Below are positions 1 through 64,000 of a stretch of DNA of 64,000 nucleotides, one piece after another (within the stretch, counting starts at the first letter, position 1; each line of letters begins with the position of its first letter). A model generated the notes under the pieces. That model was not told where the DNA came from. It saw only the letters and a program-made list of their open reading frames with translations, and ran no database searches. The position numbers were made by a program, and so were the translations under genes. Origin of the DNA: Actinacidiphila guanduensis (GTDB lineage Bacteria > Actinomycetota > Actinomycetes > Streptomycetales > Streptomycetaceae); the NCBI RefSeq assembly GCF_900103985.1, contig NZ_FNIE01000002.1, positions 496,001 through 560,000 of the forward strand. The letters are read 5' to 3'.

Positions 1-69
1 GTGGGTCCAGCCCACGTACTGATCCGCGCCCGCGCCGCCCCGAACCGCCGGGGCACCGCCGAGCCTTGA
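1..69 (+). CDS. 3' end of an unidentified gene
   Basis: Frame 1 is open from the window edge to a TGA at 67-69 and a strong hairpin terminator starts five bases later, so this is probably the last 22 codons of a gene that begins outside the window. The visible peptide is Arg/Ala/Pro-rich and matches no family I recognise. Confidence 0.35.
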   Translation: MGPAHVLIRARAAPNRRGTAEP

Positions 70-73
70 TCGG

Positions 74-128
74 AAACGCCCCGCGAAGAGCGCCTGCCTG
101 ACGAAGCGCGCTCCTCGCGGGGCGTTTT
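74..128 (+). terminator. Rho-independent terminator
   Basis: Twenty bases at 74-93 pair almost perfectly with 108-127 (arms read AAACGCCCCGCG and CGCGGGGCGTTTT), with a run of T at 125-128. It follows the partial gene at the left edge directly. Confidence 0.75.
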
Positions 129-306
129 CCACGGCAGCCGCGGCACCCGATGGCTGGGTTGTCTCTCGCCGAGAGCGAGTTCTGAGGAGTGCGGCCGCCC
201 TCGGGCGGGTGGGTCGTCCGGTTATCGAGAGGCGAGGTTTCTTCTCCGCGGCCACCGGGGCGGGCAACGGCGCGCCCTTGGGCTTGCCTGACGTAGGCGC
301 TCAAGG

Positions 307-345
307 CCGGAGGGCCGGATCCCGTCGTGGGAACCGGCCCTCCGG
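307..345 (-). terminator. Terminator of the secreted-protein gene
   Basis: CCGGAGGGCCGG at 307-318 pairs with CCGGCCCTCCGG at 334-345, and an inner TCCC/GGGA stem closes the loop. It lies about 15 bases beyond the stop codon of the minus-strand gene ending at 360. There is no T-run, which is common for streptomycete terminators. Confidence 0.65.
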
Positions 346-359
346 GGGTGGGGATGGGC

Positions 360-1760
360 TCAGTTGACGGTGAGCGCCGCCGTGTCGTTCGACGTGTTCG
401 TGTCGAACGCCGGCTGTCCGGCCGGGCCCCAGTTCATGGAGACGGAGCCCTGCGCGCCCGGAATCACCTGGTCGACGCGCACGGTGACGGAGAAGTCCGT
501 GACAGCGCCGGCGCTGGAGACGATGGTCTGGTCCGAGCAGGAGTAACCGCCGCCCTGCTGGCGGCAGTTGGCGGAGGAGCCGACGGGCGACGTGCCCGGC
601 GGCAGCGTCACGTCGACGACGCCGACGATGTCGCCGCTGCGGTAGAAGATGGTCGCGGGACCGTTGTTGGTCATGGAGAAGTTCAGCGTCACGGTGTCGC
701 CCTCGGCGGCGGTGGCGCTTGCGCCGGTCACGGAGAAGTCCGCCGTATTGGCGGCCTGCAGGCTGGTGATGCGGTAGTTGCCGTGCGAGCCGCGCTCGGA
801 CAGCGACACGACGCCGGACGGCGCGTCGGTGGCGGTCCCGGGCGTGATGACCCTCAGCGTCAACTGGCCGCCGGTGCCCTGAGTCCACTGGTGCCCCGCG
901 GCCGACTGCTGGATGCCGGGGTCACCGGTCGGCGCGACCATCGAGTCCAAGTAGGTGTAGTACGCGGTCGGTTCGACGTTCAACCGGACGGCCGGCGCGA
1001 GCGCGGCCTTCTCCCCCGGCAGCACCACTCCGGGGATGGTGCACAGCGCCATCTCCGCCACCATGGGATCGCCGCCGGTGCTGTACTCGCAGTTGGCGAA
1101 GTGCTTTGCGAACCCGACCCCGGGCGACGCCCACAGCAGCACCTGCGTGCCGTCGGCAGCGCGGTCGCCGCGGTTGGTGAAGCGCACCGGCTCGTTGACC
1201 GTCGACCCGACAGCCAGGTCGGTCCGGTTGGTCGGCTGGGCCTGGTCGTAGGCCGGTCCGCCGATCTCCACCGTGCCCTGGCCGCCGACGATTTCCGCGT
1301 TGTCCGCGGTGCCGCTGATCGTGTAGCTGCCGGACGACCCGACCGGCGCGCCGGCCTTGGCCTTCACGGTCATCTGCGTCTCGGCGCCGATCGTGCCGAC
1401 ACCGGTGAGGTCGTCGTAGTAGAACAACTCGCCGCAGCTGGCGACGTGTTGGACCACGGTGCAGTTGTCCGAGAACGTCACGGTGGCGATCTGGGAGAGC
1501 TGCGTCACGTCGATGGTCAGCGTGGCGCTGGTGCTCAGGCTCTTCGCCGTGGTCGTGAACGAGAGGTAGGGCAGCGCGGTCCTCGACACCCCGGTCAGGG
1601 TGGCCGGGGAGACCGCGACCGGCGCGATCTGCTGGAGCGCGATGACGGGCTGGTCGGCTGCCTGCGCCGGGACTGCCGCAACCCCGGTGAGCGCGAGGCC
1701 CATTGCGGCGCCGACGGCTGCGGTCAGCGCCATGGCACGGCGCTTCGAACTGTGTTTCAT
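360..1760 (-). CDS. Secreted protein with DUF11-like repeats
   Basis: The 466-residue product starts at the ATG at 1760, which has a GGGGGGAA ribosome site; the open frame continues 41 codons upstream but without a comparable site. The N-terminus is a clear Sec signal peptide: KKR-type positive residues, the hydrophobic run MALTAAVGAAMGLALTGVAA and an AQA cleavage site near residue 34. The rest is Thr/Ser/Val/Gly-rich beta-sandwich sequence with at least two DUF11-like units, recognised by phrases such as VTLNFSMTNNGPA and NTSNDTAALTVN at the C-terminus. There is no LPXTG sorting signal or membrane anchor, so release to the medium or loose wall association is inferred. A hairpin terminator follows. 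Specific function unknown. Confidence 0.85.
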   Translation of the reverse strand: MKHSSKRRAMALTAAVGAAMGLALTGVAAVPAQAADQPVIALQQIAPVAVSPATLTGVSRTALPYLSFTTTAKSLSTSATLTIDVTQLSQIATVTFSDNCTVVQHVASCGELFYYDDLTGVGTIGAETQMTVKAKAGAPVGSSGSYTISGTADNAEIVGGQGTVEIGGPAYDQAQPTNRTDLAVGSTVNEPVRFTNRGDRAADGTQVLLWASPGVGFAKHFANCEYSTGGDPMVAEMALCTIPGVVLPGEKAALAPAVRLNVEPTAYYTYLDSMVAPTGDPGIQQSAAGHQWTQGTGGQLTLRVITPGTATDAPSGVVSLSERGSHGNYRITSLQAANTADFSVTGASATAAEGDTVTLNFSMTNNGPATIFYRSGDIVGVVDVTLPPGTSPVGSSANCRQQGGGYSCSDQTIVSSAGAVTDFSVTVRVDQVIPGAQGSVSMNWGPAGQPAFDTNTSNDTAALTVN

Positions 1761-2178
1761 GTGGTTCCCCCCACAGAGTGTGCACAGGTTGTGCGCAGGA
1801 CAGGCTAGGCACTGGCTGCGGCTGTTGACCATGCCGTTCTCGCGCCTGGGCGGGGCCAAATCCGGCTGATCCAGCGTGAACACCCTCTGGCTTTGCGAAT
1901 ATTTGACGAGCGTACGAGGGGGCCGTGACCCGACGCCTTCGCCCCGGCCGCCGCGCTGGTTCCGGTCCGCCGCGCCGTGGAGTACGGGTCCTGGTCCGCC
2001 GGGCGGGCGGGTGGAACCGATACGGGGGCCGGGTGCTGGGGTGTCGGTCCCGCTCCGCGTCAGGGGGCGTTCCGGCGGACTTCCCGCGGGAAGGTGGGTG
2101 CGAGGTGCCGATTTCCAGGGCGCGACCCGGCTCCGGCCGCAGTTCGGTGAACGATCACGTCCTGGTGCCGGCTGCTGC
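1761..2178. other. Intergenic region
   Basis: Upstream region of the secreted-protein gene. It contains a perfect 14-bp palindrome, CTTCCCGCGGGAAG, at 2080-2093. No convincing coding frame is seen; the open frames here are Arg/Pro-rich shadows. Confidence 0.5.
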
Positions 2179-2457
2179 TCACGCGCGAGTTCGCCTTGAC
2201 CGGCGGCGGACGGGCGTTGGCAGCTTCCAGCGGTACATGAGGGCGTGCGCGACGCATCTGGCGTCGGCGCGGTCGTACCCCGTCGCTTTGCGGATCTCGA
2301 CGATCGCTTCCTCGAATTTCCGCTGACGGAGGAGCTCGCGTGCTCGGTCCTGTGCGGATTTGGGGACCGTCAGCCCCAGGCCACGAATGATGTCGCGATC
2401 CCAGTGCTGCCTGCGCGCGCGCCTGATCCGCACCCGCGCCGCTACTGACCAGATCAT
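2179..2457 (-). CDS. Small hypothetical protein, L7/L12-like helix pair
   Basis: A 92-residue basic protein from the ATG at 2457. The middle, ELLRQRKFEEAIVEIRKATG followed by YDRADARCVAHAL, resembles the helical segment of ribosomal protein L7/L12 C-terminal-domain proteins that occur as short stand-alone ORFs in streptomycetes. Both termini are rich in Arg. No partner gene is adjacent and no function can be assigned. Confidence 0.5.
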   Translation of the reverse strand: MIWSVAARVRIRRARRQHWDRDIIRGLGLTVPKSAQDRARELLRQRKFEEAIVEIRKATGYDRADARCVAHALMYRWKLPTPVRRRSRRTRA

Positions 2458-3030
2458 CGCATCTCCGAGGCCCCACCAGCCTGTTCGGGCAACCGCGGGT
2501 GAGGATACGCGGGCCTGCCGACGTACGACCCGGGCTTTGGCCCCGGTGTCGGTCCTGCGTTGCGGAGGCTGCGTTCGATGAGGCCCTGGGTTGGTCGATC
2601 GTGCCGGTGCAGCGCAGGGCGGCTCCCGTGGTGAGGCCGAACGGTGAGGGGACGGTCCGATTCGGTAGAGACAGTCGTCCGTCGCACAGGCCCGTGGTCG
2701 TCATGCGCCGCAGCTGCCCGGAGGTGAGCGCGTGGAAAACGGCCAGGGCGGCCCCGGCCCACCTCCTGGTCGTGGAGGGTGTCGATGTCGACGGGCAGCG
2801 GGATGGTGGCGGTCGGCATGCCGCAGACGATCCAGACGACGGGTCCGGGCGGTCGGGCGTACGTAACCCCTGGGCGCGAGGCGTGAGGATGTACAGCAGG
2901 AACGGGCCGGCCAGCGGGAGTCTCCGCCTGAGTCGGTCGACGAAGCCAGGGCCGGTCCGGGGCTGAGGTAAGGAGACCGACGGGGATATGGCCGGAAGGT
3001 CCATGCCGCCACACGGGAGTCGTGTGGCGG
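2458..3030. other. Region without an intact gene
   Basis: Two minus-strand frames carry halves that look like one broken protein: a segment beginning MPTATIPLPVDIDTL near 2820 in one frame, and AVFHALTSGQLRRMTTTGL near 2750-2690 in another. I cannot name the family, so this is recorded only as a possible decayed gene. Confidence 0.3.
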
Positions 3031-3405
3031 TCAGTCGTCGTCCAGCCGCTGGAGGATCCGTTCGAAGTCGCCTTCGTCGAGGGTGCCGCTGATCGCCTCG
3101 GTCATGTTGGTGACGCCGGCTTCGCGAACGATCAGCCCGTCCGAGCACCAGAAGTAGCGGCCGTCCGCTGCTTCGCCGGTCTGGGCCCATCTTTCCATCA
3201 GGCGCTGCACCTCGGCGACGGTGAACACGGTTGCGCTCCAGCGCGAGCCGTCGGTGAGGCGGACCTCGACATCGACATTGCACACCGCGTCCAAATCCTC
3301 GCCGGCGCTGGGCAGGAAGGACGCCACGAACCTGTCGGTCCGGATCCGGTACCAGGGCTCGTCCCACCAGCCCTTGGCTTTCTCCCGAGGCGCATCGTCC
3401 GTCAT
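3031..3405 (-). CDS. Hypothetical acidic protein
   Basis: A 124-residue protein from the ATG at 3405 (MTDDAPREK). It is Asp/Glu- and Trp-rich, with a patterned core (VDVEVRLTDGSRWSATVFTV and MERWAQTGE) and no signal peptide or membrane segment. Size and composition resemble small immunity-type or phage-related hypothetical proteins, but no family is recognised. It is the last gene before the left attachment site, so it is probably chromosomal. Confidence 0.6.
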   Translation of the reverse strand: MTDDAPREKAKGWWDEPWYRIRTDRFVASFLPSAGEDLDAVCNVDVEVRLTDGSRWSATVFTVAEVQRLMERWAQTGEAADGRYFWCSDGLIVREAGVTNMTEAISGTLDEGDFERILQRLDDD

Positions 3406-3665
3406 CGGGCGAGTATCCCGAGCGGATCGCCGGGGGAACAACGAACTTTGCGCGAGGGCTTCAGAGCTGGTCCGGGATGTCGCGCTACCGTCGCGCAACG
3501 ACCGCCCGACCAGGACGACCAGGACAAAGCCGCGGGCGAATCCGCTTCCGCGCGGCTGCGACAACGAGGTACGACCGCAGCTCCGCCGTCGATCACACGT
3601 GCACGGAGCGCTGAGACCCGTGCACGTAGCGCTGAGAGGCGACGGCTCATGCGTTCGTCAACGCA

Positions 3666-3704
3666 GTGAGGGGCGGTCGCCCGAATCGGAAGACCGCCCC
3701 TCAC
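3666..3704. terminator. Bidirectional-type hairpin left of attL
   Basis: TGAGGGGCGGTC pairs with GACCGCCCCTCA across a 12-15 base loop. It lies just outside the left attachment site. In the uninterrupted chromosome it would be the terminator downstream of the tRNA-Pro gene. Confidence 0.6.
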
Positions 3705-3722
3705 CTGCGTGTTCAGCAGTTC

Positions 3723-3761
3723 GGGTGGCGGGATTTGAACCCACTGCCTCTTCGTCCCGAA
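3723..3761. repeat. Left attachment site, truncated tRNA-Pro copy
   Basis: The sequence matches the tRNA-Pro gene from its anticodon loop to its 3' end (GGGTGGCGGGATTTGAACCC and GCCTCTTCGTCCCGAA), with one mismatch at 3745. Beyond 3761 the match stops, so the 5' half of the tRNA is absent and this copy cannot be a functional tRNA. Its partner is 55016-55054. Confidence 0.88.
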
Positions 3762-3868
3762 TGAGGCCCTGATCGTTCCCTGACCTGCGGGATTCCGGAA
3801 ACCGCAGGTCAGCGGGTGGGTGGGGGTTGGCCTAAGTGGGTCTGGGGTGGCGGTACTTCCATGATCGT

Positions 3869-3895
3869 CTCCCAATTTTCTCCCAGGAGTCCCAA
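3869..3895. promoter_or_regulatory. Candidate integrase arm-binding repeats, left
   Basis: CTCCCAA at 3869, CTCCCA at 3880 and TCCCAA at 3890 form direct repeats 11 and about 10 bp apart, roughly one helical turn, about 110 bp inside the left core site. The same motif with the same spacing recurs near the right end at 54925-54957. Function as arm sites is inferred from position and phasing. Confidence 0.55.
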
Positions 3896-3954
3896 CCGTG
3901 GAGGGCCGGCTATGGCAGTGCTGGCGAAGGAGGGAGGTGGTGGATCTGTGAATG

Positions 3955-4000
3955 CGCGGGTGGCGTCCAGGTCGTTTGTACGACCTGGACGCTACCCGCG
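3955..4000. other. 46-bp near-perfect hairpin
   Basis: Twenty bases (3955-3974) pair with 3981-4000 with one mismatch around the loop TTTGTA; the core arm reads GCGTCCAGGTCG. It lies about 195 bp downstream of the stop of the minus-strand PAPS-reductase-like gene, with no T-run. It could be a terminator or a structured DNA site at the element end. Confidence 0.7.
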
Positions 4001-4193
4001 GCGAAGTAGAGCGGTGTTCTGACTGAGGCTCCTGAGCTGCTGATGAAGGGGATCTGCCATGGGAAGTAATGGATGTCGAGTATGAGGGATTGTGACCATA
4101 TTGCCGCTGGTGCTCGGAGGTTCTCCGCAAAAGTTCCGGCATGGCGAGGAGGGTGCGGCTTCCGAGGTCCCTCGGATCCAGGCCGAACCGAGT

Positions 4194-4991
4194 TCAGGTC
4201 ATGCACCAACCGGAGTCGCAGCCGTCGTCCTCCGTTTCCTCCGGCGGGGTCTCACACTGGGCGGGGATGGCCTCCGCAAGTGGCTTACCGAAGCGGGTGA
4301 GGTAGACCGAGTCGCGACCGAGGGCGGCGCGTCGGCCGTTCACCGTCTTCTCGAGTGCGATCGCTCGCTCGAAGAGTTCCGGTTCTGTTCTTCGCTGCTG
4401 TCGCCAGGCATCGACCGTGCGGAAGGGGCAGAAGAAGCACGAGCTTTTTGGCGGTACAGGGAGGCCAGCGTCCCTGATGATTTGCTCGCAGTCGTTGCGC
4501 CGTAGTCGAAGGTCCAGCAGCGGGTAGTCGATCTGCTCGTGAGGTTCGCTTCGGCGGCGGTTCGCGCGGTGGATCTCGTCGACTGAGATGCCGATTCCGA
4601 CGGTGGCTGGAGCACTAGCAGTTGCTCCGTGCAGCCGGAGCCACCGGCCGACGACCTTGATCTTGAAGTCTGCGGTGCAGGATCTGCGCCCGGGTGCTCC
4701 ATTGGCCATCCGCACGGGGATGGGGATCGATCGGGTGTCGGGGCGGTTTAGCCTCTGCATGAGTGTCTCGGTGGTGCCGTCCCGCCGTGTGCGCCGAAGC
4801 TGGTGGAGTTCGACGCCCGTGCCGGAGGCAAACGGCACGGCTATGTCGCGGATGTAGGCGAGGGTCGCAGGGTGCTCGCTGTCGTCGCCAACGTTGGCGA
4901 AGAGGAAGGTTGGGTAGTCGATTTCGCGCTTCGCCGCGAGGACCAGGAGAGCCGTGGACTGGACCCCGCCGCCGTAGGAAATCACTCGCAC
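4194..4991 (-). CDS. PAPS-reductase/PP-loop family protein
   Basis: The GTG at 4991 is preceded seven bases upstream by GGGAGG and gives 265 residues; the longer frame from 5138 would cross the promoter and has no ribosome site. The product opens with a PP-loop ATP pyrophosphatase motif (SYGGGVQSTALL, residues 5-16) and ends with a Cys cluster (SSCFFCPFR) typical of phage- and plasmid-borne PAPS-reductase-like proteins. The family activates sulfate or adenylates substrates. It is a second PP-loop protein in addition to SspD, with a similar SxCxFC-type signature but different length and sequence. Transcription probably starts at the near-consensus promoter at 5111-5138, leaving a leader of about 110 bases. 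A role in DNA sulfur chemistry is inference from the island. Confidence 0.75.
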   Translation of the reverse strand: MRVISYGGGVQSTALLVLAAKREIDYPTFLFANVGDDSEHPATLAYIRDIAVPFASGTGVELHQLRRTRRDGTTETLMQRLNRPDTRSIPIPVRMANGAPGRRSCTADFKIKVVGRWLRLHGATASAPATVGIGISVDEIHRANRRRSEPHEQIDYPLLDLRLRRNDCEQIIRDAGLPVPPKSSCFFCPFRTVDAWRQQRRTEPELFERAIALEKTVNGRRAALGRDSVYLTRFGKPLAEAIPAQCETPPEETEDDGCDSGWCMT

Positions 4992-5110
4992 GAGTTGGCC
5001 TCCCGTCCACGGGACGTGGCGTGCTGCGCACCGCCGTTTTGGATGGGCGCCGTGACGGCACAGATGCCGTGTGACATGAAGCCTCCTGACGTGAGTGGAT
5101 CTCGTGAAAT

Positions 5111-5138
5111 ATTCTATGGATGAGACTTCGCGTGTCAA
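5111..5138 (-). promoter_or_regulatory. Near-consensus promoter with operator-like dyad
   Basis: On the minus strand TTGACA is followed after 16 bases by TAGAAT, close to the housekeeping consensus and striking in this GC-rich DNA. The -35 lies inside the inverted repeat CGTGT/ACACG (5131-5154), a likely operator. It drives the PP-loop gene at 4194-4991. Confidence 0.6.
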
Positions 5139-5211
5139 CTGTTTATTTCACACGCGGCACACAAGTGCCAGCACTCGGGATCACCCCGAGTAACTGTCGG
5201 GCGAGGCGTGC

Positions 5212-5856
5212 TTACTGCTTTGGCCGGATGACCGTGGTGTGCCCCTCCGAGAGCATCTCGGTCACGAAGGCGACTGCTGCCTCTTGCTCGGAGCGGGTGA
5301 AGCTCTGCGGCTTCGGCAGCGGCTTCTTGGGTGGTCGCGGTTTGGTTGCCGTCCCGCGGCCTCGCGGCTTCTGCGGGAGGCGCTCGCCCGACTGAAGCCG
5401 CTCGATCGCTTCTGCCACGAGACCGCGCCCGCGCTCGTTGGCGTCGTGTGTGACGGTGTCGAGCAGCCAGAGGGGGGAACGGGACAGCAGCAGGTCAGCG
5501 TCGACGATCTGCTTGCGGTGTCGCCAACGGGCTACGGTCTGCTGGGTGGTGCCGAGTACTAGAGCGACTTCCTGAATGCCCAAAATGACGGGCAGGAGCT
5601 CTGGGCTCTCGACCCGACGTCCACCGGGAATCTTCGCTTCGTATTGCCGCAGGCGCTCTTCGCTGACGCGTCTGCCGGCCTTGCCATCCAGGGCGAGGAC
5701 GGAACCCAGCAGCCAGTACGGGTTGCCGGAGGCGACAAGATCCGGGGGCTTCAGCGTACCGTCAACACGCCACTTCGCGGACGTCTGTCGTTCGACGCCA
5801 AAGAGTTCAGCCACTTCGGCGTGTCCCAACAGGTACGGGATCTGTGCTGCTCCCAT
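5212..5856 (-). CDS. Tandem helix-turn-helix DNA-binding protein
   Basis: A 214-residue protein from the ATG at 5856. Two related MerR/excisionase-like HTH units follow each other: residues about 8-52 (HAEVAELFGVERQTSAKWR, ending PYWLLGSVLAL) and about 90-135 (IQEVALVLGTTQQTVARWR, ending PLWLLDTV). They share the same closing phrase, so the protein arose by internal duplication. A basic Pro/Lys/Arg linker and an acidic helical tail complete it. It lies downstream of the PLD/GHKL/helicase operon on the same strand and upstream of the PP-loop gene, whose promoter carries a dyad. Regulation of the defence genes is a reasonable inference. Confidence 0.7.
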   Translation of the reverse strand: MGAAQIPYLLGHAEVAELFGVERQTSAKWRVDGTLKPPDLVASGNPYWLLGSVLALDGKAGRRVSEERLRQYEAKIPGGRRVESPELLPVILGIQEVALVLGTTQQTVARWRHRKQIVDADLLLSRSPLWLLDTVTHDANERGRGLVAEAIERLQSGERLPQKPRGRGTATKPRPPKKPLPKPQSFTRSEQEAAVAFVTEMLSEGHTTVIRPKQ

Positions 5857-5980
5857 GTCCCGTGCCTTCTCCGCCGTACGCGCCGCGATCGAGCCCTGGT
5901 GGGCGCCACCAAGATATCGCGCTGATCAGGTCCGTGCTGGGCCCTGCTGTCGGAACCAGGGACGATCCTCAGCCCGGTCG

Positions 5981-6892
5981 CTACGTGAGTTCCTTGCCCT
6001 GACGGATCTCCCAAGGACCGATGGGAACGAAGTGGACATCGTCGAAGTAGCGGAGCCAGGCCGCAATCGTTTCGACTGCACGCTGGGCCTGCTCGGCGGA
6101 GAGGTCTCCTGCAGCGAGCAGCTCAGCTTGCATTTCGGCGAGATTCATCCGCCCTGCAGCTGTGAGTCCCTGCAGCTCGGGCATGGCATGGAGGCGGCCC
6201 AGGATTGCGGAGCCGAACGCCTGCTCATCAAGGCCAGGGCCGATGTCGAGGTACGTCAGGTCCCGGATTACACCAGCAAGCACATCGCTCCCGATATGCC
6301 GGTGTCGCCCGTTGTAGACGCGGTAGAGCCGATCCGGGTTTCGTGTCTCCGGTAGCCATCGCGCTGGTTGCTCGTCTTGGCCAGGCACGACAACGCGGGG
6401 GCTGTCTTCGTCACTCTGCAAGAGGGATGCCTGCTCACGTATCTGCTCCGCCAGCTCAACCGTCCCGGGCACTGCCGTAGCCTCTATGGCGGCCAGTACG
6501 CGTTCCACCTCCGGGTGGGCCTTGCCGGTTTCGATGAGCAGTTCGATGTTCGCCGCGGGTACTCGGCCGGTGGCCTTGCCGGTGAGGTTGGCGGACCCCA
6601 CAAGGCAGCGATCATCGGCTACGTAGAGCTTGGCGTGCAGGTTGTGGCACAGCCGGACGGTGGCACGCCCGTCCCGTTGCGCAAGCTCGGCGATCTCAGG
6701 ATCGGAGACGCCTGCGGCTACCTCGGGAACGGACCATCGGGTGACGCATGTGATCTCCCCGACTTTGGTCGGCACGGCATCGAGCGCTGCCTGGAAGACC
6801 TCTTTCTTGATGAAGGGGGCAACCAGGACGACACGGTCGGTCGCGGTAGCGAGGAGCTGCTCGACCTGCTGCCAGACGTGATCAACCGTCAC
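5981..6892 (-). CDS. Phospholipase-D-like nuclease
   Basis: A 303-residue protein starting at the GTG at 6892, which overlaps the stop of the GHKL ATPase gene (GTGA). It has one HKD motif, H86-x-K88-x4-D93-x6-GSxN (LHAKLYVADDRCLVGSANLT), the signature of PLD-superfamily nucleases that act as dimers. The C-terminal half is acidic and helical with a Trp/Tyr-rich end. It is the third gene of a tightly coupled helicase/GHKL ATPase/PLD operon divergent from sspABCD, so DNA cleavage within the Ssp-associated restriction module is the likely role. Specificity cannot be read from sequence. Confidence 0.8.
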   Translation of the reverse strand: MTVDHVWQQVEQLLATATDRVVLVAPFIKKEVFQAALDAVPTKVGEITCVTRWSVPEVAAGVSDPEIAELAQRDGRATVRLCHNLHAKLYVADDRCLVGSANLTGKATGRVPAANIELLIETGKAHPEVERVLAAIEATAVPGTVELAEQIREQASLLQSDEDSPRVVVPGQDEQPARWLPETRNPDRLYRVYNGRHRHIGSDVLAGVIRDLTYLDIGPGLDEQAFGSAILGRLHAMPELQGLTAAGRMNLAEMQAELLAAGDLSAEQAQRAVETIAAWLRYFDDVHFVPIGPWEIRQGKELT

Positions 6893-8757
6893 TCGTCATC
6901 CTCGTCGTCGGCGTCGCTGGCGCCGAGGAACTCGCTGGCGAGGCGACCCCAGTCCTGGCGCATCCGCTTCGCGCGTTCGCGGGGTTTCTCTGGCTGCTCG
7001 TCTTCGAAGCGAGCCCAGGAGATCAGGATGAGTTTGAAAGCGTTGGCCGCGGCGGTGAGGCGCGCAGCGAGTTCCTCGCGACTCGCGCCCTCGATGTCCC
7101 CGTCGAGGACCGAGATCAGGTCGCTGTAGACCGGGTGGTCCATATTGAGGGCGACCTGCAGCATGCCAGGGATGTATTCGACGTTGAAGAAGGCTGGCGA
7201 GTCGGGGTTGCGACTGGTGAGGAGGCGGACGTGCTTTCCCTGCGACATCGTCTCTTCGATGATGCGCTGGGCATCGGCCGCGTTGTAGCGGTGTGTCTCG
7301 ACCAGGCTCTCAAACTGGATCTGCTTACTGATCTCTTCGGGAGTCTCCTCGGCGAGCTGGTCAGTGAGGCTTGGTCGCGTCTCGGTGCGCCGGCGCTGGA
7401 CCGCTACCTCAGCCTGGATCTCGACGGTCTCGTGCCGCTTGCGGCTGGAGCGCGTGCCCTCGGTCTGATGCGCCAGCTCGGTGCGCAGACGGCCGAGGAG
7501 CTTCTCGCGGATGTGATAGACGATCTCGATCAGGGGAAGGCGCCGGTCGCCCTCCTCACGCAGTTCTTCCCGGTACTCCTCCCAGGACAGTCCTGCGGCT
7601 TCCTCGCGCCAGTTGAAGTGGGCGAGACTGGAGAAGATGTTTGCGGCCTGCTTGTTGTTGGTGACGCCGAACACCTCGTCGAGAGCCGGGGGAAAGTCGA
7701 TCTCGACGCCCCACCATCGCTCGACCGGGTCGTAGGAATTGATCCAGCCGGTGTCGAGGTCAAGTTCGCGGTCGGCCCGGATCAGGGAGATCCCGAGGTT
7801 CTTCGCGGCGTGTTTGCCCCAAGGGGTGTCACCAGGCTTGAGGCTCGGTGCCACGTTCGCCGGCCAGGGCTCGCCCTCGATGTCGGTTCGGCGGGCGGCG
7901 TCAACTGCGATGGAGGAGCGCACCAGGACCGGGTAGTCCTGGCCATCGGCGCCGCGAACCATGAACCTCTCCATGCCGACCTCCCCGGTGTTGCCAGCAC
8001 CGTAGGCGCGGAACATCGGTTTCTTGTCGAACGGGGTGGGCGTGGAACTCGGGCTCATGAGGTAGAGCGGGTCGTTGGGACGGGTGTCACCAGCACCAGG
8101 CAACTGGGCCCAGCCACGCACCGGAACGAGCTTGATCCGCTTGCCCTTGGCGATGAGGCGGCGGTAGATCCGTCCGATCAGATTCTCCGTGTTCGTGACG
8201 GTGGTCTGCGCGCCCCGCCACTGCACGCGTTCGAGTTCAGTCCACTGTACAAGGGTGCCGGAGCGGCCGAGGCCCTCGGACAAGTCTTGCCACTCGCCAG
8301 GCACCGCGTCGAGCTCGGGTTCCGGTACCTCTTCGCAGCCGGCGGCGATCTCCTTGAGATCCAGATAAGTGTGCAGCGCGTTCTCCGGGCCGTTGGTCCA
8401 GGACCAGACGTCCACGCGGTTGCACTGCGAGATGCTGGAGTTCGGCAGGCCGACGCCGAACCGGCCAATGCCTTTGCGTTGCTGTCGGGTGCCGGCACCG
8501 AAGCGAAGAGACTGCCGGAGCGTTTCGGGGTCCATGCCGTGTCCGTTGTCGAGGACAGCTATCTTCTCGACGCGATACCGCGTACGGAGCCCGGTGTGCT
8601 CGGTGCCCTCGACGACGAACAGCTCGACGAGTTCGGCCTCGGCTTCGAGGCCGTTGTCGATGAGTTCGGCGATGGCGTGCGCGGTGGACTTGTAGCCGCT
8701 GTCCTGCAGAGCCTTGACCGTCAAATCGGAGGTGACGATCGAATACTTGGATGTCAT
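6889..8757 (-). CDS. GHKL (HSP90/MutL-type) ATPase
   Basis: The product is 622 residues from the ATG at 8757, which overlaps the helicase stop codon as ATGA; the upstream in-frame start at 8769 is less likely. The N-terminal domain shows the Bergerat fold: N-box AIAELIDNGLEAEA, G1 box DNGHGMD, and G2 region GIGRFGVGLPNSS. The middle and C-terminal parts are helical and acidic, ending in a DDEDDE tail. Stand-alone GHKL ATPases beside helicases and nucleases occur in several defence loci. Coupling to the helicase and PLD genes by 4-bp overlaps suggests one complex. Confidence 0.82.
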   Translation of the reverse strand: MTSKYSIVTSDLTVKALQDSGYKSTAHAIAELIDNGLEAEAELVELFVVEGTEHTGLRTRYRVEKIAVLDNGHGMDPETLRQSLRFGAGTRQQRKGIGRFGVGLPNSSISQCNRVDVWSWTNGPENALHTYLDLKEIAAGCEEVPEPELDAVPGEWQDLSEGLGRSGTLVQWTELERVQWRGAQTTVTNTENLIGRIYRRLIAKGKRIKLVPVRGWAQLPGAGDTRPNDPLYLMSPSSTPTPFDKKPMFRAYGAGNTGEVGMERFMVRGADGQDYPVLVRSSIAVDAARRTDIEGEPWPANVAPSLKPGDTPWGKHAAKNLGISLIRADRELDLDTGWINSYDPVERWWGVEIDFPPALDEVFGVTNNKQAANIFSSLAHFNWREEAAGLSWEEYREELREEGDRRLPLIEIVYHIREKLLGRLRTELAHQTEGTRSSRKRHETVEIQAEVAVQRRRTETRPSLTDQLAEETPEEISKQIQFESLVETHRYNAADAQRIIEETMSQGKHVRLLTSRNPDSPAFFNVEYIPGMLQVALNMDHPVYSDLISVLDGDIEGASREELAARLTAAANAFKLILISWARFEDEQPEKPRERAKRMRQDWGRLASEFLGASDADDEDDE

Positions 8758-10373
8758 CGGGTGCTCCACACGTCTTCCCAGTTGGTGAATGCTTCCGCTA
8801 CGTCGCCGAAGCCCGGGAGTTCGGGGTCGATGACGGTGACGATGTCGCAGGTCGGGGTTCCGCCGGCCTGCGGGCCGCGGATGACCCGTCCGACCATCTG
8901 GCTGTACAGAACCAGGGATCGGGTCGGGCGAGCGATGACGGCCGCGCTCGCGGCGGGTGCATCGAATCCGGTGGTCAGGACGCCGTAGTTCGAAAGGACC
9001 ATCGGCCGGCTGCTGGTGCCCTTGAAGCGTGCGATGGCCCGGTCGCGGTGACGCGGAGGGGACTCGGCCGTCACCTGGTCTGCGTCAAGGCCGAGAGCGG
9101 ACAGGATCGCTACAAGCAGGCGGCTGTGTTCGACGGATGCGGCGAAGAGCAGGATTCGTTCATGGTTCTTGCTCAAGTCAAGGACTGTCCGGACGACCTG
9201 GAGGTTCCACTGCACGTTGCTGGCGAGCCGGGCCATGAGTGTGTCGGGGATGTCGAAGGATGCGGCGAGGGCCTGCTTATCCCGACTGCTGAGGGTGGTG
9301 CCGGATTCCGCGGCGACGGTGCGAAACGTCGGTCGGGCGAGGTAGCCCTGTTCGATCAGGGCGGTGACCGGGTTGTCGTAGCCGTCGATCTCCAGCATCA
9401 CCTTCTGGTGGGCGAAGAAATCGGCGAGCCTCTCGTCTTCGGTGAGGTCCGCCCAAGTCCGACCGGGGGTCGCGGTCAGGCCCAGCAAGCTGGAGTCGCT
9501 GCGAAGGGTGAGCGCATCGACAGTGCGGCGGTAGGTCGGGGCGATGGCTTGGTGGGCCTCGTCGAAGGTCGTGAGGGTAGTACGGATGCCCAGCTTGTCG
9601 AGGAACGTCGTATCGGTGTTCGCTGCAGCGCTGGCCTTGTCGAGGCCGAGCACGATGATGCCGTCGTTGACGCCGTCGAGGTCGGTAGGTGCGTCCCCCC
9701 ACATGCGCACGATGGAGATCTCACGGTTACCGAGGGCGCCCCATGCCCTCTCGGCCTCAAGGGTGGCCTGCTCGAGCAGCTCGCGGCCCCGCGCGAGCCA
9801 GACCACGACGGTCGGCTCGTGCCGCCGCAGGTGGTCGCAGATGATGTTCATGGCGGTGCGGGTCTTGCCGACGCCGGTGGGCAGGTGCAGGACGACCCGT
9901 CGTTCGCCGGAGTACAGCAGTCGCTGCACCCGGCAGGCAGCGAGCCGCTGGTGGGGGAAGAGCGCGTACTGCGGGGTGCAAACACTGCGCAACGCGGTGG
10001 GGATCTCCGGAGCCCGGTCGATGATGAGCCCGAGGAATCCGAGCAGCGTACGACGCTGCTCCTGCGACCACGGCAGTGAGGCGAGGAGATCACTGGAGGG
10101 ATCTACGATGCCGACGCCGAGACGCTCGGCGAGTTCGGTGATTTTCTGCTCGGGGAGCATCTCGAGGAACCGCGAACGGTCATCCGGATCCCCGATGATC
10201 CGCTCGGGTGAGACGGCGGAGGCTGCCACCCTGCGCAGCGCCGTCTCCGCGTCCTGATCGCGGTACAGGAGGTCCAGCAGGTTGCAAGCGTTGTCGCCCA
10301 GGAGGCTGCGGACATACGGGAGAGGCGCGGAGTCCAGGACGGACTCAAATGCGATGCCAGGTGATCCGATCAC
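8754..10373 (-). CDS. Superfamily 2 DNA/RNA helicase
   Basis: A 539-residue protein with a GTG start at 10373. It has an N-terminal extension of about 135 residues, then Walker A LPTGVGKT (164-171), DEAH (271-274), the TATPGR motif III region and the motif VI-like QMVGRVIRGPQ near the C-terminus. It heads the divergent operon helicase, GHKL ATPase, PLD nuclease. By layout the trio resembles the SspFGH effector cassette reported next to some SspABCD modules, but I cannot confirm homology without alignment. The 430-bp region upstream, shared with sspA, contains a perfect LexA box. Confidence 0.85.
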   Translation of the reverse strand: MIGSPGIAFESVLDSAPLPYVRSLLGDNACNLLDLLYRDQDAETALRRVAASAVSPERIIGDPDDRSRFLEMLPEQKITELAERLGVGIVDPSSDLLASLPWSQEQRRTLLGFLGLIIDRAPEIPTALRSVCTPQYALFPHQRLAACRVQRLLYSGERRVVLHLPTGVGKTRTAMNIICDHLRRHEPTVVVWLARGRELLEQATLEAERAWGALGNREISIVRMWGDAPTDLDGVNDGIIVLGLDKASAAANTDTTFLDKLGIRTTLTTFDEAHQAIAPTYRRTVDALTLRSDSSLLGLTATPGRTWADLTEDERLADFFAHQKVMLEIDGYDNPVTALIEQGYLARPTFRTVAAESGTTLSSRDKQALAASFDIPDTLMARLASNVQWNLQVVRTVLDLSKNHERILLFAASVEHSRLLVAILSALGLDADQVTAESPPRHRDRAIARFKGTSSRPMVLSNYGVLTTGFDAPAASAAVIARPTRSLVLYSQMVGRVIRGPQAGGTPTCDIVTVIDPELPGFGDVAEAFTNWEDVWSTR

Positions 10374-10803
10374 GACCCGACCAGGCTGAGGTCGATCCCG
10401 CTGTTACCCACGCTTTGTGCCCCTCCATAACGCTCGTTTGCGCCTCCACGCTGGTGGGAGAGACCCACCTCACACCACCGTCTGCGATCAAACCCTAGCC
10501 CTATACGCCGACAGCCTGCGCGTGGTCTCGGAAGTCCGTGAAGGTGGAGCCGAAGACCACGCCCTTCTGTGCAGAACTTGCCTGTCCTGCATGAGCTTTC
10601 AACCCTATCGGGGAGGCGTCGATTTATGCGAACATTTGTTCGTAATCAGTGCTTCGGTACCGCATGGAAGCAGCGGAACCGCACGGCTTCCCTCGGGGTG
10701 TCGGTCGCTCCGGCTAGGATCACGGGTACAACTGGTGGATGGTCTCGACCGTGAGTTGGAAGCCGCCAGCTCGGCAAGTAGAACAGATTGAATGGGGTGG
10801 AAA
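10374..10803. other. Divergent control region between effector operon and sspA
   Basis: No gene is supported in this 430-bp gap. It separates the helicase operon (minus) from sspABCD (plus) and is less GC-rich than its surroundings. It holds a perfect LexA-type box at 10629-10642 and a possible -10 TAGGAT at 10714-10719 for the plus strand, without a clear -35. Confidence 0.6.
10629..10642. promoter_or_regulatory. LexA (SOS) box
   Basis: The sequence CGAACATTTGTTCG is a perfect CGAAC-N4-GTTCG dyad, the consensus LexA operator of Gram-positive bacteria including Streptomyces and Mycobacterium. It lies 162 bp upstream of the sspA start and 256 bp from the divergent helicase start. Binding by host LexA, and thus DNA-damage induction, is inferred. 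Confidence 0.7.
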
Positions 10804-11973
10804 GTGACTTTTCAGTCACCGGATGTGGGTCTGGTCTACCTCGACTACAACGCTACTGCTCCTACTCGCCCCGAAGCCCTCCAAGCCACTCTTGCCGCGA
10901 TGAACAGCGTGGGGAACGCCTCGAGTACGCACCGATCCGGCCGCGGTGCCGCCGAACGTGTGGATCTGGCGCGCCGTCAGCTCGCTGACCTGCTGAACTG
11001 CTCCCATGGGGAGATCGTCTTCACATCAGGTGCGACGGAGGCGAACAACCTTGCACTGCGTGCGGCGTTCGCATCCGGCGGGCGGCTAGCGACGAGCGCG
11101 GTGGAGCACCCGGCCATTCTTGAGACAGCCAAAGCGATCACGGCAGATCAGCCGGGAGCTCTGGTCGTGCTGGCCGTGGACGCCGACGGCCTGGTGGACA
11201 TGGACGCCCTGCATGCTGCTCTGGCGACTCGGGACGTCGGCGTGGTGTCGCTGATGGCGGCGAACAACGAGACAGGCGTGCTGACCGACCTTGCGCCGGT
11301 CACCAAAGCCGCGCACGAGGCGGGCGCCCTGGTCCACACCGACGCGACGCAGATGGTGGGCCGACTGCCGATCGATCTCGCCGAGACGGACGTCGACCTG
11401 CTATCGCTGTCTGCTCACAAGTTCGGCGGCCCGCAGGGCGTGGGAGCGCTGTTCGTCCGCCGCGGTGCTGCGCTTCCATACCGCCCGCTGCTGTTCGGTG
11501 GTGGGCAGGAGCGCGGCTGGCGGGCCGGCACGCTGAATGTGGCGGGCATCGCTGGTGCAGGGGCTGCGGCTGAGGCTGCCCGCCTCGGCATGGCCGCCGA
11601 GGTGCCGCGAATTACACGGTTGCGGGACCTGCTGGAGGCGGCGCTTGTATCGCAGGTTGGCGACTGCCGCGTCAATGGAGCAGCTGACCGCCGGCTGCCG
11701 GGCGTCACCAGCATCACCTTCCACAGCGCCCCGGCGGACGCCGTCCTAGCGTCGATGCCTGACGTGGCCGCTTCGGAGGGGAGCGCATGCTCGTCGGGCG
11801 CGCCGAGCCCGAGTCATGTGCTCCTGGCCATGGGGCGGAGCCGGGAAGAGGCAGAGTGCACCGTCCGGTTCTCTCTGGGGTACGGCACGACCGCTGACGA
11901 CATCGACCGAGCCGTAGCCTCGACGGTTCGTGCAGTCCAACATGTGCGCGCCACCCTCGCATCCGCAACGTAG
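10804..11973 (+). CDS. sspA: SspA cysteine desulfurase
   Basis: The product is a PLP-dependent class V aminotransferase fold of 389 residues. Visible are YLDYNATAPTRPEA at the N-terminus, SGATEANN, His101 (EHPA), the PLP lysine K206 in SLSAHKFGG and the catalytic C329 in SEGSACSSG. It removes sulfur from cysteine to form the persulfide that feeds DNA phosphorothioation. I prefer the GTG at 10804, which has GGGGTGG just upstream; an ATG at 10792 in the same frame has no ribosome site. It heads the sspABCD run and is separated from sspB by 57 bp. IscS/NifS-type activity is certain; assignment to Ssp rests on the next three genes. Confidence 0.88.
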   Translation: MTFQSPDVGLVYLDYNATAPTRPEALQATLAAMNSVGNASSTHRSGRGAAERVDLARRQLADLLNCSHGEIVFTSGATEANNLALRAAFASGGRLATSAVEHPAILETAKAITADQPGALVVLAVDADGLVDMDALHAALATRDVGVVSLMAANNETGVLTDLAPVTKAAHEAGALVHTDATQMVGRLPIDLAETDVDLLSLSAHKFGGPQGVGALFVRRGAALPYRPLLFGGGQERGWRAGTLNVAGIAGAGAAAEAARLGMAAEVPRITRLRDLLEAALVSQVGDCRVNGAADRRLPGVTSITFHSAPADAVLASMPDVAASEGSACSSGAPSPSHVLLAMGRSREEAECTVRFSLGYGTTADDIDRAVASTVRAVQHVRATLASAT

Positions 11974-12030
11974 CCGCACCTGCCCAGCAAGATCCACTTT
12001 TACCTGAATGGACACGGGAGAACACCTCGC

Positions 12031-13131
12031 ATGTCAGATAGCCGGCTCGCGAACGCCGCCAACTTCTCCTTTGCGCGCCACGAGACCTTCGCACCGCGCT
12101 TCGGGTGGCTCCACAAGGCGTACATGCAGGTGAAGAAGAACCCCGAGACGTTCCTTGCCGATGATGCCCCGGTGCTTCTCGGCGTGGGCAAGAACATGGC
12201 CAACTCTATGCGGTACTGGTCGAAGGCATTCAAGCTGACCCGCGAGTTCTACGGTGACGACGCCAACTCCCGGGCGATGCTGTCCTTCCCCACCTGGGAG
12301 GCGCGCTGGCTGCTCGACGAGGACGGCGCTGACCCATACTTGGAGGAGCACGGCAGCCTGTGGCTGCTGCACTGGTGGTTGCTGTGCTCGCGGCCCGGCG
12401 CCAAGAGCTGGGCGCCCTCCTGGTACGTCGCCTTCCAGCTCGCCCCGTTCGCCCGCTTCACGTCCGCGGACCTGACGCAGCTGATCGTGCGTCACGTGAA
12501 CTTGTCCTACGACGAGGCCCCGGTCGAGGCGTCTGTCGCCAAGGACGTGGACTGCATCACCAAGATGTACGTTCCCGCCAAGCGCGCGAAGGGTGGCGCG
12601 CCTGGCGCGTTCGAGGACCTGATGGCCTGCCCGTTCCGTGAGCTCGGCCTGATGGAGGCGGTGGACCGGCCGACATCCGGCAGGCAGGAGTGGGAGTTCA
12701 CCACTGGCACGCGCATCACGCTGCCCGACCGGATCGTCGCCTACGCGTGCCTCGACTACGCGGCGAGCACCGCTCCCGAAGCCAGCTCCATCTCCTTGGC
12801 CCGGCTCGCGAACGAGAACGGCGCCCCAGGGCGTGCCTTCCGCATTCGGGAGCCTGAGCTCGCCGCGGCTCTGGAGCGAGTGGCTGCGACCACCCCGGGC
12901 CTGCAGGTCGTCGAAGCCGTGGGCCAGCGCAGTCTTGTCTTCGCATCCGATCCCTTCGAACTCGCCTGGGACGTCCTTGACGCTCAGTACGACAACGTCC
13001 GCAAACGGCCGGGCTTCCCTACCCGCGACGAGTGGGCTCGCGCCTACCCGAAGCTCGCCGCGGCCGAAGCACGAGAGCTGCGCCAGGGCGCTACCGAGCA
13101 GCAGCTCACCCTGAACGGAGATGACGAGTGA
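12031..13131 (+). CDS. sspB: SspB, DUF4007 protein (nicking component)
   Basis: A 366-residue protein whose N-terminus (FARHETFAPRFGWLHKAY, then PVLLGVGKNMANSMRYW) is the DUF4007 signature. In the characterised Ssp system the DUF4007 protein SspB nicks DNA to allow sulfur insertion into one strand. The middle is Trp-rich (LWLLHWWLLCSRPG) and the C-terminus is helical and acidic. Its stop overlaps the sspC start (GTGA), so it is translationally coupled to the ATPase. The absence of DndE and of an SMC-like DndD nearby supports Ssp over Dnd. Confidence 0.85.
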   Translation: MSDSRLANAANFSFARHETFAPRFGWLHKAYMQVKKNPETFLADDAPVLLGVGKNMANSMRYWSKAFKLTREFYGDDANSRAMLSFPTWEARWLLDEDGADPYLEEHGSLWLLHWWLLCSRPGAKSWAPSWYVAFQLAPFARFTSADLTQLIVRHVNLSYDEAPVEASVAKDVDCITKMYVPAKRAKGGAPGAFEDLMACPFRELGLMEAVDRPTSGRQEWEFTTGTRITLPDRIVAYACLDYAASTAPEASSISLARLANENGAPGRAFRIREPELAAALERVAATTPGLQVVEAVGQRSLVFASDPFELAWDVLDAQYDNVRKRPGFPTRDEWARAYPKLAAAEARELRQGATEQQLTLNGDDE

Positions 13132-16100
13132 CCACCGCGACCCAGCGGCCCAAGACTGTCCGCAAGACCACCGGTGGCCTCGAGTTTCCCATCGGCGTGG
13201 AACTCGTAGGTTCCCGCATGCGCTCCACCAACCTAGAACGCGACGTCCTCGACGAGCTCCACTCGCCGTATGTCGGCGCCCGCGCCCTCGACGTACTCGA
13301 CCGTCTGGGCAGCGCACTCGGGGACCTGCGCCGCACCCGATCCTGGTCGTTCACCGGCCCCTACGGCTCCGGCAAGTCGACGCTCGCCAACCTGATCGAC
13401 GCGCTCCTTGGGCACGACAAGGTCCGCCGCGCTGAGGCGCAGGAGGTGCTGGCGGGCACCAGCAGCGGCCTCACCCAGCGGTTCTTCGCAGCGTGTGAGG
13501 AGCTCGCACCGGTTGGCTTCCTGGGTGCCGTGACGACTGCACGCCGTGAACCGCTCGTCGCCACGCTTTCTCGGGCCCTGCACACCGCAGCCCAGCGTCG
13601 CTGGCCTAGCCGCACCCCAAAGTCCGTATCGACGGCGCTCGCGCGTTGCCTGGACCCATCGACCGCGCAGCCGCAGGACATCATCGCGGCGGTCGCCGCC
13701 CTGTGCGCGCAGCAGCCGCTGCTTCTGATCGTTGACGAGTTCGGCAAAACTCTTGAGCACCTCGCCGGGAATAGCCAGTTCGCCACTGCCAAGGAGGACC
13801 TGTTTCTCCTGCAGGAACTGGCTGAGAGGAGCGCGGGTCCCAAGGGTCTGCCGCTGTTCATGGTGACGCTGCAGCACCTCTCGTTCACCGACTACGCCGC
13901 GCAGTCCAGCGAGCTGCAGACCCGCGAGTGGGCGAAGATTCAAGGTCGCTTCGAAAGCGTCACGTTCATCCCCCATCTCGGCGACTCCGTGCAGCTGATG
14001 CGGCGGCGTCTCGACCAGTCGGGCGTGGCCGAGACGGGTCAGAAGCTGATCTCCGCCTACGCGCAGGCGGCGGAGGAGGCGTGGCGCGAGCACGGCCTGA
14101 ACGATGTCGTGGTCCTCGCAGCGCAGGACTTCAAGGACCTGTATCCACTGCATCCTCTGACTGCGATCGCGGCGCCGTTCCTCGCCTCTCAGATCGGCCA
14201 GCACGACCGCAGCCTGTCCGGGTTCCTCAACAACGACGAACCCCACACGGTCCGCCGCTCGCTCGACTCGTTCTCAAAGGCCAAACCGCGCCGCGCCAGC
14301 ACCGTCAAGCTGCCCCAGCTGTACGACTTCTTCCTTGATTCCGGCCGGACGTCACTGCTTGCCTCAAGCAACGCAAGCCGCTGGATCGAGATCGAATCTC
14401 GCATCACCCAGGCCAACGGCCTGTCCACCGTGGACCAAGACCTGCTGCGCACCATCGGCATGCTGAACCTGATCGATGAGGACGGTGCCTTGCGGGCTAC
14501 CGCCGCGATGATCTACTTCGCTTTGCATGAGCCCACCGAGGCTGCTGTAGCAAAGGAGTTCTCCGCCCTCGAAGAGCAGCTACAGGATCTCGTCGAGCGC
14601 GGCTTCCTCGTCCACCGGCGCTTCAATGGTGAGTACCGGTTGTGGCGCGGCACCGACGTGGACATCGACGCGCGTTTGCGCGAGGCCCACGGCCACCTCG
14701 ACGAGCCCACCGTCATCCAACGGCTCGGCGACTACCTTCCGCTCGCGGTCGCGGCCGGCAGACACAGCCAGATCACCGGCATGCTCCGCGCCCTGTTCGT
14801 CCAGGTCACCAGTGCACAGACCAAGGCCATCACCGGGCCCGATGAGCTCGCCGACCACGCTGACGGCCTTCTTGTCTTCCACCTTGGCACCGTCGATGAC
14901 CGGCCCGTCGTGGAGTCCACTCTGCCAGTAGTCCTCGGCGTCACCGAGGAACCGGGCCTCGTCCTGCGAGCCGCGTTCAACCTTGTTGCGCTGGAGGAAT
15001 TGCAGCTGGACAAGACCCTCGATGCAGTTGCACGGCGGGAGATCAGCGAGCGAACATCCATGGCGAAACGCGAGCTGCTTCAGCTGCTGGGCGCTGCGTT
15101 CTTCCCGCCCACCTCGCGGGCGACATGGCGGCTGTGGCGCTCGGGGATCGCCGCCGACTCCGAAGTCGGCGAGGTGATCGAAGGGCGCAGCCTCAGCGGC
15201 CTCGCGTCCATCGCCTGCGACCGGGTGTTCCCGGCAACACCGCACATCCGCAATGAAATGCTCGGCCGGCACGAGTTGACCAGTCAGGGCGCCAAGGCTC
15301 GCCGCGAACTGCTGACTGCCATGCTGCTCAAGTCCGGTGAGCAGTACCTGGGGATCCAGCTATACCCGGCCGAGCGCGCCATGTACAGCGGCGCGCTCGC
15401 GTACATGGGCCTGCACCGGGAGAACGGTGGCGCGCGCGACGACACGTCGACATCACTGCTGCCCTACGGCTTCTCCCGACCAGGCCCGGCCCAGGAACAC
15501 ACCCGTCCGGTGTGGGAGGCCCTGGAGGACGCACTGTCGCAAGCGAACGAGCGCACGAGCCTAGAGCAGATCGTCCGGGTTCTCATGATGCCGCCGTACG
15601 GAGTAAAGGCGGGCGTGGTGCCGCTGCTCGTGGTCACCGCGCTGATCGTGCGAAGCCAGGACGTCGCCCTGTTCGAGGATGGCTCCTACCTGCCCCGCCT
15701 GACGCCTGACGTGGTCGAGCGCATGGTGAAGGCACCCGGCCGTTTCTCCGTGAAGGCCACGCCGGTCGGAGACGGGCTGCGCCACAGCGTGGTAAAGAAC
15801 CTGTCCCAAGCCCTGAAGGTGGAGCCGCCGCGCTCTCAGGCGCTGCGCAACCCAGCTCTGCTTGCCGTTACACGAGCGCTGATGGAGCGGGTCATGGTGC
15901 TCACCCCATACGCGCGGCGCACTAGGCGTATCAGCAAGGACGCCATCGCTGTCCGCTCCGCCCTCTTCGCCGCGCAGGACCCGGATGAGCTGCTCTTCCA
16001 GGCCCTGCCAAGGGCTCTCGGCCTGGACCCGATCACCCCGGAGCAGCGCAAGAGCACGACCGGGAACAAGGGCTACGTCGAGCGCCTGACCGCCGCCGTC

Positions 16101-16688
16101 GACGAAATCTCCGGTGCCGACCGCGCCCTTCGAACTCAGGTGATCGAAACGATCGCCAAGGAGTTCCGCCTGCCCACCGCGTTGCCCGAGCTGCGCCGCG
16201 CCCTTGCATCCAGGCTGAAGGGCTTCGCCGGTGTCGCGCTCAACCTAGAGCTGCGCGGCTTCGTCGCCATAGCTCTCAATGAGGCGCTGCCCGACGAGGA
16301 CTGGCTGGACCCGATGATCGTCCGGTTGTCCCACGCGGCCCTCGGTGACTGGTCCGACAATGACGTCACCGTCTTCCCACGGAAGGTACGGGAAATGGCC
16401 AGCGCCCTCGACCGCGTCAGCCACCTGTACAAGAGCAACGAGCCAGCAGATACATCCCAGGAAGAGGTCGAAGCACGGCTGCTCACCCTGACAGACAAGG
16501 ATGGGGCGGAACAGCGCACCCTGATCTACCTGCCCAAGCAGGCCCAGCGGGAAGCTGAGACCCTCGCTGTCAGTGTCCTGGAGCAAGCTAAGAAGGCGCT
16601 CGGCCCGGACGGTGCTCGAATCCTGCTCGCCGCCCTGGCCCAGCGCGTCACTGACCCCGCGACCAGCGAACTTGAGAGGACGGAGTGA
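13128..16688 (+). CDS. sspC: SspC, large P-loop ATPase
   Basis: The 1186-residue product has Walker A GPYGSGKS (residues 77-84) and Walker B LLLIVDEFGK (about 199-208), followed by a long helical body. It starts at a GTG inside the sspB stop and its own stop overlaps the sspD GTG. In Ssp systems the ATPase acts with SspB and SspD in strand-specific modification. Size and P-loop arrangement also recall BrxC/PglY of BREX, but no BREX methylase, PglZ or protease gene is present and the DUF4007 partner settles the call. Confidence 0.82.
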   Translation: MTTATQRPKTVRKTTGGLEFPIGVELVGSRMRSTNLERDVLDELHSPYVGARALDVLDRLGSALGDLRRTRSWSFTGPYGSGKSTLANLIDALLGHDKVRRAEAQEVLAGTSSGLTQRFFAACEELAPVGFLGAVTTARREPLVATLSRALHTAAQRRWPSRTPKSVSTALARCLDPSTAQPQDIIAAVAALCAQQPLLLIVDEFGKTLEHLAGNSQFATAKEDLFLLQELAERSAGPKGLPLFMVTLQHLSFTDYAAQSSELQTREWAKIQGRFESVTFIPHLGDSVQLMRRRLDQSGVAETGQKLISAYAQAAEEAWREHGLNDVVVLAAQDFKDLYPLHPLTAIAAPFLASQIGQHDRSLSGFLNNDEPHTVRRSLDSFSKAKPRRASTVKLPQLYDFFLDSGRTSLLASSNASRWIEIESRITQANGLSTVDQDLLRTIGMLNLIDEDGALRATAAMIYFALHEPTEAAVAKEFSALEEQLQDLVERGFLVHRRFNGEYRLWRGTDVDIDARLREAHGHLDEPTVIQRLGDYLPLAVAAGRHSQITGMLRALFVQVTSAQTKAITGPDELADHADGLLVFHLGTVDDRPVVESTLPVVLGVTEEPGLVLRAAFNLVALEELQLDKTLDAVARREISERTSMAKRELLQLLGAAFFPPTSRATWRLWRSGIAADSEVGEVIEGRSLSGLASIACDRVFPATPHIRNEMLGRHELTSQGAKARRELLTAMLLKSGEQYLGIQLYPAERAMYSGALAYMGLHRENGGARDDTSTSLLPYGFSRPGPAQEHTRPVWEALEDALSQANERTSLEQIVRVLMMPPYGVKAGVVPLLVVTALIVRSQDVALFEDGSYLPRLTPDVVERMVKAPGRFSVKATPVGDGLRHSVVKNLSQALKVEPPRSQALRNPALLAVTRALMERVMVLTPYARRTRRISKDAIAVRSALFAAQDPDELLFQALPRALGLDPITPEQRKSTTGNKGYVERLTAAVDEISGADRALRTQVIETIAKEFRLPTALPELRRALASRLKGFAGVALNLELRGFVAIALNEALPDEDWLDPMIVRLSHAALGDWSDNDVTVFPRKVREMASALDRVSHLYKSNEPADTSQEEVEARLLTLTDKDGAEQRTLIYLPKQAQREAETLAVSVLEQAKKALGPDGARILLAALAQRVTDPATSELERTE

Positions 16689-17527
16689 CTATGACCGACA
16701 CCACAGCCTCCGACAAAAAAGTCCGGCACGTCCTGGGCTTGTCGGGCGGTAAGGACTCCTCCGCCCTCGCCATCTATATGCGCGACCGCGTGCCAGAGAT
16801 GGAGTATTTCTTCTGCGACACCGGCGCCGAGCTGCCCGAGACGTATGAGTACCTCAACAAGCTCGAAGCCGCCGTCGGCAAGCCCATTGTGCGCCTGAAC
16901 ACCGACCGCGACTTCGACCACTGGCTAGAGGTTTACCAGGGCACCCTGCCTAGCCCTCAAATGCGCTGGTGCACCAAGAACCTCAAGATCAAGCCTCTGG
17001 AGGAGTGGGTCGGCGACGACGAGGTGATCTCCTACGTCGCCATCCGCGCCGACGAGAACCGCCTCGGCTACGTCAGCACCAAACCCAACATCACGGCGGT
17101 CTTCCCCTTCCGTGAGGACGGTATCGACCGTGAAGGCGTCAACCGTATCCTCGACGAGGCTGGCACCGGCCTGCCGGACTACTACGAGTGGCGCACCCGG
17201 TCTGGCTGCTACTTCTGCTTCTTCCAGCGCAAGCACGAGTGGCTCGGCCTCAAGGACCGCCACCCAGAACTCTTCGACAAGGCCGTTGCCTACGAGGAGA
17301 AGGTCCGCCACCAGGGCACCGCCATGCAGGGCCGTGACTACACGTGGTCCCAGGGCGAGTCCCTGCACGAGCTCATAGAGCGCCGCGAGGAGATCCAGGC
17401 CAAGCACGAGGCCAACCTCGCCCGAGCTGCGAAACGGATCAAGCCCAACCGACCCCTGCTCGAGGTCCTCTCGGATGCCCTCGACGCCGACGATGACGAG
17501 GCCGGCTGCTCCGTCTGCCACCTCTAG
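16685..17527 (+). CDS. sspD: SspD, PAPS-reductase-like ATP pyrophosphatase
   Basis: A 280-residue protein with the PP-loop SGGKDS at residues 20-25, the MRWCTKNLKIKPLEEW region and the SGCYFCFFQRKHEW cluster, matching the DndC/SspD group that activates the backbone phosphate for sulfur transfer. Start is either the GTG at 16685, overlapping the sspC stop, or the ATG at 16691 behind GGAG; both give the same domain. A good Rho-independent terminator follows, closing the sspABCD operon. Confidence 0.86.
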   Translation: MTMTDTTASDKKVRHVLGLSGGKDSSALAIYMRDRVPEMEYFFCDTGAELPETYEYLNKLEAAVGKPIVRLNTDRDFDHWLEVYQGTLPSPQMRWCTKNLKIKPLEEWVGDDEVISYVAIRADENRLGYVSTKPNITAVFPFREDGIDREGVNRILDEAGTGLPDYYEWRTRSGCYFCFFQRKHEWLGLKDRHPELFDKAVAYEEKVRHQGTAMQGRDYTWSQGESLHELIERREEIQAKHEANLARAAKRIKPNRPLLEVLSDALDADDDEAGCSVCHL

Positions 17528-17546
17528 CGAAGAACCATGGTCAAGG

Positions 17547-17589
17547 GTCCACTTGATGGTGACAAATCATCACCAAGTGGACTCTTTTT
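17547..17589 (+). terminator. Terminator after sspD
   Basis: GTCCACTTG...TGGTGA pairs with TCATCACCAAGTGGAC with one mismatch and a G-T pair, followed by TCTTTTTC. It ends the sspABCD transcript before the DGQHR genes, so that downstream module probably has its own promoter. Confidence 0.8.
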
Positions 17590-17649
17590 CGTTCGGCCGC
17601 CCGGCTGTCGGCGCTGCATGTAAGGATGTGTCAGCTCATCACATTACGG

Positions 17650-17895
17650 TCACCAAACGGAGCACAGGGGATATGGCGACGTCAGACATCGCTGCGTGCG
17701 GTCATCCGCCATCAGCCGGACGCCAGGGCGGTTTTCGAGATCCAGTTCGGCGTCACGCAGATGATGGACGTACCGGCACATCAGGTCCTGTGAGACGATC
17801 TCAGCTGACTCCCTCCCATCGCCATGGGAACAGCTCTCTGCGATCCAGAACATCGTCAATTCGGTACCCGACGAACCTGCCTCTATATCCGTCAA
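17650..17895 (-). CDS. Small hypothetical protein
   Basis: Eighty-one codons from an ATG at 17895, with acceptable codon use and an acidic helical stretch (AELDLENRPGVRLMADD). No family is recognised, it runs against its neighbours, and it could be a chance frame in the leader of the DGQHR gene. Confidence 0.3.
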   Translation of the reverse strand: MTDIEAGSSGTELTMFWIAESCSHGDGRESAEIVSQDLMCRYVHHLRDAELDLENRPGVRLMADDRTQRCLTSPYPLCSVW

Positions 17896-18123
17896 GTGAG
17901 CGGCGCTGGTCAGTTAGGCGACGCACTCTGGGCCTTATGGAGCGCTGGTTGCGACCGTCGAGGACGGTCTGCGATCAAGAACCTGAAGGGCCCTCTCTGC
18001 ACCCGCACAACCCGCCGGTCAGTATGCCGGGCGGCGCCACTCTTCGAGGGCGGTTCAGCACCGTCCCCAAGCGGGCACTCCGCGCTTAGCCCTCGCACTC
18101 CCTCCCCGACAACGAGGTACTTG

Positions 18124-19416
18124 ATGCCGTCCAAGACGTTCGTTCCCGCCTTCGAGGCTAAGGTGGGCAATTGGACTTATTACTCCTGCCTGATGAGCTA
18201 CGCCCAGGTGGCGCGCGAGATCAACTTCGCGCACGAGCTCGGCGGCAATCGTGATCTCGGCACGATGATCCAGCGTGGCGTCGGTACCCGCACGCAGGAG
18301 ATCACGGAGTACTTGCTCACCAATGAGAACAGGTTCCTCGGCGCGCTCATCATCGCGGTCTGGGGCGGCGATCCGAACTATCTGCCTGTAACTATGGACG
18401 CGGAGAACCAGGCCGTTCTTCAAGGACTGGACCGCAACTTCGGCGTCCTAACGTTCGACGGTACGCAGCAGTTCTTCGCGCTCGACGGTCAGCACAGGCT
18501 CAAAGCCATCAAGGATGCGATCAAGCAGAATCCGGAGTTGGGCAACGAAGACATCAACGTCATCGTGGTGCCGCACTTCGACACCGCAGACGGTCGTCGT
18601 CGGACCCGGCGATTGTTCACCAACATCAACCGGAACGCCAAGAGTACAAACCTGCAGGAGAACATCGCCCTTGACGAGGACGACAGCTTCGCCATCCTCA
18701 CTCGCCGCCTGTTGGACGAAGACGACTTCCTCAAACGCGACAGGGTCGTTCTCGTCTTCAGTAAAGTCGGTCAGGATGGCGAACTCGTCCTTGCCCAACG
18801 TTCCATCAACCAGGCCAGCCCTGCGTGGAGCACTATCGCCGTTCTCTACGACATCGTCAAGGAGATCGGCTACGACCTGCCCTGCACTGCTGGCGTGGCT
18901 AAGCAGCGAGCGACTGATGAACTCCTCGACCAGAGCTTCGAACTCCTGACCGTCCGACTTCACGAGCTCCTCGATGCGTGCGGGAACCTCCGCGAGCGCT
19001 ACCTTGCCGCTTTGTCGGGAAAGGATCTTCGGGCGCCCAAGGGCCGCGATGGAGCTGGCCACCCGTTCATGCGCCCGGCCGTTCAGAACCAGGTCGCTAA
19101 GGTCGTACGACACATCCTTGAGTCGGGAACCCTGGAGTGGCTGGAAATCATGAAGCGACTCTCCGCACTCGAGTGGAAGATGACCGCAGCCCCGTTTTCC
19201 TCGATGTGGATTGAGACTCCTGAAGGGACGAAAGCTAAGGGGAAGATGGCCAGCGGCAATACGCAGCTCCTGTATGACCTTCTGCAGGTGCACCTGGCGC
19301 CACGTTCCAAGGCCCAGATCAGCAGGGCGTTGCGCGCCTACTCCGACGTGATGAAGGCAAAATACCCCATCACGCCTGAGGATCTATTCGCGCTCCTCCC
19401 TGTCGACGCCGACTGA
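18124..19416 (+). CDS. DndB-like DGQHR protein
   Basis: A 430-residue protein; the ATG at 18124 follows GAGG, with an in-frame TTG one codon earlier. The DGQHR signature sits at residues 121-125 (FFALDGQHRLKAI), preceded by a Trp/Tyr-containing ligand-binding region and followed by FTNINRNAKSTNLQENI, which is characteristic of DndB. In Dnd systems DndB binds DNA and regulates modification; the related DUF262 domain of SspE senses phosphorothioate. Here it lies 600 bp after sspD and is followed by a GIY-YIG nuclease and a second DGQHR protein. The role as a PT sensor or regulator is inference. Confidence 0.85.
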   Translation: MPSKTFVPAFEAKVGNWTYYSCLMSYAQVAREINFAHELGGNRDLGTMIQRGVGTRTQEITEYLLTNENRFLGALIIAVWGGDPNYLPVTMDAENQAVLQGLDRNFGVLTFDGTQQFFALDGQHRLKAIKDAIKQNPELGNEDINVIVVPHFDTADGRRRTRRLFTNINRNAKSTNLQENIALDEDDSFAILTRRLLDEDDFLKRDRVVLVFSKVGQDGELVLAQRSINQASPAWSTIAVLYDIVKEIGYDLPCTAGVAKQRATDELLDQSFELLTVRLHELLDACGNLRERYLAALSGKDLRAPKGRDGAGHPFMRPAVQNQVAKVVRHILESGTLEWLEIMKRLSALEWKMTAAPFSSMWIETPEGTKAKGKMASGNTQLLYDLLQVHLAPRSKAQISRALRAYSDVMKAKYPITPEDLFALLPVDAD

Positions 19417-19476
19417 GTCTGGACCCTATGAGGTCGCACGAACGGGGCCGTCCCATCCGCAGGAGGCATCTCCTGA

Positions 19477-19650
19477 TCACAGTCGCTCAGGCGTCCCGAT
19501 ACCGAGAAGGTCCATGCCCTGCGGAAGCTCTGCGCGGTGAGCAGGCAGAGCAGTGGGTGGGTCTCCACGACCTCACGGTTAGGGACCTTGGGGACGGCGC
19601 AGGACTCATAAAAGGTGGCGAATGCCGACGCCAGGTTGTGCAGTTACACG
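19477..19650 (-). pseudogene. argS: Arginyl-tRNA synthetase C-terminal remnant
   Basis: Read on the minus strand, LHNLASAFATFYESCAV, then PLLCLLTAQSFRR and, after a one-base frame change, GMDLLGIGTPERL with a stop match the DALR anticodon-binding end of ArgRS. A TAA interrupts just before LHNL. Upstream to about 19850 further decayed sequence may belong to it. Only the C-terminal domain is present, so it cannot aminoacylate. Confidence 0.6.
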
Positions 19651-19895
19651 TAGAGACAGTTGGAATCGAACGTTGCGATTACCTGGTTGATGCTGTGGGC
19701 CGAATTTTTCACAGTGGGCTGCACGAGCTTATAGAAGGCATTTGCTGTCGAAGGCAGATCTCCGGACGCGGTGACGACAACTCCGTGGGCTGCACTCTGG
19801 AAAGAGGCCACGGATGGTGTCAGATCCCTGGCTGAGCCCGCTGGTTGCATCGCTGTGACTCAGAGCAAAATATAAACATTCCAAGGGGAATTCGC

Positions 19896-20690
19896 TTGTT
19901 CCACTCGTTTAAGATCGAGCTCCTGAGTGTGCGCGAATATATCACACTGGGTCGAGAACGATCATACGCCATCCCGCGAGTTCCCGGGATTTATATCTGG
20001 ACGGCCGACCTGCGGGACATAGGCGCCAGCGCTGTGAATCGCGATCCTGACGAAGTTTTCACGGAACTCCAGAAGAGGGTTAGTTCGCCTCGTGGCGAGC
20101 CGCTGGAATCCGGAATGGTTGGAAATTATCGACACATTGCGATCCAGGATCGCCCTCCTCAACTGACTCCTGCCTCATCTCGGCGGATGGCTGAAATGAT
20201 AACCGCAAGAAATCTTCATCTAGAGTGGGCCTTCCTATGTGCGACCATGTTTCAGCGCCCTCTCTATATCGGGAAGGCGGTAAATCTGGCAACCCGAATT
20301 AGGAACCACGTTAAGCCCGGTTCGCATCTGAGTGGAGAACTGGAGCGCCTTGGTTTGACGGTTAGTGAGTGCACGGTTCTACTACTCCCGGTCCAGTCTC
20401 CCGATAACATTGCCGATCTTGTGGCGGCCGAAGAGGAGCGCATTCGGAATCGACGCAGGGGCGTTCCATATTCTCCCTCGCCTCGTGAGATTCTTAACGA
20501 CGAGAACCAGCAAGTCGAAGAAGTTGACGTTTATGATTGGGACGTCGATGCCGGAGATGATCTTAACGATGACGTGCAGTTGGAGCCAGAAGCATCAGCC
20601 GAACTGAAGCAGGTCGACCAGCTGGTGCGCCTTGCTGAATCACTAACCATCAGAGTTGCTCACCCTCTCCTCAACATGAAGATGGACTAG
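19896..20690 (+). CDS. GIY-YIG nuclease with a long insert
   Basis: I choose the TTG at 19896, seven bases behind AAGGGG, giving 264 residues; the frame is open from 19845 without a ribosome site. GIY is at residues 31-33 (VPGIYIW) and YIG at 124-126 (RPLYIGKAVNL), followed by RIRNH and the expected catalytic Glu in AAEEERIR near 179-181. The usual GIY-to-YIG spacing is about ten residues, so about 90 residues are inserted. The C-terminus is very acidic (VDVYDWDVDAGDDLNDD). The gene uses many A/T-ending codons, unlike sspABCD, and is coupled by a two-base gap to the next DGQHR gene. A DNA-cleaving effector is inferred. Confidence 0.75.
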   Translation: MFHSFKIELLSVREYITLGRERSYAIPRVPGIYIWTADLRDIGASAVNRDPDEVFTELQKRVSSPRGEPLESGMVGNYRHIAIQDRPPQLTPASSRRMAEMITARNLHLEWAFLCATMFQRPLYIGKAVNLATRIRNHVKPGSHLSGELERLGLTVSECTVLLLPVQSPDNIADLVAAEEERIRNRRRGVPYSPSPREILNDENQQVEEVDVYDWDVDAGDDLNDDVQLEPEASAELKQVDQLVRLAESLTIRVAHPLLNMKMD

Positions 20691-20692
20691 CC

Positions 20693-22696
20693 ATGAGTAT
20701 CTCGTCAGCCATGGGCCGGCGCCGGGCAGCCTACACAGACCAATATGCTTTTGTAACTGGCGAATATGCGATCGGTGACGAGCGCGTTCCATACTTCTCG
20801 ATCTCGATGACGATCCGAGAAGCAGATCAGTTTCTGCGTCTGGCACGAGAGTTGGCTTTCGACGATCGTGAGCCAGTCAACTTCGAGGAGCTATTTCAGC
20901 GAGCCGTCGATGAAGACCGTGCCACCGGGCCGATTGCGACATACCTGCTCCAGCCGGGATCTCTAAAATTCTTTAACTCCTTCACGGTGGTTCTTCTGCC
21001 GGTTGATCCAGATCAGCGAGGTTCTATCACCGACGGCTATGTTGATGATCCGGATGCGCCGTCCGAAGCTCCCAATTCTGGTTTGACGAGAAAGTCAATT
21101 GGACCTGTTCAGATCGACTATCTACCTGAGAGTGATATTGGTTTCATTCGATGGAGTACCAAGCGAACTCGGGCAGTAATCCTGGATGGCCAGCACCGCT
21201 TCCTAGCCTTCAAGAAGATCCTCGACTCGGAGCGTCATAATCTGCTCAGGCCGGAGACCACAAAGATCCCGGTCCTGCTCTTGGTTCTAGACCCTAAAGC
21301 TGGGTTCGTCCCTGCTCGGGATCACGAGAGCGTCCTACAGGCTTGCCGTAGCATCTTCGTCGCGCTCAACAAGCACGCTGTGGCCGTCTCCAAGACACGC
21401 ACTTATCTCCTGGATGACCAAGACTTGGTTTCGGTTAGTATGCGCCGCCTCATGACGCAACTTAGGAACTCTGACGTCGATCGGCAGCAGCCGACTTATC
21501 GGATCCCATTGGCACTGGTTGACTGGCATTCCGACCAGGCGAAATTTGACCGCGGATACTACCTGACGAGCATTTTGGGACTGCACGATACAATTCGGCA
21601 TGTCTACCCAAGTCGGTGCGATGAGACAGACTACGAAAAGCTGCTAGATTTCATTACGGACACAACCGCAATGATCACCCCCGGCGCCGACTCCCGATGG
21701 TCCGAACTAGCAATAAGGGAACGCGTCAAAAAAGCAGAGGAAGACGCCCTGCCATTTATTTTCTCTGTCGAAGAAGTTTCTGCCGCCGCTGAAGCTTTTT
21801 CCCGAGGGGTCGGCCAGGCTATCGTTCGTCCGCTCTTGGAGATCACTCCTTATCGCCAGCTTAGGGAGCGGTACGAACTGGAAGGCTTCGTTGGAGGGGA
21901 GCGTGAACTGTGGCTAGGCTCAGATAAAGCCGGAAAGCAGTCCTATGTAACCCGCACAGGCGACGACCCGAGCGACCTGGCCCGCCAGATTTCGGACGAG
22001 GTTAAATCGGGCAATAACGCCTTCGCCGTCGTTTTTCAGCGAGGACTTCTTCTTTCTGCCGTGAAGTTCGATACTGCACGATCCGAGTTCACGGAACGCT
22101 GGAATCTGCCGTCGACTCGGTTCGCCGTCCTAGATTCCTGGATTGATCGAGTAAACACCCGCATCGTTCCCTTTTTGGCGAATGCCAACTTTTGGCTTGG
22201 GGTCGGGGTCAAAGGCGATAGGAGCGTCAACTACACGAAGGTCGGCGAGAAGGGAATCAAGGGTTTCGTATCACTTGCCACGATGTGTCCGATCGAAGTG
22301 CTCCAAGCGGATGCCTCGAGACTGACGGATTCCATCATCGAGAGCTTTACCAAAGATGAGGCGGCGGCGTGGAATATGGTATCGGATCCCGAAAATTCTT
22401 TTCTTCGCGATGATAGGGCGATGGCTGTAGCCGCAGGCCAGAGACTGCAGTTTGCTGCCTACCAGTGGCTGCGTGATCAGTTTGCGCAAATTTCCCGCGG
22501 TCGCGCTTCGGGTGTACTTGCTGGGGTAGTTAGGGAAGCCTGTATGGAATTTCGCAATGCGGCCAAAGCGTACATCAAGAATGATCTGCGCGCGGCCAGT
22601 GCAACGGTCACCGACGACGAGGTATTGCTGGCAGTTCTCGTGTTGGGTGCTCGCAGGCTGGCCCTCATTTCGGATGCTTGCGCAGAGCGTATTTGA
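20693..22696 (+). CDS. Large DGQHR protein
   Basis: A 667-residue protein with DGQHR at 165-169 (RAVILDGQHRFLAFKKIL) and downstream ALNKHAVAVSKTRTYLLDDQD, the equivalent of the DndB NINRNAK segment. It is much longer than DndB, with a helical C-terminal extension of about 350 residues that I cannot assign. It begins two bases after the GIY-YIG stop, so the two are co-translated. Codon use is AT-shifted like the nuclease gene and unlike the surroundings, suggesting separate acquisition. Confidence 0.8.
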   Translation: MSISSAMGRRRAAYTDQYAFVTGEYAIGDERVPYFSISMTIREADQFLRLARELAFDDREPVNFEELFQRAVDEDRATGPIATYLLQPGSLKFFNSFTVVLLPVDPDQRGSITDGYVDDPDAPSEAPNSGLTRKSIGPVQIDYLPESDIGFIRWSTKRTRAVILDGQHRFLAFKKILDSERHNLLRPETTKIPVLLLVLDPKAGFVPARDHESVLQACRSIFVALNKHAVAVSKTRTYLLDDQDLVSVSMRRLMTQLRNSDVDRQQPTYRIPLALVDWHSDQAKFDRGYYLTSILGLHDTIRHVYPSRCDETDYEKLLDFITDTTAMITPGADSRWSELAIRERVKKAEEDALPFIFSVEEVSAAAEAFSRGVGQAIVRPLLEITPYRQLRERYELEGFVGGERELWLGSDKAGKQSYVTRTGDDPSDLARQISDEVKSGNNAFAVVFQRGLLLSAVKFDTARSEFTERWNLPSTRFAVLDSWIDRVNTRIVPFLANANFWLGVGVKGDRSVNYTKVGEKGIKGFVSLATMCPIEVLQADASRLTDSIIESFTKDEAAAWNMVSDPENSFLRDDRAMAVAAGQRLQFAAYQWLRDQFAQISRGRASGVLAGVVREACMEFRNAAKAYIKNDLRAASATVTDDEVLLAVLVLGARRLALISDACAERI

Positions 22697-22739
22697 AGCC
22701 AGTGCCGGGAACTTAGGGGGGCGGCCAGGTTGTCAAGCG

Positions 22740-23165
22740 GTTCGGGGAATTTGATGTAGGGGGTTGGGGCTCCGCGCAGGACGGAAGTCGACCAAGACGC
22801 CGTACTCACGGGAGCCCCTTTTCCGTCCAGTGTGGCATGCCCGCATGTGTCGAGGCCGGTCGAAGTGTTTTCGCGGCCGGGCACCTTGGCGAACTGACCC
22901 AGCTCGTTCCGCCGGATCTGGTCGATGAGGTGCTGTGCGCGACGGGCCGGGTCGAGAGGCGGGTTCGCAAGCTGCCGTCGCGGGTGATGGTGTACTTCGT
23001 GCTGGCAATGGAGCTCTTCCCCTGGGAGGATCTCGCGGAGTGTGGTCTTCGCTGGTCGCCGGCCTGCGGACGACCAGCGCCTACCCCTCGGCTGCCGCGT
23101 TGCGGCAGGCCCGACGCCGCGTCGGCCCCGAACCGTTGAGCTTGCTGTTCGACCGCCTCAAGGGC
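22740..23165 (+). pseudogene. IS4-family transposase N-terminal fragment
   Basis: From the ATG at 22837 the product GHLGELTQLVPPDLVDEVL then RKLPSRVMVYFVLAMELFP is the N-terminal domain of a streptomycete IS4-type transposase. Near 23035 the frame changes and continues SLVAGLRTTSAYPSAAALRQ to SLLFDRLKG. The catalytic DDE part is missing. Upstream, the inverted repeat GGGGCTCC/GGGAGCCCC (about 22766-22817) may be the insertion sequence end. Confidence 0.75.
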
Positions 23166-23606
23166 TGCATGCTCGGCCCCGAGGGCGAGCGCGTTGTCCC
23201 GATCTTGGGCAGCTACGGGATCGGTGTGGAGTGGGCCTTGGCCTCCAACGTGGAGACGCACCACTACGACAAGGGCATCATCTGGCCCGTCGCTGTCGCC
23301 CCGTTCGTGGTCTCCGTTGTCGTCCTCGGTACGAGCGACGAGGCGGTGTCCGAGGCCGGCGTGACCATGTACCGGCAACTCCGGAGCGAGCGGGTCGACG
23401 TGCTCCTGGACGACCGTGACGAGCGGCCGGGCGTGAAGTTGTGCGACGTCGAGCTGATCGGCATCCCCTACCGAATCACGGTCGGCGCCCGCGGCCTGGC
23501 CGGCGGAACGGTCGAGGTCACCACCCAGGCCACCCGCGAGACCCAGTCCGTGCCAGTGGCCGAGGCGTTGGAACACGTCCACAAGCTGCTGACCGCCGTT
23601 GCGTGA
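23166..23606 (+). pseudogene. proS: Prolyl-tRNA synthetase C-terminal fragment
   Basis: LGSYGIGVEWALASNVETHH, KGIIWPVAVAPF, LLDDRDERPGVKL and LIGIPYRITVG are the C-terminal catalytic and anticodon-binding segments of bacterial ProRS, running to a normal stop. The N-terminal two thirds are absent. It is joined in frame to the transposase fragment at LKG/CMLGPEGERV. The element sits in a tRNA-Pro gene, so the coincidence is notable, but the fragment itself is about 32 kb from the tRNA. Confidence 0.82.
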
Positions 23607-23680
23607 GATGCCTGCCCGCTGGCGGCTCAGCCGGTGGGACGACTCGGCGAGGAACCAGGCCTCACGTCGAGCACGCGATA

Positions 23681-24353
23681 ATGCAGGGCATGCGGAGACC
23701 AATGGTTCTCTTCGATCTCGACAACGCCCTCGTGGATAGGCAAGGAGCGCTTGCCGACTGGGTCACCCAGTTCAGACGTCGATACGCGCTTGGTGACAGG
23801 GATACCTCCTGAGCATCGCGAGCGAGCCCATCCTTCCACCTTCGAGGTGATTCGCGCCCGCTACCTCCTGTCCGTCTCAACCGCCGAGTTGTGGCATGCG
23901 TACTGCTGCGACATGGCGGCCCTGCTGTCGTGCACGGATGAGGTCCTCGACGGATTGGACGAGTTGCGCGCGGCCGGTTGGCGGGTGGGGGTGGCGACCA
24001 ACGGCGCTGTGGACATCCAGTGGGCCAAGCTGGGGGCCACCGGGATCGCGGATCACGTCGACGGTGCCTTCGTCTCCGAGGAGGCCGACGCGCGGAAGCC
24101 GGACGTTCGCCACTTCGCTTTGGCCGCGGCGCGGTGTGGCGGCGCGCTGGAGGACGGCGGCTGGATGGTGGGGGACAATCCCGTCAACGACGTGGGGGGT
24201 GGCCACGCGGCAGGGCTGCGTACGATCTGGCTCGACAACGGCCGTCCCTGGGATCCACGGGTTCCCGCCCCCGACCACACGGTTGCCGACGTCAGCGGCG
24301 CCATAGACCACCTGCTTCAGATGGAGGCAGATCACGTGAGCACCGCCTCGTGA
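23681..24353 (+). pseudogene. HAD-family hydrolase, frameshifted
   Basis: The N-terminus MVLFDLDNALVDRQGALADW lies in one frame and ends at a stop after GDRDTS. The rest (from EHRERAHPSTFEVIRARYLL through VGVATNGAVDIQWAKLGATG, EEADARKPDVRHF and VGDNPVNDVGGGHAAGLRT to a TGA at 24353) is in another. All HAD motifs are present if the frames are joined near 23800, so a small indel or a sequencing error explains the break. Its stop overlaps the next start. Confidence 0.75.
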
Positions 24354-25198
24354 CGACGGTCGGGCTGCTGCATCCGGGCATCATGGGGTCCGCATTCGGC
24401 GCGCAGCTGCGTGCTCGCGGTCACACGGTCCTGTGGTGCCCTGACGGTCGCAGCGACGCGACCCGTCTCCGGGCGGAGGCCGCAGGTCTCCGGCCCGTCG
24501 CACGGGCGGAAGTCGTTGCTCGCTCCGAGGTGCTGCTCTCCCTGTGCCCTCCGGCTGCCGCTGAGGAGGTTGCAGCTGCAGTCGCGGCAGTTCGACCCAC
24601 GAGCGTGGAGGCGATCTATGTCGAAGCCAACGCGGTGACGCCCTCACGCGTGCAGCGTGCCGCCGATCTGCTCGCGCCCACTCCGTTGGTCGACGCCGCG
24701 GTCGTCGGGTCGCCACCGGTTGGAGGCAAGACTCCGACTCTCTATCTCGCCGGCGCCCACGACCGGACCGACCGGATCGTGCGGCTCTTCGCGGGTACGG
24801 ATATCCGGACCCACGTCCTCGGCGACAGCCTCGGTGCGGCCTCCGCTCTGAAGCTCGCCTACACCAGTTACCAGAAGGTCTCCCGCGTGCTGGCCGCCGT
24901 GGCGCACGGGGCGGCCGACGCGTACGGCGTCGGGGACGAGCTGCTGGCGATCGCGGCCAAGCGCACCCGCAGCTACCTCGTCGAGACCGACTACATTCCG
25001 AAGACCGCCGCCCGGGCCTGGCGTTGGGGTCCGGAGATCGAGGACACCGCCGGCCTGCTCGCGGACGCGGGGCTGCCGGACTCCCTCATGCACGCGGCTG
25101 CCGCGACGCTCGCCCGGTGGGACGCCAGCAAGGACCGGCAGCTCACCATCGCCGAGGCTCTGGAAGCACTGCACGAGGAGCCGGACGATCCCAGGTGA
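24350..25198 (+). CDS. NAD(P)-dependent dehydrogenase, DUF1932 type
   Basis: The GTG at 24350 overlaps the preceding HAD stop (GTGA) and gives 282 residues. The N-terminal Rossmann motif is GLLHPGIMGSAFG and the helical C-terminal part (AASALKLAYTSYQKVSRVLA) resembles the DUF1932/phosphogluconate-dehydrogenase-like domain. It belongs to the beta-hydroxyacid dehydrogenase superfamily; substrate unknown. It appears to form a metabolic pair with the broken HAD gene. Confidence 0.8.
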   Translation: MTTVGLLHPGIMGSAFGAQLRARGHTVLWCPDGRSDATRLRAEAAGLRPVARAEVVARSEVLLSLCPPAAAEEVAAAVAAVRPTSVEAIYVEANAVTPSRVQRAADLLAPTPLVDAAVVGSPPVGGKTPTLYLAGAHDRTDRIVRLFAGTDIRTHVLGDSLGAASALKLAYTSYQKVSRVLAAVAHGAADAYGVGDELLAIAAKRTRSYLVETDYIPKTAARAWRWGPEIEDTAGLLADAGLPDSLMHAAAATLARWDASKDRQLTIAEALEALHEEPDDPR

Positions 25199-25219
25199 GC
25201 CGATTCGGCCTCGCTGCGA

Positions 25220-25780
25220 TCAAGGCTGCGGCGTGGCGCGGCGCACGAACGCGTCGACCTGCCGGGCCGCCCTCCCTGGCATGGTGACGTCCGTGTCCAC
25301 CTGAACCTCCCACCCTTCCCGCGGGTATGAGGCGAGGTCCTCCCGGGTGGCGTCCCACGCAGCCAGGCGGGCCGCCGTGTCCGTGTCGCCCCGACGCTGT
25401 GACCGCTCGGACGTGGAAGCCCGGGAGCACCACAGCAGTACGCGCACCCAGCTCACCCCGGAGAGGGCGGCGACCTGCTCTACCCCCGTCACCTGGCCGA
25501 GATGAACGACCGGCACCGCCCCGCCCTCGAAGGCCCGGTCGAGGCCGGGCCGGTCGACGACGTAGACGTTGCCGTACCGCTCATTGCGGTAGATGACGTC
25601 GCCGCTTGCCTCCAGGTCGGCCAACTGCGCGGCCGTGCCCATGCGGTAACCCGTCGACTTACCGCTGCCGACCTTGAGCCGCCGGAAGGGGACGTACCGC
25701 GCGTCGAGCGCGGCCAGAGCCGCAGTGACTGTGTCCTTGCCCGCCGCCGGCGGCCCGTAGAGCAGGATGCCCGACCTCAT
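25220..25780 (-). CDS. Guanylate-kinase-like P-loop NTPase
   Basis: A 186-residue protein from the ATG at 25780 with Walker A GPPAAGKDT (9-17), an SGKSTGYRMGTAAQL segment like the GMP-binding region, and SYPREGWEVQVDTDV near the end. Length matches small nucleotide kinases. It is followed upstream on the same strand by a NUDIX gene. Substrate unassigned. Confidence 0.75.
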   Translation of the reverse strand: MRSGILLYGPPAAGKDTVTAALAALDARYVPFRRLKVGSGKSTGYRMGTAAQLADLEASGDVIYRNERYGNVYVVDRPGLDRAFEGGAVPVVHLGQVTGVEQVAALSGVSWVRVLLWCSRASTSERSQRRGDTDTAARLAAWDATREDLASYPREGWEVQVDTDVTMPGRAARQVDAFVRRATPQP

Positions 25781-25807
25781 GGGAACAGTCTGCGGCGGCG
25801 ACAGCCG

Positions 25808-26275
25808 TTACGTACCGGCCGTCCCGTGTTCGAGGTACTGCGTCTCGTCGTTTGCCCGCGCGGCGAACGCGGCGTGGATGCGGCGGGCGAGGCGAGGGAT
25901 CAGCACCGTGTCGAGTTCGTCCTGAGCGTGGAAGGCGTAGGCGTCGATCTCCACGCCGTCCGGGCGGATCGCTGCCTGGCCGTTCTTCCCGAGGATGCCG
26001 CCGTCGAAGACGAAGAGGAGCTTGTCGCCCTCGGCGGGGTGGGGCGCCCAGTCGGCGACGAGGAGGCGTCCGATGGGAGTGGCGAGGTTCAGCTCTTCCT
26101 TCAGTTCGCGGGCAGCACCTTCCCTCGGCGTCTCTCCGGGGTGGAGGTAGCCGCCGGGGATTTCCCAGCCCGGCTTGTAGGTGGGGTGAACGAGGAGCAC
26201 GCGGCCAGCCTCGTCGAAGAGCAGCACGCCTGCCGCGGTGCGGGGCCGGGCCACCGGTTCCTGGGGCTCGCTCAT
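25808..26275 (-). CDS. NUDIX hydrolase
   Basis: A 155-residue protein from the ATG at 26275 with a complete NUDIX box, GGYLHPGETPREG followed by RELKEEL, and a preceding beta-strand region LLVHPTYKPGWEIP. It would cleave a nucleoside diphosphate-linked substrate. It is transcribed ahead of the kinase-like gene, a combination often seen in streptomycete accessory clusters. Confidence 0.85.
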   Translation of the reverse strand: MSEPQEPVARPRTAAGVLLFDEAGRVLLVHPTYKPGWEIPGGYLHPGETPREGAARELKEELNLATPIGRLLVADWAPHPAEGDKLLFVFDGGILGKNGQAAIRPDGVEIDAYAFHAQDELDTVLIPRLARRIHAAFAARANDETQYLEHGTAGT

Positions 26276-26392
26276 GCGGACGACTGTAGTGGCTGGGGCG
26301 GAGCGGCCGATTGCGCTCGATGGGGCGTGCGTGGCCCGCCGTTTGCTTGCTGGCCGTCAGCAGTCCGGGGCATGTCCGGTGGACGGGGGAAG

Positions 26393-26653
26393 GTGCGGTG
26401 GCCGTGCAGCCAGTCGGTGAGCCGTCGCGAGGGCTGCCGGCCCGGATCGAGTTGCCTCCACCTCCGCCACCGCCGCGCAAGCAGGCGGCAGCAGGCACCC
26501 TCCCGGGACCCGCTGGAGCCGACTGCGACCCGGAACTGTCCGCACTGCCAGCAGCCGACCACGATCGTCGCGCTGCTGGCCACCCCGGAGGCCGCGAGGC
26601 CGACCATGCCCCACCACCGCACCGACGTTATTCCGCTGTGGCGCAATCCCTGA
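26393..26653 (+). CDS. Small zinc-ribbon-like protein
   Basis: An 86-codon frame from a GTG at 26393. The C-terminal half, RNCPHCQQPTTIVALLATPE then MPHHRTDVIPLWRNP, has one CxxC pair and is a recognisable small conserved streptomycete sequence. The Arg-rich N-terminus and start are uncertain; another upstream start or a fragment is possible. Confidence 0.45.
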   Translation: MRWPCSQSVSRREGCRPGSSCLHLRHRRASRRQQAPSRDPLEPTATRNCPHCQQPTTIVALLATPEAARPTMPHHRTDVIPLWRNP

Positions 26654-26677
26654 GCAGACCTTCTGCCGGTCCCCGGC

Positions 26678-27298
26678 TCACAGGTCGAGCTGGGGACGAG
26701 CTGGGTCGAGAAGGTCAGGGTCCTGGAGGGCGAGTGCGTCTTCGAATGCTCGCCATCCCTTCTCGCGGACGAAGACGGTCTCCTGCTCCGTGATGGGGAT
26801 GAGCCAGACGATGACGACATCGCTGCCGTTCTCGATGGTGACCGAGAAGAAGTCGTCGTCGAAGTAGACGGGACGCCCTGCATAAAGCGACGACATGGTT
26901 CCACCGGGCAACGGAGCGGGAAGCGCCACCACATCGCCGCGCAGGACCGCCTGGCCGCTGGCCAGCAACTGCCCAGTGACGAATTCCAGCACGTCGGGGA
27001 AGTGTCCATAGCCAGTAGCGCGGCTGGTGTTCTCGCAGGCCAGCAGCTCCAAGTGGAAGTGTCGATCCGAAGCCGGATGCCGCAACGGAGTTCGGGAGAG
27101 GCCGACCGTCGCGAACGACTGGCAGCCTGCGAGCCGGCCCTCGCGGAAGCACGCCACCTGAGGACTGCCCTGCACGGCGTCCGCGGGCGGGGACCAGGCA
27201 CCGATCATCCTGCCCAGTCTTCTCTCCAAGTGGTCTATAAGCTCCGGCACCAGGCTCTCCCGTCTGTCCCCGAGCGAGTCAGGCCCGGTGACGACCAA
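26678..27298 (-). CDS. Suppressor-of-fused (SUFU) domain protein
   Basis: I place the start at the TTG at 27298 behind AGGGGA, giving 206 residues; the frame is open further but without a ribosome site. The domain is recognised from FATVGLSRTPLRHP, FHLELLACEN, YAGRPVYFDDDFF, VIVWLIPITEQETVFVREKG and DPDLLDPARP. Bacterial SUFU proteins commonly act as immunity proteins against polymorphic toxins. No toxin gene is adjacent, so it is an orphan. Confidence 0.75.
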   Translation of the reverse strand: MVVTGPDSLGDRRESLVPELIDHLERRLGRMIGAWSPPADAVQGSPQVACFREGRLAGCQSFATVGLSRTPLRHPASDRHFHLELLACENTSRATGYGHFPDVLEFVTGQLLASGQAVLRGDVVALPAPLPGGTMSSLYAGRPVYFDDDFFSVTIENGSDVVIVWLIPITEQETVFVREKGWRAFEDALALQDPDLLDPARPQLDL

Positions 27299-27571
27299 TG
27301 ATCCCCTGGACACCAACGATGGCGACGAGACCTGAGCGAGCCAGGTCGACCAATGCGCGCTGCCTCCACTGCCGCCCCTCACCGATCACCAGGGCCCGGC
27401 CACCTTCGGTCGCCGGGCCCTCACCCTGACGCTGGTCGCTCCCACGAATCCCCACACCGCTGAACGCCGAACGAACTGAGGCGAGCAGCGTCCCCGGCCG
27501 TTTTCGAGGGTCTGACCGCGATTTCGTGATTGATCTTGAGCTGGGTTGCCAGGCCGGGAGATGCTGCTTCC

Positions 27572-28261
27572 GTGAACAGCGAGCATGGTCCCGATTGGGC
27601 GGCGGTCCAGGATGAACTGCAACTCGTGCTGTCGCAGCCGTTGGTGCGGTTGATCACCGCGGGGGACCAGGTGCTCATACCGAACGCTGTGGACTGGGAC
27701 ATCCCCGAAGGCGACCGGCGAGCCCTGGCTGATCTGGGCCTGCCGCGCCTGCAGCTGTTCACGCCCAGGCCGCAGTCGAGCGAAGATCCCGTCTTGGTGC
27801 CCAACCTGGCGGGGCCGTACGAGCGCCGCTTGGCCAACGAAGGCCAGCGGCTATATGACCTGGGATTCTGGGGGCCGAGCCCGGACAGCTTTGTGGTCGC
27901 GGTGGTCCCCGGCGAGGGACGTGTCCTTTGCCTTCTTCCTGCGCCCGTCACCGCTGAGGAGATCCCCGAAGTTCTCCGGCCCTACCACCCGGGGCTGCAC
28001 AAGCCGGCGGTCTCCTTCTTCAGCTCGTCGGTGGCACAGTACGTCGAGACCGCCTGGCGCTGGCATGGAGCGCTCGGGGTCATCCGTAAGGCGGATGAGG
28101 CTGCTCCGACAGCTCCGGAGGAAGCAGTTGCTGGGCACTACGACGGTCTCTACGCGTGCGTCGAGTTCGTCGTGGACGCCGTGCGACGCCTTGACTCCTC
28201 AGTCGTAGCGGATGGTCCTGAGCCGGTCTGGATCGAGCTGATCCGCGACAACTCCATCTGA
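27572..28261 (+). CDS. SUKH-like immunity protein
   Basis: A 229-residue protein from a GTG at 27572 with GGGAG about 11 bases upstream. The pattern FTPRPQ, GFWGPSPDSFVVAVVPGEGRVL, and FFSSSVAQYVETAWRWHG fits the SUKH-4 group of immunity proteins. It sits beside the SUFU gene, divergent from it, again without a toxin. Family call is from pattern only. Confidence 0.6.
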   Translation: MNSEHGPDWAAVQDELQLVLSQPLVRLITAGDQVLIPNAVDWDIPEGDRRALADLGLPRLQLFTPRPQSSEDPVLVPNLAGPYERRLANEGQRLYDLGFWGPSPDSFVVAVVPGEGRVLCLLPAPVTAEEIPEVLRPYHPGLHKPAVSFFSSSVAQYVETAWRWHGALGVIRKADEAAPTAPEEAVAGHYDGLYACVEFVVDAVRRLDSSVVADGPEPVWIELIRDNSI

Positions 28262-28280
28262 CCTGGCGGGTGCATGGAGG

Positions 28281-28450
28281 TCACGTTCGGATGAGGATCC
28301 GCGTCCGGAGGAGCCGGAAGGGTGCTCGGCCATACATTGCCCGTTTGAGTGTCTTGACCCGATTCATGTCGCTTTCGACCCTGCCGGAGCTCCATTCAAG
28401 GGTGAGTCCCGCGGTGACGGCGTCGAGGTCACGCCGAAGGAAGCCAGCGA
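28281..28450 (-). mobile_element. ISL3-family transposase C-terminal remnant
   Basis: On the minus strand the end of the frame reads GSFAGFLRRDLDAVTAGLTL, then SSGRVESDMNRVKTLKRAM, RAPFRLLRTRILIRT and a TGA at 28281. This is the C-terminal end of ISL3-type transposases (usually SSGPVEGNVNRIK). A stop interrupts upstream, and no other part remains. Confidence 0.75.
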
Positions 28451-28576
28451 ATGAGCCTCAGGAGAGGGTGACCGACCAGCAGGCCGTTGGGGCGCAGCTC
28501 GGCTACGACACGGACTGTCGGGCGGGTGGGGCGGAGGCCGGTGCGGGGGGCGTTTTCATGCGGGCTGGTGGTGGGC

Positions 28577-29563
28577 CTATCGGCCGAGGATCGCCTCGCG
28601 GGCGGCGCGGGACCAGATGGCCTGCTGGCGGGTGGTGAAGGCCATGCGGTTCCAGTGGAAGAGGACGTGGCGGGCCAGGATTCTGCGCGGGCCGAGGGTG
28701 AGGCGGTTCTGGGCTGTGGCGTCGGCGAGGGCTTGGCCGCTTCGTGTGAGGTTGTCGATCCAGGGGCGCACGGGGGTGAGTGGGCCGCCGGCCAGGAGGG
28801 GCTCGGCGTCCGTGAGGAGGAGGCGGCGCAGGGGTTCGACCATGGGTGTGATGCGGCTGGTGGGGATGTCGGCGGGGAGCGGGCGGTGGTGCTCGACCTG
28901 GCCCCAGACATCGCCTTGTTCGCCGAACTCCAGGCGGGCGGCGCGCATCAGCAGGGTCATGGCCAGCAGCGACGTGGTCTTGGCGTCGGGTACCTCGTGG
29001 CGGCCGTCGGCGGTGCGGTGGAGGTAGTCGAGGACGCCGGCGCTGTCGGCGTGGAAGAGGTCGTGCGCGAGCGTCATCCCAGTGGGACCGCCGAAGGCGA
29101 TGGTCTCGGGTTCGTAGGTGCTGGCTCCCCAGCGCGCGATGACACCGACGGAAACTGCGCTGTTGAGGGCGTCGGCGAGGTGGGCTGCGATGTCGGCTGT
29201 GGTCGTGTCGGCGGTGTCAGGGCGTACGCGGAGCCGCCAGTGCGGGTGCTTGCGTACGAACCACCACTTGCCGATGGGCCCCGTCTGGAGGGCCGGGAGA
29301 AGGCGGTCCCGGAAGGTGAGCGCTGCGGTCGAATGGTCCGCGAACCGGATGTTCACCTGGTGCCATCCAGAGGGGCGGGCCTCCAGCGCGGCCCGTCCGG
29401 CCGCTCGGTAGCGGTCGAGGTCTTCGGCGAGGTCGGCGGTGGGGACGCCGGCGCCGCGGGCCGCTTCTTCCAACTGAGCGGTTCCGGCGAGGACCGCCAG
29501 GACCGCGGCCTCGACTTTGTCCGTCCGGCACGCGGAGCTTGCCGTCAGGTCAGGAGCAGGCAC
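28577..29563 (-). CDS. Stand-alone lanthipeptide elimination-domain protein
   Basis: The GTG at 29563 overlaps the end of the LanC gene and gives 328 residues. PSGWHQVNIRFAD, KWWFVRKHPHWRLRVRP and RWGASTYEPETIAFGG are typical of the thiopeptide-type bacteriocin (SpaB C-terminal) family, which removes glutamate from glutamylated Ser/Thr. The LanB here has its own copy of that domain, so this second copy may act on other residues. Last gene of the lan operon. Confidence 0.8.
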   Translation of the reverse strand: MPAPDLTASSACRTDKVEAAVLAVLAGTAQLEEAARGAGVPTADLAEDLDRYRAAGRAALEARPSGWHQVNIRFADHSTAALTFRDRLLPALQTGPIGKWWFVRKHPHWRLRVRPDTADTTTADIAAHLADALNSAVSVGVIARWGASTYEPETIAFGGPTGMTLAHDLFHADSAGVLDYLHRTADGRHEVPDAKTTSLLAMTLLMRAARLEFGEQGDVWGQVEHHRPLPADIPTSRITPMVEPLRRLLLTDAEPLLAGGPLTPVRPWIDNLTRSGQALADATAQNRLTLGPRRILARHVLFHWNRMAFTTRQQAIWSRAAREAILGR

Positions 29564-30693
29564 GTGTCCCACTGCCCTCGGGGTACGGCGTCGCTGCCGG
29601 ATTCGGCGTCCAAAAAGGCGAGGGTGGCTCCTGCTTCTCCTTCGAGGAAGCCCGTTTCGGCGAAGGGGGCCGCGGCGGAGGCCCGTTCGACGAGGGCGCT
29701 GATGCGGCCGGCGAACGCCTGTGGATTCGCTGCGTCCTCGGCCATGCGTTGCGCGGTGCGCACGATGCCTGCGAGACCATGGCACAAGCCCCGGTCAGCC
29801 ACCTGATCCAGCTGATCGGGGTCGGCCAGGCAGGCGAGCAGCGCGCGTTCGGCCATCCGCTTGCGGTCGGCGTCTTCGGTGACGATGGCGGCGAGCTGCT
29901 GGGCGCGGGCGATGCCCGGAGTTCCGTAGCACCAGGAGGGCCCGGCCGGGGGCGTCGGCGCGGAGCCTCGTCCGCTGGTCCAGCGGGGCCAGCGGACGCC
30001 GGAGCGGTCGACTCGCCGTATCCCGTCCAGCCAGGAGCAGATCCGGCGGATTGCGGCCTCGTGGCCGTCGACGGTGACTCCCGCGCGCAGGGCGAGGGAG
30101 AGCAGTGCGAGCGGGCCGGTGATGCCGTGGGCCATGCCGGCGTTGGCGTGACCGCCGGGCATGGCGGTCTGGTGGGTGGGTGCGTGGCCGACCCACCAGC
30201 CGGGGCGCCGCTCGCCGTTGGCAAAGATCGGTTCGGTCAGGCGGACGAGGTACTCGAGGACGCGTTTCGTCTCCGGGCCGCGTGGGTGTCGGCGCAGGAG
30301 CAGGGCGCCGACTCCGGTGAGGCCGCGGAGCAGGTCGTACTCGGCGAACGTGGTGACGCGGCCTGCGTTGGTGCGTTCGTGGGCGGCGGCGAGGCGCCGG
30401 CGGGTGTGGGCGGCCACGACCGTGTCGAGGGTGTGGAGGGCGCCGGCGTAGCGGTCCGTGCCGTCGGCTGCGAGGTGGAGGACGAAGGCCATGGCGGGTG
30501 CGCCGAGGTAGAGGCCGGCGTCGGGACCGTCGATCAAGGGGCCGACGCCGGACAGGCTGCGGTGCACCTCCTCCCAGGTGCTCACGCCGCGGCGGGCTTG
30601 CTCGATATGCAGCAGGGCGGTCCCGAGGGGGCCGTGGGCCAGGGATTGCCCGTACGACAACGAAGTGTCGGCTGCCGGTTGGGCGCCGGTCAC
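29545..30693 (-). CDS. LanC-like lanthionine cyclase
   Basis: A 382-residue protein from the GTG at 30693, overlapping the LanB stop (GTGA). The alpha-toroid repeats show GMAHGITGPLALLSLAL, WCYGTPGIARAQ and RGLCHGLAGIVR, giving the Cys, Cys-His zinc ligands and catalytic His expected of LanC. It would add Cys thiols to dehydrated residues to form lanthionine rings in the precursor encoded at 33701-33889. Confidence 0.87.
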   Translation of the reverse strand: MTGAQPAADTSLSYGQSLAHGPLGTALLHIEQARRGVSTWEEVHRSLSGVGPLIDGPDAGLYLGAPAMAFVLHLAADGTDRYAGALHTLDTVVAAHTRRRLAAAHERTNAGRVTTFAEYDLLRGLTGVGALLLRRHPRGPETKRVLEYLVRLTEPIFANGERRPGWWVGHAPTHQTAMPGGHANAGMAHGITGPLALLSLALRAGVTVDGHEAAIRRICSWLDGIRRVDRSGVRWPRWTSGRGSAPTPPAGPSWCYGTPGIARAQQLAAIVTEDADRKRMAERALLACLADPDQLDQVADRGLCHGLAGIVRTAQRMAEDAANPQAFAGRISALVERASAAAPFAETGFLEGEAGATLAFLDAESGSDAVPRGQWDTCLLLT

Positions 30694-33622
30694 CGCAGGG
30701 CTCCTTCGGTGCGGACGGTCCAGGAGAGGGCTGCCGCGCGGGCGGTGCGGCGGCATGTGGCCTCGGCAGTGGGGTCGACGCCCGCGACGCGGTTGTGGTG
30801 CATGTGCAGCAGCGACGGCAGCACGCTCGCCGGATCGGACCCGGCGTCCTCCAGCGCCTGGCGGTAGCGGCCGAGGGCGTCGCGCCGCAGGTCCCACGCT
30901 TCGCCCACACCGGATGCCACCGTGGAGCCAACGAGGCCGGCCAGGGCGCTTGGGGTGTCGGGTCCCGCGAGGTGCGTGGCCAGCGCTTGGGCGTGCTGCG
31001 GAGGGGCTTGGCCTTCGCCGCGTGGGAAGGTGCGGACGAGCCAGTCGAGGCCGGCCCGGCGTGAGCCGAGCAACCCGCAGGCGATGTCCACGAACGACGC
31101 TGCGGCTGCCCCCGGTTGGTCGACGGGGTCGAGGCGCATCTGCGCGAGCGCTGCGGCAGAGTCCGTGGCGAAGTACGCCTCCGCGGCGTCCAGCGCCGCG
31201 CCGGTGCCGTAGCGGCCGGTCTCCGGGCGGTCGGTGTCCCAGGCGATGTGCTGGATCAGTCCTTCGTCGCGGAGTTCGGATGCCCACGCCGCCACCCTCT
31301 GCGCTGCAAGGCCGAAGGCGTCAGTGCCCGCCAGGCGAAGTCGCAAGCGGACGTGCGGTTCGGGATCGGTGTATCGGACGAACCATGCCTCGGGGGCGGC
31401 GTCCCAGTCCGCGAGCAGGCGCGGCAGGTGCGCGGTCAACAGCTCCGGTACGCGCGCCGCGTTGCCGTAGAGCTTGAGGTACGCCCGATCCGAACCGCCC
31501 GGCATGCGCCCGTGGCTCCGCCTTGCCACGACCGCCTTGCGCAAGGCAGGGGCTCGTGTGGGTTGCTGGTCCGCCGCGAACGGCAGCACGACTTCGTGGG
31601 CGTGGCCGATCCACCCGAAGGCGCTTTCGTTCGGGGCCTCGTGCAGGACCGCAGTGCCGTGGCGGTCCAGTTCGTGCCGTAAGAGGTCTCGGTGGGCGGC
31701 CACGTCAAGGTCGAGCCGCAGGCGTTGGTCGTCGGAGCCGACGTAGACCGTGCGGGGAACGCCGTACTGGATGCGCCAGTTCGTTAAGCCGATCATCCAG
31801 TCCTCGGATCGGGCCAGGTCCTGTGTACGCAGTCGCCAGCAGGCGGCGGACAGGACGGCACGGCCGTACCGGACCTCGGGCAGGAATGGGAGGCGTGCGG
31901 CGGAGCCCCAGGCGAACGGGACGAGGATCGCGGCGTGCGAGCGGTGCACCTCGCACAGGAAGCGTACGAGGGGATGGGTGGCGTGGCTCAGTTCGACGGC
32001 GTTCATCACCGACGGTTCGACGATCCGGCCCGTCGAGAGGGAGACCAGGTAGAGGCGGGAAGCGTCGGCGACGACACCGAGATCGTCCAGGTCGAGGGTG
32101 GCCGCGGGGTTGTACTCGCCGACGGACAGCACCTCGGGTGCGACTACGGGGGCGCGGCCTACGTTGAACGTCTGCTGCTTCATCGGGGGTGCGGAGACCT
32201 GAGCGCGCACTGCTCCCGCGGTCAGCGTCGGCAGGGCCCTGTACGCAGCCGCGTGCCGATCGAGATCGCTGGCCGGCAGCATCGACAGGAACCGGCCGGT
32301 CGTCGTGCCGGCGGCCAGGCTCAGGCCCACCGTCGACAGGCTGAACCGTCCTTCATCCAGGTCATGTGCAGACCTTGCGAGGACGCTGAAGCACAGCTCG
32401 ACGTGTGCTGGGACCTGGGTCGGCTCGCCGATGGACAGGGCCTTGACGTCCTCTTCGGTGAGGGTGACCTCGCGTCGGCCGGTGAGGGCGGCGTCCTGGG
32501 CGAGTGCGAGGAGGTATTCGTCACGCGGCGTCGTGCCGAGGACGGGTCTCGGCAGCACGGTGCCGCGGTAGCCCGCGGGGACGCCGAGCCCGGTGTCGGG
32601 GTCGGTGAGGTCCCGCAGGGGCACGATGGTGCCCACGCTGTAGCGCTCGAGGAAGCGCACCCGGTAGTCGTTCCAGGCCGGCGAGCCGTTCGGGTACGGC
32701 GTGATGCGCGCCATGATCTTCAGGGCCTGCTCGGCCTCGTGCACGACGGACTGGGGCAGGATGATCTCGGCGTCGGGACGGGTGGTCACCATCAACGGGC
32801 GGTCCGTGATCGGCGCGAGAACGGTCATCGCTCCAGCGGCACGTGCGCGGAGGTCGGACTGGTCGTCGGGCTGCGCGCCGTCGTGACGCCGAAGGATGCG
32901 GTGGATCTCCCGTAGCGATGCGGACACCGGCGGCTCGGCACCGGCCAGTTCGAGCCGGGAGATCAGGTAACCCAGTGCATTCCCGGTCGTCATCGGTGGC
33001 TGGAGGCTGGTCAGGAGGACGCGGTGGGCGACCAGTTCGGCGATCAGCGTCTCGACGGCAGGGAGGGGCGTGTCGGGGTAGTCCGCTCCGACCTTGTCCA
33101 CGAGGTCACGGACCGGGATGGGGGCGCGGGCCAGCGTGAGCGCCTTCTCGCCGGCCCGCGTGCGACGCAGGCTGGTACTCGTCGGGCCATCCGCGCCCGG
33201 CTGGTAGGGGACAACGATACGAGCGCCACGCGCGGTCCACGTCGGGTCCGCGACGACCGTCAGGCTCCGCAGAACGGCCCGGTCGCGCTCCAGCGTCGTG
33301 ACGATCTCGCCGAGCCAGTCGGCGTCGACGCCCGCGAACGCCCGGTGCGGTACTGCATCCGCAGCAGGTACCGGGCGAGCGAGCGTGCGCAGCTCTCGAT
33401 GCGCGACGGCTGCGCGGTGCCGTCGAGGACCTTGTGGACGGCCTGCGCGAGCGTGGGCGCCGCGTGGGCGATGGCCTCAGCCCAGGAGGGGTTCGCCCAT
33501 ATCTCCCCTACCCACGTGCGGAGTTGGGCCGGGTCGGCGGAGTCCGTGGGCCAGGAAGGCATTGTGGCCGCGACCGGTACGACGGACGCTCTGATCATTC
33601 CGACATCAAGCGCGTGGTACAT
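30690..33622 (-). pseudogene. LanB lantibiotic dehydratase, frameshifted
   Basis: The start is the ATG at 33622 with a strong AAGGAGG site. The N-terminal frame runs to SLARYLLRMQYR, then the reading frame must change near 33340 to continue AFAGVDADWLGEIVTTLERD and on through 800 residues to the stop at 30690. Family members have YRxTPFGxFAGV here, so about ten bases seem lost exactly in that motif. The rest looks intact: glutamylation part and a SpaB C-terminal elimination domain (AWFVRYTDPEPHVRLRLRL). Joined, it would be about 977 residues, the usual LanB size. A sequencing error is possible; if real, dehydration and the lantibiotic are lost. Confidence 0.8.
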
Positions 33623-33700
33623 CGTGCCTCCTTCCGTCTTCCGTCTGTTGGGCCCGGGGCCGCACGGGAGCAACCCGCGCGGCCCCGGACCGGGCTCATG

Positions 33701-33889
33701 TCATCCGCCGATGCAGGTGCTGTTGGAGCAGGCGGATGCGCAGGTGGAGGTGCAGTTGTCGCTGGTGTCGTTGAGCAACGAGCCCAGGACCGGGGCCGCA
33801 CTGACGGTCTCGATGTCGAGGTCGAAGTCCTCGTCCGTGCGGTAGTCGGTCGCCGCCTTGAGGACCGTGCCGGTGCTCTGCTGTGCCAT
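33701..33889 (-). CDS. FxLD-type class I lanthipeptide precursor
   Basis: A 62-residue peptide from the ATG at 33889. The leader carries FDLDIETV at residues 22-29, the FxLD motif recognised by class I dehydratases. The core is Ser/Thr/Cys-rich with Cys at 46, 50, 54 and 59, Asp at 41 and 44, and ends CIGG. It lies between the methyltransferase and LanB genes on the same strand. The Asp residues could be targets of the neighbouring isoaspartate-forming methyltransferase. Leader cleavage site and protease are not evident. Confidence 0.88.
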   Translation of the reverse strand: MAQQSTGTVLKAATDYRTDEDFDLDIETVSAAPVLGSLLNDTSDNCTSTCASACSNSTCIGG

Positions 33890-33953
33890 CTGGTGCCTCC
33901 TGAAGAGGTGGGTAGGGAGGTGCTGTACCGCCTGGCCGCGGGCCTCGGACGGG

Positions 33954-35183
33954 CTACGGCCAGGTGATCGTGATCCGCGTGTGCCGCCGTTCGATACGGC
34001 GGCCCGCGGGAATCCGGTCGTCCGGCGTACCCGCCGGGTGGACCTCGATACGCGCCTGGTCGTTGCGGTGTTCGCGGTCCCAGGTCCGGATCTCGGAAGC
34101 CAGGCGCTCGGCGAGCCCCCGGCCGTGGGGGCCGTGCCCGATCGCGCCCAGTTCGTAGCGGTCCTCGGCATCGGTGGCGCGCACGGTGCGGTAGGCGAGG
34201 CTGCCGCCGTCCACGAGGGTCGGGACACCGAGGGGCGAGGCGGAGGTGACCAGGCCACGCTTGCGGGCACCGGGCTTCGCCGCCATCAGCGGCAGGTTGT
34301 CCAGCGCCGTCGTCAGCCACAGGTCCAGGTGCTCGTTGGACTCCGAGCCGCCCAGCGTGACCCCCGACCAAACCGTTGCCCGCGGCGAGTGCAGGGCCTC
34401 GGCGAGAGCCCTGGCATCCGGCTCGGGGTGCCCGTCGAGCCGCAGCGCGATCTCCTCGTCCTCCACGTCGTGGAGGACCGCGAGCCGGACACGGTTCTCG
34501 CCGGCGCCCTGCATCGGGACGAACCCGCACAGCTCGAAACCGTCGCTGACCAGTCGGTCGCCCTCTCGGACGAAGGCAACCGTGCGCGTCATGCCCCGCA
34601 TCCGCAGCGGCACGATGAGCCTGCCGCCCTCCTTGAGCTGGTGCATCCAGGCGGGAGGGATGTCGGCGGCCTGCACCGTGACGACGATCCGGTCGAACGG
34701 ACCCTGGTCCGGGGCGCCGTTCTCCGCGTCGGCGGTGAGAACGGTGACGTTGCGGTAGCCGGCCGCCTGGAGGAAGCCCGTCGCGCGGGCCGTGACGTCA
34801 GGGTCGATGTCCATGGTGATCACGCGGCCGTCCGCACCGACCATCTCCGCGAGGTAGGCGGCGTTGGGACCGCCGGACCCGATCTCCAGGATGGTCATCC
34901 CCGGCTGGATGCGGGCCTGCTCGATCTGCATGGCCTGCACCCGTGCGGCCGAGACCGAGCTGATGTCCACCCCGGTCGCGTCCGTCTTGGTCACGGCGGC
35001 GAACTCCGCGTCGTACGCCTTGGCCACGTCCACATCGGGGGTGGCCAGGTGCCGGAGGACGGCGCGGAAGGCCGCGATGACCCGCGGGTCCCGAGCGGCG
35101 CCGAGTTCGATGAGGTGCTGCACCATGGCGTCGCGCAACTGCTCTGCGGCGAGGTCGCTTTGGTTCGGCTCGGTCGTCGTCAT
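33954..35183 (-). CDS. FxLD-system O-methyltransferase
   Basis: A 409-residue protein from the ATG at 35183 (the frame is open to 35303). The N-terminal region includes the SAM motif LEIGSGGPNAAYLAEMVG and ITMDIDPDVTARA of protein-L-isoaspartate methyltransferase-like enzymes, followed by the C-terminal domain seen in lanthipeptide LanS enzymes. Such enzymes methylate Asp and lead to isoaspartate in the peptide. It precedes the precursor gene by 64 bp on the same strand. Confidence 0.85.
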   Translation of the reverse strand: MTTTEPNQSDLAAEQLRDAMVQHLIELGAARDPRVIAAFRAVLRHLATPDVDVAKAYDAEFAAVTKTDATGVDISSVSAARVQAMQIEQARIQPGMTILEIGSGGPNAAYLAEMVGADGRVITMDIDPDVTARATGFLQAAGYRNVTVLTADAENGAPDQGPFDRIVVTVQAADIPPAWMHQLKEGGRLIVPLRMRGMTRTVAFVREGDRLVSDGFELCGFVPMQGAGENRVRLAVLHDVEDEEIALRLDGHPEPDARALAEALHSPRATVWSGVTLGGSESNEHLDLWLTTALDNLPLMAAKPGARKRGLVTSASPLGVPTLVDGGSLAYRTVRATDAEDRYELGAIGHGPHGRGLAERLASEIRTWDREHRNDQARIEVHPAGTPDDRIPAGRRIERRHTRITITWP

Positions 35184-35308
35184 GACGAGGAATCCTTCGT
35201 GCGGGGGTCGGTTCGCGTGCGGTGGGCAAAGGCAGCGCTCGGGCAGCCCCGGCCCGTCCGGCGGGAATCGCCGGATACCCGGGTGGCCCGGCGGGGCCAG
35301 CATGAGGG

Positions 35309-35674
35309 CTATGCGTCGGAGGGCGCGGTCAGGCGTGCCGGGGCGGTGTCTTCACCCCGTGGCGGAGCCCTCGCGTTCAACCACAGTTGGGGCGGATCCA
35401 GGGCAGGCGGCGGTGTCGTCCAGCCGGAGAGGACCAGGACTGTGACTTGATCGCCCGACGGGGGCCGGATTGGCACGCGCCTCGCACGCGAACACGTCGC
35501 GCTCACACCCAGCACCGTGGCTGGCCCCAACCACCCCACGGCGGCATTGCTCCGCGGCGCGATACGGAATTCGCTCTCGTCGGTGGCGGTGCGCAGGAGC
35601 GCGAGGTAGGCCGCTTCCAAGTCCGGGAAGCTGGCCGGCGCCAGTGCCGAGTCACGCGTCAGGGGTCCGTGCAT
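35309..35674 (-). CDS. Hypothetical protein of the lan cluster
   Basis: A 121-residue protein from the ATG at 35674. The N-terminal half is regular (FPDLEAAYLALLRTATDESEF) while the C-terminal half is Pro/Arg-rich. It lies between the XRE regulator and the methyltransferase on the same strand. It is not the DUF397 protein that often follows such regulators. No function assigned. Confidence 0.5.
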   Translation of the reverse strand: MHGPLTRDSALAPASFPDLEAAYLALLRTATDESEFRIAPRSNAAVGWLGPATVLGVSATCSRARRVPIRPPSGDQVTVLVLSGWTTPPPALDPPQLWLNARAPPRGEDTAPARLTAPSDA

Positions 35675-35707
35675 GAGTCCTCCGTGAGTTCGTGGGTGAG
35701 CGTCGGT

Positions 35708-36598
35708 TCATGCCGGTCGGGTCTGGGCGTGCGCTGTGGTGTCCACGATCTGGCGGTCGTACTCCAGGCGGAGGCCGTCGATGAGGGAGAGCGAATCGGC
35801 GTGCGGAAGGGCGGTGTTGAGGAGGAGGTCGTGGGTCATCCGCGCGAGGGAAACGGTGGCCGGGTCCGCGGTGGCCTTCACGGCCTCGCCGGTCACGATG
35901 TGGGCGATCGGGTACTCACCCTCCGTCTCGGTGATGCGCAGGGCGCTGTCCAGGCCGTGGACCACCGATGCCGTGTAGGGCAGGACGTGCACCGCCGCCC
36001 GTCCCTGCCGCATGAACTCTGCAAGGGCGTCGAGTTGAGCGGCCATGGTCTTCGGGCCGCCCAATGGCCGCCGCAGGGCGGACTCATGGATCACCGCCCA
36101 GTACGCCGGCGAGCTGCGGGTGCGCAGGAGGGGGCGGTGGGCGGTGCGGGTCGTCCACCGCCTGTGCTGCTCGGGGAGGTCACGTGCGGGGCCGTGGGCG
36201 CGCCGGAACGCGGCGGAGTACAGGTCGGTCTGCAGCAGGCCGGGGATGAAGTGCAGGTCCCAGTCCCGGATCGTCACCGCGTGCTGCTCCTGGTCCGCGA
36301 TGTCCAGGAGCACTTCCGGCCCGGGGCCGGATCGGCCGGCTTCGATGTGGCGGACGAAGAAGCCGTTGGTCTCCAGCAGTTCGTCCAGCCGGGGTGCGAG
36401 GTCGGGGTGGAGCAGGCGGCGGCCGGTCTCGAGGTTCGCCACGAACGACGGTGTCACGTAGAGCAGTTCGGCCAGCCGTGCCTGGCTCCAGCCCTTGGCC
36501 TCGCGGTAGTAGCGCAACTCGGCCCCGTAGAGCAGCCGTGGGGACGCGGAGGACAGGCGGGGTGAGGGATGGCGCTTGCGGGCAGGGGAGTTGGACAT
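35708..36598 (-). CDS. XRE regulator with DUF5753 domain
   Basis: A 296-residue protein from the ATG at 36598. The HTH lies at about residues 24-80 (REAKGWSQARLAELLYVTPS), followed by the DUF5753 domain (VTIRDWDLHFIPGLLQTDLY, ADPATVSLARMTHDLL). Such regulators often sit by DUF397 genes or RiPP clusters in streptomycetes. Regulation of the lan genes is inferred from position at the head of the run. Confidence 0.82.
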   Translation of the reverse strand: MSNSPARKRHPSPRLSSASPRLLYGAELRYYREAKGWSQARLAELLYVTPSFVANLETGRRLLHPDLAPRLDELLETNGFFVRHIEAGRSGPGPEVLLDIADQEQHAVTIRDWDLHFIPGLLQTDLYSAAFRRAHGPARDLPEQHRRWTTRTAHRPLLRTRSSPAYWAVIHESALRRPLGGPKTMAAQLDALAEFMRQGRAAVHVLPYTASVVHGLDSALRITETEGEYPIAHIVTGEAVKATADPATVSLARMTHDLLLNTALPHADSLSLIDGLRLEYDRQIVDTTAHAQTRPA

Positions 36599-36661
36599 GG
36601 ATATGCCTTCGGAGTGGTCCTGTCTGGGGTCGAGATCGGACGACTGCGCAAAGCGCTCGGG

Positions 36662-37204
36662 TTACGTGTCTTCGCGGATGCGTTCCCATTCCTCGCGGGC
36701 TTCGACGAGGGCCTTGCCGGCGACCTGCTCCAGCAGGTCCAACTGGGCGCGCATCGCCGCCAGGAAGGCAGCCAGCCGGTCGGGGTCGAGGTCGATGACC
36801 GAGCACTCCGGCGCCAGCTCGATGTTCAGCAGCGGCACGCGCCGGGCCGGGTCCTCCTCGTAGGGGTAGCAGTCCAGCGAGGCCCGCATGACCGGGTACT
36901 CCACGGGTGTCTCCCAGTCCTCGAACGCCTTGGACTGGACCGCGATCGACGTTCCCGGGAACGCCGCCCAGAGGGTGAGGTCCTCAAGATGCCGGGTCAG
37001 GGACTCCGGCGGGACATCGGTCTCGCTCGGGTCTTCCTCCGCCCAACTGCCCAGCGGCCCCGAGTGCTTCTGCCCGTCGGTGGTGGTGATCGTCCACCGC
37101 CGCACACTCCCCTCAAGGGACGACGCGGACTCGGCAGAGGCAGAGATGCTGCCTTGCAATAGGGTCGGGGCGGCGGGGCCCGCGGCCGAGTTCGTCGTAC
37201 TCAT
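36662..37204 (-). CDS. DUF6907-like protein
   Basis: A 180-residue acidic protein from the ATG at 37204. RRWTITTTDGQKHSGPLGSW and EDPARRVPLLNIELAPE suggest the DUF6907 group found near XRE regulators on streptomycete accessory DNA. It ends with a helical region rich in Glu and Arg. Function unknown; same strand as the XRE gene. Confidence 0.6.
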   Translation of the reverse strand: MSTTNSAAGPAAPTLLQGSISASAESASSLEGSVRRWTITTTDGQKHSGPLGSWAEEDPSETDVPPESLTRHLEDLTLWAAFPGTSIAVQSKAFEDWETPVEYPVMRASLDCYPYEEDPARRVPLLNIELAPECSVIDLDPDRLAAFLAAMRAQLDLLEQVAGKALVEAREEWERIREDT

Positions 37205-37292
37205 CGCTTGTCCTCGGACATTGGTAAGCGGTTGGGGGTAAGGCCGACGGAGGCTGGTGATCTGTCGGGCCGGTCGGCAAACCCGGGTTCGG

Positions 37293-37715
37293 TCATGCCA
37301 CACGCGCCAGGGAGCGCAGGCGCCCCCGCTGAGTGGACGAGTTGTTGTCGCCGGAGATGACGGTGTTCGTGGTGCCACCGCTGCCGCGGACGCGTCGCAG
37401 GTACTCCGCCTGCACAGCGAGGTCGTTCGACAGGCGACTCCAGTCGTAGATCAGCAGGCGCCGGTCGTCTGTGCCCTGCGACATCGAGTGCAGCAGTCGG
37501 TCAAGGGCGGGACGCCGGTCGTAGGTGAATGCGTCAGTACCGCTGTCCACGTACCAGCCGACAATCTCCCAGCCCTGTCGGCGTGCGAAGGCGGAGCACG
37601 CCTCCAGGCGATGTCGCAGGGCGTCCCGGTCAGGTGTGGTGTGGCGGTCGTAGATGTGGACTGCCACGGTCCGGGGGGCTTCTCCCCGCCCGCGTCGGGC
37701 GGACGTATTGGTCAT
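37293..37715 (-). CDS. Serine-recombinase-like N-terminal domain protein
   Basis: A 140-residue protein from the ATG at 37715. AVHIYDRHTTPDRDALRHRL, GWEIVGWYVDSGTDAF, RPALDRLL and LLIYDWSRLSNDL are the resolvase catalytic-domain pattern. The usual YxRxS is YDRHT, so the nucleophilic Ser is replaced by Thr, and the DNA-binding domain is missing. It is probably a non-recombining regulatory relic. Confidence 0.65.
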   Translation of the reverse strand: MTNTSARRGRGEAPRTVAVHIYDRHTTPDRDALRHRLEACSAFARRQGWEIVGWYVDSGTDAFTYDRRPALDRLLHSMSQGTDDRRLLIYDWSRLSNDLAVQAEYLRRVRGSGGTTNTVISGDNNSSTQRGRLRSLARVA

Positions 37716-37844
37716 GTGGCCAGGGTTCACCTGTGCGGGCGCGCCCGGGACTGTGTATGCGGCCCGTGCGCGGGTGCGCTGAACACACAGTGTGTGAAGT
37801 GAAGGTGGCTACGCTGGAGGAACTGAGAGTGATGCGAGGATCAC

Positions 37845-39185
37845 ATGGAACCGAACGCGCTGCTCGACGCCCTGATGGACGAGGCCGGTGTGTCCCGCGC
37901 AGGTCTCGCGTCCCGCGTGAACAAGGAACATCTGGCCCGGACAGGTAGGGCGACCCGGTACGACCACACGTCCGTGATCCGCTGGTTGGGCGGCCAGAAG
38001 CCCCGCGGCATCGTCCCGGACCTGATCTGCGATGTTCTCGCCGCGAAGCTGGGGCGCCCCGTTGCTGGTGCCGATATCGGCATGGACGCCCCGAACGGTG
38101 GCGCGCCCACGGCGACTCCCTTGGCGCGCTTCATCGAGCGCTCAACGGCCATGTGGCGTGGCGACGGCCGCAGTCAAAATGCTGCCCCGCAGCCGCCGGT
38201 GATCACTGGGCTGGCTGCAGTCGGGCCGGTCTGGGAATGGGAGAACCCGCCCGATGACCTGGACGTCTCGCGGTCCGGTTCAGTCCGGATCGGGCAGGGC
38301 GACCTGGCGATCCTCTCGGTCGCCCGCACCCACTACGAGGCGATGTACCGCCAGGTCGGCGGGATGGCCACTCGTGGGCGGGTCGTGCGGTTCCTCACCG
38401 ACCACACCGCGCCGCTGCTGCGGGGGTCCTACTCGGACACCACAGGGCGCGAGTTGTACCGCGCGGCCGGGGGCCTCGTCGCCGTCGCCGGGATCTGCGC
38501 CTACGACTCCGACGCCCCGGGACTGGCACAGCGCTACTTCCACCAGGCGCTGCGCCTGGCGAAGGCCAGCGGTGACCGGGCTTTTGGCGGCTACGTGATA
38601 GCGCTGCTCGTCAACCAGGCCATCTTCATGAAGGACTTCCGGCAGGCGGTGGCCTTCGCGGAGGCCGGCATCCGTACCGCAGGCACCCACATGTCTCCAG
38701 CATTGGCAACGGACTTGTACGCGATGCAGGCGAAGGCGTTCTCGCGGATGGGCGACCAGTCGGCAGCGCACCGGTGCATGCTCGCCGCCGAGACCGCTGC
38801 GGACAGGATCCGGGCCGCTGAGGAGCCGGCGGAACTCGGGTACGTGCAGCCCGGTCTGGTCGAGGCCCAGCTCGCGGAGGCGCTCATGAGCCTCGGGGAC
38901 TGGGCTCCGGCAAGCACGTACGCGCAGCAGGCCGTGCAGGCACGGGCCCATGCTCGCGGGTCCGTGCACCGGATGGCGACACTGGCCAGCGCGGAACTCG
39001 GGCGGGGGGACACCGATCGGGCCGCGGCCCATGCCGTTGAGGCATTGGAACTGGCGCAGGGGCAGGAGTCGCAGCGGCTGCGGGGCCGGTTCGTCCGATT
39101 GCGCCATGCGCTGTCGGGCCAGGGGTCGAAGGCGGGGCGGGACGCCGTCGACCGTATTGACGCCGTCCTCTCCGTGCCGCTGTGA
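37845..39185 (+). CDS. NsdA-like TPR regulator
   Basis: A 446-residue protein from the ATG at 37845. An N-terminal XRE-like region (LMDEAGVSRAGLASRVNKEH) is followed by TPR-type helices (GLAQRYFHQALRLAKASGD, ALEALELAQGQESQRL). The architecture matches streptomycete NsdA-type regulators of development and antibiotic production. The downstream NUDIX gene starts inside its stop codon. A decayed relative lies at 41024-41812. Confidence 0.75.
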   Translation: MEPNALLDALMDEAGVSRAGLASRVNKEHLARTGRATRYDHTSVIRWLGGQKPRGIVPDLICDVLAAKLGRPVAGADIGMDAPNGGAPTATPLARFIERSTAMWRGDGRSQNAAPQPPVITGLAAVGPVWEWENPPDDLDVSRSGSVRIGQGDLAILSVARTHYEAMYRQVGGMATRGRVVRFLTDHTAPLLRGSYSDTTGRELYRAAGGLVAVAGICAYDSDAPGLAQRYFHQALRLAKASGDRAFGGYVIALLVNQAIFMKDFRQAVAFAEAGIRTAGTHMSPALATDLYAMQAKAFSRMGDQSAAHRCMLAAETAADRIRAAEEPAELGYVQPGLVEAQLAEALMSLGDWAPASTYAQQAVQARAHARGSVHRMATLASAELGRGDTDRAAAHAVEALELAQGQESQRLRGRFVRLRHALSGQGSKAGRDAVDRIDAVLSVPL

Positions 39186-39799
39186 CGATCGGCGGTGCGG
39201 TAGCGTCGCCAACGACCGGTTCGGGACAAGGCAGGGGCGCGCGCGTGTCGGTGTGGAAGAACCTCGGTGAGAAGACCGTCTACCAGAACCCCTGGCTCAC
39301 GCTGAACCTCGCCGATGTCGAACTCCCGGACGGGCGCCACCTCGACCACTACCTGATCCGGCAGCGGCCCGTCGCGCTCGCCACTGCCGTGAACGAGCAG
39401 GGCGAGGCTCTGCTGCTGTGGCGCCACCGCTTCATCACCGACTCGTGGGGCTGGGAGTTGGCGGCCGGTGTCGTCGAAGTCGAGAAGGGCGAGAGCGCCG
39501 AGGCCGCAGCCGCGCGGGAGATGCTGGAGGAGACCGGCTGGCGCCCCGGGCCCCTGAAGCACCTGCTCACCGTGGAGCCGTCGAACGGCCTATCCGACGC
39601 CCGGCATCACGTCTATTGGGCACAGAGCGCCGAGTACGTCGGGCATCCCGAGGACGACTTCGAATCGGAGCGCCGCGAGTGGGTGCCCTTGGCCTCGGTG
39701 CCCTCGCTGGTCGAACGGGGCGAGATCCGTTCCGCGAACTCCGTCGCGGCGCTGCTCCTCCTCCACCACATGCACGCTGCCGGTACGACAGCCCCATAA
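39182..39799 (+). CDS. NUDIX hydrolase (ADP-ribose pyrophosphatase-like)
   Basis: The GTG at 39182 overlaps the preceding stop (GTGA), giving 205 residues; a second GTG at 39245 would start at VSVWKNLGEKTVYQNPWL and may be the true start. The NUDIX box is AGVVEVEKGESAEAAAAREMLEETG-like and WELAAG precedes it. The fold fits ADP-ribose/NDP-sugar pyrophosphatases. Followed after nine bases by a broken HAD gene with a good ribosome site. Confidence 0.8.
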   Translation: MTIGGAVASPTTGSGQGRGARVSVWKNLGEKTVYQNPWLTLNLADVELPDGRHLDHYLIRQRPVALATAVNEQGEALLLWRHRFITDSWGWELAAGVVEVEKGESAEAAAAREMLEETGWRPGPLKHLLTVEPSNGLSDARHHVYWAQSAEYVGHPEDDFESERREWVPLASVPSLVERGEIRSANSVAALLLLHHMHAAGTTAP

Positions 39800-39808
39800 G
39801 GAGACGCT

Positions 39809-40455
39809 GTGCGCCCGGTGCTCTGGGACATCGATCACACGCTGATAGCGACCCGTGGCGTCGGCCGCGAGCTGTCGGCACTCGCCTTCGAGCGCACCCT
39901 CGGAGAGCCATGCGGACCCAGGCCAGGATCGACGGCATTACCGAGGCGGTGATCTTCCGGGAGACGGCGAGGCTCCACGGCATCGGGACGACCCGCCGCG
40001 ACTTCGAACGCTTCGCCGCCGCACTTGCGGCCGCCCACGTCGAGCACGCCGCCGGCCTCCGCGAGCGCGGTCACGCACTCCCCGGGGCGGCACTCGTTCT
40101 CGACCGGCTGGCGGCCGTGCCCGGCGTCGTGCAGACCGTCGTCACCGGGAACGTGCGAGCCGTCGCCGAGATCAAGCTCGCCGCCTTCGACCTTGACCGC
40201 CCCATCCAGTGGGACCTCGGCGCCTACGGCGAGGACGCCGACGAGCGCGCCAACCTGGTGCTCCTTGCGCTCCACCGCGCCGGTGACGTCGACCCCACGG
40301 AGGCGGTGCTCCTCGGCGACACCCCCGCCGGCCGGGACGCCGGCGTGCCCGTGATCGGCGTCGCCACCGGAGGCAGCAGCGCCGAGGAACTACACGAAGC
40401 GGGCGCAGCGAGAGTCCTCCCCGACCTGACGGACGCGGACCGGGTGATGGAATGA
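39809..40455 (+). pseudogene. HAD-family hydrolase, one-base frameshift
   Basis: The GTG at 39809 with AAGGAG six bases upstream opens VLWDIDHTLIATRGVGREL, which runs out of frame at about 39908 (GEPCGPRP). The remaining enzyme continues from the ATG at 39910 in another frame (MRTQARIDGITEAVIF to EEAVLLGDTPAGRDAGVPV). Deletion of one base at the CC/ATG junction explains it. A recent mutation or sequence error is likely since the rest is intact. Confidence 0.8.
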
Positions 40456-40617
40456 GTGACGGCAGTCAGCCCGTAGGCCGAACGTCCCTGCCGCGGCCGA
40501 TCCGTAAGAGCGATCAGCGCTCGGATTCCCCGATCCCCATCGGTCCCTGGTCGGCGGGGAGAACCGGTCCGGCAGGAAATTCGGCGCTCTCCGTTCAACT
40601 GCCCCCTCTGATCGGGG

Positions 40618-41022
40618 TCAGCGGGGTAAGCGGCTGGTGGTCAGGCGGTCCGCCAGGTCGGTCAGCGACTCGACTCGCAGGTCGGCGGTGCGCACCAGGT
40701 CGGGGTCGTCGGCCCACAGGTACCCACATGGGCCACGTCGCAGGTGCGCGGTGGACAGGCCGGCCGCAGCTGCCGCGTGGACGTCGTTGACCGGGTGGTC
40801 GCCCACGTACAGCACCTCTCGCGGTGCGCACTCGGCGGCAGCGACGACCCGGTCGAAGAAGAGGGGATCGGGCTTGGCGACACCCCACTCGCCGGAGGTG
40901 GCTGTCACGGTCGCGGGCAGGTCCAGGCCGCGCAGGAGTTCGCCCGCCCGGATGGTCTGGTTGCCTGCCACGATCACGCGGTAGCCAGCGGAGCGCAGTG
41001 CGGTCAGGGCGGAGAAACCAGC
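40618..41022 (-). pseudogene. HAD hydrolase lacking its N-terminus
   Basis: The C-terminal two thirds of a HAD enzyme: SALTALRSAGYRVIVAGNQT, SGEWGVAKPDPLFFDRVVAA, YVGDHPVNDVHAAAAAGL. The DxD N-terminal motif is missing because the gene is cut at about 41022, where a truncated TPR regulator begins on the other strand. This junction is a deletion or recombination scar. Confidence 0.75.
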
Positions 41023-41023
41023 A

Positions 41024-41812
41024 CGTCTTCCCGCTGTTGCGCCGGACCTATACCGAGGAGGTACGGGGGGCGCTGTGCGAGGCGGCGGCAGAGCAGACCT
41101 ACCTGCTCGGGTGTATGGCCTACGACAACGGCGAACACGGCATCGCCCAGCGCTACCTGGTGCAGTCCCTGCGCCTGTCCGAGGAATCCCGCAACCCCGC
41201 CCTGGGCGCCCACGTCCTGGCCGGCATGGCCGACCAGGCCACCCTCCTGGGCAAGCCCGAGGAAGGACGGCGCCTGGCTCAGGCTGGCCGTGCCGGACTC
41301 GCCAAAGGCACCTCGCCTGTGTGCCTGGCAGACCTGTGGGCCGTGGAAGCCCGCGCCCTGGCCATGCTCGGCGACAGGGCCGGAGCCGCGCATGCCATTG
41401 TGCAGTCCGAGTCGCCTACAGCCGCGTCCGCCTGGAGGACGAGCAGGAGTAGGTCGCCTTCATCGACCCCGCCTACCTCCACGGTGAACACGCCAACACT
41501 TTCCGCGACCTCGGCGACACGGACGCGGTCGAACAGCACGCCCGCCAGTCCATCGACCAGGCCCGCGCCCAACGCCGCGCCCGCCGAGGGGCCATGTCCT
41601 AAGCAGCCGTGGCCGCCACCCACCTCCAGCGCGGCGGACTCGAAGCCGCCCACGCTGTCGGCCTGCGCACCCTGTCCCTCTCACGGCACGTGAAGAGCTC
41701 CCGGTACGTGGAGGCGGTCCAAGACCTTCGACGACGGATGCAGCTGTTCGGGAACCACCGACTGGTCGCGGACTTCAACGAGCGCGCCAAGGAATTGGTG
41801 GCGGCTGCGTAA
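41024..41812 (+). pseudogene. Decayed TPR regulator fragment
   Basis: C-terminal part of an NsdA-like TPR protein (RRTYTEEVRGALCEAAAEQ, GIAQRYLVQSLRLSEESRNP, RSLAMLGDRAG-type segments) split over frames: it shifts near 41400 and again near 41600 before ending RMQLFGNHRLVADFNERAKE at 41812. It lacks the N-terminal HTH. Related to the intact gene at 37845 but not identical. Confidence 0.7.
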
Positions 41813-42318
41813 CGGAGTGGTGGAGGCGATGGCTGTTGGGACGCCGCCCACCCCGACCACCTCGTCCTCGGCCTGGGCACCTCCCTCGAACGCCTCGCCT
41901 GGACCCGCTCACGTGGCTGCTGGCCGACCCTGATTTCGGTCCCCTCGCTGATGCCACGCCTTACGAAGCGCTGGACGCCATTGCACGGCCACGCTCCTGC
42001 CCGCTGCCCGCTGCCGGTCGGCAGCTCGGTCCGCAGATAAAGCACCAACCACCCGGTCACACGTTCGCTCAGCATGACGTACTGGCGACTTTCCAGCACG
42101 GAGCGTAACGGCCTATTGGTTACTCTGTGTATCTAGTGCTCGTACTGTCGGCGCGTTTTTGATGGGTCCCTCTCATTGTCTCGGGATCGGCCTGAGAGGT
42201 GTGGCTCGGTGAACTTTGCTTGCAGCTTCTAGTGGGCCGGATTGAAGGGATCCTTCTTCTTCAGCCCGGCCCATTTTGCGAGAGCATTCAGTGTTGCTGA
42301 GATGCTATATTTCGCGAG
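41813..42318. other. Region without a recognised gene
   Basis: No gene is supported. The left part is GC-rich with short open frames and the right part drops in GC. An inverted repeat GGGCCGG/CCGGCCC at 42234-42272, with an inner GAAG/CTTC stem, may terminate the minus-strand gene at 42319. Confidence 0.5.
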
Positions 42319-42693
42319 TCAGCGGCGTTGGTATTTTTCCCATGCTGCGATTATTGCTGCTGCCGCAGTGCCGATCGCAGTAATTGTTCCGACGCTCGCG
42401 TTCAGTGCGACAAGTATGACGCAGAACATCAAAACTAAAACGAGTGGAACGACACTAGCCCAACTACTGCGCCTCGTATCGCCGTCGGTGCCGTCTGCGG
42501 TTTCTTCCGTCTGCTCGTTGGTAGGAGGCACAGTTTGGTCGGCCATTATTTCGCCGTCTGTGCTATCATTTTTTTCGTCGGACTCGTTCGGAGTCTCGGC
42601 TGCTTCATTCAACTGGCTAGTCCTGGATTGAGTTGAGGCATAAGGAAGCCCCCGGGTGGGTTTCGGGCTAGGAAGCGCCCCGGGGGTTTCCAC
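42319..42693 (-). CDS. Small membrane protein of the mobility module
   Basis: A 124-residue product if started at the GTG at 42693, which has GAGAGG upstream; an ATG at 42546 would give 75 residues. The N-terminal half is acidic and Thr-rich, and the C-terminal half holds two hydrophobic segments (VVPLVLVLMFCVILVAL and ITAIGTAAAAIIAAW). Lower GC than its neighbours. A hairpin (42641-42691) overlaps the proposed 5' end, which leaves the start open. Confidence 0.5.
   Translation of the reverse strand: METPGALPSPKPTRGLPYASTQSRTSQLNEAAETPNESDEKNDSTDGEIMADQTVPPTNEQTEETADGTDGDTRRSSWASVVPLVLVLMFCVILVALNASVGTITAIGTAAAAIIAAWEKYQRR
42641..42691. other. GC-rich hairpin at the head of the membrane-protein gene
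   Basis: GGAAGCCCCCGGG pairs with CCCGGGGGTTTCC around an inner stem-loop. It resembles a terminator or attenuator and overlaps the first codons of the longer version of the membrane protein. Confidence 0.55.
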
Positions 42694-43128
42694 TATAGCC
42701 TCTCGCCTAAGACTCCGTGAAGCTGTACCGGTGTTATGCCTGGACCCGTGGGGGGAATAGCGGTTGACCTGGCTGAACGCGTTAGCGGGCCATGCTAATA
42801 GCCAAGATGGCCGATGGGGCAGGTGCCGCTCGATTAGCCGTGGGGGGCCAGCAGCTGTGTGTCGGCTGCCAAAAGGGGCACTTCCACCTCTCTGACCTGC
42901 ATCTTTGCTAAATTTCTCACCTAACGGCCTATCGGGAACCGACTGGGGCTTTGTGGCGGGCCGCTTCCGTTTGGGTCGTGAGCGGCCTTCCAGAGGTTTT
43001 CGCAGGTCAGGGCCTCGGAGGGACTTATGGTTTATGCACTTATGAGCGTTTTATACCAGGCGTCCCGAGGGGGCTGTTCGGCAGTGGCCGACTGGCATGC
43101 AGCAGGCGGCAATGACTATCCGTAGTCA
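42694..43128. other. Intergenic region beside the relaxase gene
   Basis: No gene is supported. GC content dips in several places. The right edge (43104-43138) forms a hairpin with arms GGCAATGACTA and TAGTCATTATTGCC that overlaps the relaxase stop and probably terminates it. Confidence 0.5.
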
Positions 43129-44853
43129 TTATTGCCTGCGGCGTGGGGAGTGCGATAGAGAGTTTGCACTGTGAGTAGTCGGCGCGATCGTGTTCGACGG
43201 TCCTTGAACCGTGCCAACTCCGGTCAACCGGACGCTGCGGGCTTGGGCTGCTTTGGCACGGGGGCTGGGGGCGGGGCGTTGGGTGAGGCGGCGGATGCGC
43301 CAGGTCAGCACCTGGGCGGGGGAGCGGGCGTCGGTGAGGGCGCGTTGGTCGGCTGCTTGTTGGAGGAGCCGGGCGGGGTCGTGGCCGGCGGTTTCGGCGT
43401 CGGCCAGGGTGGTGGCGAGGGCGGGCCAGGCGGATTCGGTGAGGATGCGTTCGGCGTAGGCGGGGACGGCCTGGCGTATCCGCGCGGCCTGGTTGTGCAT
43501 GACGGACTCAGTTAGCTGGCGTTGGGTGAGGGTGGCCAGAGGCGCCGGGGCGGTGTGGTCGTAGGCGGTTTGAAGGTGGGTGAGGGTGCGGTGGGCGGCT
43601 TGGACTTGCTGGTTGTGGTGGCGGGCGGACTGCCAGCGCTGAATGGCGACGAGGGCAAGGACGGCGGCGTCGAGGAACATCGCCAGTGTCGCGCCGTCGG
43701 CGGCGATGGGCTGGCGGGCGATGGCGCGGATGGCACCTCGTAGGGCTTTGGCATGCTGGTGGTCGGCTTTGATGCGGGAGCGGCTGGCGCGTTCGAAGGC
43801 CAGAGCCGCCTGGCGGACCTGCGCACGGACGACCTTGGGGGTCACCACCGGGAGGACGTCGAGGGCTTCGGCGAAGGCGGTGATGTGGGCCTGGGCGGTG
43901 GCGTCGTTGCTGTGGGTGAGGTGGTGGGGGATGCGTTCGATGGCTGCGGTGGCTTGGTGCCAGGGGTTGGGCCGGCGTGTGCCGACTACGGGGGTGGGCT
44001 GGAGTGGGGTTGCGGTGAGGCGGGCGTGGATCTGCGGGTAGGACAGGTCGGGGGCCAGGGTGGAGCCGGAGAACCAGACCGGTTCGCCGGCTGCGTTGGT
44101 GTCCCCGGGAAGGGCGACTTTGTAGCCGCGGATGTCGCCGGAGGGGAAGCGCAGCATCTCCACGAGGATGTTGCTGCGGTTGAGGTGGTGGAAGAACTCT
44201 TCGGTGCTGGTGGAGACCGCGACGATGGTGCGGATGGTGGCGCGGAGTTGCTCGCGGGGGGTGTGGTGGTGGCCGGTGCGGTGGGCTTTTTCGGTTTCGG
44301 CGCGGGTGGGGCGTTTGGCGGCGGTGAGGTCGCCGCGGATGACGATGCGCAGGTTGTAGTCGCGCTCGACGGCTTCGAGCTCCTTGTCGGCGCGCAGGTA
44401 GTCGTTCCAGTGGCGGGCGGTGCGCAGGTCGCCGCGGATGGTGGTGGCGGCGATGTGGATGTGGTCGTCGGCGTGGCGTACGGCGACCCAGCGGCACCCG
44501 TCCGGGTCGCTGGCGGGGGCGATGCCGGTGGCGGCCACGATGCGGCGGGCGATGTCGGCCCACTGGGCGTCGGCGAGGAGGGGGTCTTCGGGCGCGGCGC
44601 GGACCGAGCACTGCCAGACCGGCTTGTCGGGCACCTGCTGGTCTTTGCCGCGTGCTTGGTTCAGACGGAGTTCGAGTGCGTTGGTGAGCTGCTGCATGGC
44701 GGTCTTGGAATCGGGGTCGCGGCCGGGGTCGGGGGCGAAGCCGTCCCAGGAGGCGACCAGGTGCGGGTCGGTGTGGTCCTTGGCGCGGACGGTGTCGTAG
44801 AGGTAGGCGAGCAGGCGGCGCATCTGCTTGCCCCGGGTGATCTTCGCGATCAT
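43129..44853 (-). CDS. Relaxase (MobA/VirD2-like)
   Basis: A 574-residue protein from the ATG at 44853, which abuts the MobC stop with no gap. The N-terminus MIAKITRGKQMRRLLAYLY and the metal-binding triad region VRHADDHIHIAATT (His127, His131, His133) define a MobP/VirD2-type nuclease that nicks oriT and attaches through a Tyr. The C-terminal half is a long helical tail. With MobC it forms the relaxosome; a helper conjugation machine would be needed for transfer. Confidence 0.85.
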   Translation of the reverse strand: MIAKITRGKQMRRLLAYLYDTVRAKDHTDPHLVASWDGFAPDPGRDPDSKTAMQQLTNALELRLNQARGKDQQVPDKPVWQCSVRAAPEDPLLADAQWADIARRIVAATGIAPASDPDGCRWVAVRHADDHIHIAATTIRGDLRTARHWNDYLRADKELEAVERDYNLRIVIRGDLTAAKRPTRAETEKAHRTGHHHTPREQLRATIRTIVAVSTSTEEFFHHLNRSNILVEMLRFPSGDIRGYKVALPGDTNAAGEPVWFSGSTLAPDLSYPQIHARLTATPLQPTPVVGTRRPNPWHQATAAIERIPHHLTHSNDATAQAHITAFAEALDVLPVVTPKVVRAQVRQAALAFERASRSRIKADHQHAKALRGAIRAIARQPIAADGATLAMFLDAAVLALVAIQRWQSARHHNQQVQAAHRTLTHLQTAYDHTAPAPLATLTQRQLTESVMHNQAARIRQAVPAYAERILTESAWPALATTLADAETAGHDPARLLQQAADQRALTDARSPAQVLTWRIRRLTQRPAPSPRAKAAQARSVRLTGVGTVQGPSNTIAPTTHSANSLSHSPRRRQ

Positions 44854-45471
44854 TCAGGCCGCCTTCCGGCCAGCCGCGTGGTGGGCGGTTGTCTCGATGT
44901 TGGCGATGGCGGCCCGGACGCAGTCCAGGGTGTGCTGGGCCTGGGCGAGCAGGGGGATGTCGGCGGGGTAGGGGGTGCCGCCGGCGTTGAGGCGGTGGGC
45001 GATCTGGTTGACGTTGGTGCCGATCCGGGCGACCTGGGTGCGCAGGGCGACGAGTTCGTCGATCAGGTCGTCGGTCTCGGTACGGCGGCCGGGCAGGGGC
45101 TGGGTGCCTTCGACGAAGGCCATGACGACCGCACCGACCAGGTGTGCGCCGGCGATCTCCATGGAACGGGCTTTGGCCTTGATGGCCTGCTGCTCGGTGT
45201 GGCTGTAGCGGACGTCGACGCGGTATGTGCGCTGCGTGCCGTCGCGCTTACGGCGGCGGGCGATGCGGCGCACGGCGGCTTCGGCAGCGGCGCGGATCAG
45301 GCTCGGCGGATCGGCGGGCGGCGCCTCGGCGGACGCGGCGGTGGTTGGTCCCTCCGGTGCTCCCTGGCGCCGGAGTTCCTCCGTCACCCCCGGGGCGGAG
45401 GGGCCTGCGGGGGACCGGCCATTGGACGGTCCAGCGCCATACCTTGCTCCGCCGGGGGCTGGGCTGGTCAT
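44854..45471 (-). CDS. MobC-like relaxosome protein
   Basis: A 205-residue protein from the ATG at 45471. The N-terminal third is Pro/Ala-rich and disordered; the rest (RTYRVDVRYSHTEQQAIKAK, RIGTNVNQIAHRLNAGG) is the MobC pattern of ribbon-helix-helix-like accessory proteins. It is encoded immediately before the relaxase, as is usual. Confidence 0.8.
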   Translation of the reverse strand: MTSPAPGGARYGAGPSNGRSPAGPSAPGVTEELRRQGAPEGPTTAASAEAPPADPPSLIRAAAEAAVRRIARRRKRDGTQRTYRVDVRYSHTEQQAIKAKARSMEIAGAHLVGAVVMAFVEGTQPLPGRRTETDDLIDELVALRTQVARIGTNVNQIAHRLNAGGTPYPADIPLLAQAQHTLDCVRAAIANIETTAHHAAGRKAA

Positions 45472-45867
45472 GGCTGTGGTGACCGCGTTGTTGGGGACGT
45501 TGGCACGTACCGTACCGGGTTCGTGGCCAGGCTGGGACCACCTGACACGGGCTGGACGGCGGGTTGGCTGTTCGTGTCGTGGGGCATGGTGTTCGGTCCG
45601 TTGCTGTGAGGGCGGCGGTGGGTGTGGCGGGGTCCGCCCTGGTGTCGAAGGACGGGGGAAGGCCGTGTGGGGGTGATGAGTTTCCGAACCGTCGGGCGTT
45701 TCGGAACTGAACGGCGCCGCGTGCAGAAATCGAGCAGTGGCGCGGAGGCTGGTTCGGAGGGCGAGGGCTGGGGTGGCTTTCGTGCGTTGGTCCGCGCGCT
45801 GGGAGGGATGACCGGATGGGCGGACCAGCTGGGGCCGGTCCGCCGGTTGAGCTGGGGAGACTTCCGG
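45472..45867. other. Candidate oriT region
   Basis: No gene is supported in this gap upstream of mobC. It contains two inverted repeats: an imperfect GTTTCCGAA/TTTCGGAAC at 45679-45706, and GGCGGACC/GGTCCGCC at 45817-45843. Position next to mobC and the relaxase gene makes it the best place for an origin of transfer, but no nick-site consensus is recognised. Confidence 0.35.
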
Positions 45868-46632
45868 TCAGTGGCCGTCGCGTTCGCGGCGCAGCGTGGC
45901 GATGAGCTGGGTGAGGCGGTCCTCGCTGATGGTGTGGCCGGCAGCGCGGATGGCCTCGCGGACCACGGCGCGGGTAGGGATTTCGTGCAGCTGGCAGGCG
46001 GGACGGGCGAGGATGAGGAGTTCGTCGAGTTCCGCGCTGGGCGGCCTGCCGATGCGGCGGGCCGGGTGGGCCGTTTCGTGGCGTGCCGGGGTGGGTTCGG
46101 GGCGGGTGTGCTGGATCTCCTGCTCGGGGCCGACCGGAGTCTCGTGCTGATGCTCGACGGTCTCGGGCTGCGTGACGGCGCCGGTCGCCGGTGGGGCGTT
46201 GTCGGCGCGGGTGATGAGGATGTGGAGGTGGACGGCGCCGGCGAGGGCCAGCGGGGCGATGGTGGACAGGATGCCCACGGTGGTGTCGTCCAGGTGCAGG
46301 CCGGTGATGTGGGTCTGCTGGTTGAGGCGGACGGCGTGGAGAGCGTTGGCCCAGACGCTGGCCGTGGTGGCCGCGGCGAACAGGGTCCAGATGTAGAGGC
46401 GGGCGCGGAAGGGCGCGGTGCGCAGGACGAGGAGGGCGCGCACCCCGTAGGCGATGAAGCCGTCGATGACCAGGGGGAAGAGGTAGGTCAGGGCGGGGCG
46501 TATGTGGATGGCTATGGCGATCTGCTGGAGGGAGTCGTACGAGAGGGTGCAGCCCGCGGCGCCGAGGAGCGCGACGGCTGCGCGGTCCCAGGCGGTCGCC
46601 TGGTGGGCTGTGGTGCGGGTGCTCGGGGGCAT
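45868..46632 (-). CDS. DUF2637 membrane protein
   Basis: A 254-residue protein from the ATG at 46632. Four hydrophobic segments in the N-terminal 150 residues include TLSYDSLQQIAIAIHIRPAL and YLFPLVIDGFIAYGVRALL, the DUF2637 (Spd-like) pattern of actinobacterial plasmids and integrative elements. The cytoplasmic C-terminus ends in an HTH-like segment (AVVREAIRAAGHTISEDRL). A role in element spread or replication control is inferred from family distribution. Confidence 0.82.
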   Translation of the reverse strand: MPPSTRTTAHQATAWDRAAVALLGAAGCTLSYDSLQQIAIAIHIRPALTYLFPLVIDGFIAYGVRALLVLRTAPFRARLYIWTLFAAATTASVWANALHAVRLNQQTHITGLHLDDTTVGILSTIAPLALAGAVHLHILITRADNAPPATGAVTQPETVEHQHETPVGPEQEIQHTRPEPTPARHETAHPARRIGRPPSAELDELLILARPACQLHEIPTRAVVREAIRAAGHTISEDRLTQLIATLRRERDGH

Positions 46633-46735
46633 GCGGGAACTCCGGTGTGGGTTCTGCTTCCGCGCGCGGGCAGGCGTCAGCGGAGGAGCGAGGCGGGGGC
46701 GTGACGGCGGGGCCAGGGGGGCGGCCCGGGGCCGG

Positions 46736-47428
46736 TTACAAAGCGGCGGCGTGCCTTCTGCGGTCGTGGCCGGCGAGGATGACGCGGTCGGTCATCTCGG
46801 CGAGGCGGGAGGCGACGCGGTCGCCGACGGCGTCACGGAGCTCGGCGACGGGCAGATTGGTGGTGATCAGGGTCGGCAGGAGCTGGTTGTAGCGGTGGTT
46901 GACCAGGCGGTAGGTCAACTCTTCCGTCCACGGGGACTGCTTGGCCGCGCCGAGGTCGTCCAGCAGCAGGAGCGGGCTGCGGGCCAGGCGCCAGAGCTGC
47001 TGCTCGGGGTCGCTGCCGTGCTGGGGGCGCTGGGCGGCGTACAGGTCGGCTACGGTCGTCCCCTCCCACCGCAGCCTGACCCCGGCCCGGAGCAGCGTGC
47101 GGATCGCACCGTACGCCTGGTGGGTCTTGCCTGTGCCGGTCGGCCCGGCGATCAGCAGCGACGGCCCCGTCGCGATGCCGGGTACCCCACCGGGGCCCGG
47201 CCTGCCCGTGCGGGCGATCTCGGTGACCCAGGCGGTGATGCGCGGGTGGTCGGCGAGAGCGTGGCGGTACCGGGGTGGGATGCGGGCATCGGCAAGCTGC
47301 AGCGCAGTGACCGGCTCCGGCTCCGCGATGACCTCGGCTCGTGGGTCGATGCCCCGGTCGGTGAGGATCGCGGTGAGACGGCGCACCGCCCCGGCGGCGG
47401 TGCGGGGTTCGCGGGTGACGGTGGTCAC
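46736..47428 (-). CDS. DnaC/IstB-like helicase loader
   Basis: A 230-residue AAA+ protein from the ATG at 47428, overlapping the upstream replication gene by 4 bp. Walker A is AGPTGTGKT, Walker B LLLLDDLGAAK, sensor I LITTNLPV and an Arg-finger region GDRVASRL. It fits a DnaC-type loader that brings the replicative helicase to the element origin. Confidence 0.85.
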   Translation of the reverse strand: MTTVTREPRTAAGAVRRLTAILTDRGIDPRAEVIAEPEPVTALQLADARIPPRYRHALADHPRITAWVTEIARTGRPGPGGVPGIATGPSLLIAGPTGTGKTHQAYGAIRTLLRAGVRLRWEGTTVADLYAAQRPQHGSDPEQQLWRLARSPLLLLDDLGAAKQSPWTEELTYRLVNHRYNQLLPTLITTNLPVAELRDAVGDRVASRLAEMTDRVILAGHDRRRHAAAL

Positions 47429-48348
47429 AGGTCACCGCCGTAGGCGTCCTCGACGTCTGCCGGGTTGGTCCACGCGCGGTGCGGCGTCCGGGGGTTGGCC
47501 CCTGCCGGAGTGGCGTTCATCGCTTCGTTGACCAGGCTCGGCAGGACGCTCGGGCTCAGTCCCTTGGCCCGGAGCCGGTCCAGTCCCGCGCGGATATGGT
47601 CGGCGGCGATGTCCTCGCCCAGGAGCTGGTGGACTTCCCGGCCGAGGTGCCCGAGGACCTTCTCCGGCGGGCGGTGCGCGCATGCCGCGACGTACTCGCC
47701 GATGAGCTGCTTCGCCGAGACGGTGGGGCTGGGCGCGGGGGCGCTCGCGCCCCCCGAAGGGATTGATCCCAGGTCCAGGATCCTAGGTCCTAGATCCGGA
47801 CCCTGAGGGCTCATCGACGACTCACTGAGTCCTCCGTGAGCCCTCGGTGAGGGCTCATTGAACCCCACCTGACCTGCGGGTCCGCGGTTCAGTGAGCGCT
47901 CATGCGTCTGCTGTGAGTCCTCGGCGAGTCCTCCGTGAGGGCTCACTGACTCCTCACGGAGGACTCGCTGATCTCGTCGTGACGGTTCACTGCTCCCGGC
48001 GGCCTCGTGGCGGGGGCAGACGGGTGCGCGGAGGCCGCTGGGGCGGTTGATCTTCTGGTGGCGTTGCCAGGTGACGATGTGCAGGTACTGCTTGCCGTCG
48101 TCGCCTTCGTAGCGGCAGATGAGGTCGGCTGCGGCGAGCTGGGTGAGGTCGTCCTCGACGCCGAGGGGGCCGTGGTCGGGGCGCAGCGACCACAGCAGGC
48201 CGGCGATGACGGCGGGTTGGTCGCGGAATCGGCCGTGGTCGTCGGCCTGGGTGAGCAGGCCGAAGAAGGTCCGCTCGGCCGACAGGGACACCGCGGCCAG
48301 GGACTCCGAGGCGAAGGCTTCGGGCTTGATGGTGCGTATCCGGGCCAC
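47425..48348 (-). CDS. Replication organiser with intragenic repeats
   Basis: A 307-residue protein from the ATG at 48348. The N-terminal 110 residues (MARIRTIKPEAFASESLAAV, FFGLLTQADDHGRFRDQP, IVTWQRHQKINRP) are a winged-helix initiator like phage replisome organisers. The middle is a low-complexity stretch with HGGL and EPS units encoded by repeated DNA. The C-terminal domain is DnaB/DnaD-like (KQLIGEYVAACAHRPPEKV). Followed by a DnaC-like loader, as lambda O and P. Confidence 0.8.
   Translation of the reverse strand: MARIRTIKPEAFASESLAAVSLSAERTFFGLLTQADDHGRFRDQPAVIAGLLWSLRPDHGPLGVEDDLTQLAAADLICRYEGDDGKQYLHIVTWQRHQKINRPSGLRAPVCPRHEAAGSSEPSRRDQRVLREESVSPHGGLAEDSQQTHERSLNRGPAGQVGFNEPSPRAHGGLSESSMSPQGPDLGPRILDLGSIPSGGASAPAPSPTVSAKQLIGEYVAACAHRPPEKVLGHLGREVHQLLGEDIAADHIRAGLDRLRAKGLSPSVLPSLVNEAMNATPAGANPRTPHRAWTNPADVEDAYGGDL
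47804..47966. repeat. Iteron-like repeats inside the replication gene
   Basis: The 14-mer GAGTCCTCCGTGAG occurs at 47827-47840 and 47926-47939, and inverted at 47953-47966. A second motif, TGAGGGCTCAYYGA, occurs at 47804-47817 (one deviation), 47848-47861 and 47936-47949. They lie in the low-complexity coding segment, as origin iterons do in lambda O. Candidate replication origin. Confidence 0.65.
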
Positions 48349-48523
48349 GCCTCAGCACCCCGCCTTCGGGGCGGGCTGCGGTGAGGGGGATGCGAGCACG
48401 GCGGGCGGGGCCGTACGCTGGTTCACAGAAGTTCCTCTCCTGGCGGGCTTCGGGGCGGCAACCCCGGGGCCGTATGCCGGTCGTGATCGTTCAGGGATGG
48501 GCGGTCTTCGAGGGTTCTGCTTC

Positions 48524-48556
48524 AGCCCCCGGCGTGTCAGCGCCGGGGGCTTTGTC
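48524..48556 (+). terminator. Hairpin between replication and XRE genes
   Basis: AGCCCCCGGCG pairs perfectly with CGCCGGGGGCT around TGTCAG, followed by TTTG. It lies between the divergent start regions. On the plus strand it would stop upstream transcripts; on the minus strand it would lie in the leader of the replication gene. Confidence 0.6.
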
Positions 48557-48611
48557 GTGTGCGGGTGGTCGGTGGGCAGGGTGCGGGGGATGGTAGGAGA
48601 ATACCACGTCT

Positions 48612-48681
48612 CTGCGGATCGCAGCAACTACTTGCAATCGGCAGAACGGCGTGTATCCTAGTAGTCTCCTGCGGATTGCAG
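48612..48681. promoter_or_regulatory. Three candidate operators for the XRE regulator
   Basis: CTGCGGATCGCAG (48612-48624, perfect dyad), TTGCAATCGGCAG (48632-48644, inverted) and CTGCGGATTGCAG (48669-48681) are three copies of a 13-bp dyad between the divergent replication and XRE genes. This is the classical layout of a repressor controlling itself and replication/excision genes. Confidence 0.65.
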
Positions 48682-48710
48682 TGAGGTACTACGGACGGAA
48701 GGAGGCGTGG

Positions 48711-49229
48711 GTGGGCGACAACGAGGAGGACCTGCCGGGCCCGAGCATCAACCAGCTCGCCGGCGAGGAGAACGTCGCGGTGCGCATCAAGCTCGAACGG
48801 GACTCCCGCGGCTGGAGCACCAACGCCCTGTCCGACCGCCTCAACGCTGCCGGCTACGAGATGAACCCCTCCGCCGTGTGGCGGATCGAGAACGGCCAGC
48901 GCCGGGTCACGGTCGACGACGCCCTCGGCTTCGCCGAGGTCTTCGGCATCTCGCTGGTCAACCTCGTCGGCCCCCCGAGGCTCGCCGCCCACGCCCGCGC
49001 GATGGAGCTGGTCGAGGACATCCGACGCGCCTACCGCGCCTCCCACATGGCCAACCTCGCCGCCGCCCAGGCCCGCGACGCTCTCGACGCCTACCTCGAC
49101 GAACACCCCGACGTCCGCGAAGAAGCCGAAGCCGCCGCGTCCCTTGCCGTTGCCGAAGAACTCACCGGCCTGCCCCAGCCGTACCAACTGCGCAACCGCC
49201 CCAGCCCCAACCGGAAGGACACCGAATAG
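48711..49229 (+). CDS. XRE-family repressor-like regulator
   Basis: A 172-residue protein from the GTG at 48711, five bases after AAGGAGG; the frame is open from 48651 but that start would be inside the operator region. HTH residues are in SRGWSTNALSDRLNAAGYEM and PSAVWRIENGQRRVTVDDAL. The C-terminus is a long Ala-rich helix. It probably controls the replication and excision genes of the element through the repeats just upstream. Confidence 0.78.
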   Translation: MGDNEEDLPGPSINQLAGEENVAVRIKLERDSRGWSTNALSDRLNAAGYEMNPSAVWRIENGQRRVTVDDALGFAEVFGISLVNLVGPPRLAAHARAMELVEDIRRAYRASHMANLAAAQARDALDAYLDEHPDVREEAEAAASLAVAEELTGLPQPYQLRNRPSPNRKDTE

Positions 49230-49393
49230 CCCCGCCTGCAAGCCCCCGCACCGCACCGCCCATCCCTGAGTACCACACCGGCGAGCCCACGGAGTTGCCG
49301 CTCCCCGCGCCGCCAGAAGAGGACACCCTGTGCGTCACACCGCCATGCCCGCGATCCCTCCTGCCCGCGCCCGCGCAAAGGAGGCGACCGCCC

Positions 49394-49741
49394 ATGCCTG
49401 AACGCCCCCACCACGAGGCCCCCATGTCCCGGCTCTACCGCCCCGAGGACATAGCCGACGTCCTCGGCTGCTCCGCCTGGTGGGTCCAGGACCGTGCCCG
49501 CCGACGCCTCATCCCCTTCACACGGGTCGGCCGCGCGTACCGCTTCACCCCCGAGCACCTCGCCGAGATCATCCGCCTCAACGAGGAGCGCCCGACACTG
49601 ATGCCGAAGCCCGACGTCGCCGCTCCGAGGCCGGCTCCCCAGCCATCCGCGTCCAGGGGTGCCCATCCCGCCCAGGCAGAACGCCTTCGCGCGCGTTCTC
49701 CCCGTCGGCTACGCCGCGACCAGTTCGACACGGCCGCGTAG
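49394..49741 (+). CDS. Excisionase-like HTH protein
   Basis: A 115-residue protein from the ATG at 49394 behind AAAGGAGG. The MerR/excisionase fold is RLYRPEDIADVLGCSAWWVQ then RRRLIPFTRVGRAYRFTPEH. The C-terminal half is Pro/Arg-rich. It ends 23 bp before the integrase start, the usual xis-int order in streptomycete elements. Confidence 0.8.
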   Translation: MPERPHHEAPMSRLYRPEDIADVLGCSAWWVQDRARRRLIPFTRVGRAYRFTPEHLAEIIRLNEERPTLMPKPDVAAPRPAPQPSASRGAHPAQAERLRARSPRRLRRDQFDTAA

Positions 49742-49764
49742 AGCGACACTGGAGAGGAGGACCC

Positions 49765-51279
49765 ATGGGTTTCGCGGAGAAGCGGGGAAGCTACTGGCGC
49801 GGCCGGTTCAAAACCGCACCAGGCAAGCACGGCACCGTCGTCGACGCGGCAGGTGCGGTGGTCAAGTTCCCGACCAAGCGGGAGGCGAAGCGGGCCGCGG
49901 ACGAGGCCGAGTTCGCCTTCCGGCGCGGTAAGTGGCGCGATCCGGGGCTCGGGCAGGAGACGTTCGGCGAGTACGCCAGTCGCTGGTATGCCGCCCAGGA
50001 CCTTGCCGCATCGACCATGCAGAGCTACCGGCGCCACATCGAGGAGCACCTGCTCCCGGACTTCGAGGACAAGGCACTCGGCGGCATCCTGCGGACCGAC
50101 GTCGCACTGTGGGAGAAGAAGGAGAAAGCGCGGTATGCCGCCACCAGCGTGAAGACCTGGCGGGCGGTGCTCCACCTCATCCTGGCCGACGCCGTCGACG
50201 AAGGCCTCATCGAGGCCAACCCGGCCACGACACGGCGCGGACGGGGCAAACGCGCCGGCCGCTCCCGCAACCGCGGACCGGAGAAGGTCATCACCGATCC
50301 GCTCGGCGCCCTGCTCATCGCCGAGCGGGCCGCCCTCCTGTCCGGGCGCGACGACGAGTTCGTCGCCGTGATCCTCATGGCCTTCACCGGTATGCGCTGG
50401 GGTGAAGTCGTCGGCCTGGAGACCGGCTTCGTACGCCCCGGTGCCGTCCGCGTCGAGTGGCAGCTGTACCAGCTCGACGACGGTGAAATGGTGCGCTGCC
50501 CGCCCAAGGACGACAGCTACCGCACCATCGACCTGCCGCCCTGGCTGACGGCCCTGCTGGCCGACCACATCGCCCGGACCAAGCCGACCCCGTGCTCCTG
50601 CCACGGCAAGACGTACGTCTTCCGAGGCCAGCGGGCAGCCCGCACCGGAGGCCACCACGGCGCGAAGCTCGTCGACGTCGCCCGACGGGCCGGCACCTCC
50701 GCCGGCACCGTGTCCAACGTCCTCAACCACCCGGACCGGGTCACCGAGTCCACCCGTCTCCGCGTGGAGAAGGCCATCGCCGACCTCGGCTTCGTACGCG
50801 GCGGCACCATCGTCGGGCACACCCCGCACTGGCGCCGCAGCAGCTTCGCCACGTGGCTGTTCGCCCCGGCCGTCTCGGGACGGTACCCGGCGAGGGGCGG
50901 GTCCCGACCTGTGCCGCTCGTCGGCGAGCCCTGGCCGGGCATCCCGGTGCGGGGCCGCAACTCCCAGGGCCGAGCCGACGCCTGCTGGGCCCCGATCGCC
51001 AAGGGGCTCACCCCTCACGGCCTGCGCCACACCCACCGCACGGTGATGGAGGACCTGGGCACGGAGAAGGTCCTCATGGACGACCGCATGGGCCACTTCG
51101 ACGGCTCGGTCTCGGCACGGTACGCCCACGTCACGCCCGGCATGCGCCAGCGGCTGCGGGCCGGGCTCACCGCGCAGTGGGAGGCGGCGCTCGACGCGCG
51201 GCTGAGCATGCACCCGAGCTCACCGGTCGACACGCTCGATCGATTGCTGCGTGCCCGCGCGGCGTCTCGGGAGCCATAG
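49765..51279 (+). CDS. int: Tyrosine integrase with LacI-type HTH insert
   Basis: A 504-residue tyrosine recombinase from the ATG at 49765 (GGAGAGGAGG upstream). An N-terminal AP2-like/SAM-like core-binding region precedes the catalytic domain with Arg211 (GMRWGE), HGLRH at 418-422 and the nucleophile Tyr453 (SARYAHV). Between the catalytic Arg and HxxR, residues about 302-345 read DVARRAGTSAGTVSNVLNHP then STRLRVEKAIADLGF, a complete LacI-family HTH. The insert is unusual for integrases. It would integrate the element at tRNA-Pro. Confidence 0.88.
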   Translation: MGFAEKRGSYWRGRFKTAPGKHGTVVDAAGAVVKFPTKREAKRAADEAEFAFRRGKWRDPGLGQETFGEYASRWYAAQDLAASTMQSYRRHIEEHLLPDFEDKALGGILRTDVALWEKKEKARYAATSVKTWRAVLHLILADAVDEGLIEANPATTRRGRGKRAGRSRNRGPEKVITDPLGALLIAERAALLSGRDDEFVAVILMAFTGMRWGEVVGLETGFVRPGAVRVEWQLYQLDDGEMVRCPPKDDSYRTIDLPPWLTALLADHIARTKPTPCSCHGKTYVFRGQRAARTGGHHGAKLVDVARRAGTSAGTVSNVLNHPDRVTESTRLRVEKAIADLGFVRGGTIVGHTPHWRRSSFATWLFAPAVSGRYPARGGSRPVPLVGEPWPGIPVRGRNSQGRADACWAPIAKGLTPHGLRHTHRTVMEDLGTEKVLMDDRMGHFDGSVSARYAHVTPGMRQRLRAGLTAQWEAALDARLSMHPSSPVDTLDRLLRARAASREP

Positions 51280-51504
51280 GTCCTCGGATTCGGCAGGAAG
51301 GCCGCGGGTAGCTTGCCCCACCACTTGTAATCGGTCCGTGCTGCGAGCACTCGCAGCACGGACCGGTGCGCGATCCGTTCTGGCGATGTTGGCCTTCGCG
51401 GGCGGCGAGAAGCGCTCCTTCGGTCGGGGACCCTCAGAATCTCGCCATTGTCTCGCTGATGGACCACGCCGACGACGCGATCGCGTCCCCTGGTCACTCG
51501 GTGG
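51280..51504. other. Region downstream of the integrase
   Basis: No gene. It contains the 34-bp palindrome at 51332-51365 and separates the convergent integrase and repeat-protein genes. Confidence 0.6.
51332..51365. repeat. 34-bp perfect palindrome
   Basis: Sixteen bases, CGGTCCGTGCTGCGAG, are followed by CA and then by the exact inverted copy. It lies 53 bp after the integrase stop with no T-run. It could be the transcription terminator for the convergent genes or a protein-binding site. Confidence 0.75.
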
Positions 51505-52896
51505 TCAGGCAGGAACGTCGGCGCGGTTCAGGACGGCGGTCATCTCGTCCTTGGGGAGGGCAGGGTTGGCACCTGCGGCGAAGGCCAGTTCAGGGACGTG
51601 AAGTGCTTCGCGGAGCCGGTCGAGTGGGAGGCGTGGGTCACTGACCGCCGCCTGGCGTGTCCAGACTGCGGGGTCATGGCTGAGCCGTTCGAGCAGCGTG
51701 GGAGTGGCGGCCGGGTCCCGGACAGCCAGCCGCCGGTAGTTGCCGTCCGGGTGGTCCGCGTAGCGCGCGGCGAGGCCCTCGCGGGGGAAGCGAGGGTGCG
51801 TCTCCGCCATCCAGGATGAGAATGTGCCGCCGAGCCGTGTGTACACACGCATCAATACTTCCTGCGGGGTGTCGGGGTGGTGCACGCTCAAGAGGTCTTC
51901 CACCAGGGGGTCTTCGGTGCGTGCGAGCAGGCGTATGAGGTCGGGCGGCAGGTGGGGGCTTTGGGCGGCGGCGCGCAGGAGAAGCGGATGGGCGGAGGTC
52001 GCGGCCCGCCGCAGCACCTCGGGGTCGGCGAGACCGTTCCGTACCCACTCCACATTCCTCCTGTCGAAGGCCTCCACCGTGAAGTCGATCGTCATGCGCT
52101 GCGTCTCACCGAGTTCGGGCCTGAGGGAGACGGCGAGCCGTACGGCCTCGTCGGTGTCGATGGCGAGCCGCTCCACGAGGTCGGTGGGCAGTGACGGGTT
52201 CTCGGCGAGGGAGGCCAGATGCGTCCGCGCGGCGACGCATCGTTCAGCGTCGGCGCGGTGCAGGAGTCCGTGGCGCAGCGCTTCAGCGGCGGACTTCGGA
52301 TCACGGATGAGTTCGGCGGTGACGCGCGCGTTCCGTCGGCACTCCCACAGTGCGGCGGCCCGCCGCACCTCAGGGGCGGGGTCGGCAAGCAGCGCTGACC
52401 GTTCGTCCGGCGGCAGATCCTGCCATGCGCGCACCGCGACTCGGCGTGCTGCCGGATCGCGGTGCGTCGCCAAGGCGGCTATGAAGGACGGGGCGAGATG
52501 GGGGGAGTCCAGCAGGGCCGTCCGTACGGAAGGGGCGGAGTCGTCGAGCAGGCGGGCGCACACATTGTCCGGCAGCGGTGCGACCGTCGTACGCGGGTCG
52601 CACCACTCGGGTCCGTACGCGAGAGCGGTCCGCACTTCGGGGGAAGGGTCATCCGCGAGCCGGGCCCGTTGCACGGGCTCGGCTCTGGCGCTCATCGCGA
52701 AGTTGATCCGAGCGGCCGGGTTCGGGTGAGCCAGGATTATCTCGACGGCCGTCTCGGGGAGTCCAGCCCGCTGGAGGGCGTGGCGGGGCGGGCCGTCACC
52801 GCCGCCGTCGAAGGCGAGCAGGCGCAGCAGCAACGGTGTCGGGAGCGCCGGGTTGCGCGCGACTCCGTCCAGCGCGGACGCGTGGAACGCGACCAT
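51505..52896 (-). CDS. Leucine-rich-variant repeat protein
   Basis: A 463-residue protein from the ATG at 52896 built of LRV-type helical repeats of about 24 residues (for example DPSPEVRTALAYG, DPAARRVAVRAW, NPSLPTDLVERLAIDTDEAV, DPAATPTLLERLSHDPAVW). Such solenoids bind proteins. There is no signal peptide. Position beyond the integrase, before attR, is the normal place for accessory cargo. Function unknown. Confidence 0.75.
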   Translation of the reverse strand: MVAFHASALDGVARNPALPTPLLLRLLAFDGGGDGPPRHALQRAGLPETAVEIILAHPNPAARINFAMSARAEPVQRARLADDPSPEVRTALAYGPEWCDPRTTVAPLPDNVCARLLDDSAPSVRTALLDSPHLAPSFIAALATHRDPAARRVAVRAWQDLPPDERSALLADPAPEVRRAAALWECRRNARVTAELIRDPKSAAEALRHGLLHRADAERCVAARTHLASLAENPSLPTDLVERLAIDTDEAVRLAVSLRPELGETQRMTIDFTVEAFDRRNVEWVRNGLADPEVLRRAATSAHPLLLRAAAQSPHLPPDLIRLLARTEDPLVEDLLSVHHPDTPQEVLMRVYTRLGGTFSSWMAETHPRFPREGLAARYADHPDGNYRRLAVRDPAATPTLLERLSHDPAVWTRQAAVSDPRLPLDRLREALHVPELAFAAGANPALPKDEMTAVLNRADVPA

Positions 52897-52903
52897 GATT
52901 CCC

Positions 52904-53077
52904 CTACCCCTGTGTCTCCGCCGGCTGGTCCACGGCCATGATCCCCCGCCCGTCAGGCTGCCAGGCGATCAGGCCGTCATGATCGGTCGGACAGTACCCG
53001 AGCCGTGAGACGCGGCTTGCGGAGGACTTCGCGAGCCAGATCAGCCGATGGGGGTCGCCGTCCTCACGCGGTGCCAC
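52904..53077 (-). CDS. Small hypothetical protein
   Basis: Fifty-seven codons from a GTG at 53077 that overlaps the end of the EcsC gene by 14 bp, ending seven bases before the LRV gene start. LIWLAKSSASRVSRLGYCPT and IAWQPDGRGIM look like a genuine small protein. It may couple translation between the two genes. No family known. Confidence 0.45.
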   Translation of the reverse strand: MAPREDGDPHRLIWLAKSSASRVSRLGYCPTDHDGLIAWQPDGRGIMAVDQPAETQG

Positions 53078-54077
53078 TCTCGTGGTCGTCGTCCTGGCCG
53101 CTCGCGAGCGCGGTTGGCAGTGGCAGCCCGTATTTGTCGCACAGGAACCGGGTCTGGCAATACCGTTGGGCGTCGGCCGCCACTCTGCCGAGGATCGCGG
53201 CATTCATGCCGGCTCCGACGAGGACACCCACGACCGGTACGACCTTGGCGACGTTTTCGACTGACACCTTGGACCCGGCCGGGCCGAGCTGCTGCATCAG
53301 CTTCTCAAGTGCGGCCAGGAGATGGTGGTCCTGGCGGAGTTTGTCCGACCACCGTATGCGCCCTCTGACTGCCTCCGCTGCCCGAGCGGTGTCACGCAAT
53401 GGCTCGACCTTGGCTGCCTGTGCCACGAAGGACCGGCGTACCAGGCGCTGGATGAAGATTTGCTCGTCGGGATCTTTAGCGTCGTAGCCGTAGGAGTACG
53501 CGATGCGCGCCGCGATCGATGTGCTCAGCACCTGGATGACGAGGATGTCCGCAGTCATCGCGACGGGGATACCGGCGACGGGGACCATGGCCAGCAGTCC
53601 CATAGCGCCACCTTCGACTGCGCCGGCGGTGCGCCACGTGAGGGCGTTGAAGGTCAGCAGCCTGTCGCAGGACTTGAGATCCTGCTGCCGCAGGTCGGTG
53701 AAATGGTTGAGTTCCACACCTCGCTTGCGAGCGAGCTTCTCGACGTTCTTCGGGTCGTTCAGCTCCAGTGCCCAGTCGTTGACAAGATCGAGCAGCGCTG
53801 CCGCCGCCGCGAGTGCCGGTCGCGCCGCCTTGGTGGTGACGGCATCACCTGCGCGACGGATCGGTTCCTTGACGGCCTTGGGCACAGCGCCCCTGACACG
53901 GCTCACCGCGCTTCCCGCGGCCTCACCAGTGCGACCGAGTGCCGCATTTGCCCAGTTCGGAAGACCGCGGCGATTGTCGCGGCGCTCCCAGTGCTCGTTG
54001 AGCGCGGTCCACACCTGCCCCTCGTAGGCACTCATCCGAGGCGCACCGTCGACGAGCGGGCCGGCGTGAGGGCTCAT
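53064..54077 (-). CDS. EcsC-family protein
   Basis: A 337-residue protein from the ATG at 54077, overlapping the upstream stop (ATGA) with AAAAGGAGA in front. The EcsC pattern is ALTWRTAGAVEGGAMGLLAM, VPVAGIPVAMTADILVIQVL and VVPVVGVLVGAGMNAAILGR with Gly-rich hydrophobic segments that associate with membranes. Coupled to a PD-(D/E)XK-like protein, so the two probably act together. Confidence 0.8.
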   Translation of the reverse strand: MSPHAGPLVDGAPRMSAYEGQVWTALNEHWERRDNRRGLPNWANAALGRTGEAAGSAVSRVRGAVPKAVKEPIRRAGDAVTTKAARPALAAAAALLDLVNDWALELNDPKNVEKLARKRGVELNHFTDLRQQDLKSCDRLLTFNALTWRTAGAVEGGAMGLLAMVPVAGIPVAMTADILVIQVLSTSIAARIAYSYGYDAKDPDEQIFIQRLVRRSFVAQAAKVEPLRDTARAAEAVRGRIRWSDKLRQDHHLLAALEKLMQQLGPAGSKVSVENVAKVVPVVGVLVGAGMNAAILGRVAADAQRYCQTRFLCDKYGLPLPTALASGQDDDHESGTA

Positions 54078-54808
54078 TGAGGTTCTCCTTTTCGGCTGTG
54101 CTCGTCGGATCCGTGCACTGATGGTTGGGTTGGGAGACCCGGCGTTGGCTCGGGGTCGATGAAAACGGCGAGGTAGCGGAACTCGCCCCGGGGCCCGTCC
54201 TGCATGGAGTACGGCTGCCAGTTGAGGGCGTAGGAGCCGTGCAGGATTCGCGTGTTCCGCTCGTAGCCGCCCCCGCCCCAGAGGAGTTGGCCTTTGAGGC
54301 TGCGGGCTTCGTGGATGCGGAACTCGCGGTCGCGGGTGTTGTCCTGCTTGGGCGGCATCCACAGGCCGGCCTCGTTGGTGATGAGGAGAGCCAGGCCGTT
54401 CTGGTCGGGGCGGTCGCCGAAGCGCTCCAGGCGGGTGATGTCGGTGACGAAGCCGAGCCGGGCCAGGTCGGTGGCCGAGTGGGACCTCAGGGCGTAGTCC
54501 TCTGGAGGGGACCCGGCTGTGCCGGTCCACGTCGCCGTGCGGTACTTGAACTCGATCGCCGTGCGTGCCGAAGGGCCCATGCACAGCAGGTCGAGGTATT
54601 CGGCGCCGACCGCGGCGGGAGCGTTCTGGCGCACCTCCAGTCGGGACTGGATGGTGGGCGCCAGCTCCCACAGGACGCGCGCGAAGCTGTGCTGAAGATC
54701 CCGCTCGGAGTGGAAGACGGGTCGGTCCTGGCGGAGCTTGGCCATGACCTTGGACAGTGGCACCTCGCCGGCTATGAGTCCCGGCTCTTGCTGGTCTGTC
54801 CCGCGCAT
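54074..54808 (-). CDS. PD-(D/E)XK-like protein
   Basis: A 244-residue protein from the ATG at 54808 behind GAGGGGGAAGC. The region AEYLDLLCMGPSARTAIEFK resembles the D-x(n)-E-x-K core of restriction-like nucleases, with a conserved-looking first helix FHSERDLQHSFARVLWEL. Fold assignment is inferred from pattern alone. It starts the two-gene unit with EcsC at the right end of the element and may be a membrane-associated defence pair. Confidence 0.55.
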   Translation of the reverse strand: MRGTDQQEPGLIAGEVPLSKVMAKLRQDRPVFHSERDLQHSFARVLWELAPTIQSRLEVRQNAPAAVGAEYLDLLCMGPSARTAIEFKYRTATWTGTAGSPPEDYALRSHSATDLARLGFVTDITRLERFGDRPDQNGLALLITNEAGLWMPPKQDNTRDREFRIHEARSLKGQLLWGGGGYERNTRILHGSYALNWQPYSMQDGPRGEFRYLAVFIDPEPTPGLPTQPSVHGSDEHSRKGEPQ

Positions 54809-54924
54809 GCTTCCCCCTCGGCGGCAACGAAGCCGTGAGGGCGACCGTAGCGCCGTAACGCGGCTCGTCTCAGGCGTTCCGCCGAGTCGAGCCGCTCCTG
54901 CCCGGGAGCCGCCTGACGAGTTTG

Positions 54925-54957
54925 GCTCCCAAATGGCTCCCAAGACGCCCCTGGGAG
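54925..54957. promoter_or_regulatory. Candidate integrase arm-binding repeats, right
   Basis: GCTCCCAA at 54925 and 54936 are direct repeats 11 bp apart, with an inverted CTGGGAG at 54951. The same motif and spacing occur inside the left end at 3869-3895. They lie 60-90 bp inside the right core. Confidence 0.55.
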
Positions 54958-54960
54958 CGA

Positions 54961-54998
54961 CTCAGGGCCCCGATCCTCGGAAGGATCAGGGCCCTGAG
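54961..54998 (-). terminator. Hairpin downstream of tRNA-Pro
   Basis: CTCAGGGCCC pairs with GGGCCCTGAG, with an inner GATCCT/AGGATC stem. It follows the 3' end of the minus-strand tRNA by 15 bases and would end its transcript. It was brought by the element, since the chromosomal flank is now at 3.7 kb. Confidence 0.65.
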
Positions 54999-55012
54999 CT
55001 GCTGCTTTGGAG

Positions 55013-55086
<74 letters not shown>

Positions 55087-55239
55087 GTGCAACGACGATT
55101 ACTCTAGCGGACCCGGGGCTGGAGACGAAATCCGGTTTCGGGAGGCCCGGGGGCCCGCCGAGGTCGGGGCCACCGGCGCCGTCTCGGCAGGACGGCCGAG
55201 GTCAGGGCAGGTCGTCTCAGGGACTCGGTCAGCCCGCAA

Positions 55240-55540
55240 GCCCGCCCCTCCGCTGACGGGGCGCCCACATCCCCGACACCTCGGCAAGCCCTCTGCTCGC
55301 CGCCAGGCCCGTACATGCCGCCACCCCGCGCCCGGCTCACCGCTAGGTTCGCACCGACAGCTCCGCAAGCCCTCCCGCTCACGGGCGCCGCCCTCCCGAC
55401 AGCTCGGCAAGCCTGCCTGCGCAAGGCGCCCCACCTCCCGACACCCCGGCGCCCCCTCCCCCTCAAGGGCACCCCCCACCCCGACACCCCGGCGCACCCC
55501 CCCGCTCACCGTTCCGTCCGTGCGCGGGCGCTCCCCCACC
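55240..55540. repeat. Degenerate GC-rich minisatellite
   Basis: Five imperfect units with the phrase CCCGACANCYCGGCAAGCC or CCCCGACACCCCGGCG recur every 45-70 bases in the otherwise gene-free 55.1-55.55 kb gap. Open frames here have the compositional bias of the repeat and are not credible genes. Confidence 0.5.
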
Positions 55541-55554
55541 CCGTCGGCAAAGTG

Positions 55555-56490
55555 TTAGCTCACGGTCGGGGTCAGTGTCAGCAGGGTTGCCTCGGGGGGG
55601 CACGCGAAGCGGACCGGGGTGTAGCGGTTCGTGCCGCAGCCCGCCGACACGTGGAGGTACGAAGTGGAGCCCCCGGCCGTGTGCGTGGAGAGGCCCTTCA
55701 CGCGGTCCGTGTCCAGATCGCAGTTGGTGACCAGCGCGCCGTAGAAGGGGATGCAGAGCTGGCCGCCGTGGGTGTGGCCGGCCAGGATCAGCGGATAACG
55801 GTCCGCCGTGAAGGCGTCCAGCACGCGCAGGTAGGGGGCGTGGACCAGCGCCAGGTTGAAGTCCGCGTCCGGGTCGGGGCCGCCGGCCACCGCCGCGTAG
55901 CGGTCCCGCTTGATGTGCGGGTCGTCCAGGCCGGTGAGGCCGATCACCGGGCCGTGGTCCAGCTTCACCTGGCCCCGGGCGTTGCTCAGCCCCACCCAGC
56001 CCGCCGCGTCGAACGCGTCCCGCAGCTCGCCCCACGGGTTGCGGACCACGCCGTGCGCGCTGTGGTCCTTGCCGTTCAGCCCGTGCTGGCCGCGGGCCTT
56101 CTCCACCAGGTACTTGCCCGGGTTGCGGAACTTCGGGCCGTAGTAGTCGTTCGACCCGAAGACATAGGTGCCCGGGAAGCGCAGCAGCGGGCCCAGCGCG
56201 TCCAGCACCTCGGGGACCGCGGTGGGGTCCGAGAGGTTGTCCCCGGTGTTGACCACCAGGTCCGGGCGCAGCCCGGCCAGCGACTGCAGCCACCGGCGCT
56301 TCTTCTTCTGGCCCGAGACCATGTGGATGTCCGAGAGCTGCAGCACCCGGATCGGCTGCATGCCCCGCGGCAGCACCGGCACCTCCACCCGGCGCAGGCG
56401 GAAGGACCGGGCCTCGTAGCCGGCCGCGTACGCCACGCAGGCCGCGCCGACTGCCGTCACACCAAGGGGAATTCCGTAGAGCGCGCGCAT
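55555..56490 (-). CDS. Metallophosphoesterase
   Basis: A 311-residue protein from the ATG at 56490 with an N-terminal membrane anchor (IPLGVTAVGAACVAYAAGY). The calcineurin-like motifs are LQLSDIH, NTGDNL, GSNDYYG (in place of GNHD), VHAP and LAGHTHGGQL. It belongs to the core block beside wblA and is presumably chromosomal. Confidence 0.88.
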   Translation of the reverse strand: MRALYGIPLGVTAVGAACVAYAAGYEARSFRLRRVEVPVLPRGMQPIRVLQLSDIHMVSGQKKKRRWLQSLAGLRPDLVVNTGDNLSDPTAVPEVLDALGPLLRFPGTYVFGSNDYYGPKFRNPGKYLVEKARGQHGLNGKDHSAHGVVRNPWGELRDAFDAAGWVGLSNARGQVKLDHGPVIGLTGLDDPHIKRDRYAAVAGGPDPDADFNLALVHAPYLRVLDAFTADRYPLILAGHTHGGQLCIPFYGALVTNCDLDTDRVKGLSTHTAGGSTSYLHVSAGCGTNRYTPVRFACPPEATLLTLTPTVS

Positions 56491-56722
56491 GCCTCCATCG
56501 TGTCAGAAGCCGCGCCGCCGCAGTGCCACGCGTCCGGCCGCCTGTGGACAACCGGCCGGGGCCGCCGGCCGGACCGACCGCCGGTGGCAGGGCATTTCAT
56601 ACGGTATGCGTGCACGCCGGGTGTCCGCCCGGTGGGGCTTCCGTGGGGGCACCTCGCCCTCCCCGCTCCCCGTCCCCTTTAATGCGGCGCACTCGCGCCC
56701 CCGTGGTGCGAAAATCGGGACC

Positions 56723-57181
56723 ATGACCACGACCCTCAAGCAGCGGCTCCAGGACGACCTCACCACCGCGATCAAGACGCGCGACGAGCTGCGCTCCGCC
56801 ACGATCCGGCTGACCCTCAGCGCCATCACCAAGGAGGAGGTGGCGGGCGAGCAGGCCCGCGCGCTCTCCGACGACGAGGTGCTGAAGGTGATCGCCCGCG
56901 AGGCGAAGAAGCGGCGTGAGGCGGCCGAGGCGTTCGCCCAGGGCGGCCGGGCGGAGTCCGCCGAGCGGGAGCGCGCGGAGGGCGAGGTGCTCGCGGAGTA
57001 CCTGCCGAAGCAGCTCGGCGACGAGGAGCTGGCCGGGATCGTGAAGGCGGCGATCGCGGAGACCGGCGCGTCCGGGCCGAAGGCGATGGGCCAGGTGATG
57101 AAGGCGGTGAACCCGAAGGTGGCCGGCCTGGCGGAGGGCGGCCGCGTCGCCGCCGAGGTCAAGCGCCAGCTCGCCGGCTGA
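56723..57181 (+). CDS. GatB/YqeY-like protein
   Basis: A 152-residue protein from the ATG at 56723. TLKQRLQDDLTTAIKTRDEL, LRSATIRLTLSAI, EYLPKQLGDEEL and MGQVMKAVNPKVAGLAEGGR are characteristic of YqeY, a helical protein related to the GatB tail. Divergent from the metallophosphoesterase. Role in tRNA-dependent amidation is inferred from homology only. Confidence 0.9.
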   Translation: MTTTLKQRLQDDLTTAIKTRDELRSATIRLTLSAITKEEVAGEQARALSDDEVLKVIAREAKKRREAAEAFAQGGRAESAERERAEGEVLAEYLPKQLGDEELAGIVKAAIAETGASGPKAMGQVMKAVNPKVAGLAEGGRVAAEVKRQLAG

Positions 57182-57227
57182 CCCGGGCCGCACCGCGGAG
57201 CACGCGCGGCCGCGCACCGGGGCTGAG

Positions 57228-57359
57228 ATGCCGTACGCCATGCCGCAGGTGCCGTACCTCGTGCCCTACCTCATGCCGCGCGCCATGCGTCGCGTGAAGC
57301 CCCCGTGTGCCAGGAGCGGCCCCCCCGCGGGCCGCACGCAGCACCCCGGCAACGTGTAA
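57228..57359 (+). CDS. Possible 43-residue Pro/Tyr-rich peptide
   Basis: From ATG 57228 the frame reads MPYAMPQVPYLVPYLMPRAM and continues to a TAA inside the following hairpin. The MP/VPYL units look repeated at DNA level (GTGCCGTACCTC and variants). GC-rich chance frames are common, so the call is tentative. Confidence 0.25.
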   Translation: MPYAMPQVPYLVPYLMPRAMRRVKPPCARSGPPAGRTQHPGNV

Positions 57360-57390
57360 GGGGCGCCCTCCCACGGAGGGCGCCCCTTAC
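57356..57390. terminator. Bidirectional terminator
   Basis: GTAAGGGGCGCCCTC pairs perfectly with GAGGGCGCCCCTTAC around CCACG. It separates the convergent yqeY and penicillin-binding protein genes. Confidence 0.85.
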
Positions 57391-57433
57391 TTGCGTTCAT
57401 AGGTGCCCAGGTACGTCACCCAGGCGCCGAGTC

Positions 57434-59767
57434 CTATGGGCCCGTACCTCCGACGATGTTGCCCCCTGAGGGCAGCATCCCGCCCGTGCCCGAGGTCGTG
57501 CCGCCGGAGGTCCCCGCGTCGGTGCCTCCGGTCGTACCCCCGGCGGTGGTCCCGCCAGTGGTGCCGCCGGTGATCACCCCGGTCGTCGCGCCCATGACCG
57601 TGAAGCCGCCGTGGCCCCCGTGCCCGCCGTGACCCTTGCCGTTGTCGCCGCCTCCGCCGTTGGCCCCGCCGGTCGCGGCCGTGTTGCCGCCGTTCGGCGG
57701 CTGCTGGGACTTGCTCGGGTCCGGGACGTTCAGCGGGACCGTGACGAAGTTCTCGGCCGGCTCGCCCTCCAGGGCGCCGCTGACCGCGTCCTTCCAGATC
57801 GGCGCCGGGCCGTCGGCGCCCTGCACCTTGTCGAAGTAGCGCGGGCCGATCGTCACGTCGATCATCTGCCGCTGGTGCTGCGGGTCGCCCATCCACACCG
57901 CGGCGGCGAGCTGCGGGGTGTAGCCGGCGAACCAGGCGGCGTAGCGGTTGTCGGTGGTACCGGTCTTGCCCGCGGTCTGGCGGCCGGGCAGGTTGGCCGC
58001 GGCGCCCGTACCGTCGTCCACCACGTTCTTCAGCATGGTGTTCAGGGTGTCCGCGGTCTGCTGGGACATCGCCTGCGAGCAGATCGACTTCGGCACCGCC
58101 AGGTGCTTGCCCTGCGCGTTGGTCACCGAGTTGATGACGATCGGCGTGCAGTAGACACCGCGGTTGGCGAAGGCGGCGTACGCGCCGGCCACCGTCAGCG
58201 GCGAGACCTCGTTGGTGCCCAGGGTCAGCGAGGCGCCCTGGACCAGCGGCTTGCCGTCCGCGCGGCCGACGCCCAGCTTGTCGGCCATCTTCAGGATCGG
58301 GCAGAGGCCGACGTCCGCCTCGAGGGCGACGAAGTAGGTGTTGATCGACTTCTGCAGCGCCTCGGGCATCGCGAACGGGCCGACCTCGGTGGTCATCTCG
58401 TTCTGCGTGGTCTTGTCGCTGTGCAGGACCTGGCCGCCGCAGGTGGTGACGTCCGGGTAGGGCATCTTGTACGGCGAGGGGTAGACCTGCGACGGCTTGA
58501 AGCCCTGCTCCAGGGCGGCCGCGGCAGTTATCGGCTTGAACGTCGAACCGTTCTGGAAGCCGATTCCGCCGCCCATGGACTCGTCGACCGAGTAGTTGAT
58601 CTGGGTCTCGTTCTTGCCGAAGCCGTACGGCTTGCTCTGGCCCATGGCGACGACCTTGCCGGTGCCGGGCTGGACCATCGTCATCGCCGCGGCGATCGTG
58701 TCGCTCTTGTAGACGTGCTGGGCGATGCCGTCGAGCAGCGACTTCTGGGCCTTGGGCTGGAGCGTGGTGCGGATGGTCAGGCCGCCGGTGTCCCACAGCT
58801 TCTGCCGGGCCTCCTTGGTCTTGCCGAAGGCCGCGTTCTGCAGGAAGGTCTCGCGGACGTAGTCGCAGAAGAAGCCGGCGCCGTTGACTGCGGTGATGCA
58901 GCCGTTCTTGGGGGTGCTGACCTTCAGGCCGAGCGGCTGCTTCTCGGCGGCCTGCGCCTGCGCCGGGGTGATGTCCTTCAGCTGGGCCATCCGCGCGAGC
59001 ACCGTGTTGCGCCGGTCGGTGGCCGCCTGCGGGTTGCTGATCGGGTCGTAGTTGGTCGGCGACTGCACCATGCCGGCCAGCAGCGCGGCCTGCGTGAGGG
59101 TGAGGTCCTTGGCGTGGGTGCTGAAGTAGCGCTCCGAGGCGGCCTCGATGCCGTACGCCTGCTCGCCGAAGAAGGTGATGTTGAGGTAGTTCTCCAGGAT
59201 CTTCTTCTTGCCGAGTTCCTTCTCGACCTGGATCGCGTACTTCATCTCCTTGATCTTGCGGCCGGCGGTCTGCTGGGTGGCCTGGGCCACCTTGTCGGCG
59301 TCGTTGCCCGCCTCCTCCACGAAGACGTTCTTCACGTACTGCTGGGTCAGCGTGGAGGCGCCCTGGGTGCTGCCGTCGGAGGCGTTGTGGCTCAGCGCGC
59401 GCAGGATGCCCCTGAGGTCGATCGCCCCGTGCTGGTAGTAGCGCGAGTCCTCGATGTCCACGATCGCGGTGAGGATGTTCGGGCTCATCCGATCGATCGG
59501 CACCACGGTGCGGTCGCGCGAGTAGACGGTGGCGATCAGGCCGCCGTTGGCGTCCAGGATCTTGGACGCCTGGCTCAGCGGTGGCTGCTTCAGCTCGCCC
59601 GGCAGGTCGTCGAAGCCCTTCACCGTGCCCTTGGCGGACAGGCCGAGGGCGCCGGCGGCGGGCAGCGCGATTCCCGCCAGCACCGCACCGGCCAGCACGC
59701 TGACACCGAGGAACTTGGCGGCCTGCTGGGCCGAGGACAGCCCCCCGCCGGAACGCTTGTGAGCCAT
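57434..59767 (-). CDS. Class A penicillin-binding protein
   Basis: A 777-residue bifunctional transglycosylase/transpeptidase from the ATG at 59767, with a membrane anchor at about 20-45. Glycosyltransferase motifs are EDSRYYQHGAID, GASTLTQQYVKN and KKKILENYLN; transpeptidase motifs are STFK (GSTFKPITAAA) and KTGTTD. The tail is a long Gly/Thr-rich repeat. It adjoins wblA as in other Streptomyces. Confidence 0.93.
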   Translation of the reverse strand: MAHKRSGGGLSSAQQAAKFLGVSVLAGAVLAGIALPAAGALGLSAKGTVKGFDDLPGELKQPPLSQASKILDANGGLIATVYSRDRTVVPIDRMSPNILTAIVDIEDSRYYQHGAIDLRGILRALSHNASDGSTQGASTLTQQYVKNVFVEEAGNDADKVAQATQQTAGRKIKEMKYAIQVEKELGKKKILENYLNITFFGEQAYGIEAASERYFSTHAKDLTLTQAALLAGMVQSPTNYDPISNPQAATDRRNTVLARMAQLKDITPAQAQAAEKQPLGLKVSTPKNGCITAVNGAGFFCDYVRETFLQNAAFGKTKEARQKLWDTGGLTIRTTLQPKAQKSLLDGIAQHVYKSDTIAAAMTMVQPGTGKVVAMGQSKPYGFGKNETQINYSVDESMGGGIGFQNGSTFKPITAAAALEQGFKPSQVYPSPYKMPYPDVTTCGGQVLHSDKTTQNEMTTEVGPFAMPEALQKSINTYFVALEADVGLCPILKMADKLGVGRADGKPLVQGASLTLGTNEVSPLTVAGAYAAFANRGVYCTPIVINSVTNAQGKHLAVPKSICSQAMSQQTADTLNTMLKNVVDDGTGAAANLPGRQTAGKTGTTDNRYAAWFAGYTPQLAAAVWMGDPQHQRQMIDVTIGPRYFDKVQGADGPAPIWKDAVSGALEGEPAENFVTVPLNVPDPSKSQQPPNGGNTAATGGANGGGGDNGKGHGGHGGHGGFTVMGATTGVITGGTTGGTTAGGTTGGTDAGTSGGTTSGTGGMLPSGGNIVGGTGP

Positions 59768-60353
59768 GGGGTGCAGCCTAAACCGTCAACCTGGGGCCGC
59801 CCGAGGCCGAGGACCCTTTCCGGGCGGACGCATACGAGACCGTGACATTACGGGGTCGTGACCCGGTGCGGACGGGGCGGCGGACCATGGCGGACCGGGC
59901 GGCGAATCGGGCGGCGGACCGCTGCGGACCGGGGCGGCGGTGCGCCCGGCGTGCGCCCCCGGGCGGGCGGCGGCGCGGAGGTTGCGAATCCCCGGACGCG
60001 GCGGGGGTCGGTCGCCTACTCTGGTCCGGACAGCACACGATCTCCCCGTGACCATGCGTCGTCCCACCTCACTCTTGTGAGTGATGAGAACTGCCCGAAA
60101 TTCGGTATATGCCGGAGGTCTTGGCACTTCCCGACGGCGAAGTGCGGTGATCCGTCCGCAAGAGTCCCTTTTCTCCACCGGTCACTCCGGTGGGTGATCT
60201 GCCGCGCACGCATAGTCCATTCGGGCCATGCAAGATTGGGCCTGAAAGGGCTGTTGCGCCGCGCCTACCTTCCGTAACGTCCTCAACTGGCACCGGTGAA
60301 TATGCCGGGTGCCGCCGTGGGGGAGCCTCGATTCGGGAGAGGACGGCGCCAGC
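59768..60353. other. Upstream region of wblA and the PBP gene
   Basis: A gene-free divergent region of about 590 bp. The PBP side carries imperfect GCGGACC repeats (59870-59940). The wblA side has lower GC and presumably holds its promoter and a long leader, as wblA is known to be strongly regulated during development. Confidence 0.55.
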
Positions 60354-60686
60354 ATGAGCAGCTGGGTAACCGACTGGAGCACGCAGGCCGCGTGCAAGAC
60401 CACTGATCCGGATGAGCTGTTCGTCCAGGGTGCGGCCCAGAACCGGGCCAAGGCGGTGTGCACCGGCTGCCCGGTGCGGACCGAGTGCCTGGCGGACGCG
60501 CTCGACAACCGGGTCGAGTTCGGGGTGTGGGGGGGTATGACCGAGCGTGAGCGCCGCGCCCTGCTGCGCCGCCGCCCGACCGTGACGTCGTGGCGCCGGC
60601 TGCTGGAGACGGCCCGCACGGAGTACGAGCGCAGCACGGGCCTGCTGCCGATCGAGGACGACGAGGACTACGCGGCGGCCGGCTGA
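60354..60686 (+). CDS. wblA: WblA, WhiB-like developmental regulator
   Basis: A 110-residue protein from the ATG at 60354 behind GGGAGAGGA. Cys14, Cys36, Cys39 and Cys45 bind the [4Fe-4S] cluster, and GVWGGMTERERR with the basic tail is the DNA-contact part. Sequence and neighbours (class A PBP, ArsA-type ATPases) match Streptomyces wblA, which represses antibiotic biosynthesis and promotes sporulation. Its 3' end overlaps the convergent ATPase gene by 19 bp. Confidence 0.93.
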   Translation: MSSWVTDWSTQAACKTTDPDELFVQGAAQNRAKAVCTGCPVRTECLADALDNRVEFGVWGGMTERERRALLRRRPTVTSWRRLLETARTEYERSTGLLPIEDDEDYAAAG

Positions 60687-62017
60687 CCGCCGCCGAGCCG
60701 CAGGCCGATCTCCCGCAGGCCGGCCAGGTCGTGCACGTCGCCCGGCAGGGCCGTGACGTCGACCATCGGCACCTCGGGGTGCACGGAGACGAACCGCTCG
60801 CGGGTGCGCCGCTCGCGCGCGACCACCTGCATCCGCTCGGCGTGCAGCCGCAGCAGGGCCGCCGCCAGCAGCTCCGTACGCTCCTGTGCGTCCGCGGGGG
60901 TGTCGGCGCCGCCGTGGCCCGCCCGGCCGGTGCGCTCGGCGTCACTGGCCTCCAACTCAGCTTTCCCCGGGGGGAGATCGACAATGCCGGCGCCGTCCGG
61001 GTTTTCCGCCCCCGGCCCGTCGGCGCCGCCTGAGCCGCCGCTGCCCGCGTCCTCGCCGCCGGCCTCCGCCTCGGCCACCGCGTCCTCCAGCGCCTCGGCC
61101 GCGGCCACCGCCCGCTCCGCGGTGAGCCGGTCCGCCTCGCTGCCGTGCACCCGGTTGAGCACCATCCCGGCCAGCGGCATGTCCTCCGCGGCCAGCCGCT
61201 CCACGAAGTAGGCGGCCTCGCGCAGGGCGTCCCGCTCGGGCGCGGCGACCACCAGGAAGGCCGTCCCCGGCGCCTGAAGCAGCCGGTACGTGGCGTCGGC
61301 GCGGGTGCGGAAGCCGCCGAACATGGTGTCCATGGCGGCCACGAAGGTCTGCACGTCGCGCAGCAGCCCGGCGCCCATCACCTTGCTCAGGGTGCCGGTC
61401 ATCATCGACATCCCGAGGTTGAGGAACTTCACCCCGGCCCGCCCGCCGACCTTCGCCGGCGCCGTCAGCAGCTTGATGAACCGCCCGTCGAGGAAGGAGC
61501 CGAGCCGCTTGGGCGCGTCCAGGAAGTCCAGCGCGCTGCGGCTCGGTGGGGTGTCCACCACGATCAGGTCCCAGCTGCCGCGGGCCTGCAGCTGGCCCAG
61601 CTTCTCCATCGCCATGTACTCCTGGGTGCCGGCGAAACCGGCGGACAGCGACTGGTAGAAGGGGTTCTCCAGGATCGCCCGGGCCCGGGCCGGATCGGAG
61701 TGCTGGACCACGACCTCGTCGAAGGTCCGCTTCATGTCGAGCATCATCGCGTGCAGCGAGCCGCCGGCCGACCGATCGATTCCGGCCACCTCGCGAGGGG
61801 TGTTGTCGAGTTCCGTCAGACCCATCGACTGCGCGAGCCGGCGCGCGGGGTCGATGGTGAGCACCACCGCGGTGCGCCCGCGCTCGGCGGCCCGCAGGCC
61901 CAGGGCGGCGGCCGTCGTGGTCTTGCCGACGCCGCCGGAGCCGCAGCACACGATGATCCGGGTCTTCGGGTCGTCCAGCAGCGGGTCGATCTCCAGCAGG
62001 GGGCTTTCCAGGCTCAT
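60668..62017 (-). CDS. ArsA/GET3-type ATPase
   Basis: A 449-residue protein from the ATG at 62017. The deviant Walker A CGSGGVGKTTTAA, switch region VVDTPPSRSALDFLD and the Gly/Ala-rich insertion (about 320-370) are visible. It forms an operon with a second ATPase of the same family immediately upstream, an arrangement conserved next to wblA. Function in streptomycetes is not settled. Confidence 0.9.
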   Translation of the reverse strand: MSLESPLLEIDPLLDDPKTRIIVCCGSGGVGKTTTAAALGLRAAERGRTAVVLTIDPARRLAQSMGLTELDNTPREVAGIDRSAGGSLHAMMLDMKRTFDEVVVQHSDPARARAILENPFYQSLSAGFAGTQEYMAMEKLGQLQARGSWDLIVVDTPPSRSALDFLDAPKRLGSFLDGRFIKLLTAPAKVGGRAGVKFLNLGMSMMTGTLSKVMGAGLLRDVQTFVAAMDTMFGGFRTRADATYRLLQAPGTAFLVVAAPERDALREAAYFVERLAAEDMPLAGMVLNRVHGSEADRLTAERAVAAAEALEDAVAEAEAGGEDAGSGGSGGADGPGAENPDGAGIVDLPPGKAELEASDAERTGRAGHGGADTPADAQERTELLAAALLRLHAERMQVVARERRTRERFVSVHPEVPMVDVTALPGDVHDLAGLREIGLRLGGGQPAAA

Positions 62018-62138
62018 CGGTTGCTCGTCCGTCGCTCGTCGGTGGGCTGGTCGGTGCGCTGGTGGCCGGGTGGGCCGGCGGTGGGCCGGCGGCTCGTCCG
62101 CGGGTGGGGCGCGGGGCCCGCCCGCCGGGCCGGCCCGC

Positions 62139-63275
62139 TCACCCGTCACCCGGCGGCTGCTCGTCGGTGCCGGCCTGCGCGGCCTCGCGCGCGTCGGCCG
62201 CGGCCGCCTCCGCGAGGTCCGGGCCGTCCTCGGGGACCGGCCCGTGCGGCGGCGGCACCGCCACCGCCTGCCGGCGCAGGCTGTCCGCCAGCCGGTAGAG
62301 CCCGCCGAGGTCCACACCGTCCCCCAGCAGCTCCAACTCCCGTACCGGCAGGCCGAGTCCGGCGATCTCGGCGCGCTGCTCGCGCTCCAGAACCACCCGC
62401 TGGGCATGCTCGTGGGCCTGCGCGAAGAGCGGCTCGACCAGGCGCTCGGCCACCCCGCCGCGCCGGGCCCCGCCCAGCCCCGCCTGGGAGAGCGCCTTGG
62501 CGACCGCGGCCCGCCGCTTGCCGTTGCCGCCGACCTGCGCGGCGGCCACCTCGGCCAGCTCCGCGTCGCCGAGCAGCACCGGCCGCACCATGTTGACGAT
62601 CACCGCGCCCACCGGCAGCCCGGCCGCCCGCAGTTCGGCGACGCCGTCCATGGTTTCCTGGACCGGCATCTCCTCCAGCAGCGTCACCAGGTGGATCGCG
62701 GTCTGCGGGGACTTCAGCACCCGCATCACGGCCTGCGCCTGATGGTGTATCGGGCCGACCTTCGCCAGCCCCGCCACCTCGTCGTTGACGTTCAGGAAGC
62801 GGGTGATGCGGCCGGTGGGCGGGGCGTCGAGGACGACCGCGTCGTACACCGGCCAGCCGGCGCCGTCCTTGCGGCGCACCGCCTCGCACACCTTGCCGGT
62901 CAGCAGCACGTCCCGCAGGCCCGGGGCCACGGTGGTGGCGAAGTCGATCGCGCCGAGCTTCTTCAGCGCCCGGCCGGCCCGGCCGAGCTTGTAGAACATG
63001 TCGAGGTAGTCGAGCATCGCCAACTCGGCGTCGATGGCCAGGGCGTGCACCTCGCCGCCGCCCGAGGCGGAGGCGATGCGGCGCTCCTCGTACGGCAGCG
63101 CCTCGGTCTCGAATAGCTGGGCGATGCCCTGCCGCTCCTCGACCTCGCAGAGCAGCACCCGCCGGCCCTCCGCCGCGAGGGCGAGGGCGAGCGCGGCGGC
63201 GACCGTGGTCTTGCCCGTGCCGCCCTTGCCCGTCACGACGTGGAGTCGGACGGCTGATGACTGTTGAGGGCTCAC
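62139..63275 (-). CDS. ArsA/GET3-type ATPase
   Basis: A 378-residue protein from the GTG at 63275 (ATG 63293 also possible). Walker A GKGGTGKTTVAAAL, VVLDAPPTGRITRFL and a Pro/Ala/Gly-rich C-terminus. It is the promoter-proximal gene of the ATPase pair and probably partners the product of the next gene. Confidence 0.9.
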   Translation of the reverse strand: MSPQQSSAVRLHVVTGKGGTGKTTVAAALALALAAEGRRVLLCEVEERQGIAQLFETEALPYEERRIASASGGGEVHALAIDAELAMLDYLDMFYKLGRAGRALKKLGAIDFATTVAPGLRDVLLTGKVCEAVRRKDGAGWPVYDAVVLDAPPTGRITRFLNVNDEVAGLAKVGPIHHQAQAVMRVLKSPQTAIHLVTLLEEMPVQETMDGVAELRAAGLPVGAVIVNMVRPVLLGDAELAEVAAAQVGGNGKRRAAVAKALSQAGLGGARRGGVAERLVEPLFAQAHEHAQRVVLEREQRAEIAGLGLPVRELELLGDGVDLGGLYRLADSLRRQAVAVPPPHGPVPEDGPDLAEAAAADAREAAQAGTDEQPPGDG

Positions 63276-63367
63276 CCTTGCGAGCCTAACCATTCGGCGG
63301 CCCGGCCAGCGCGCGGGCGGCCCGTTCCCCGTGCGGCGGGCCGCGGACGAGGCACTAAAGTCGCGGT

Positions 63368-63532
63368 ATGGCGAAGAAGTGGGAATACGCGACCGTGCCG
63401 CTCCTGGTGCACGCGACGAAGCAGATCCTGGACACCTGGGGCGAGGACGGCTGGGAGCTGGTCCAGGTCGTGCCGGGGCCGAACAACCCCGAGCAGCTGG
63501 TGGCCTACCTGAAGCGGGAGAAGGACGCGTGA
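63368..63532 (+). CDS. DUF4177 protein
   Basis: A 54-residue protein from the ATG at 63368. KKWEYATVPLLVHATKQIL and WGEDGWELVQVVPGP are the DUF4177 signature. The next gene starts inside its stop (GTGA). Confidence 0.88.
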   Translation: MAKKWEYATVPLLVHATKQILDTWGEDGWELVQVVPGPNNPEQLVAYLKREKDA

Positions 63533-63996
63533 GCGGGACCGTCGCCGCGCGCCTGGCCGAGCTGGGCCTGGTGCTGCCCGACGTGGTGCCGCCGCTGGCC
63601 GCCTACCAGCCGGCCGTCCGCTCGGGCGCCTACGTCTTCACCTCCGGCCAGCTGCCGATCGTGGACGGCAAGCTCGCCGAGACGGGCAAGGTCGGCGCGG
63701 AGGTCTCCCCGGAGCGCGCCAAGGAACTCGCGGCCACCTGCGCGCTGAACGCCCTGGCGGCCGTCGCCTCGGTCGCGGGTGACCTGGACCGGATCGCCCG
63801 CGTCGTCAAGGTCGTCGGCTTCGTCGCCTCCGCGCCGGACTTCACCGGTCAGCCGGGCGTCGTCAACGGCGCCAGCGAGCTGCTGGGCGAGGTGCTCGGC
63901 GACAAGGGCGTGCACGCCCGCAGCGCGGTCGGCGTGGCGGTGCTGCCGCTGGACGCCCCCGTCGAGGTCGAGATCCAGGTCGAGCTGGCCGAATAG
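63529..63996 (+). CDS. RidA-family protein
   Basis: A 155-residue protein from a GTG overlapping the DUF4177 stop. SGAYVFTSGQLPIVDGK, ATCALNALAAVASVAGDLDR and GVHARSAVGVAVLPLDAPVE show the YjgF/YER057c/UK114 fold. The conserved catalytic Arg is replaced in context by HARSAVG with Arg retained. Ends four bases before the window edge. Confidence 0.9.
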   Translation: MSGTVAARLAELGLVLPDVVPPLAAYQPAVRSGAYVFTSGQLPIVDGKLAETGKVGAEVSPERAKELAATCALNALAAVASVAGDLDRIARVVKVVGFVASAPDFTGQPGVVNGASELLGEVLGDKGVHARSAVGVAVLPLDAPVEVEIQVELAE

Positions 63997-64000
63997 GCCG

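What the first reader, a model, noticed from the sequence alone, without database searches (positions are those of the whole stretch)
10804..17527. Complete SspABCD phosphorothioation operon on a mobilizable element
Cysteine desulfurase, DUF4007 protein, 1186-residue ATPase and PP-loop protein are in the canonical order, with B/C and C/D overlapping by four bases. Genomic DNA of this strain should carry single-strand phosphorothioates.
Basis: partly seen in the sequence, partly recalled or inferred. Interest (0 to 1): 0.7.

Follow-up and report, generated by a model that had tools for sequence, protein, structure and literature searches.

The report
Sulfur-marked DNA defence with new effectors
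A soil bacterium carries genes that mark its DNA with sulfur, flanked by two sets of DNA-attacking genes that look like overlooked weapons of this anti-virus system, one of them sitting where the known weapon gene usually sits.

Summary
The operon is real: SspA, SspB (DUF4007), SspC and SspD are intact, in order, on an element bounded by a tRNA-Pro repeat and carrying a relaxase. The known effector SspE (DUF262) is absent from the whole genome (SspFGH not searched). Two effector-like modules flank sspABCD. (1) A divergent RadD-like helicase, GHKL ATPase and PLD (HKD) nuclease: present in 29 of 30 actinobacterial relatives; every full-length GHKL relative I checked, in several phyla and gene orders, has ssp genes nearby. 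(2) Downstream, where relatives carry sspE: a GIY-YIG-like protein plus a DndB-like DGQHR protein. Two loci 92% identical over 15.6 kb part exactly at the sspD stop codon, one into SspE, the other into this pair. In two genomes of other actinobacterial families the pair follows sspABCD, with no trio seen. In the window the first pair's GIY gene is decayed; a second pair is intact. I read both modules as effectors of phosphorothioate defence. Linkage is shown; PT modification, PT sensing and cleavage are inferred. Structure predictions failed (pLDDT 36).

The parts
4194..5138 (-). second PP-loop (SspD-like) protein, PP2
   Evidence: PADLOC SspD E 1e-14 over its second half; in 20 of 30 related ssp loci
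5212..5856 (-). protein with two helix-turn-helix-like stretches
   Evidence: HTH_17, BldC-like stretch; in 19 of 30 related loci
5981..6892 (-). trio: PLD/HKD nuclease
   Evidence: PF00614 27.1 bits, cut-off 21.9; HxK and GSAN motifs, conserved in 10 of 10 aligned
6889..8757 (-). trio: GHKL ATPase
   Evidence: PF13589 E 3e-20; ExxDN, DxGxGM, GRFGxG motifs
8754..10373 (-). trio: SF2 helicase (RadD-like; resembles the helicase part of PbeA)
   Evidence: Pfam ResIII, Helicase_C; PbeA E 1.5e-19; RadD E 1e-28, far below cut-off
10804..11973 (+). sspA, cysteine desulfurase
   Evidence: PADLOC SspA
12031..13131 (+). sspB, DUF4007
13128..16688 (+). sspC, ATPase
   Evidence: PADLOC SspC 1332 bits
16685..17527 (+). 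sspD, PP-loop protein (start GTG 16685 or ATG 16691)
   Evidence: PADLOC SspD
17626..18086 (+). decayed GIY1 (GIY-YIG-like) gene
   Evidence: N- and C-terminal parts align with intact relatives but contain stops and lack the middle
18124..19416 (+). DGQHR1 (DndB1), DndB-like protein
   Evidence: PF14072 E 6e-24, TIGR03187 over cut-off
19896..20690 (+). GIY2, GIY-YIG-like protein (probable start TTG 19896; ORF from 19845)
   Evidence: GIY and YIG motifs, invariant Arg and Glu across 4 relatives; no Pfam match
20693..22696 (+). DGQHR2 (DndB2), DndB-like protein
   Evidence: PF14072 E 5e-10, over cut-off
3723..3764 (.). left end repeat of the element (attL candidate)
   Evidence: 40 of 42 nt equal to 55016-55057
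55012..55086 (-). tRNA-Pro(CGG), right end of the element
   Evidence: ARAGORN
43129..44853 (-). relaxase (MobA/VirD2-like)
   Evidence: PF03432 E 2e-7
49480..51279 (+). tyrosine-recombinase-like ORF
   Evidence: PF14659 over cut-off, PF00589 below cut-off

Best explanation
This is a phosphorothioate (PT) defence island. SspABCD marks host DNA with sulfur on one strand. Instead of SspE it has two effector modules. Module T (helicase, GHKL ATPase, HKD nuclease) is most likely a complex that scans or unwinds DNA and cuts DNA lacking the right PT pattern; its helicase and HKD nuclease recall a split PbeA. Module G sits in the SspE slot: a DGQHR protein (DndB-like, by a published comparison related to SspE's DGQQR nucleotidase domain) would be the PT/DNA sensor and NTPase, and a separate GIY-YIG nuclease would replace SspE's fused HNH domain. 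Shown here: gene content, intact motifs, linkage across phyla, the slot swap, decay of one nuclease gene. Inferred: PT modification, PT sensing, DNA cleavage, anti-phage function.
For: Trio in 29 of 30 actinobacterial sspABCD loci. In 391 same-order genomes the 8 with full-length GHKL are exactly the 8 with close SspB (chance 1e-14 if genomes were independent, which they are not). Both other phylum-level hits and 11 of 11 opened plasmid records with at least 80% of GHKL have ssp genes nearby. Gene orders differ: divergent, co-directional, convergent. Slot: L031 and L041 are 92.3% identical over 15,566 bp up to the sspD stop codon, then SspE in one and GIY2-DGQHR2 in the other. sspABCD-GIY-DGQHR order on one strand in two genomes of other families. 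GIY-like/DGQHR pairs beside ssp or dnd genes on plasmids. DUF262 absent from the genome. Active-site motifs intact.
Against: No activity was tested. GIY2 has no Pfam match; profile comparison with GIY1 aligns only the YIG stretch. My DGQHR-SspE profile comparisons were not significant. Both structure models failed. 12 of 30 loci have trio and SspE together, 12 have neither SspE nor the pair, so the trio does not replace SspE. Trio is in only 12 of 61 plasmids with SspD by my measure. PLD not found in 2 of 11 plasmid loci. Some DndB-like relatives lack a GIY-like neighbour or any annotated PT gene.
Confidence: 0.65

Rival explanations
1. The DGQHR proteins are DndB-type regulators that limit PT insertion, and the GIY-YIG proteins are backup suicide nucleases or repair accessories; restriction is done by the trio.
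For: DndB has been described as a negative regulator, and standalone GIY-YIG nucleases near Dnd clusters as backups (PMC10853773, passages and section 17). DGQHR1 stays intact in the window although its GIY partner has decayed. Other DGQHR genes lack the GIY-like neighbour.
Against: The pair takes the place of SspE behind sspD in otherwise 92% identical loci and follows sspABCD where no trio was seen; the two genes stay neighbours across classes.
Confidence: 0.25
2. The trio is not a restriction effector but helps modification (opening DNA for SspBCD) or repairs nicks at PT sites.
For: It occurs together with SspE in 12 of 30 loci, so it may serve another step; RadD-like helicases and GHKL ATPases also occur in repair proteins.
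Against: The HKD nuclease motif is conserved; the sspABCD-pair loci L097 and L098 show no trio in the 20 kb read and 49 of 61 SspD plasmids lack it by my measure, so modification does not seem to need it.
Confidence: 0.2
3. The modules are independent defence systems that merely share islands with ssp genes.
For: Linkage is genetic only; the element carries other cargo; one DndB-like relative has no PT genes annotated on its plasmid.
Against: In the sets searched no full-length GHKL relative lay on a record or in a genome without ssp genes, across several phyla and gene orders.
Confidence: 0.07

Closest known systems
SspABCD-SspE
   Same: Modification genes; position of the effector right behind sspD; a DGQxR protein, and DUF262 is reported related to the DGQHR domain (PMC4619093, passages); SspE has been called the equivalent of DndB (PMC10853773, passage)
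   Different: SspE is one DUF262-HNH protein; here the DGQHR protein and a GIY-YIG-like nuclease are separate, and DUF262 is absent from the genome
SspABCD-SspFGH
   Same: Several-protein effector module beside sspABCD
   Different: Trio is helicase-GHKL-PLD, while SspFGH is described with a Walker A protein and an FtsK-like protein (PMC8092258, passages); in L076 trio and an FtsK-like row stand side by side
DndCDEA-PbeABCD
   Same: PbeA joins an HKD nuclease with an SF2 helicase (description in PMC10853773); the helicase here matches PbeA residues 249-617
   Different: Here helicase and HKD protein are separate, a GHKL ATPase is added, and the partner is Ssp
DndB / DGQHR family
   Same: DGQHR, QR and FxxxN motifs, PF14072 over cut-off
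   Different: Far below the DndB equivalog cut-off (67.5 and 15.7 of 328 bits); next to a GIY-YIG-like gene, not in a dnd operon
MzaB (MZA system)
   Same: N-terminal GHKL ATPase domain
   Different: Match limited to the first ~200 residues and far below cut-off (59 of 850 bits); different partner genes

Membership tests
SspABCD PT modification | SspA, SspB (DUF4007), SspC and SspD in one operon with intact motifs | tested here: met
SspABCD PT modification | single-strand PT in genomic DNA | not testable with these tools
   needs LC-MS
SspABCD-SspE | SspE (DUF262-DUF1524) present | tested here: not met
   no DUF262 match in the whole genome; the same search matched 8 of 14 control genomes
SspABCD-SspFGH | SspF, SspG and SspH beside sspBCD | not tested
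   no such search of the genome was made; none of the flanking proteins scanned with PADLOC matched an SspFGH family
GIY-YIG nuclease (GIY2) | GIY and YIG motifs with conserved Arg and Glu | tested here: met
   the pattern was chosen after seeing the sequences; 1 of 20,000 shuffles of GIY2 has it
GIY-YIG nuclease (GIY2) | profile or fold match | tested here: inconclusive
   no Pfam match, structure model pLDDT 36; GIY1 relative L039 is over the GIY_YIG_2 cut-off, L015 below it
DndB / DGQHR domain | PF14072 over cut-off, DGQHR motif | tested here: met
   both proteins
PbeA | HKD nuclease fused to SF2 helicase | tested here: not met
   separate genes; only the helicase part matches
PT restriction effector (function) | restricts phage or plasmid DNA in a PT-dependent way | not testable with these tools
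   genetic linkage only

The most novel reading that the evidence does not exclude
There are two undescribed classes of Ssp effector: a helicase-GHKL-HKD complex that accompanies SspBCD in several phyla, and a two-protein counterpart of SspE in which a DGQHR nucleotidase senses phosphorothioate and licenses a separate GIY-YIG nuclease. Together they account for a good part of the sspBCD clusters so far counted as lacking a restriction partner, and the second exchanges with SspE at a modular slot behind sspD.
Probability: 0.5. Interest if true: 0.78.

Novelty: new variant of a known kind. Interest (0 to 1): 0.63.

Why it matters
A 2021 survey reports that 2,211 of 2,678 sspBCD clusters have neither SspE nor SspFGH beside them and suggests further, unknown restriction partners (PMC8092258, passages). 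This locus and its relatives offer two concrete candidates with defined genes, active-site motifs and a natural swap experiment, so the open question becomes directly testable. If the DGQHR protein proves to be a PT sensor, the view of DndB-like proteins as mere regulators would need revision.

Tried and rejected
Trio as a simple replacement of SspE: rejected, both occur together in 12 of 30 loci. Trio as a known PADLOC system: its proteins match PbeA, MzaB, DrmC or ZacB only in part. A dnd cluster elsewhere in the genome: the only PF14072 (DndB) matches are the two cassette genes; other dnd genes were not searched. GIY2 on plasmids by direct search: none; relatives were found through the cyanobacterial DndB neighbours. 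GIY1 on plasmids: none by direct search. Structure prediction of GIY2 and DndB1: pLDDT 36, not used, no fold search made. Profile comparison GIY1-GIY2: only the YIG stretch. DGQHR-SspE: not significant. PDB sequence searches: nothing significant. Loci L045-L047 with distant SspB show no other window gene by tblastn except one 26% match to PP2 in L045; they were left out of the counts. Promoter/terminator scan: no more sites than in shuffles. One paper search with loose terms gave 2,428 mostly unrelated papers.
Full report
OBSERVATION. The four genes are there as described, intact and in order. B and C overlap by four bases; C and D do so only with the GTG start at 16685. The element is bounded by a repeat of the 3' part of tRNA-Pro(CGG), 40 of 42 nt, at 3723-3764 and 55016-55057, and carries a MobA-type relaxase and a tyrosine-recombinase-like ORF. 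'Mobilizable' is reasonable; transfer is not shown.

WHAT WAS MISSED, LEFT SIDE. Divergent from sspA lies a row of minus-strand genes: SF2 helicase (RadD-like, E 1e-28 but far below that model's cut-off; helicase part of PbeA), GHKL ATPase and PLD nuclease, a protein with two HTH-like stretches and a second PP-loop protein. Helicase/GHKL and GHKL/PLD overlap by four bases (coordinates; I set the GHKL start at the ATG 8757, shorter than the longest ORF). Motifs are intact: HxK and GSAN; ExxDN, DxGxGM and GRFGxG; GxGKT, DEAH, TATP and QxxGRxxR. The GHKL and HKD motifs are conserved in the 11 and 10 aligned relatives.

HOW TIGHTLY THE TRIO IS LINKED. A pattern-based search for close SspB relatives in one genome for each of 84,980 species gave 26 loci; with four loci from the order search (L041-L044) there are 30 with sspABCD like the window's. 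All three trio proteins are found in 29 of 30. The miss, L032, holds only 3 kb upstream of sspA, enough to have shown the helicase at its usual place. Some of the 30 are near-copies (L025/L027; L042-L044). Orientation is divergent in 28 and co-directional in L037, where the trio is far more diverged (32-44% identity). The second PP-loop gene is in 20 of 30 and the HTH gene in 19 of 30. In 391 genomes of the same order SspB was found in 11; 24 genomes match the GHKL profile at E<=1e-20, 8 of them over 1000 bits (the next has 125), exactly the 8 with close SspB, and in all 8 the trio lies beside sspABCD. The three genomes with distant SspB are not among the 24. In 396 genomes of the phylum the profile hits 3 at E<=1e-40: the own genome and two others, both with helicase-GHKL-PLD next to ssp genes (L085, a short contig starting inside sspC; L086). 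In 72,556 plasmids 21 records match GHKL at E<=1e-10 and 12 cover at least 80% of it; all 12 are among the 61 records with an SspD match at E<=1e-40. I opened 11 of the 12; the twelfth, H7, is a second Trichormus plasmid whose GHKL, DndB and SspD matches lie within 8 kb. All 11 carry sspB, C and D nearby (in L076 about 12 kb away, behind an FtsK-like row; in L068 and L070 SspC matches in two pieces), with helicase and GHKL adjacent: 4 Cyanobacteria, 6 Alphaproteobacteria, 1 Bacteroidota, co-directional or convergent. The PLD protein was found in 9 of 11; in L076 and L077 a 359-aa protein without Pfam match stands there, and their helicases match only at about 26%. A shorter GHKL match in Treponema (Spirochaetota) also lies in a DUF4007-(SspC-like)-cysteine desulfurase-helicase-GHKL-PLD row. 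The trio is not universal: 12 of 61 SspD plasmids have it by this measure.

RIGHT SIDE: THE SLOT BEHIND sspD. In the 30 loci the stretch after sspD holds an SspE-like protein in 12 (two representatives checked: DUF262 plus DUF1524; in L030 it lies 2.9 kb away, in L035 it is inverted), a GIY-YIG-like gene plus a DGQHR gene in 5 (GIY1-DndB1 in L015, L016, L021, L039; GIY2-DndB2 in L041), neither in 12, and cannot be read in L029. No locus has both. By counts alone this exclusivity is weak (0.037 with window and L087 included). The strong case is L031 against L041: 92.3% identity over 15,566 bp through the left operon and sspABCD, ending exactly at the sspD stop codon in both, followed by SspE in one and GIY2-DndB2 in the other. 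On a quick tree of 32 SspC proteins the three slot states need at least 7 changes, and L041 pairs with the SspE locus L031. At phylum level (396 genomes) the DndB1 profile finds the own genome and two others; in both, the order is sspA-B-C-D-GIY-DGQHR on one strand and no trio was detected in the 20 kb read, although in L098 the contig ends just behind the DGQHR gene. On plasmids six records match DndB1; I looked at four. In Roseobacter (with ssp and trio), Rhizobium K1/93 (with ssp and an FtsK-like gene) and Rhizobium NXC14 (with dndBCDE) a small protein with GIY and YIG-like motifs precedes it; Neorhizobium (L081) has no PT gene annotated beyond it. DndB2 has seven plasmid matches; I looked at four. 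Geminocystis and Trichormus have a GIY-like neighbour, ssp and trio (in Trichormus it is annotated as two short genes); in Cyanobacterium HL-69 and Asticcacaulis I saw no such neighbour.

IS IT REALLY GIY-YIG? GIY1 of L039 is just over the Pfam GIY_YIG_2 cut-off, that of L015 below it; GIY2 has no match. GIY2 and three relatives share the YIG stretch and an invariant Arg and Glu. A YIG-core pattern, chosen after seeing the sequences, occurs 9 times in 2.7 million six-frame residues: 8 hits belong to 5 distinct genes of this kind, 1 is unrelated; 1 of 20,000 shuffles of GIY2 has it. Models were too poor to help.

THE WINDOW'S OWN SLOT. Between sspD and DGQHR1 lies a decayed GIY1 gene whose N- and C-terminal parts are recognisable but which carries stops and lacks the middle. 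DGQHR1 is intact. A second, intact pair follows: GIY2 and, directly behind it, DGQHR2. The genome has no DUF262 gene. Of seven related trio-bearing genomes four have DUF262 genes and three none; G287 and G388, with a GIY-DGQHR pair in the slot, have one elsewhere. SspFGH was not searched.

MECHANISM. From the literature (PMC8092258 and PMC13251355, passages) SspABCD inserts single-strand PT, and SspE couples PT recognition through its DGQQR nucleotidase domain to an HNH nickase. A 2015 analysis reports similarity of DUF262 to the DGQHR domain of DndB and three shared motifs, QR, DGQHR and FxxxN (PMC4619093, passages), and a 2024 analysis calls SspE the equivalent of DndB (PMC10853773, passage). 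All three motifs occur in both DGQHR proteins here; my own profile comparisons with SspE were not significant, those between DndB1 and DndB2 were (97%). I propose that the pair is an SspE-like effector split into sensor and nuclease, and that the trio is a helicase-nuclease complex comparable in logic to PbeA or SspFGH. Shown: content, motifs, linkage, swap, decay. Inferred: everything biochemical.

LITERATURE AND NOVELTY. PMC10853773 (passages and section 17) mentions URI/GIY-YIG nucleases and HKD-helicase fusions near Dnd clusters and proposes backup roles for standalone GIY-YIG; in what I saw it does not describe the trio or the pair with Ssp. PMC12707154 and PMC13251355 (passages) name SspE, SspFGH, DndFGH or PbeABCD as partners; PMC12839542 (passages) treats BREX type 4. 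Searches pairing Ssp or PT terms with GHKL, HATPase, PLD, HKD, phospholipase D, DUF4007, DGQHR or GIY-YIG gave no title or abstract that describes either module; the library is open-access only, most hits were seen as listings, and the first Ssp paper (Xiong 2020) was not read. The PADLOC-DB scan gave only weak or partial matches for GHKL, PLD and DndB2 and none for GIY2. I call it a new variant of a known kind.

Noticed in passing
window 49480-51279 (+): Tyrosine-recombinase-like ORF with a strong LacI-type HTH match (PF00356, residues 397-439, E 2e-13) inside the frame, an odd combination.
   Followed up: no
window 28577-35303 (-): Two lantibiotic dehydratase-type proteins and a PCMT-type methyltransferase side by side, probably a lanthipeptide-type cluster on the same element.
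   Followed up: no
window 26678-27382 (-): Protein with a SUFU (suppressor of fused) domain, E 2e-18.
   Followed up: no
L076 9028-10107; L077 13795-14874: A 359-aa protein without Pfam match stands where the PLD nuclease is expected behind GHKL; perhaps another nuclease in the same place.
   Followed up: partly
L036 16016-18148 (-); L077 16228-17667 (-): Other proteins near sspD where SspE or the GIY-DGQHR pair is missing: an AAA_23 ATPase in L036, an Mrr-type restriction endonuclease in L077; possibly further effectors.
   Followed up: partly
window 4194-5138 (-): Second SspD-like PP-loop protein with an altered loop (GGGVQS) and a CxxC pair, kept in 20 of 30 related loci; its role is unknown.
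   Followed up: partly
window about 17545-17590: By eye a strong inverted repeat followed by T's lies right behind sspD, with a similar stretch in L015 (alignment); the terminator scan did not list it.
   Followed up: no
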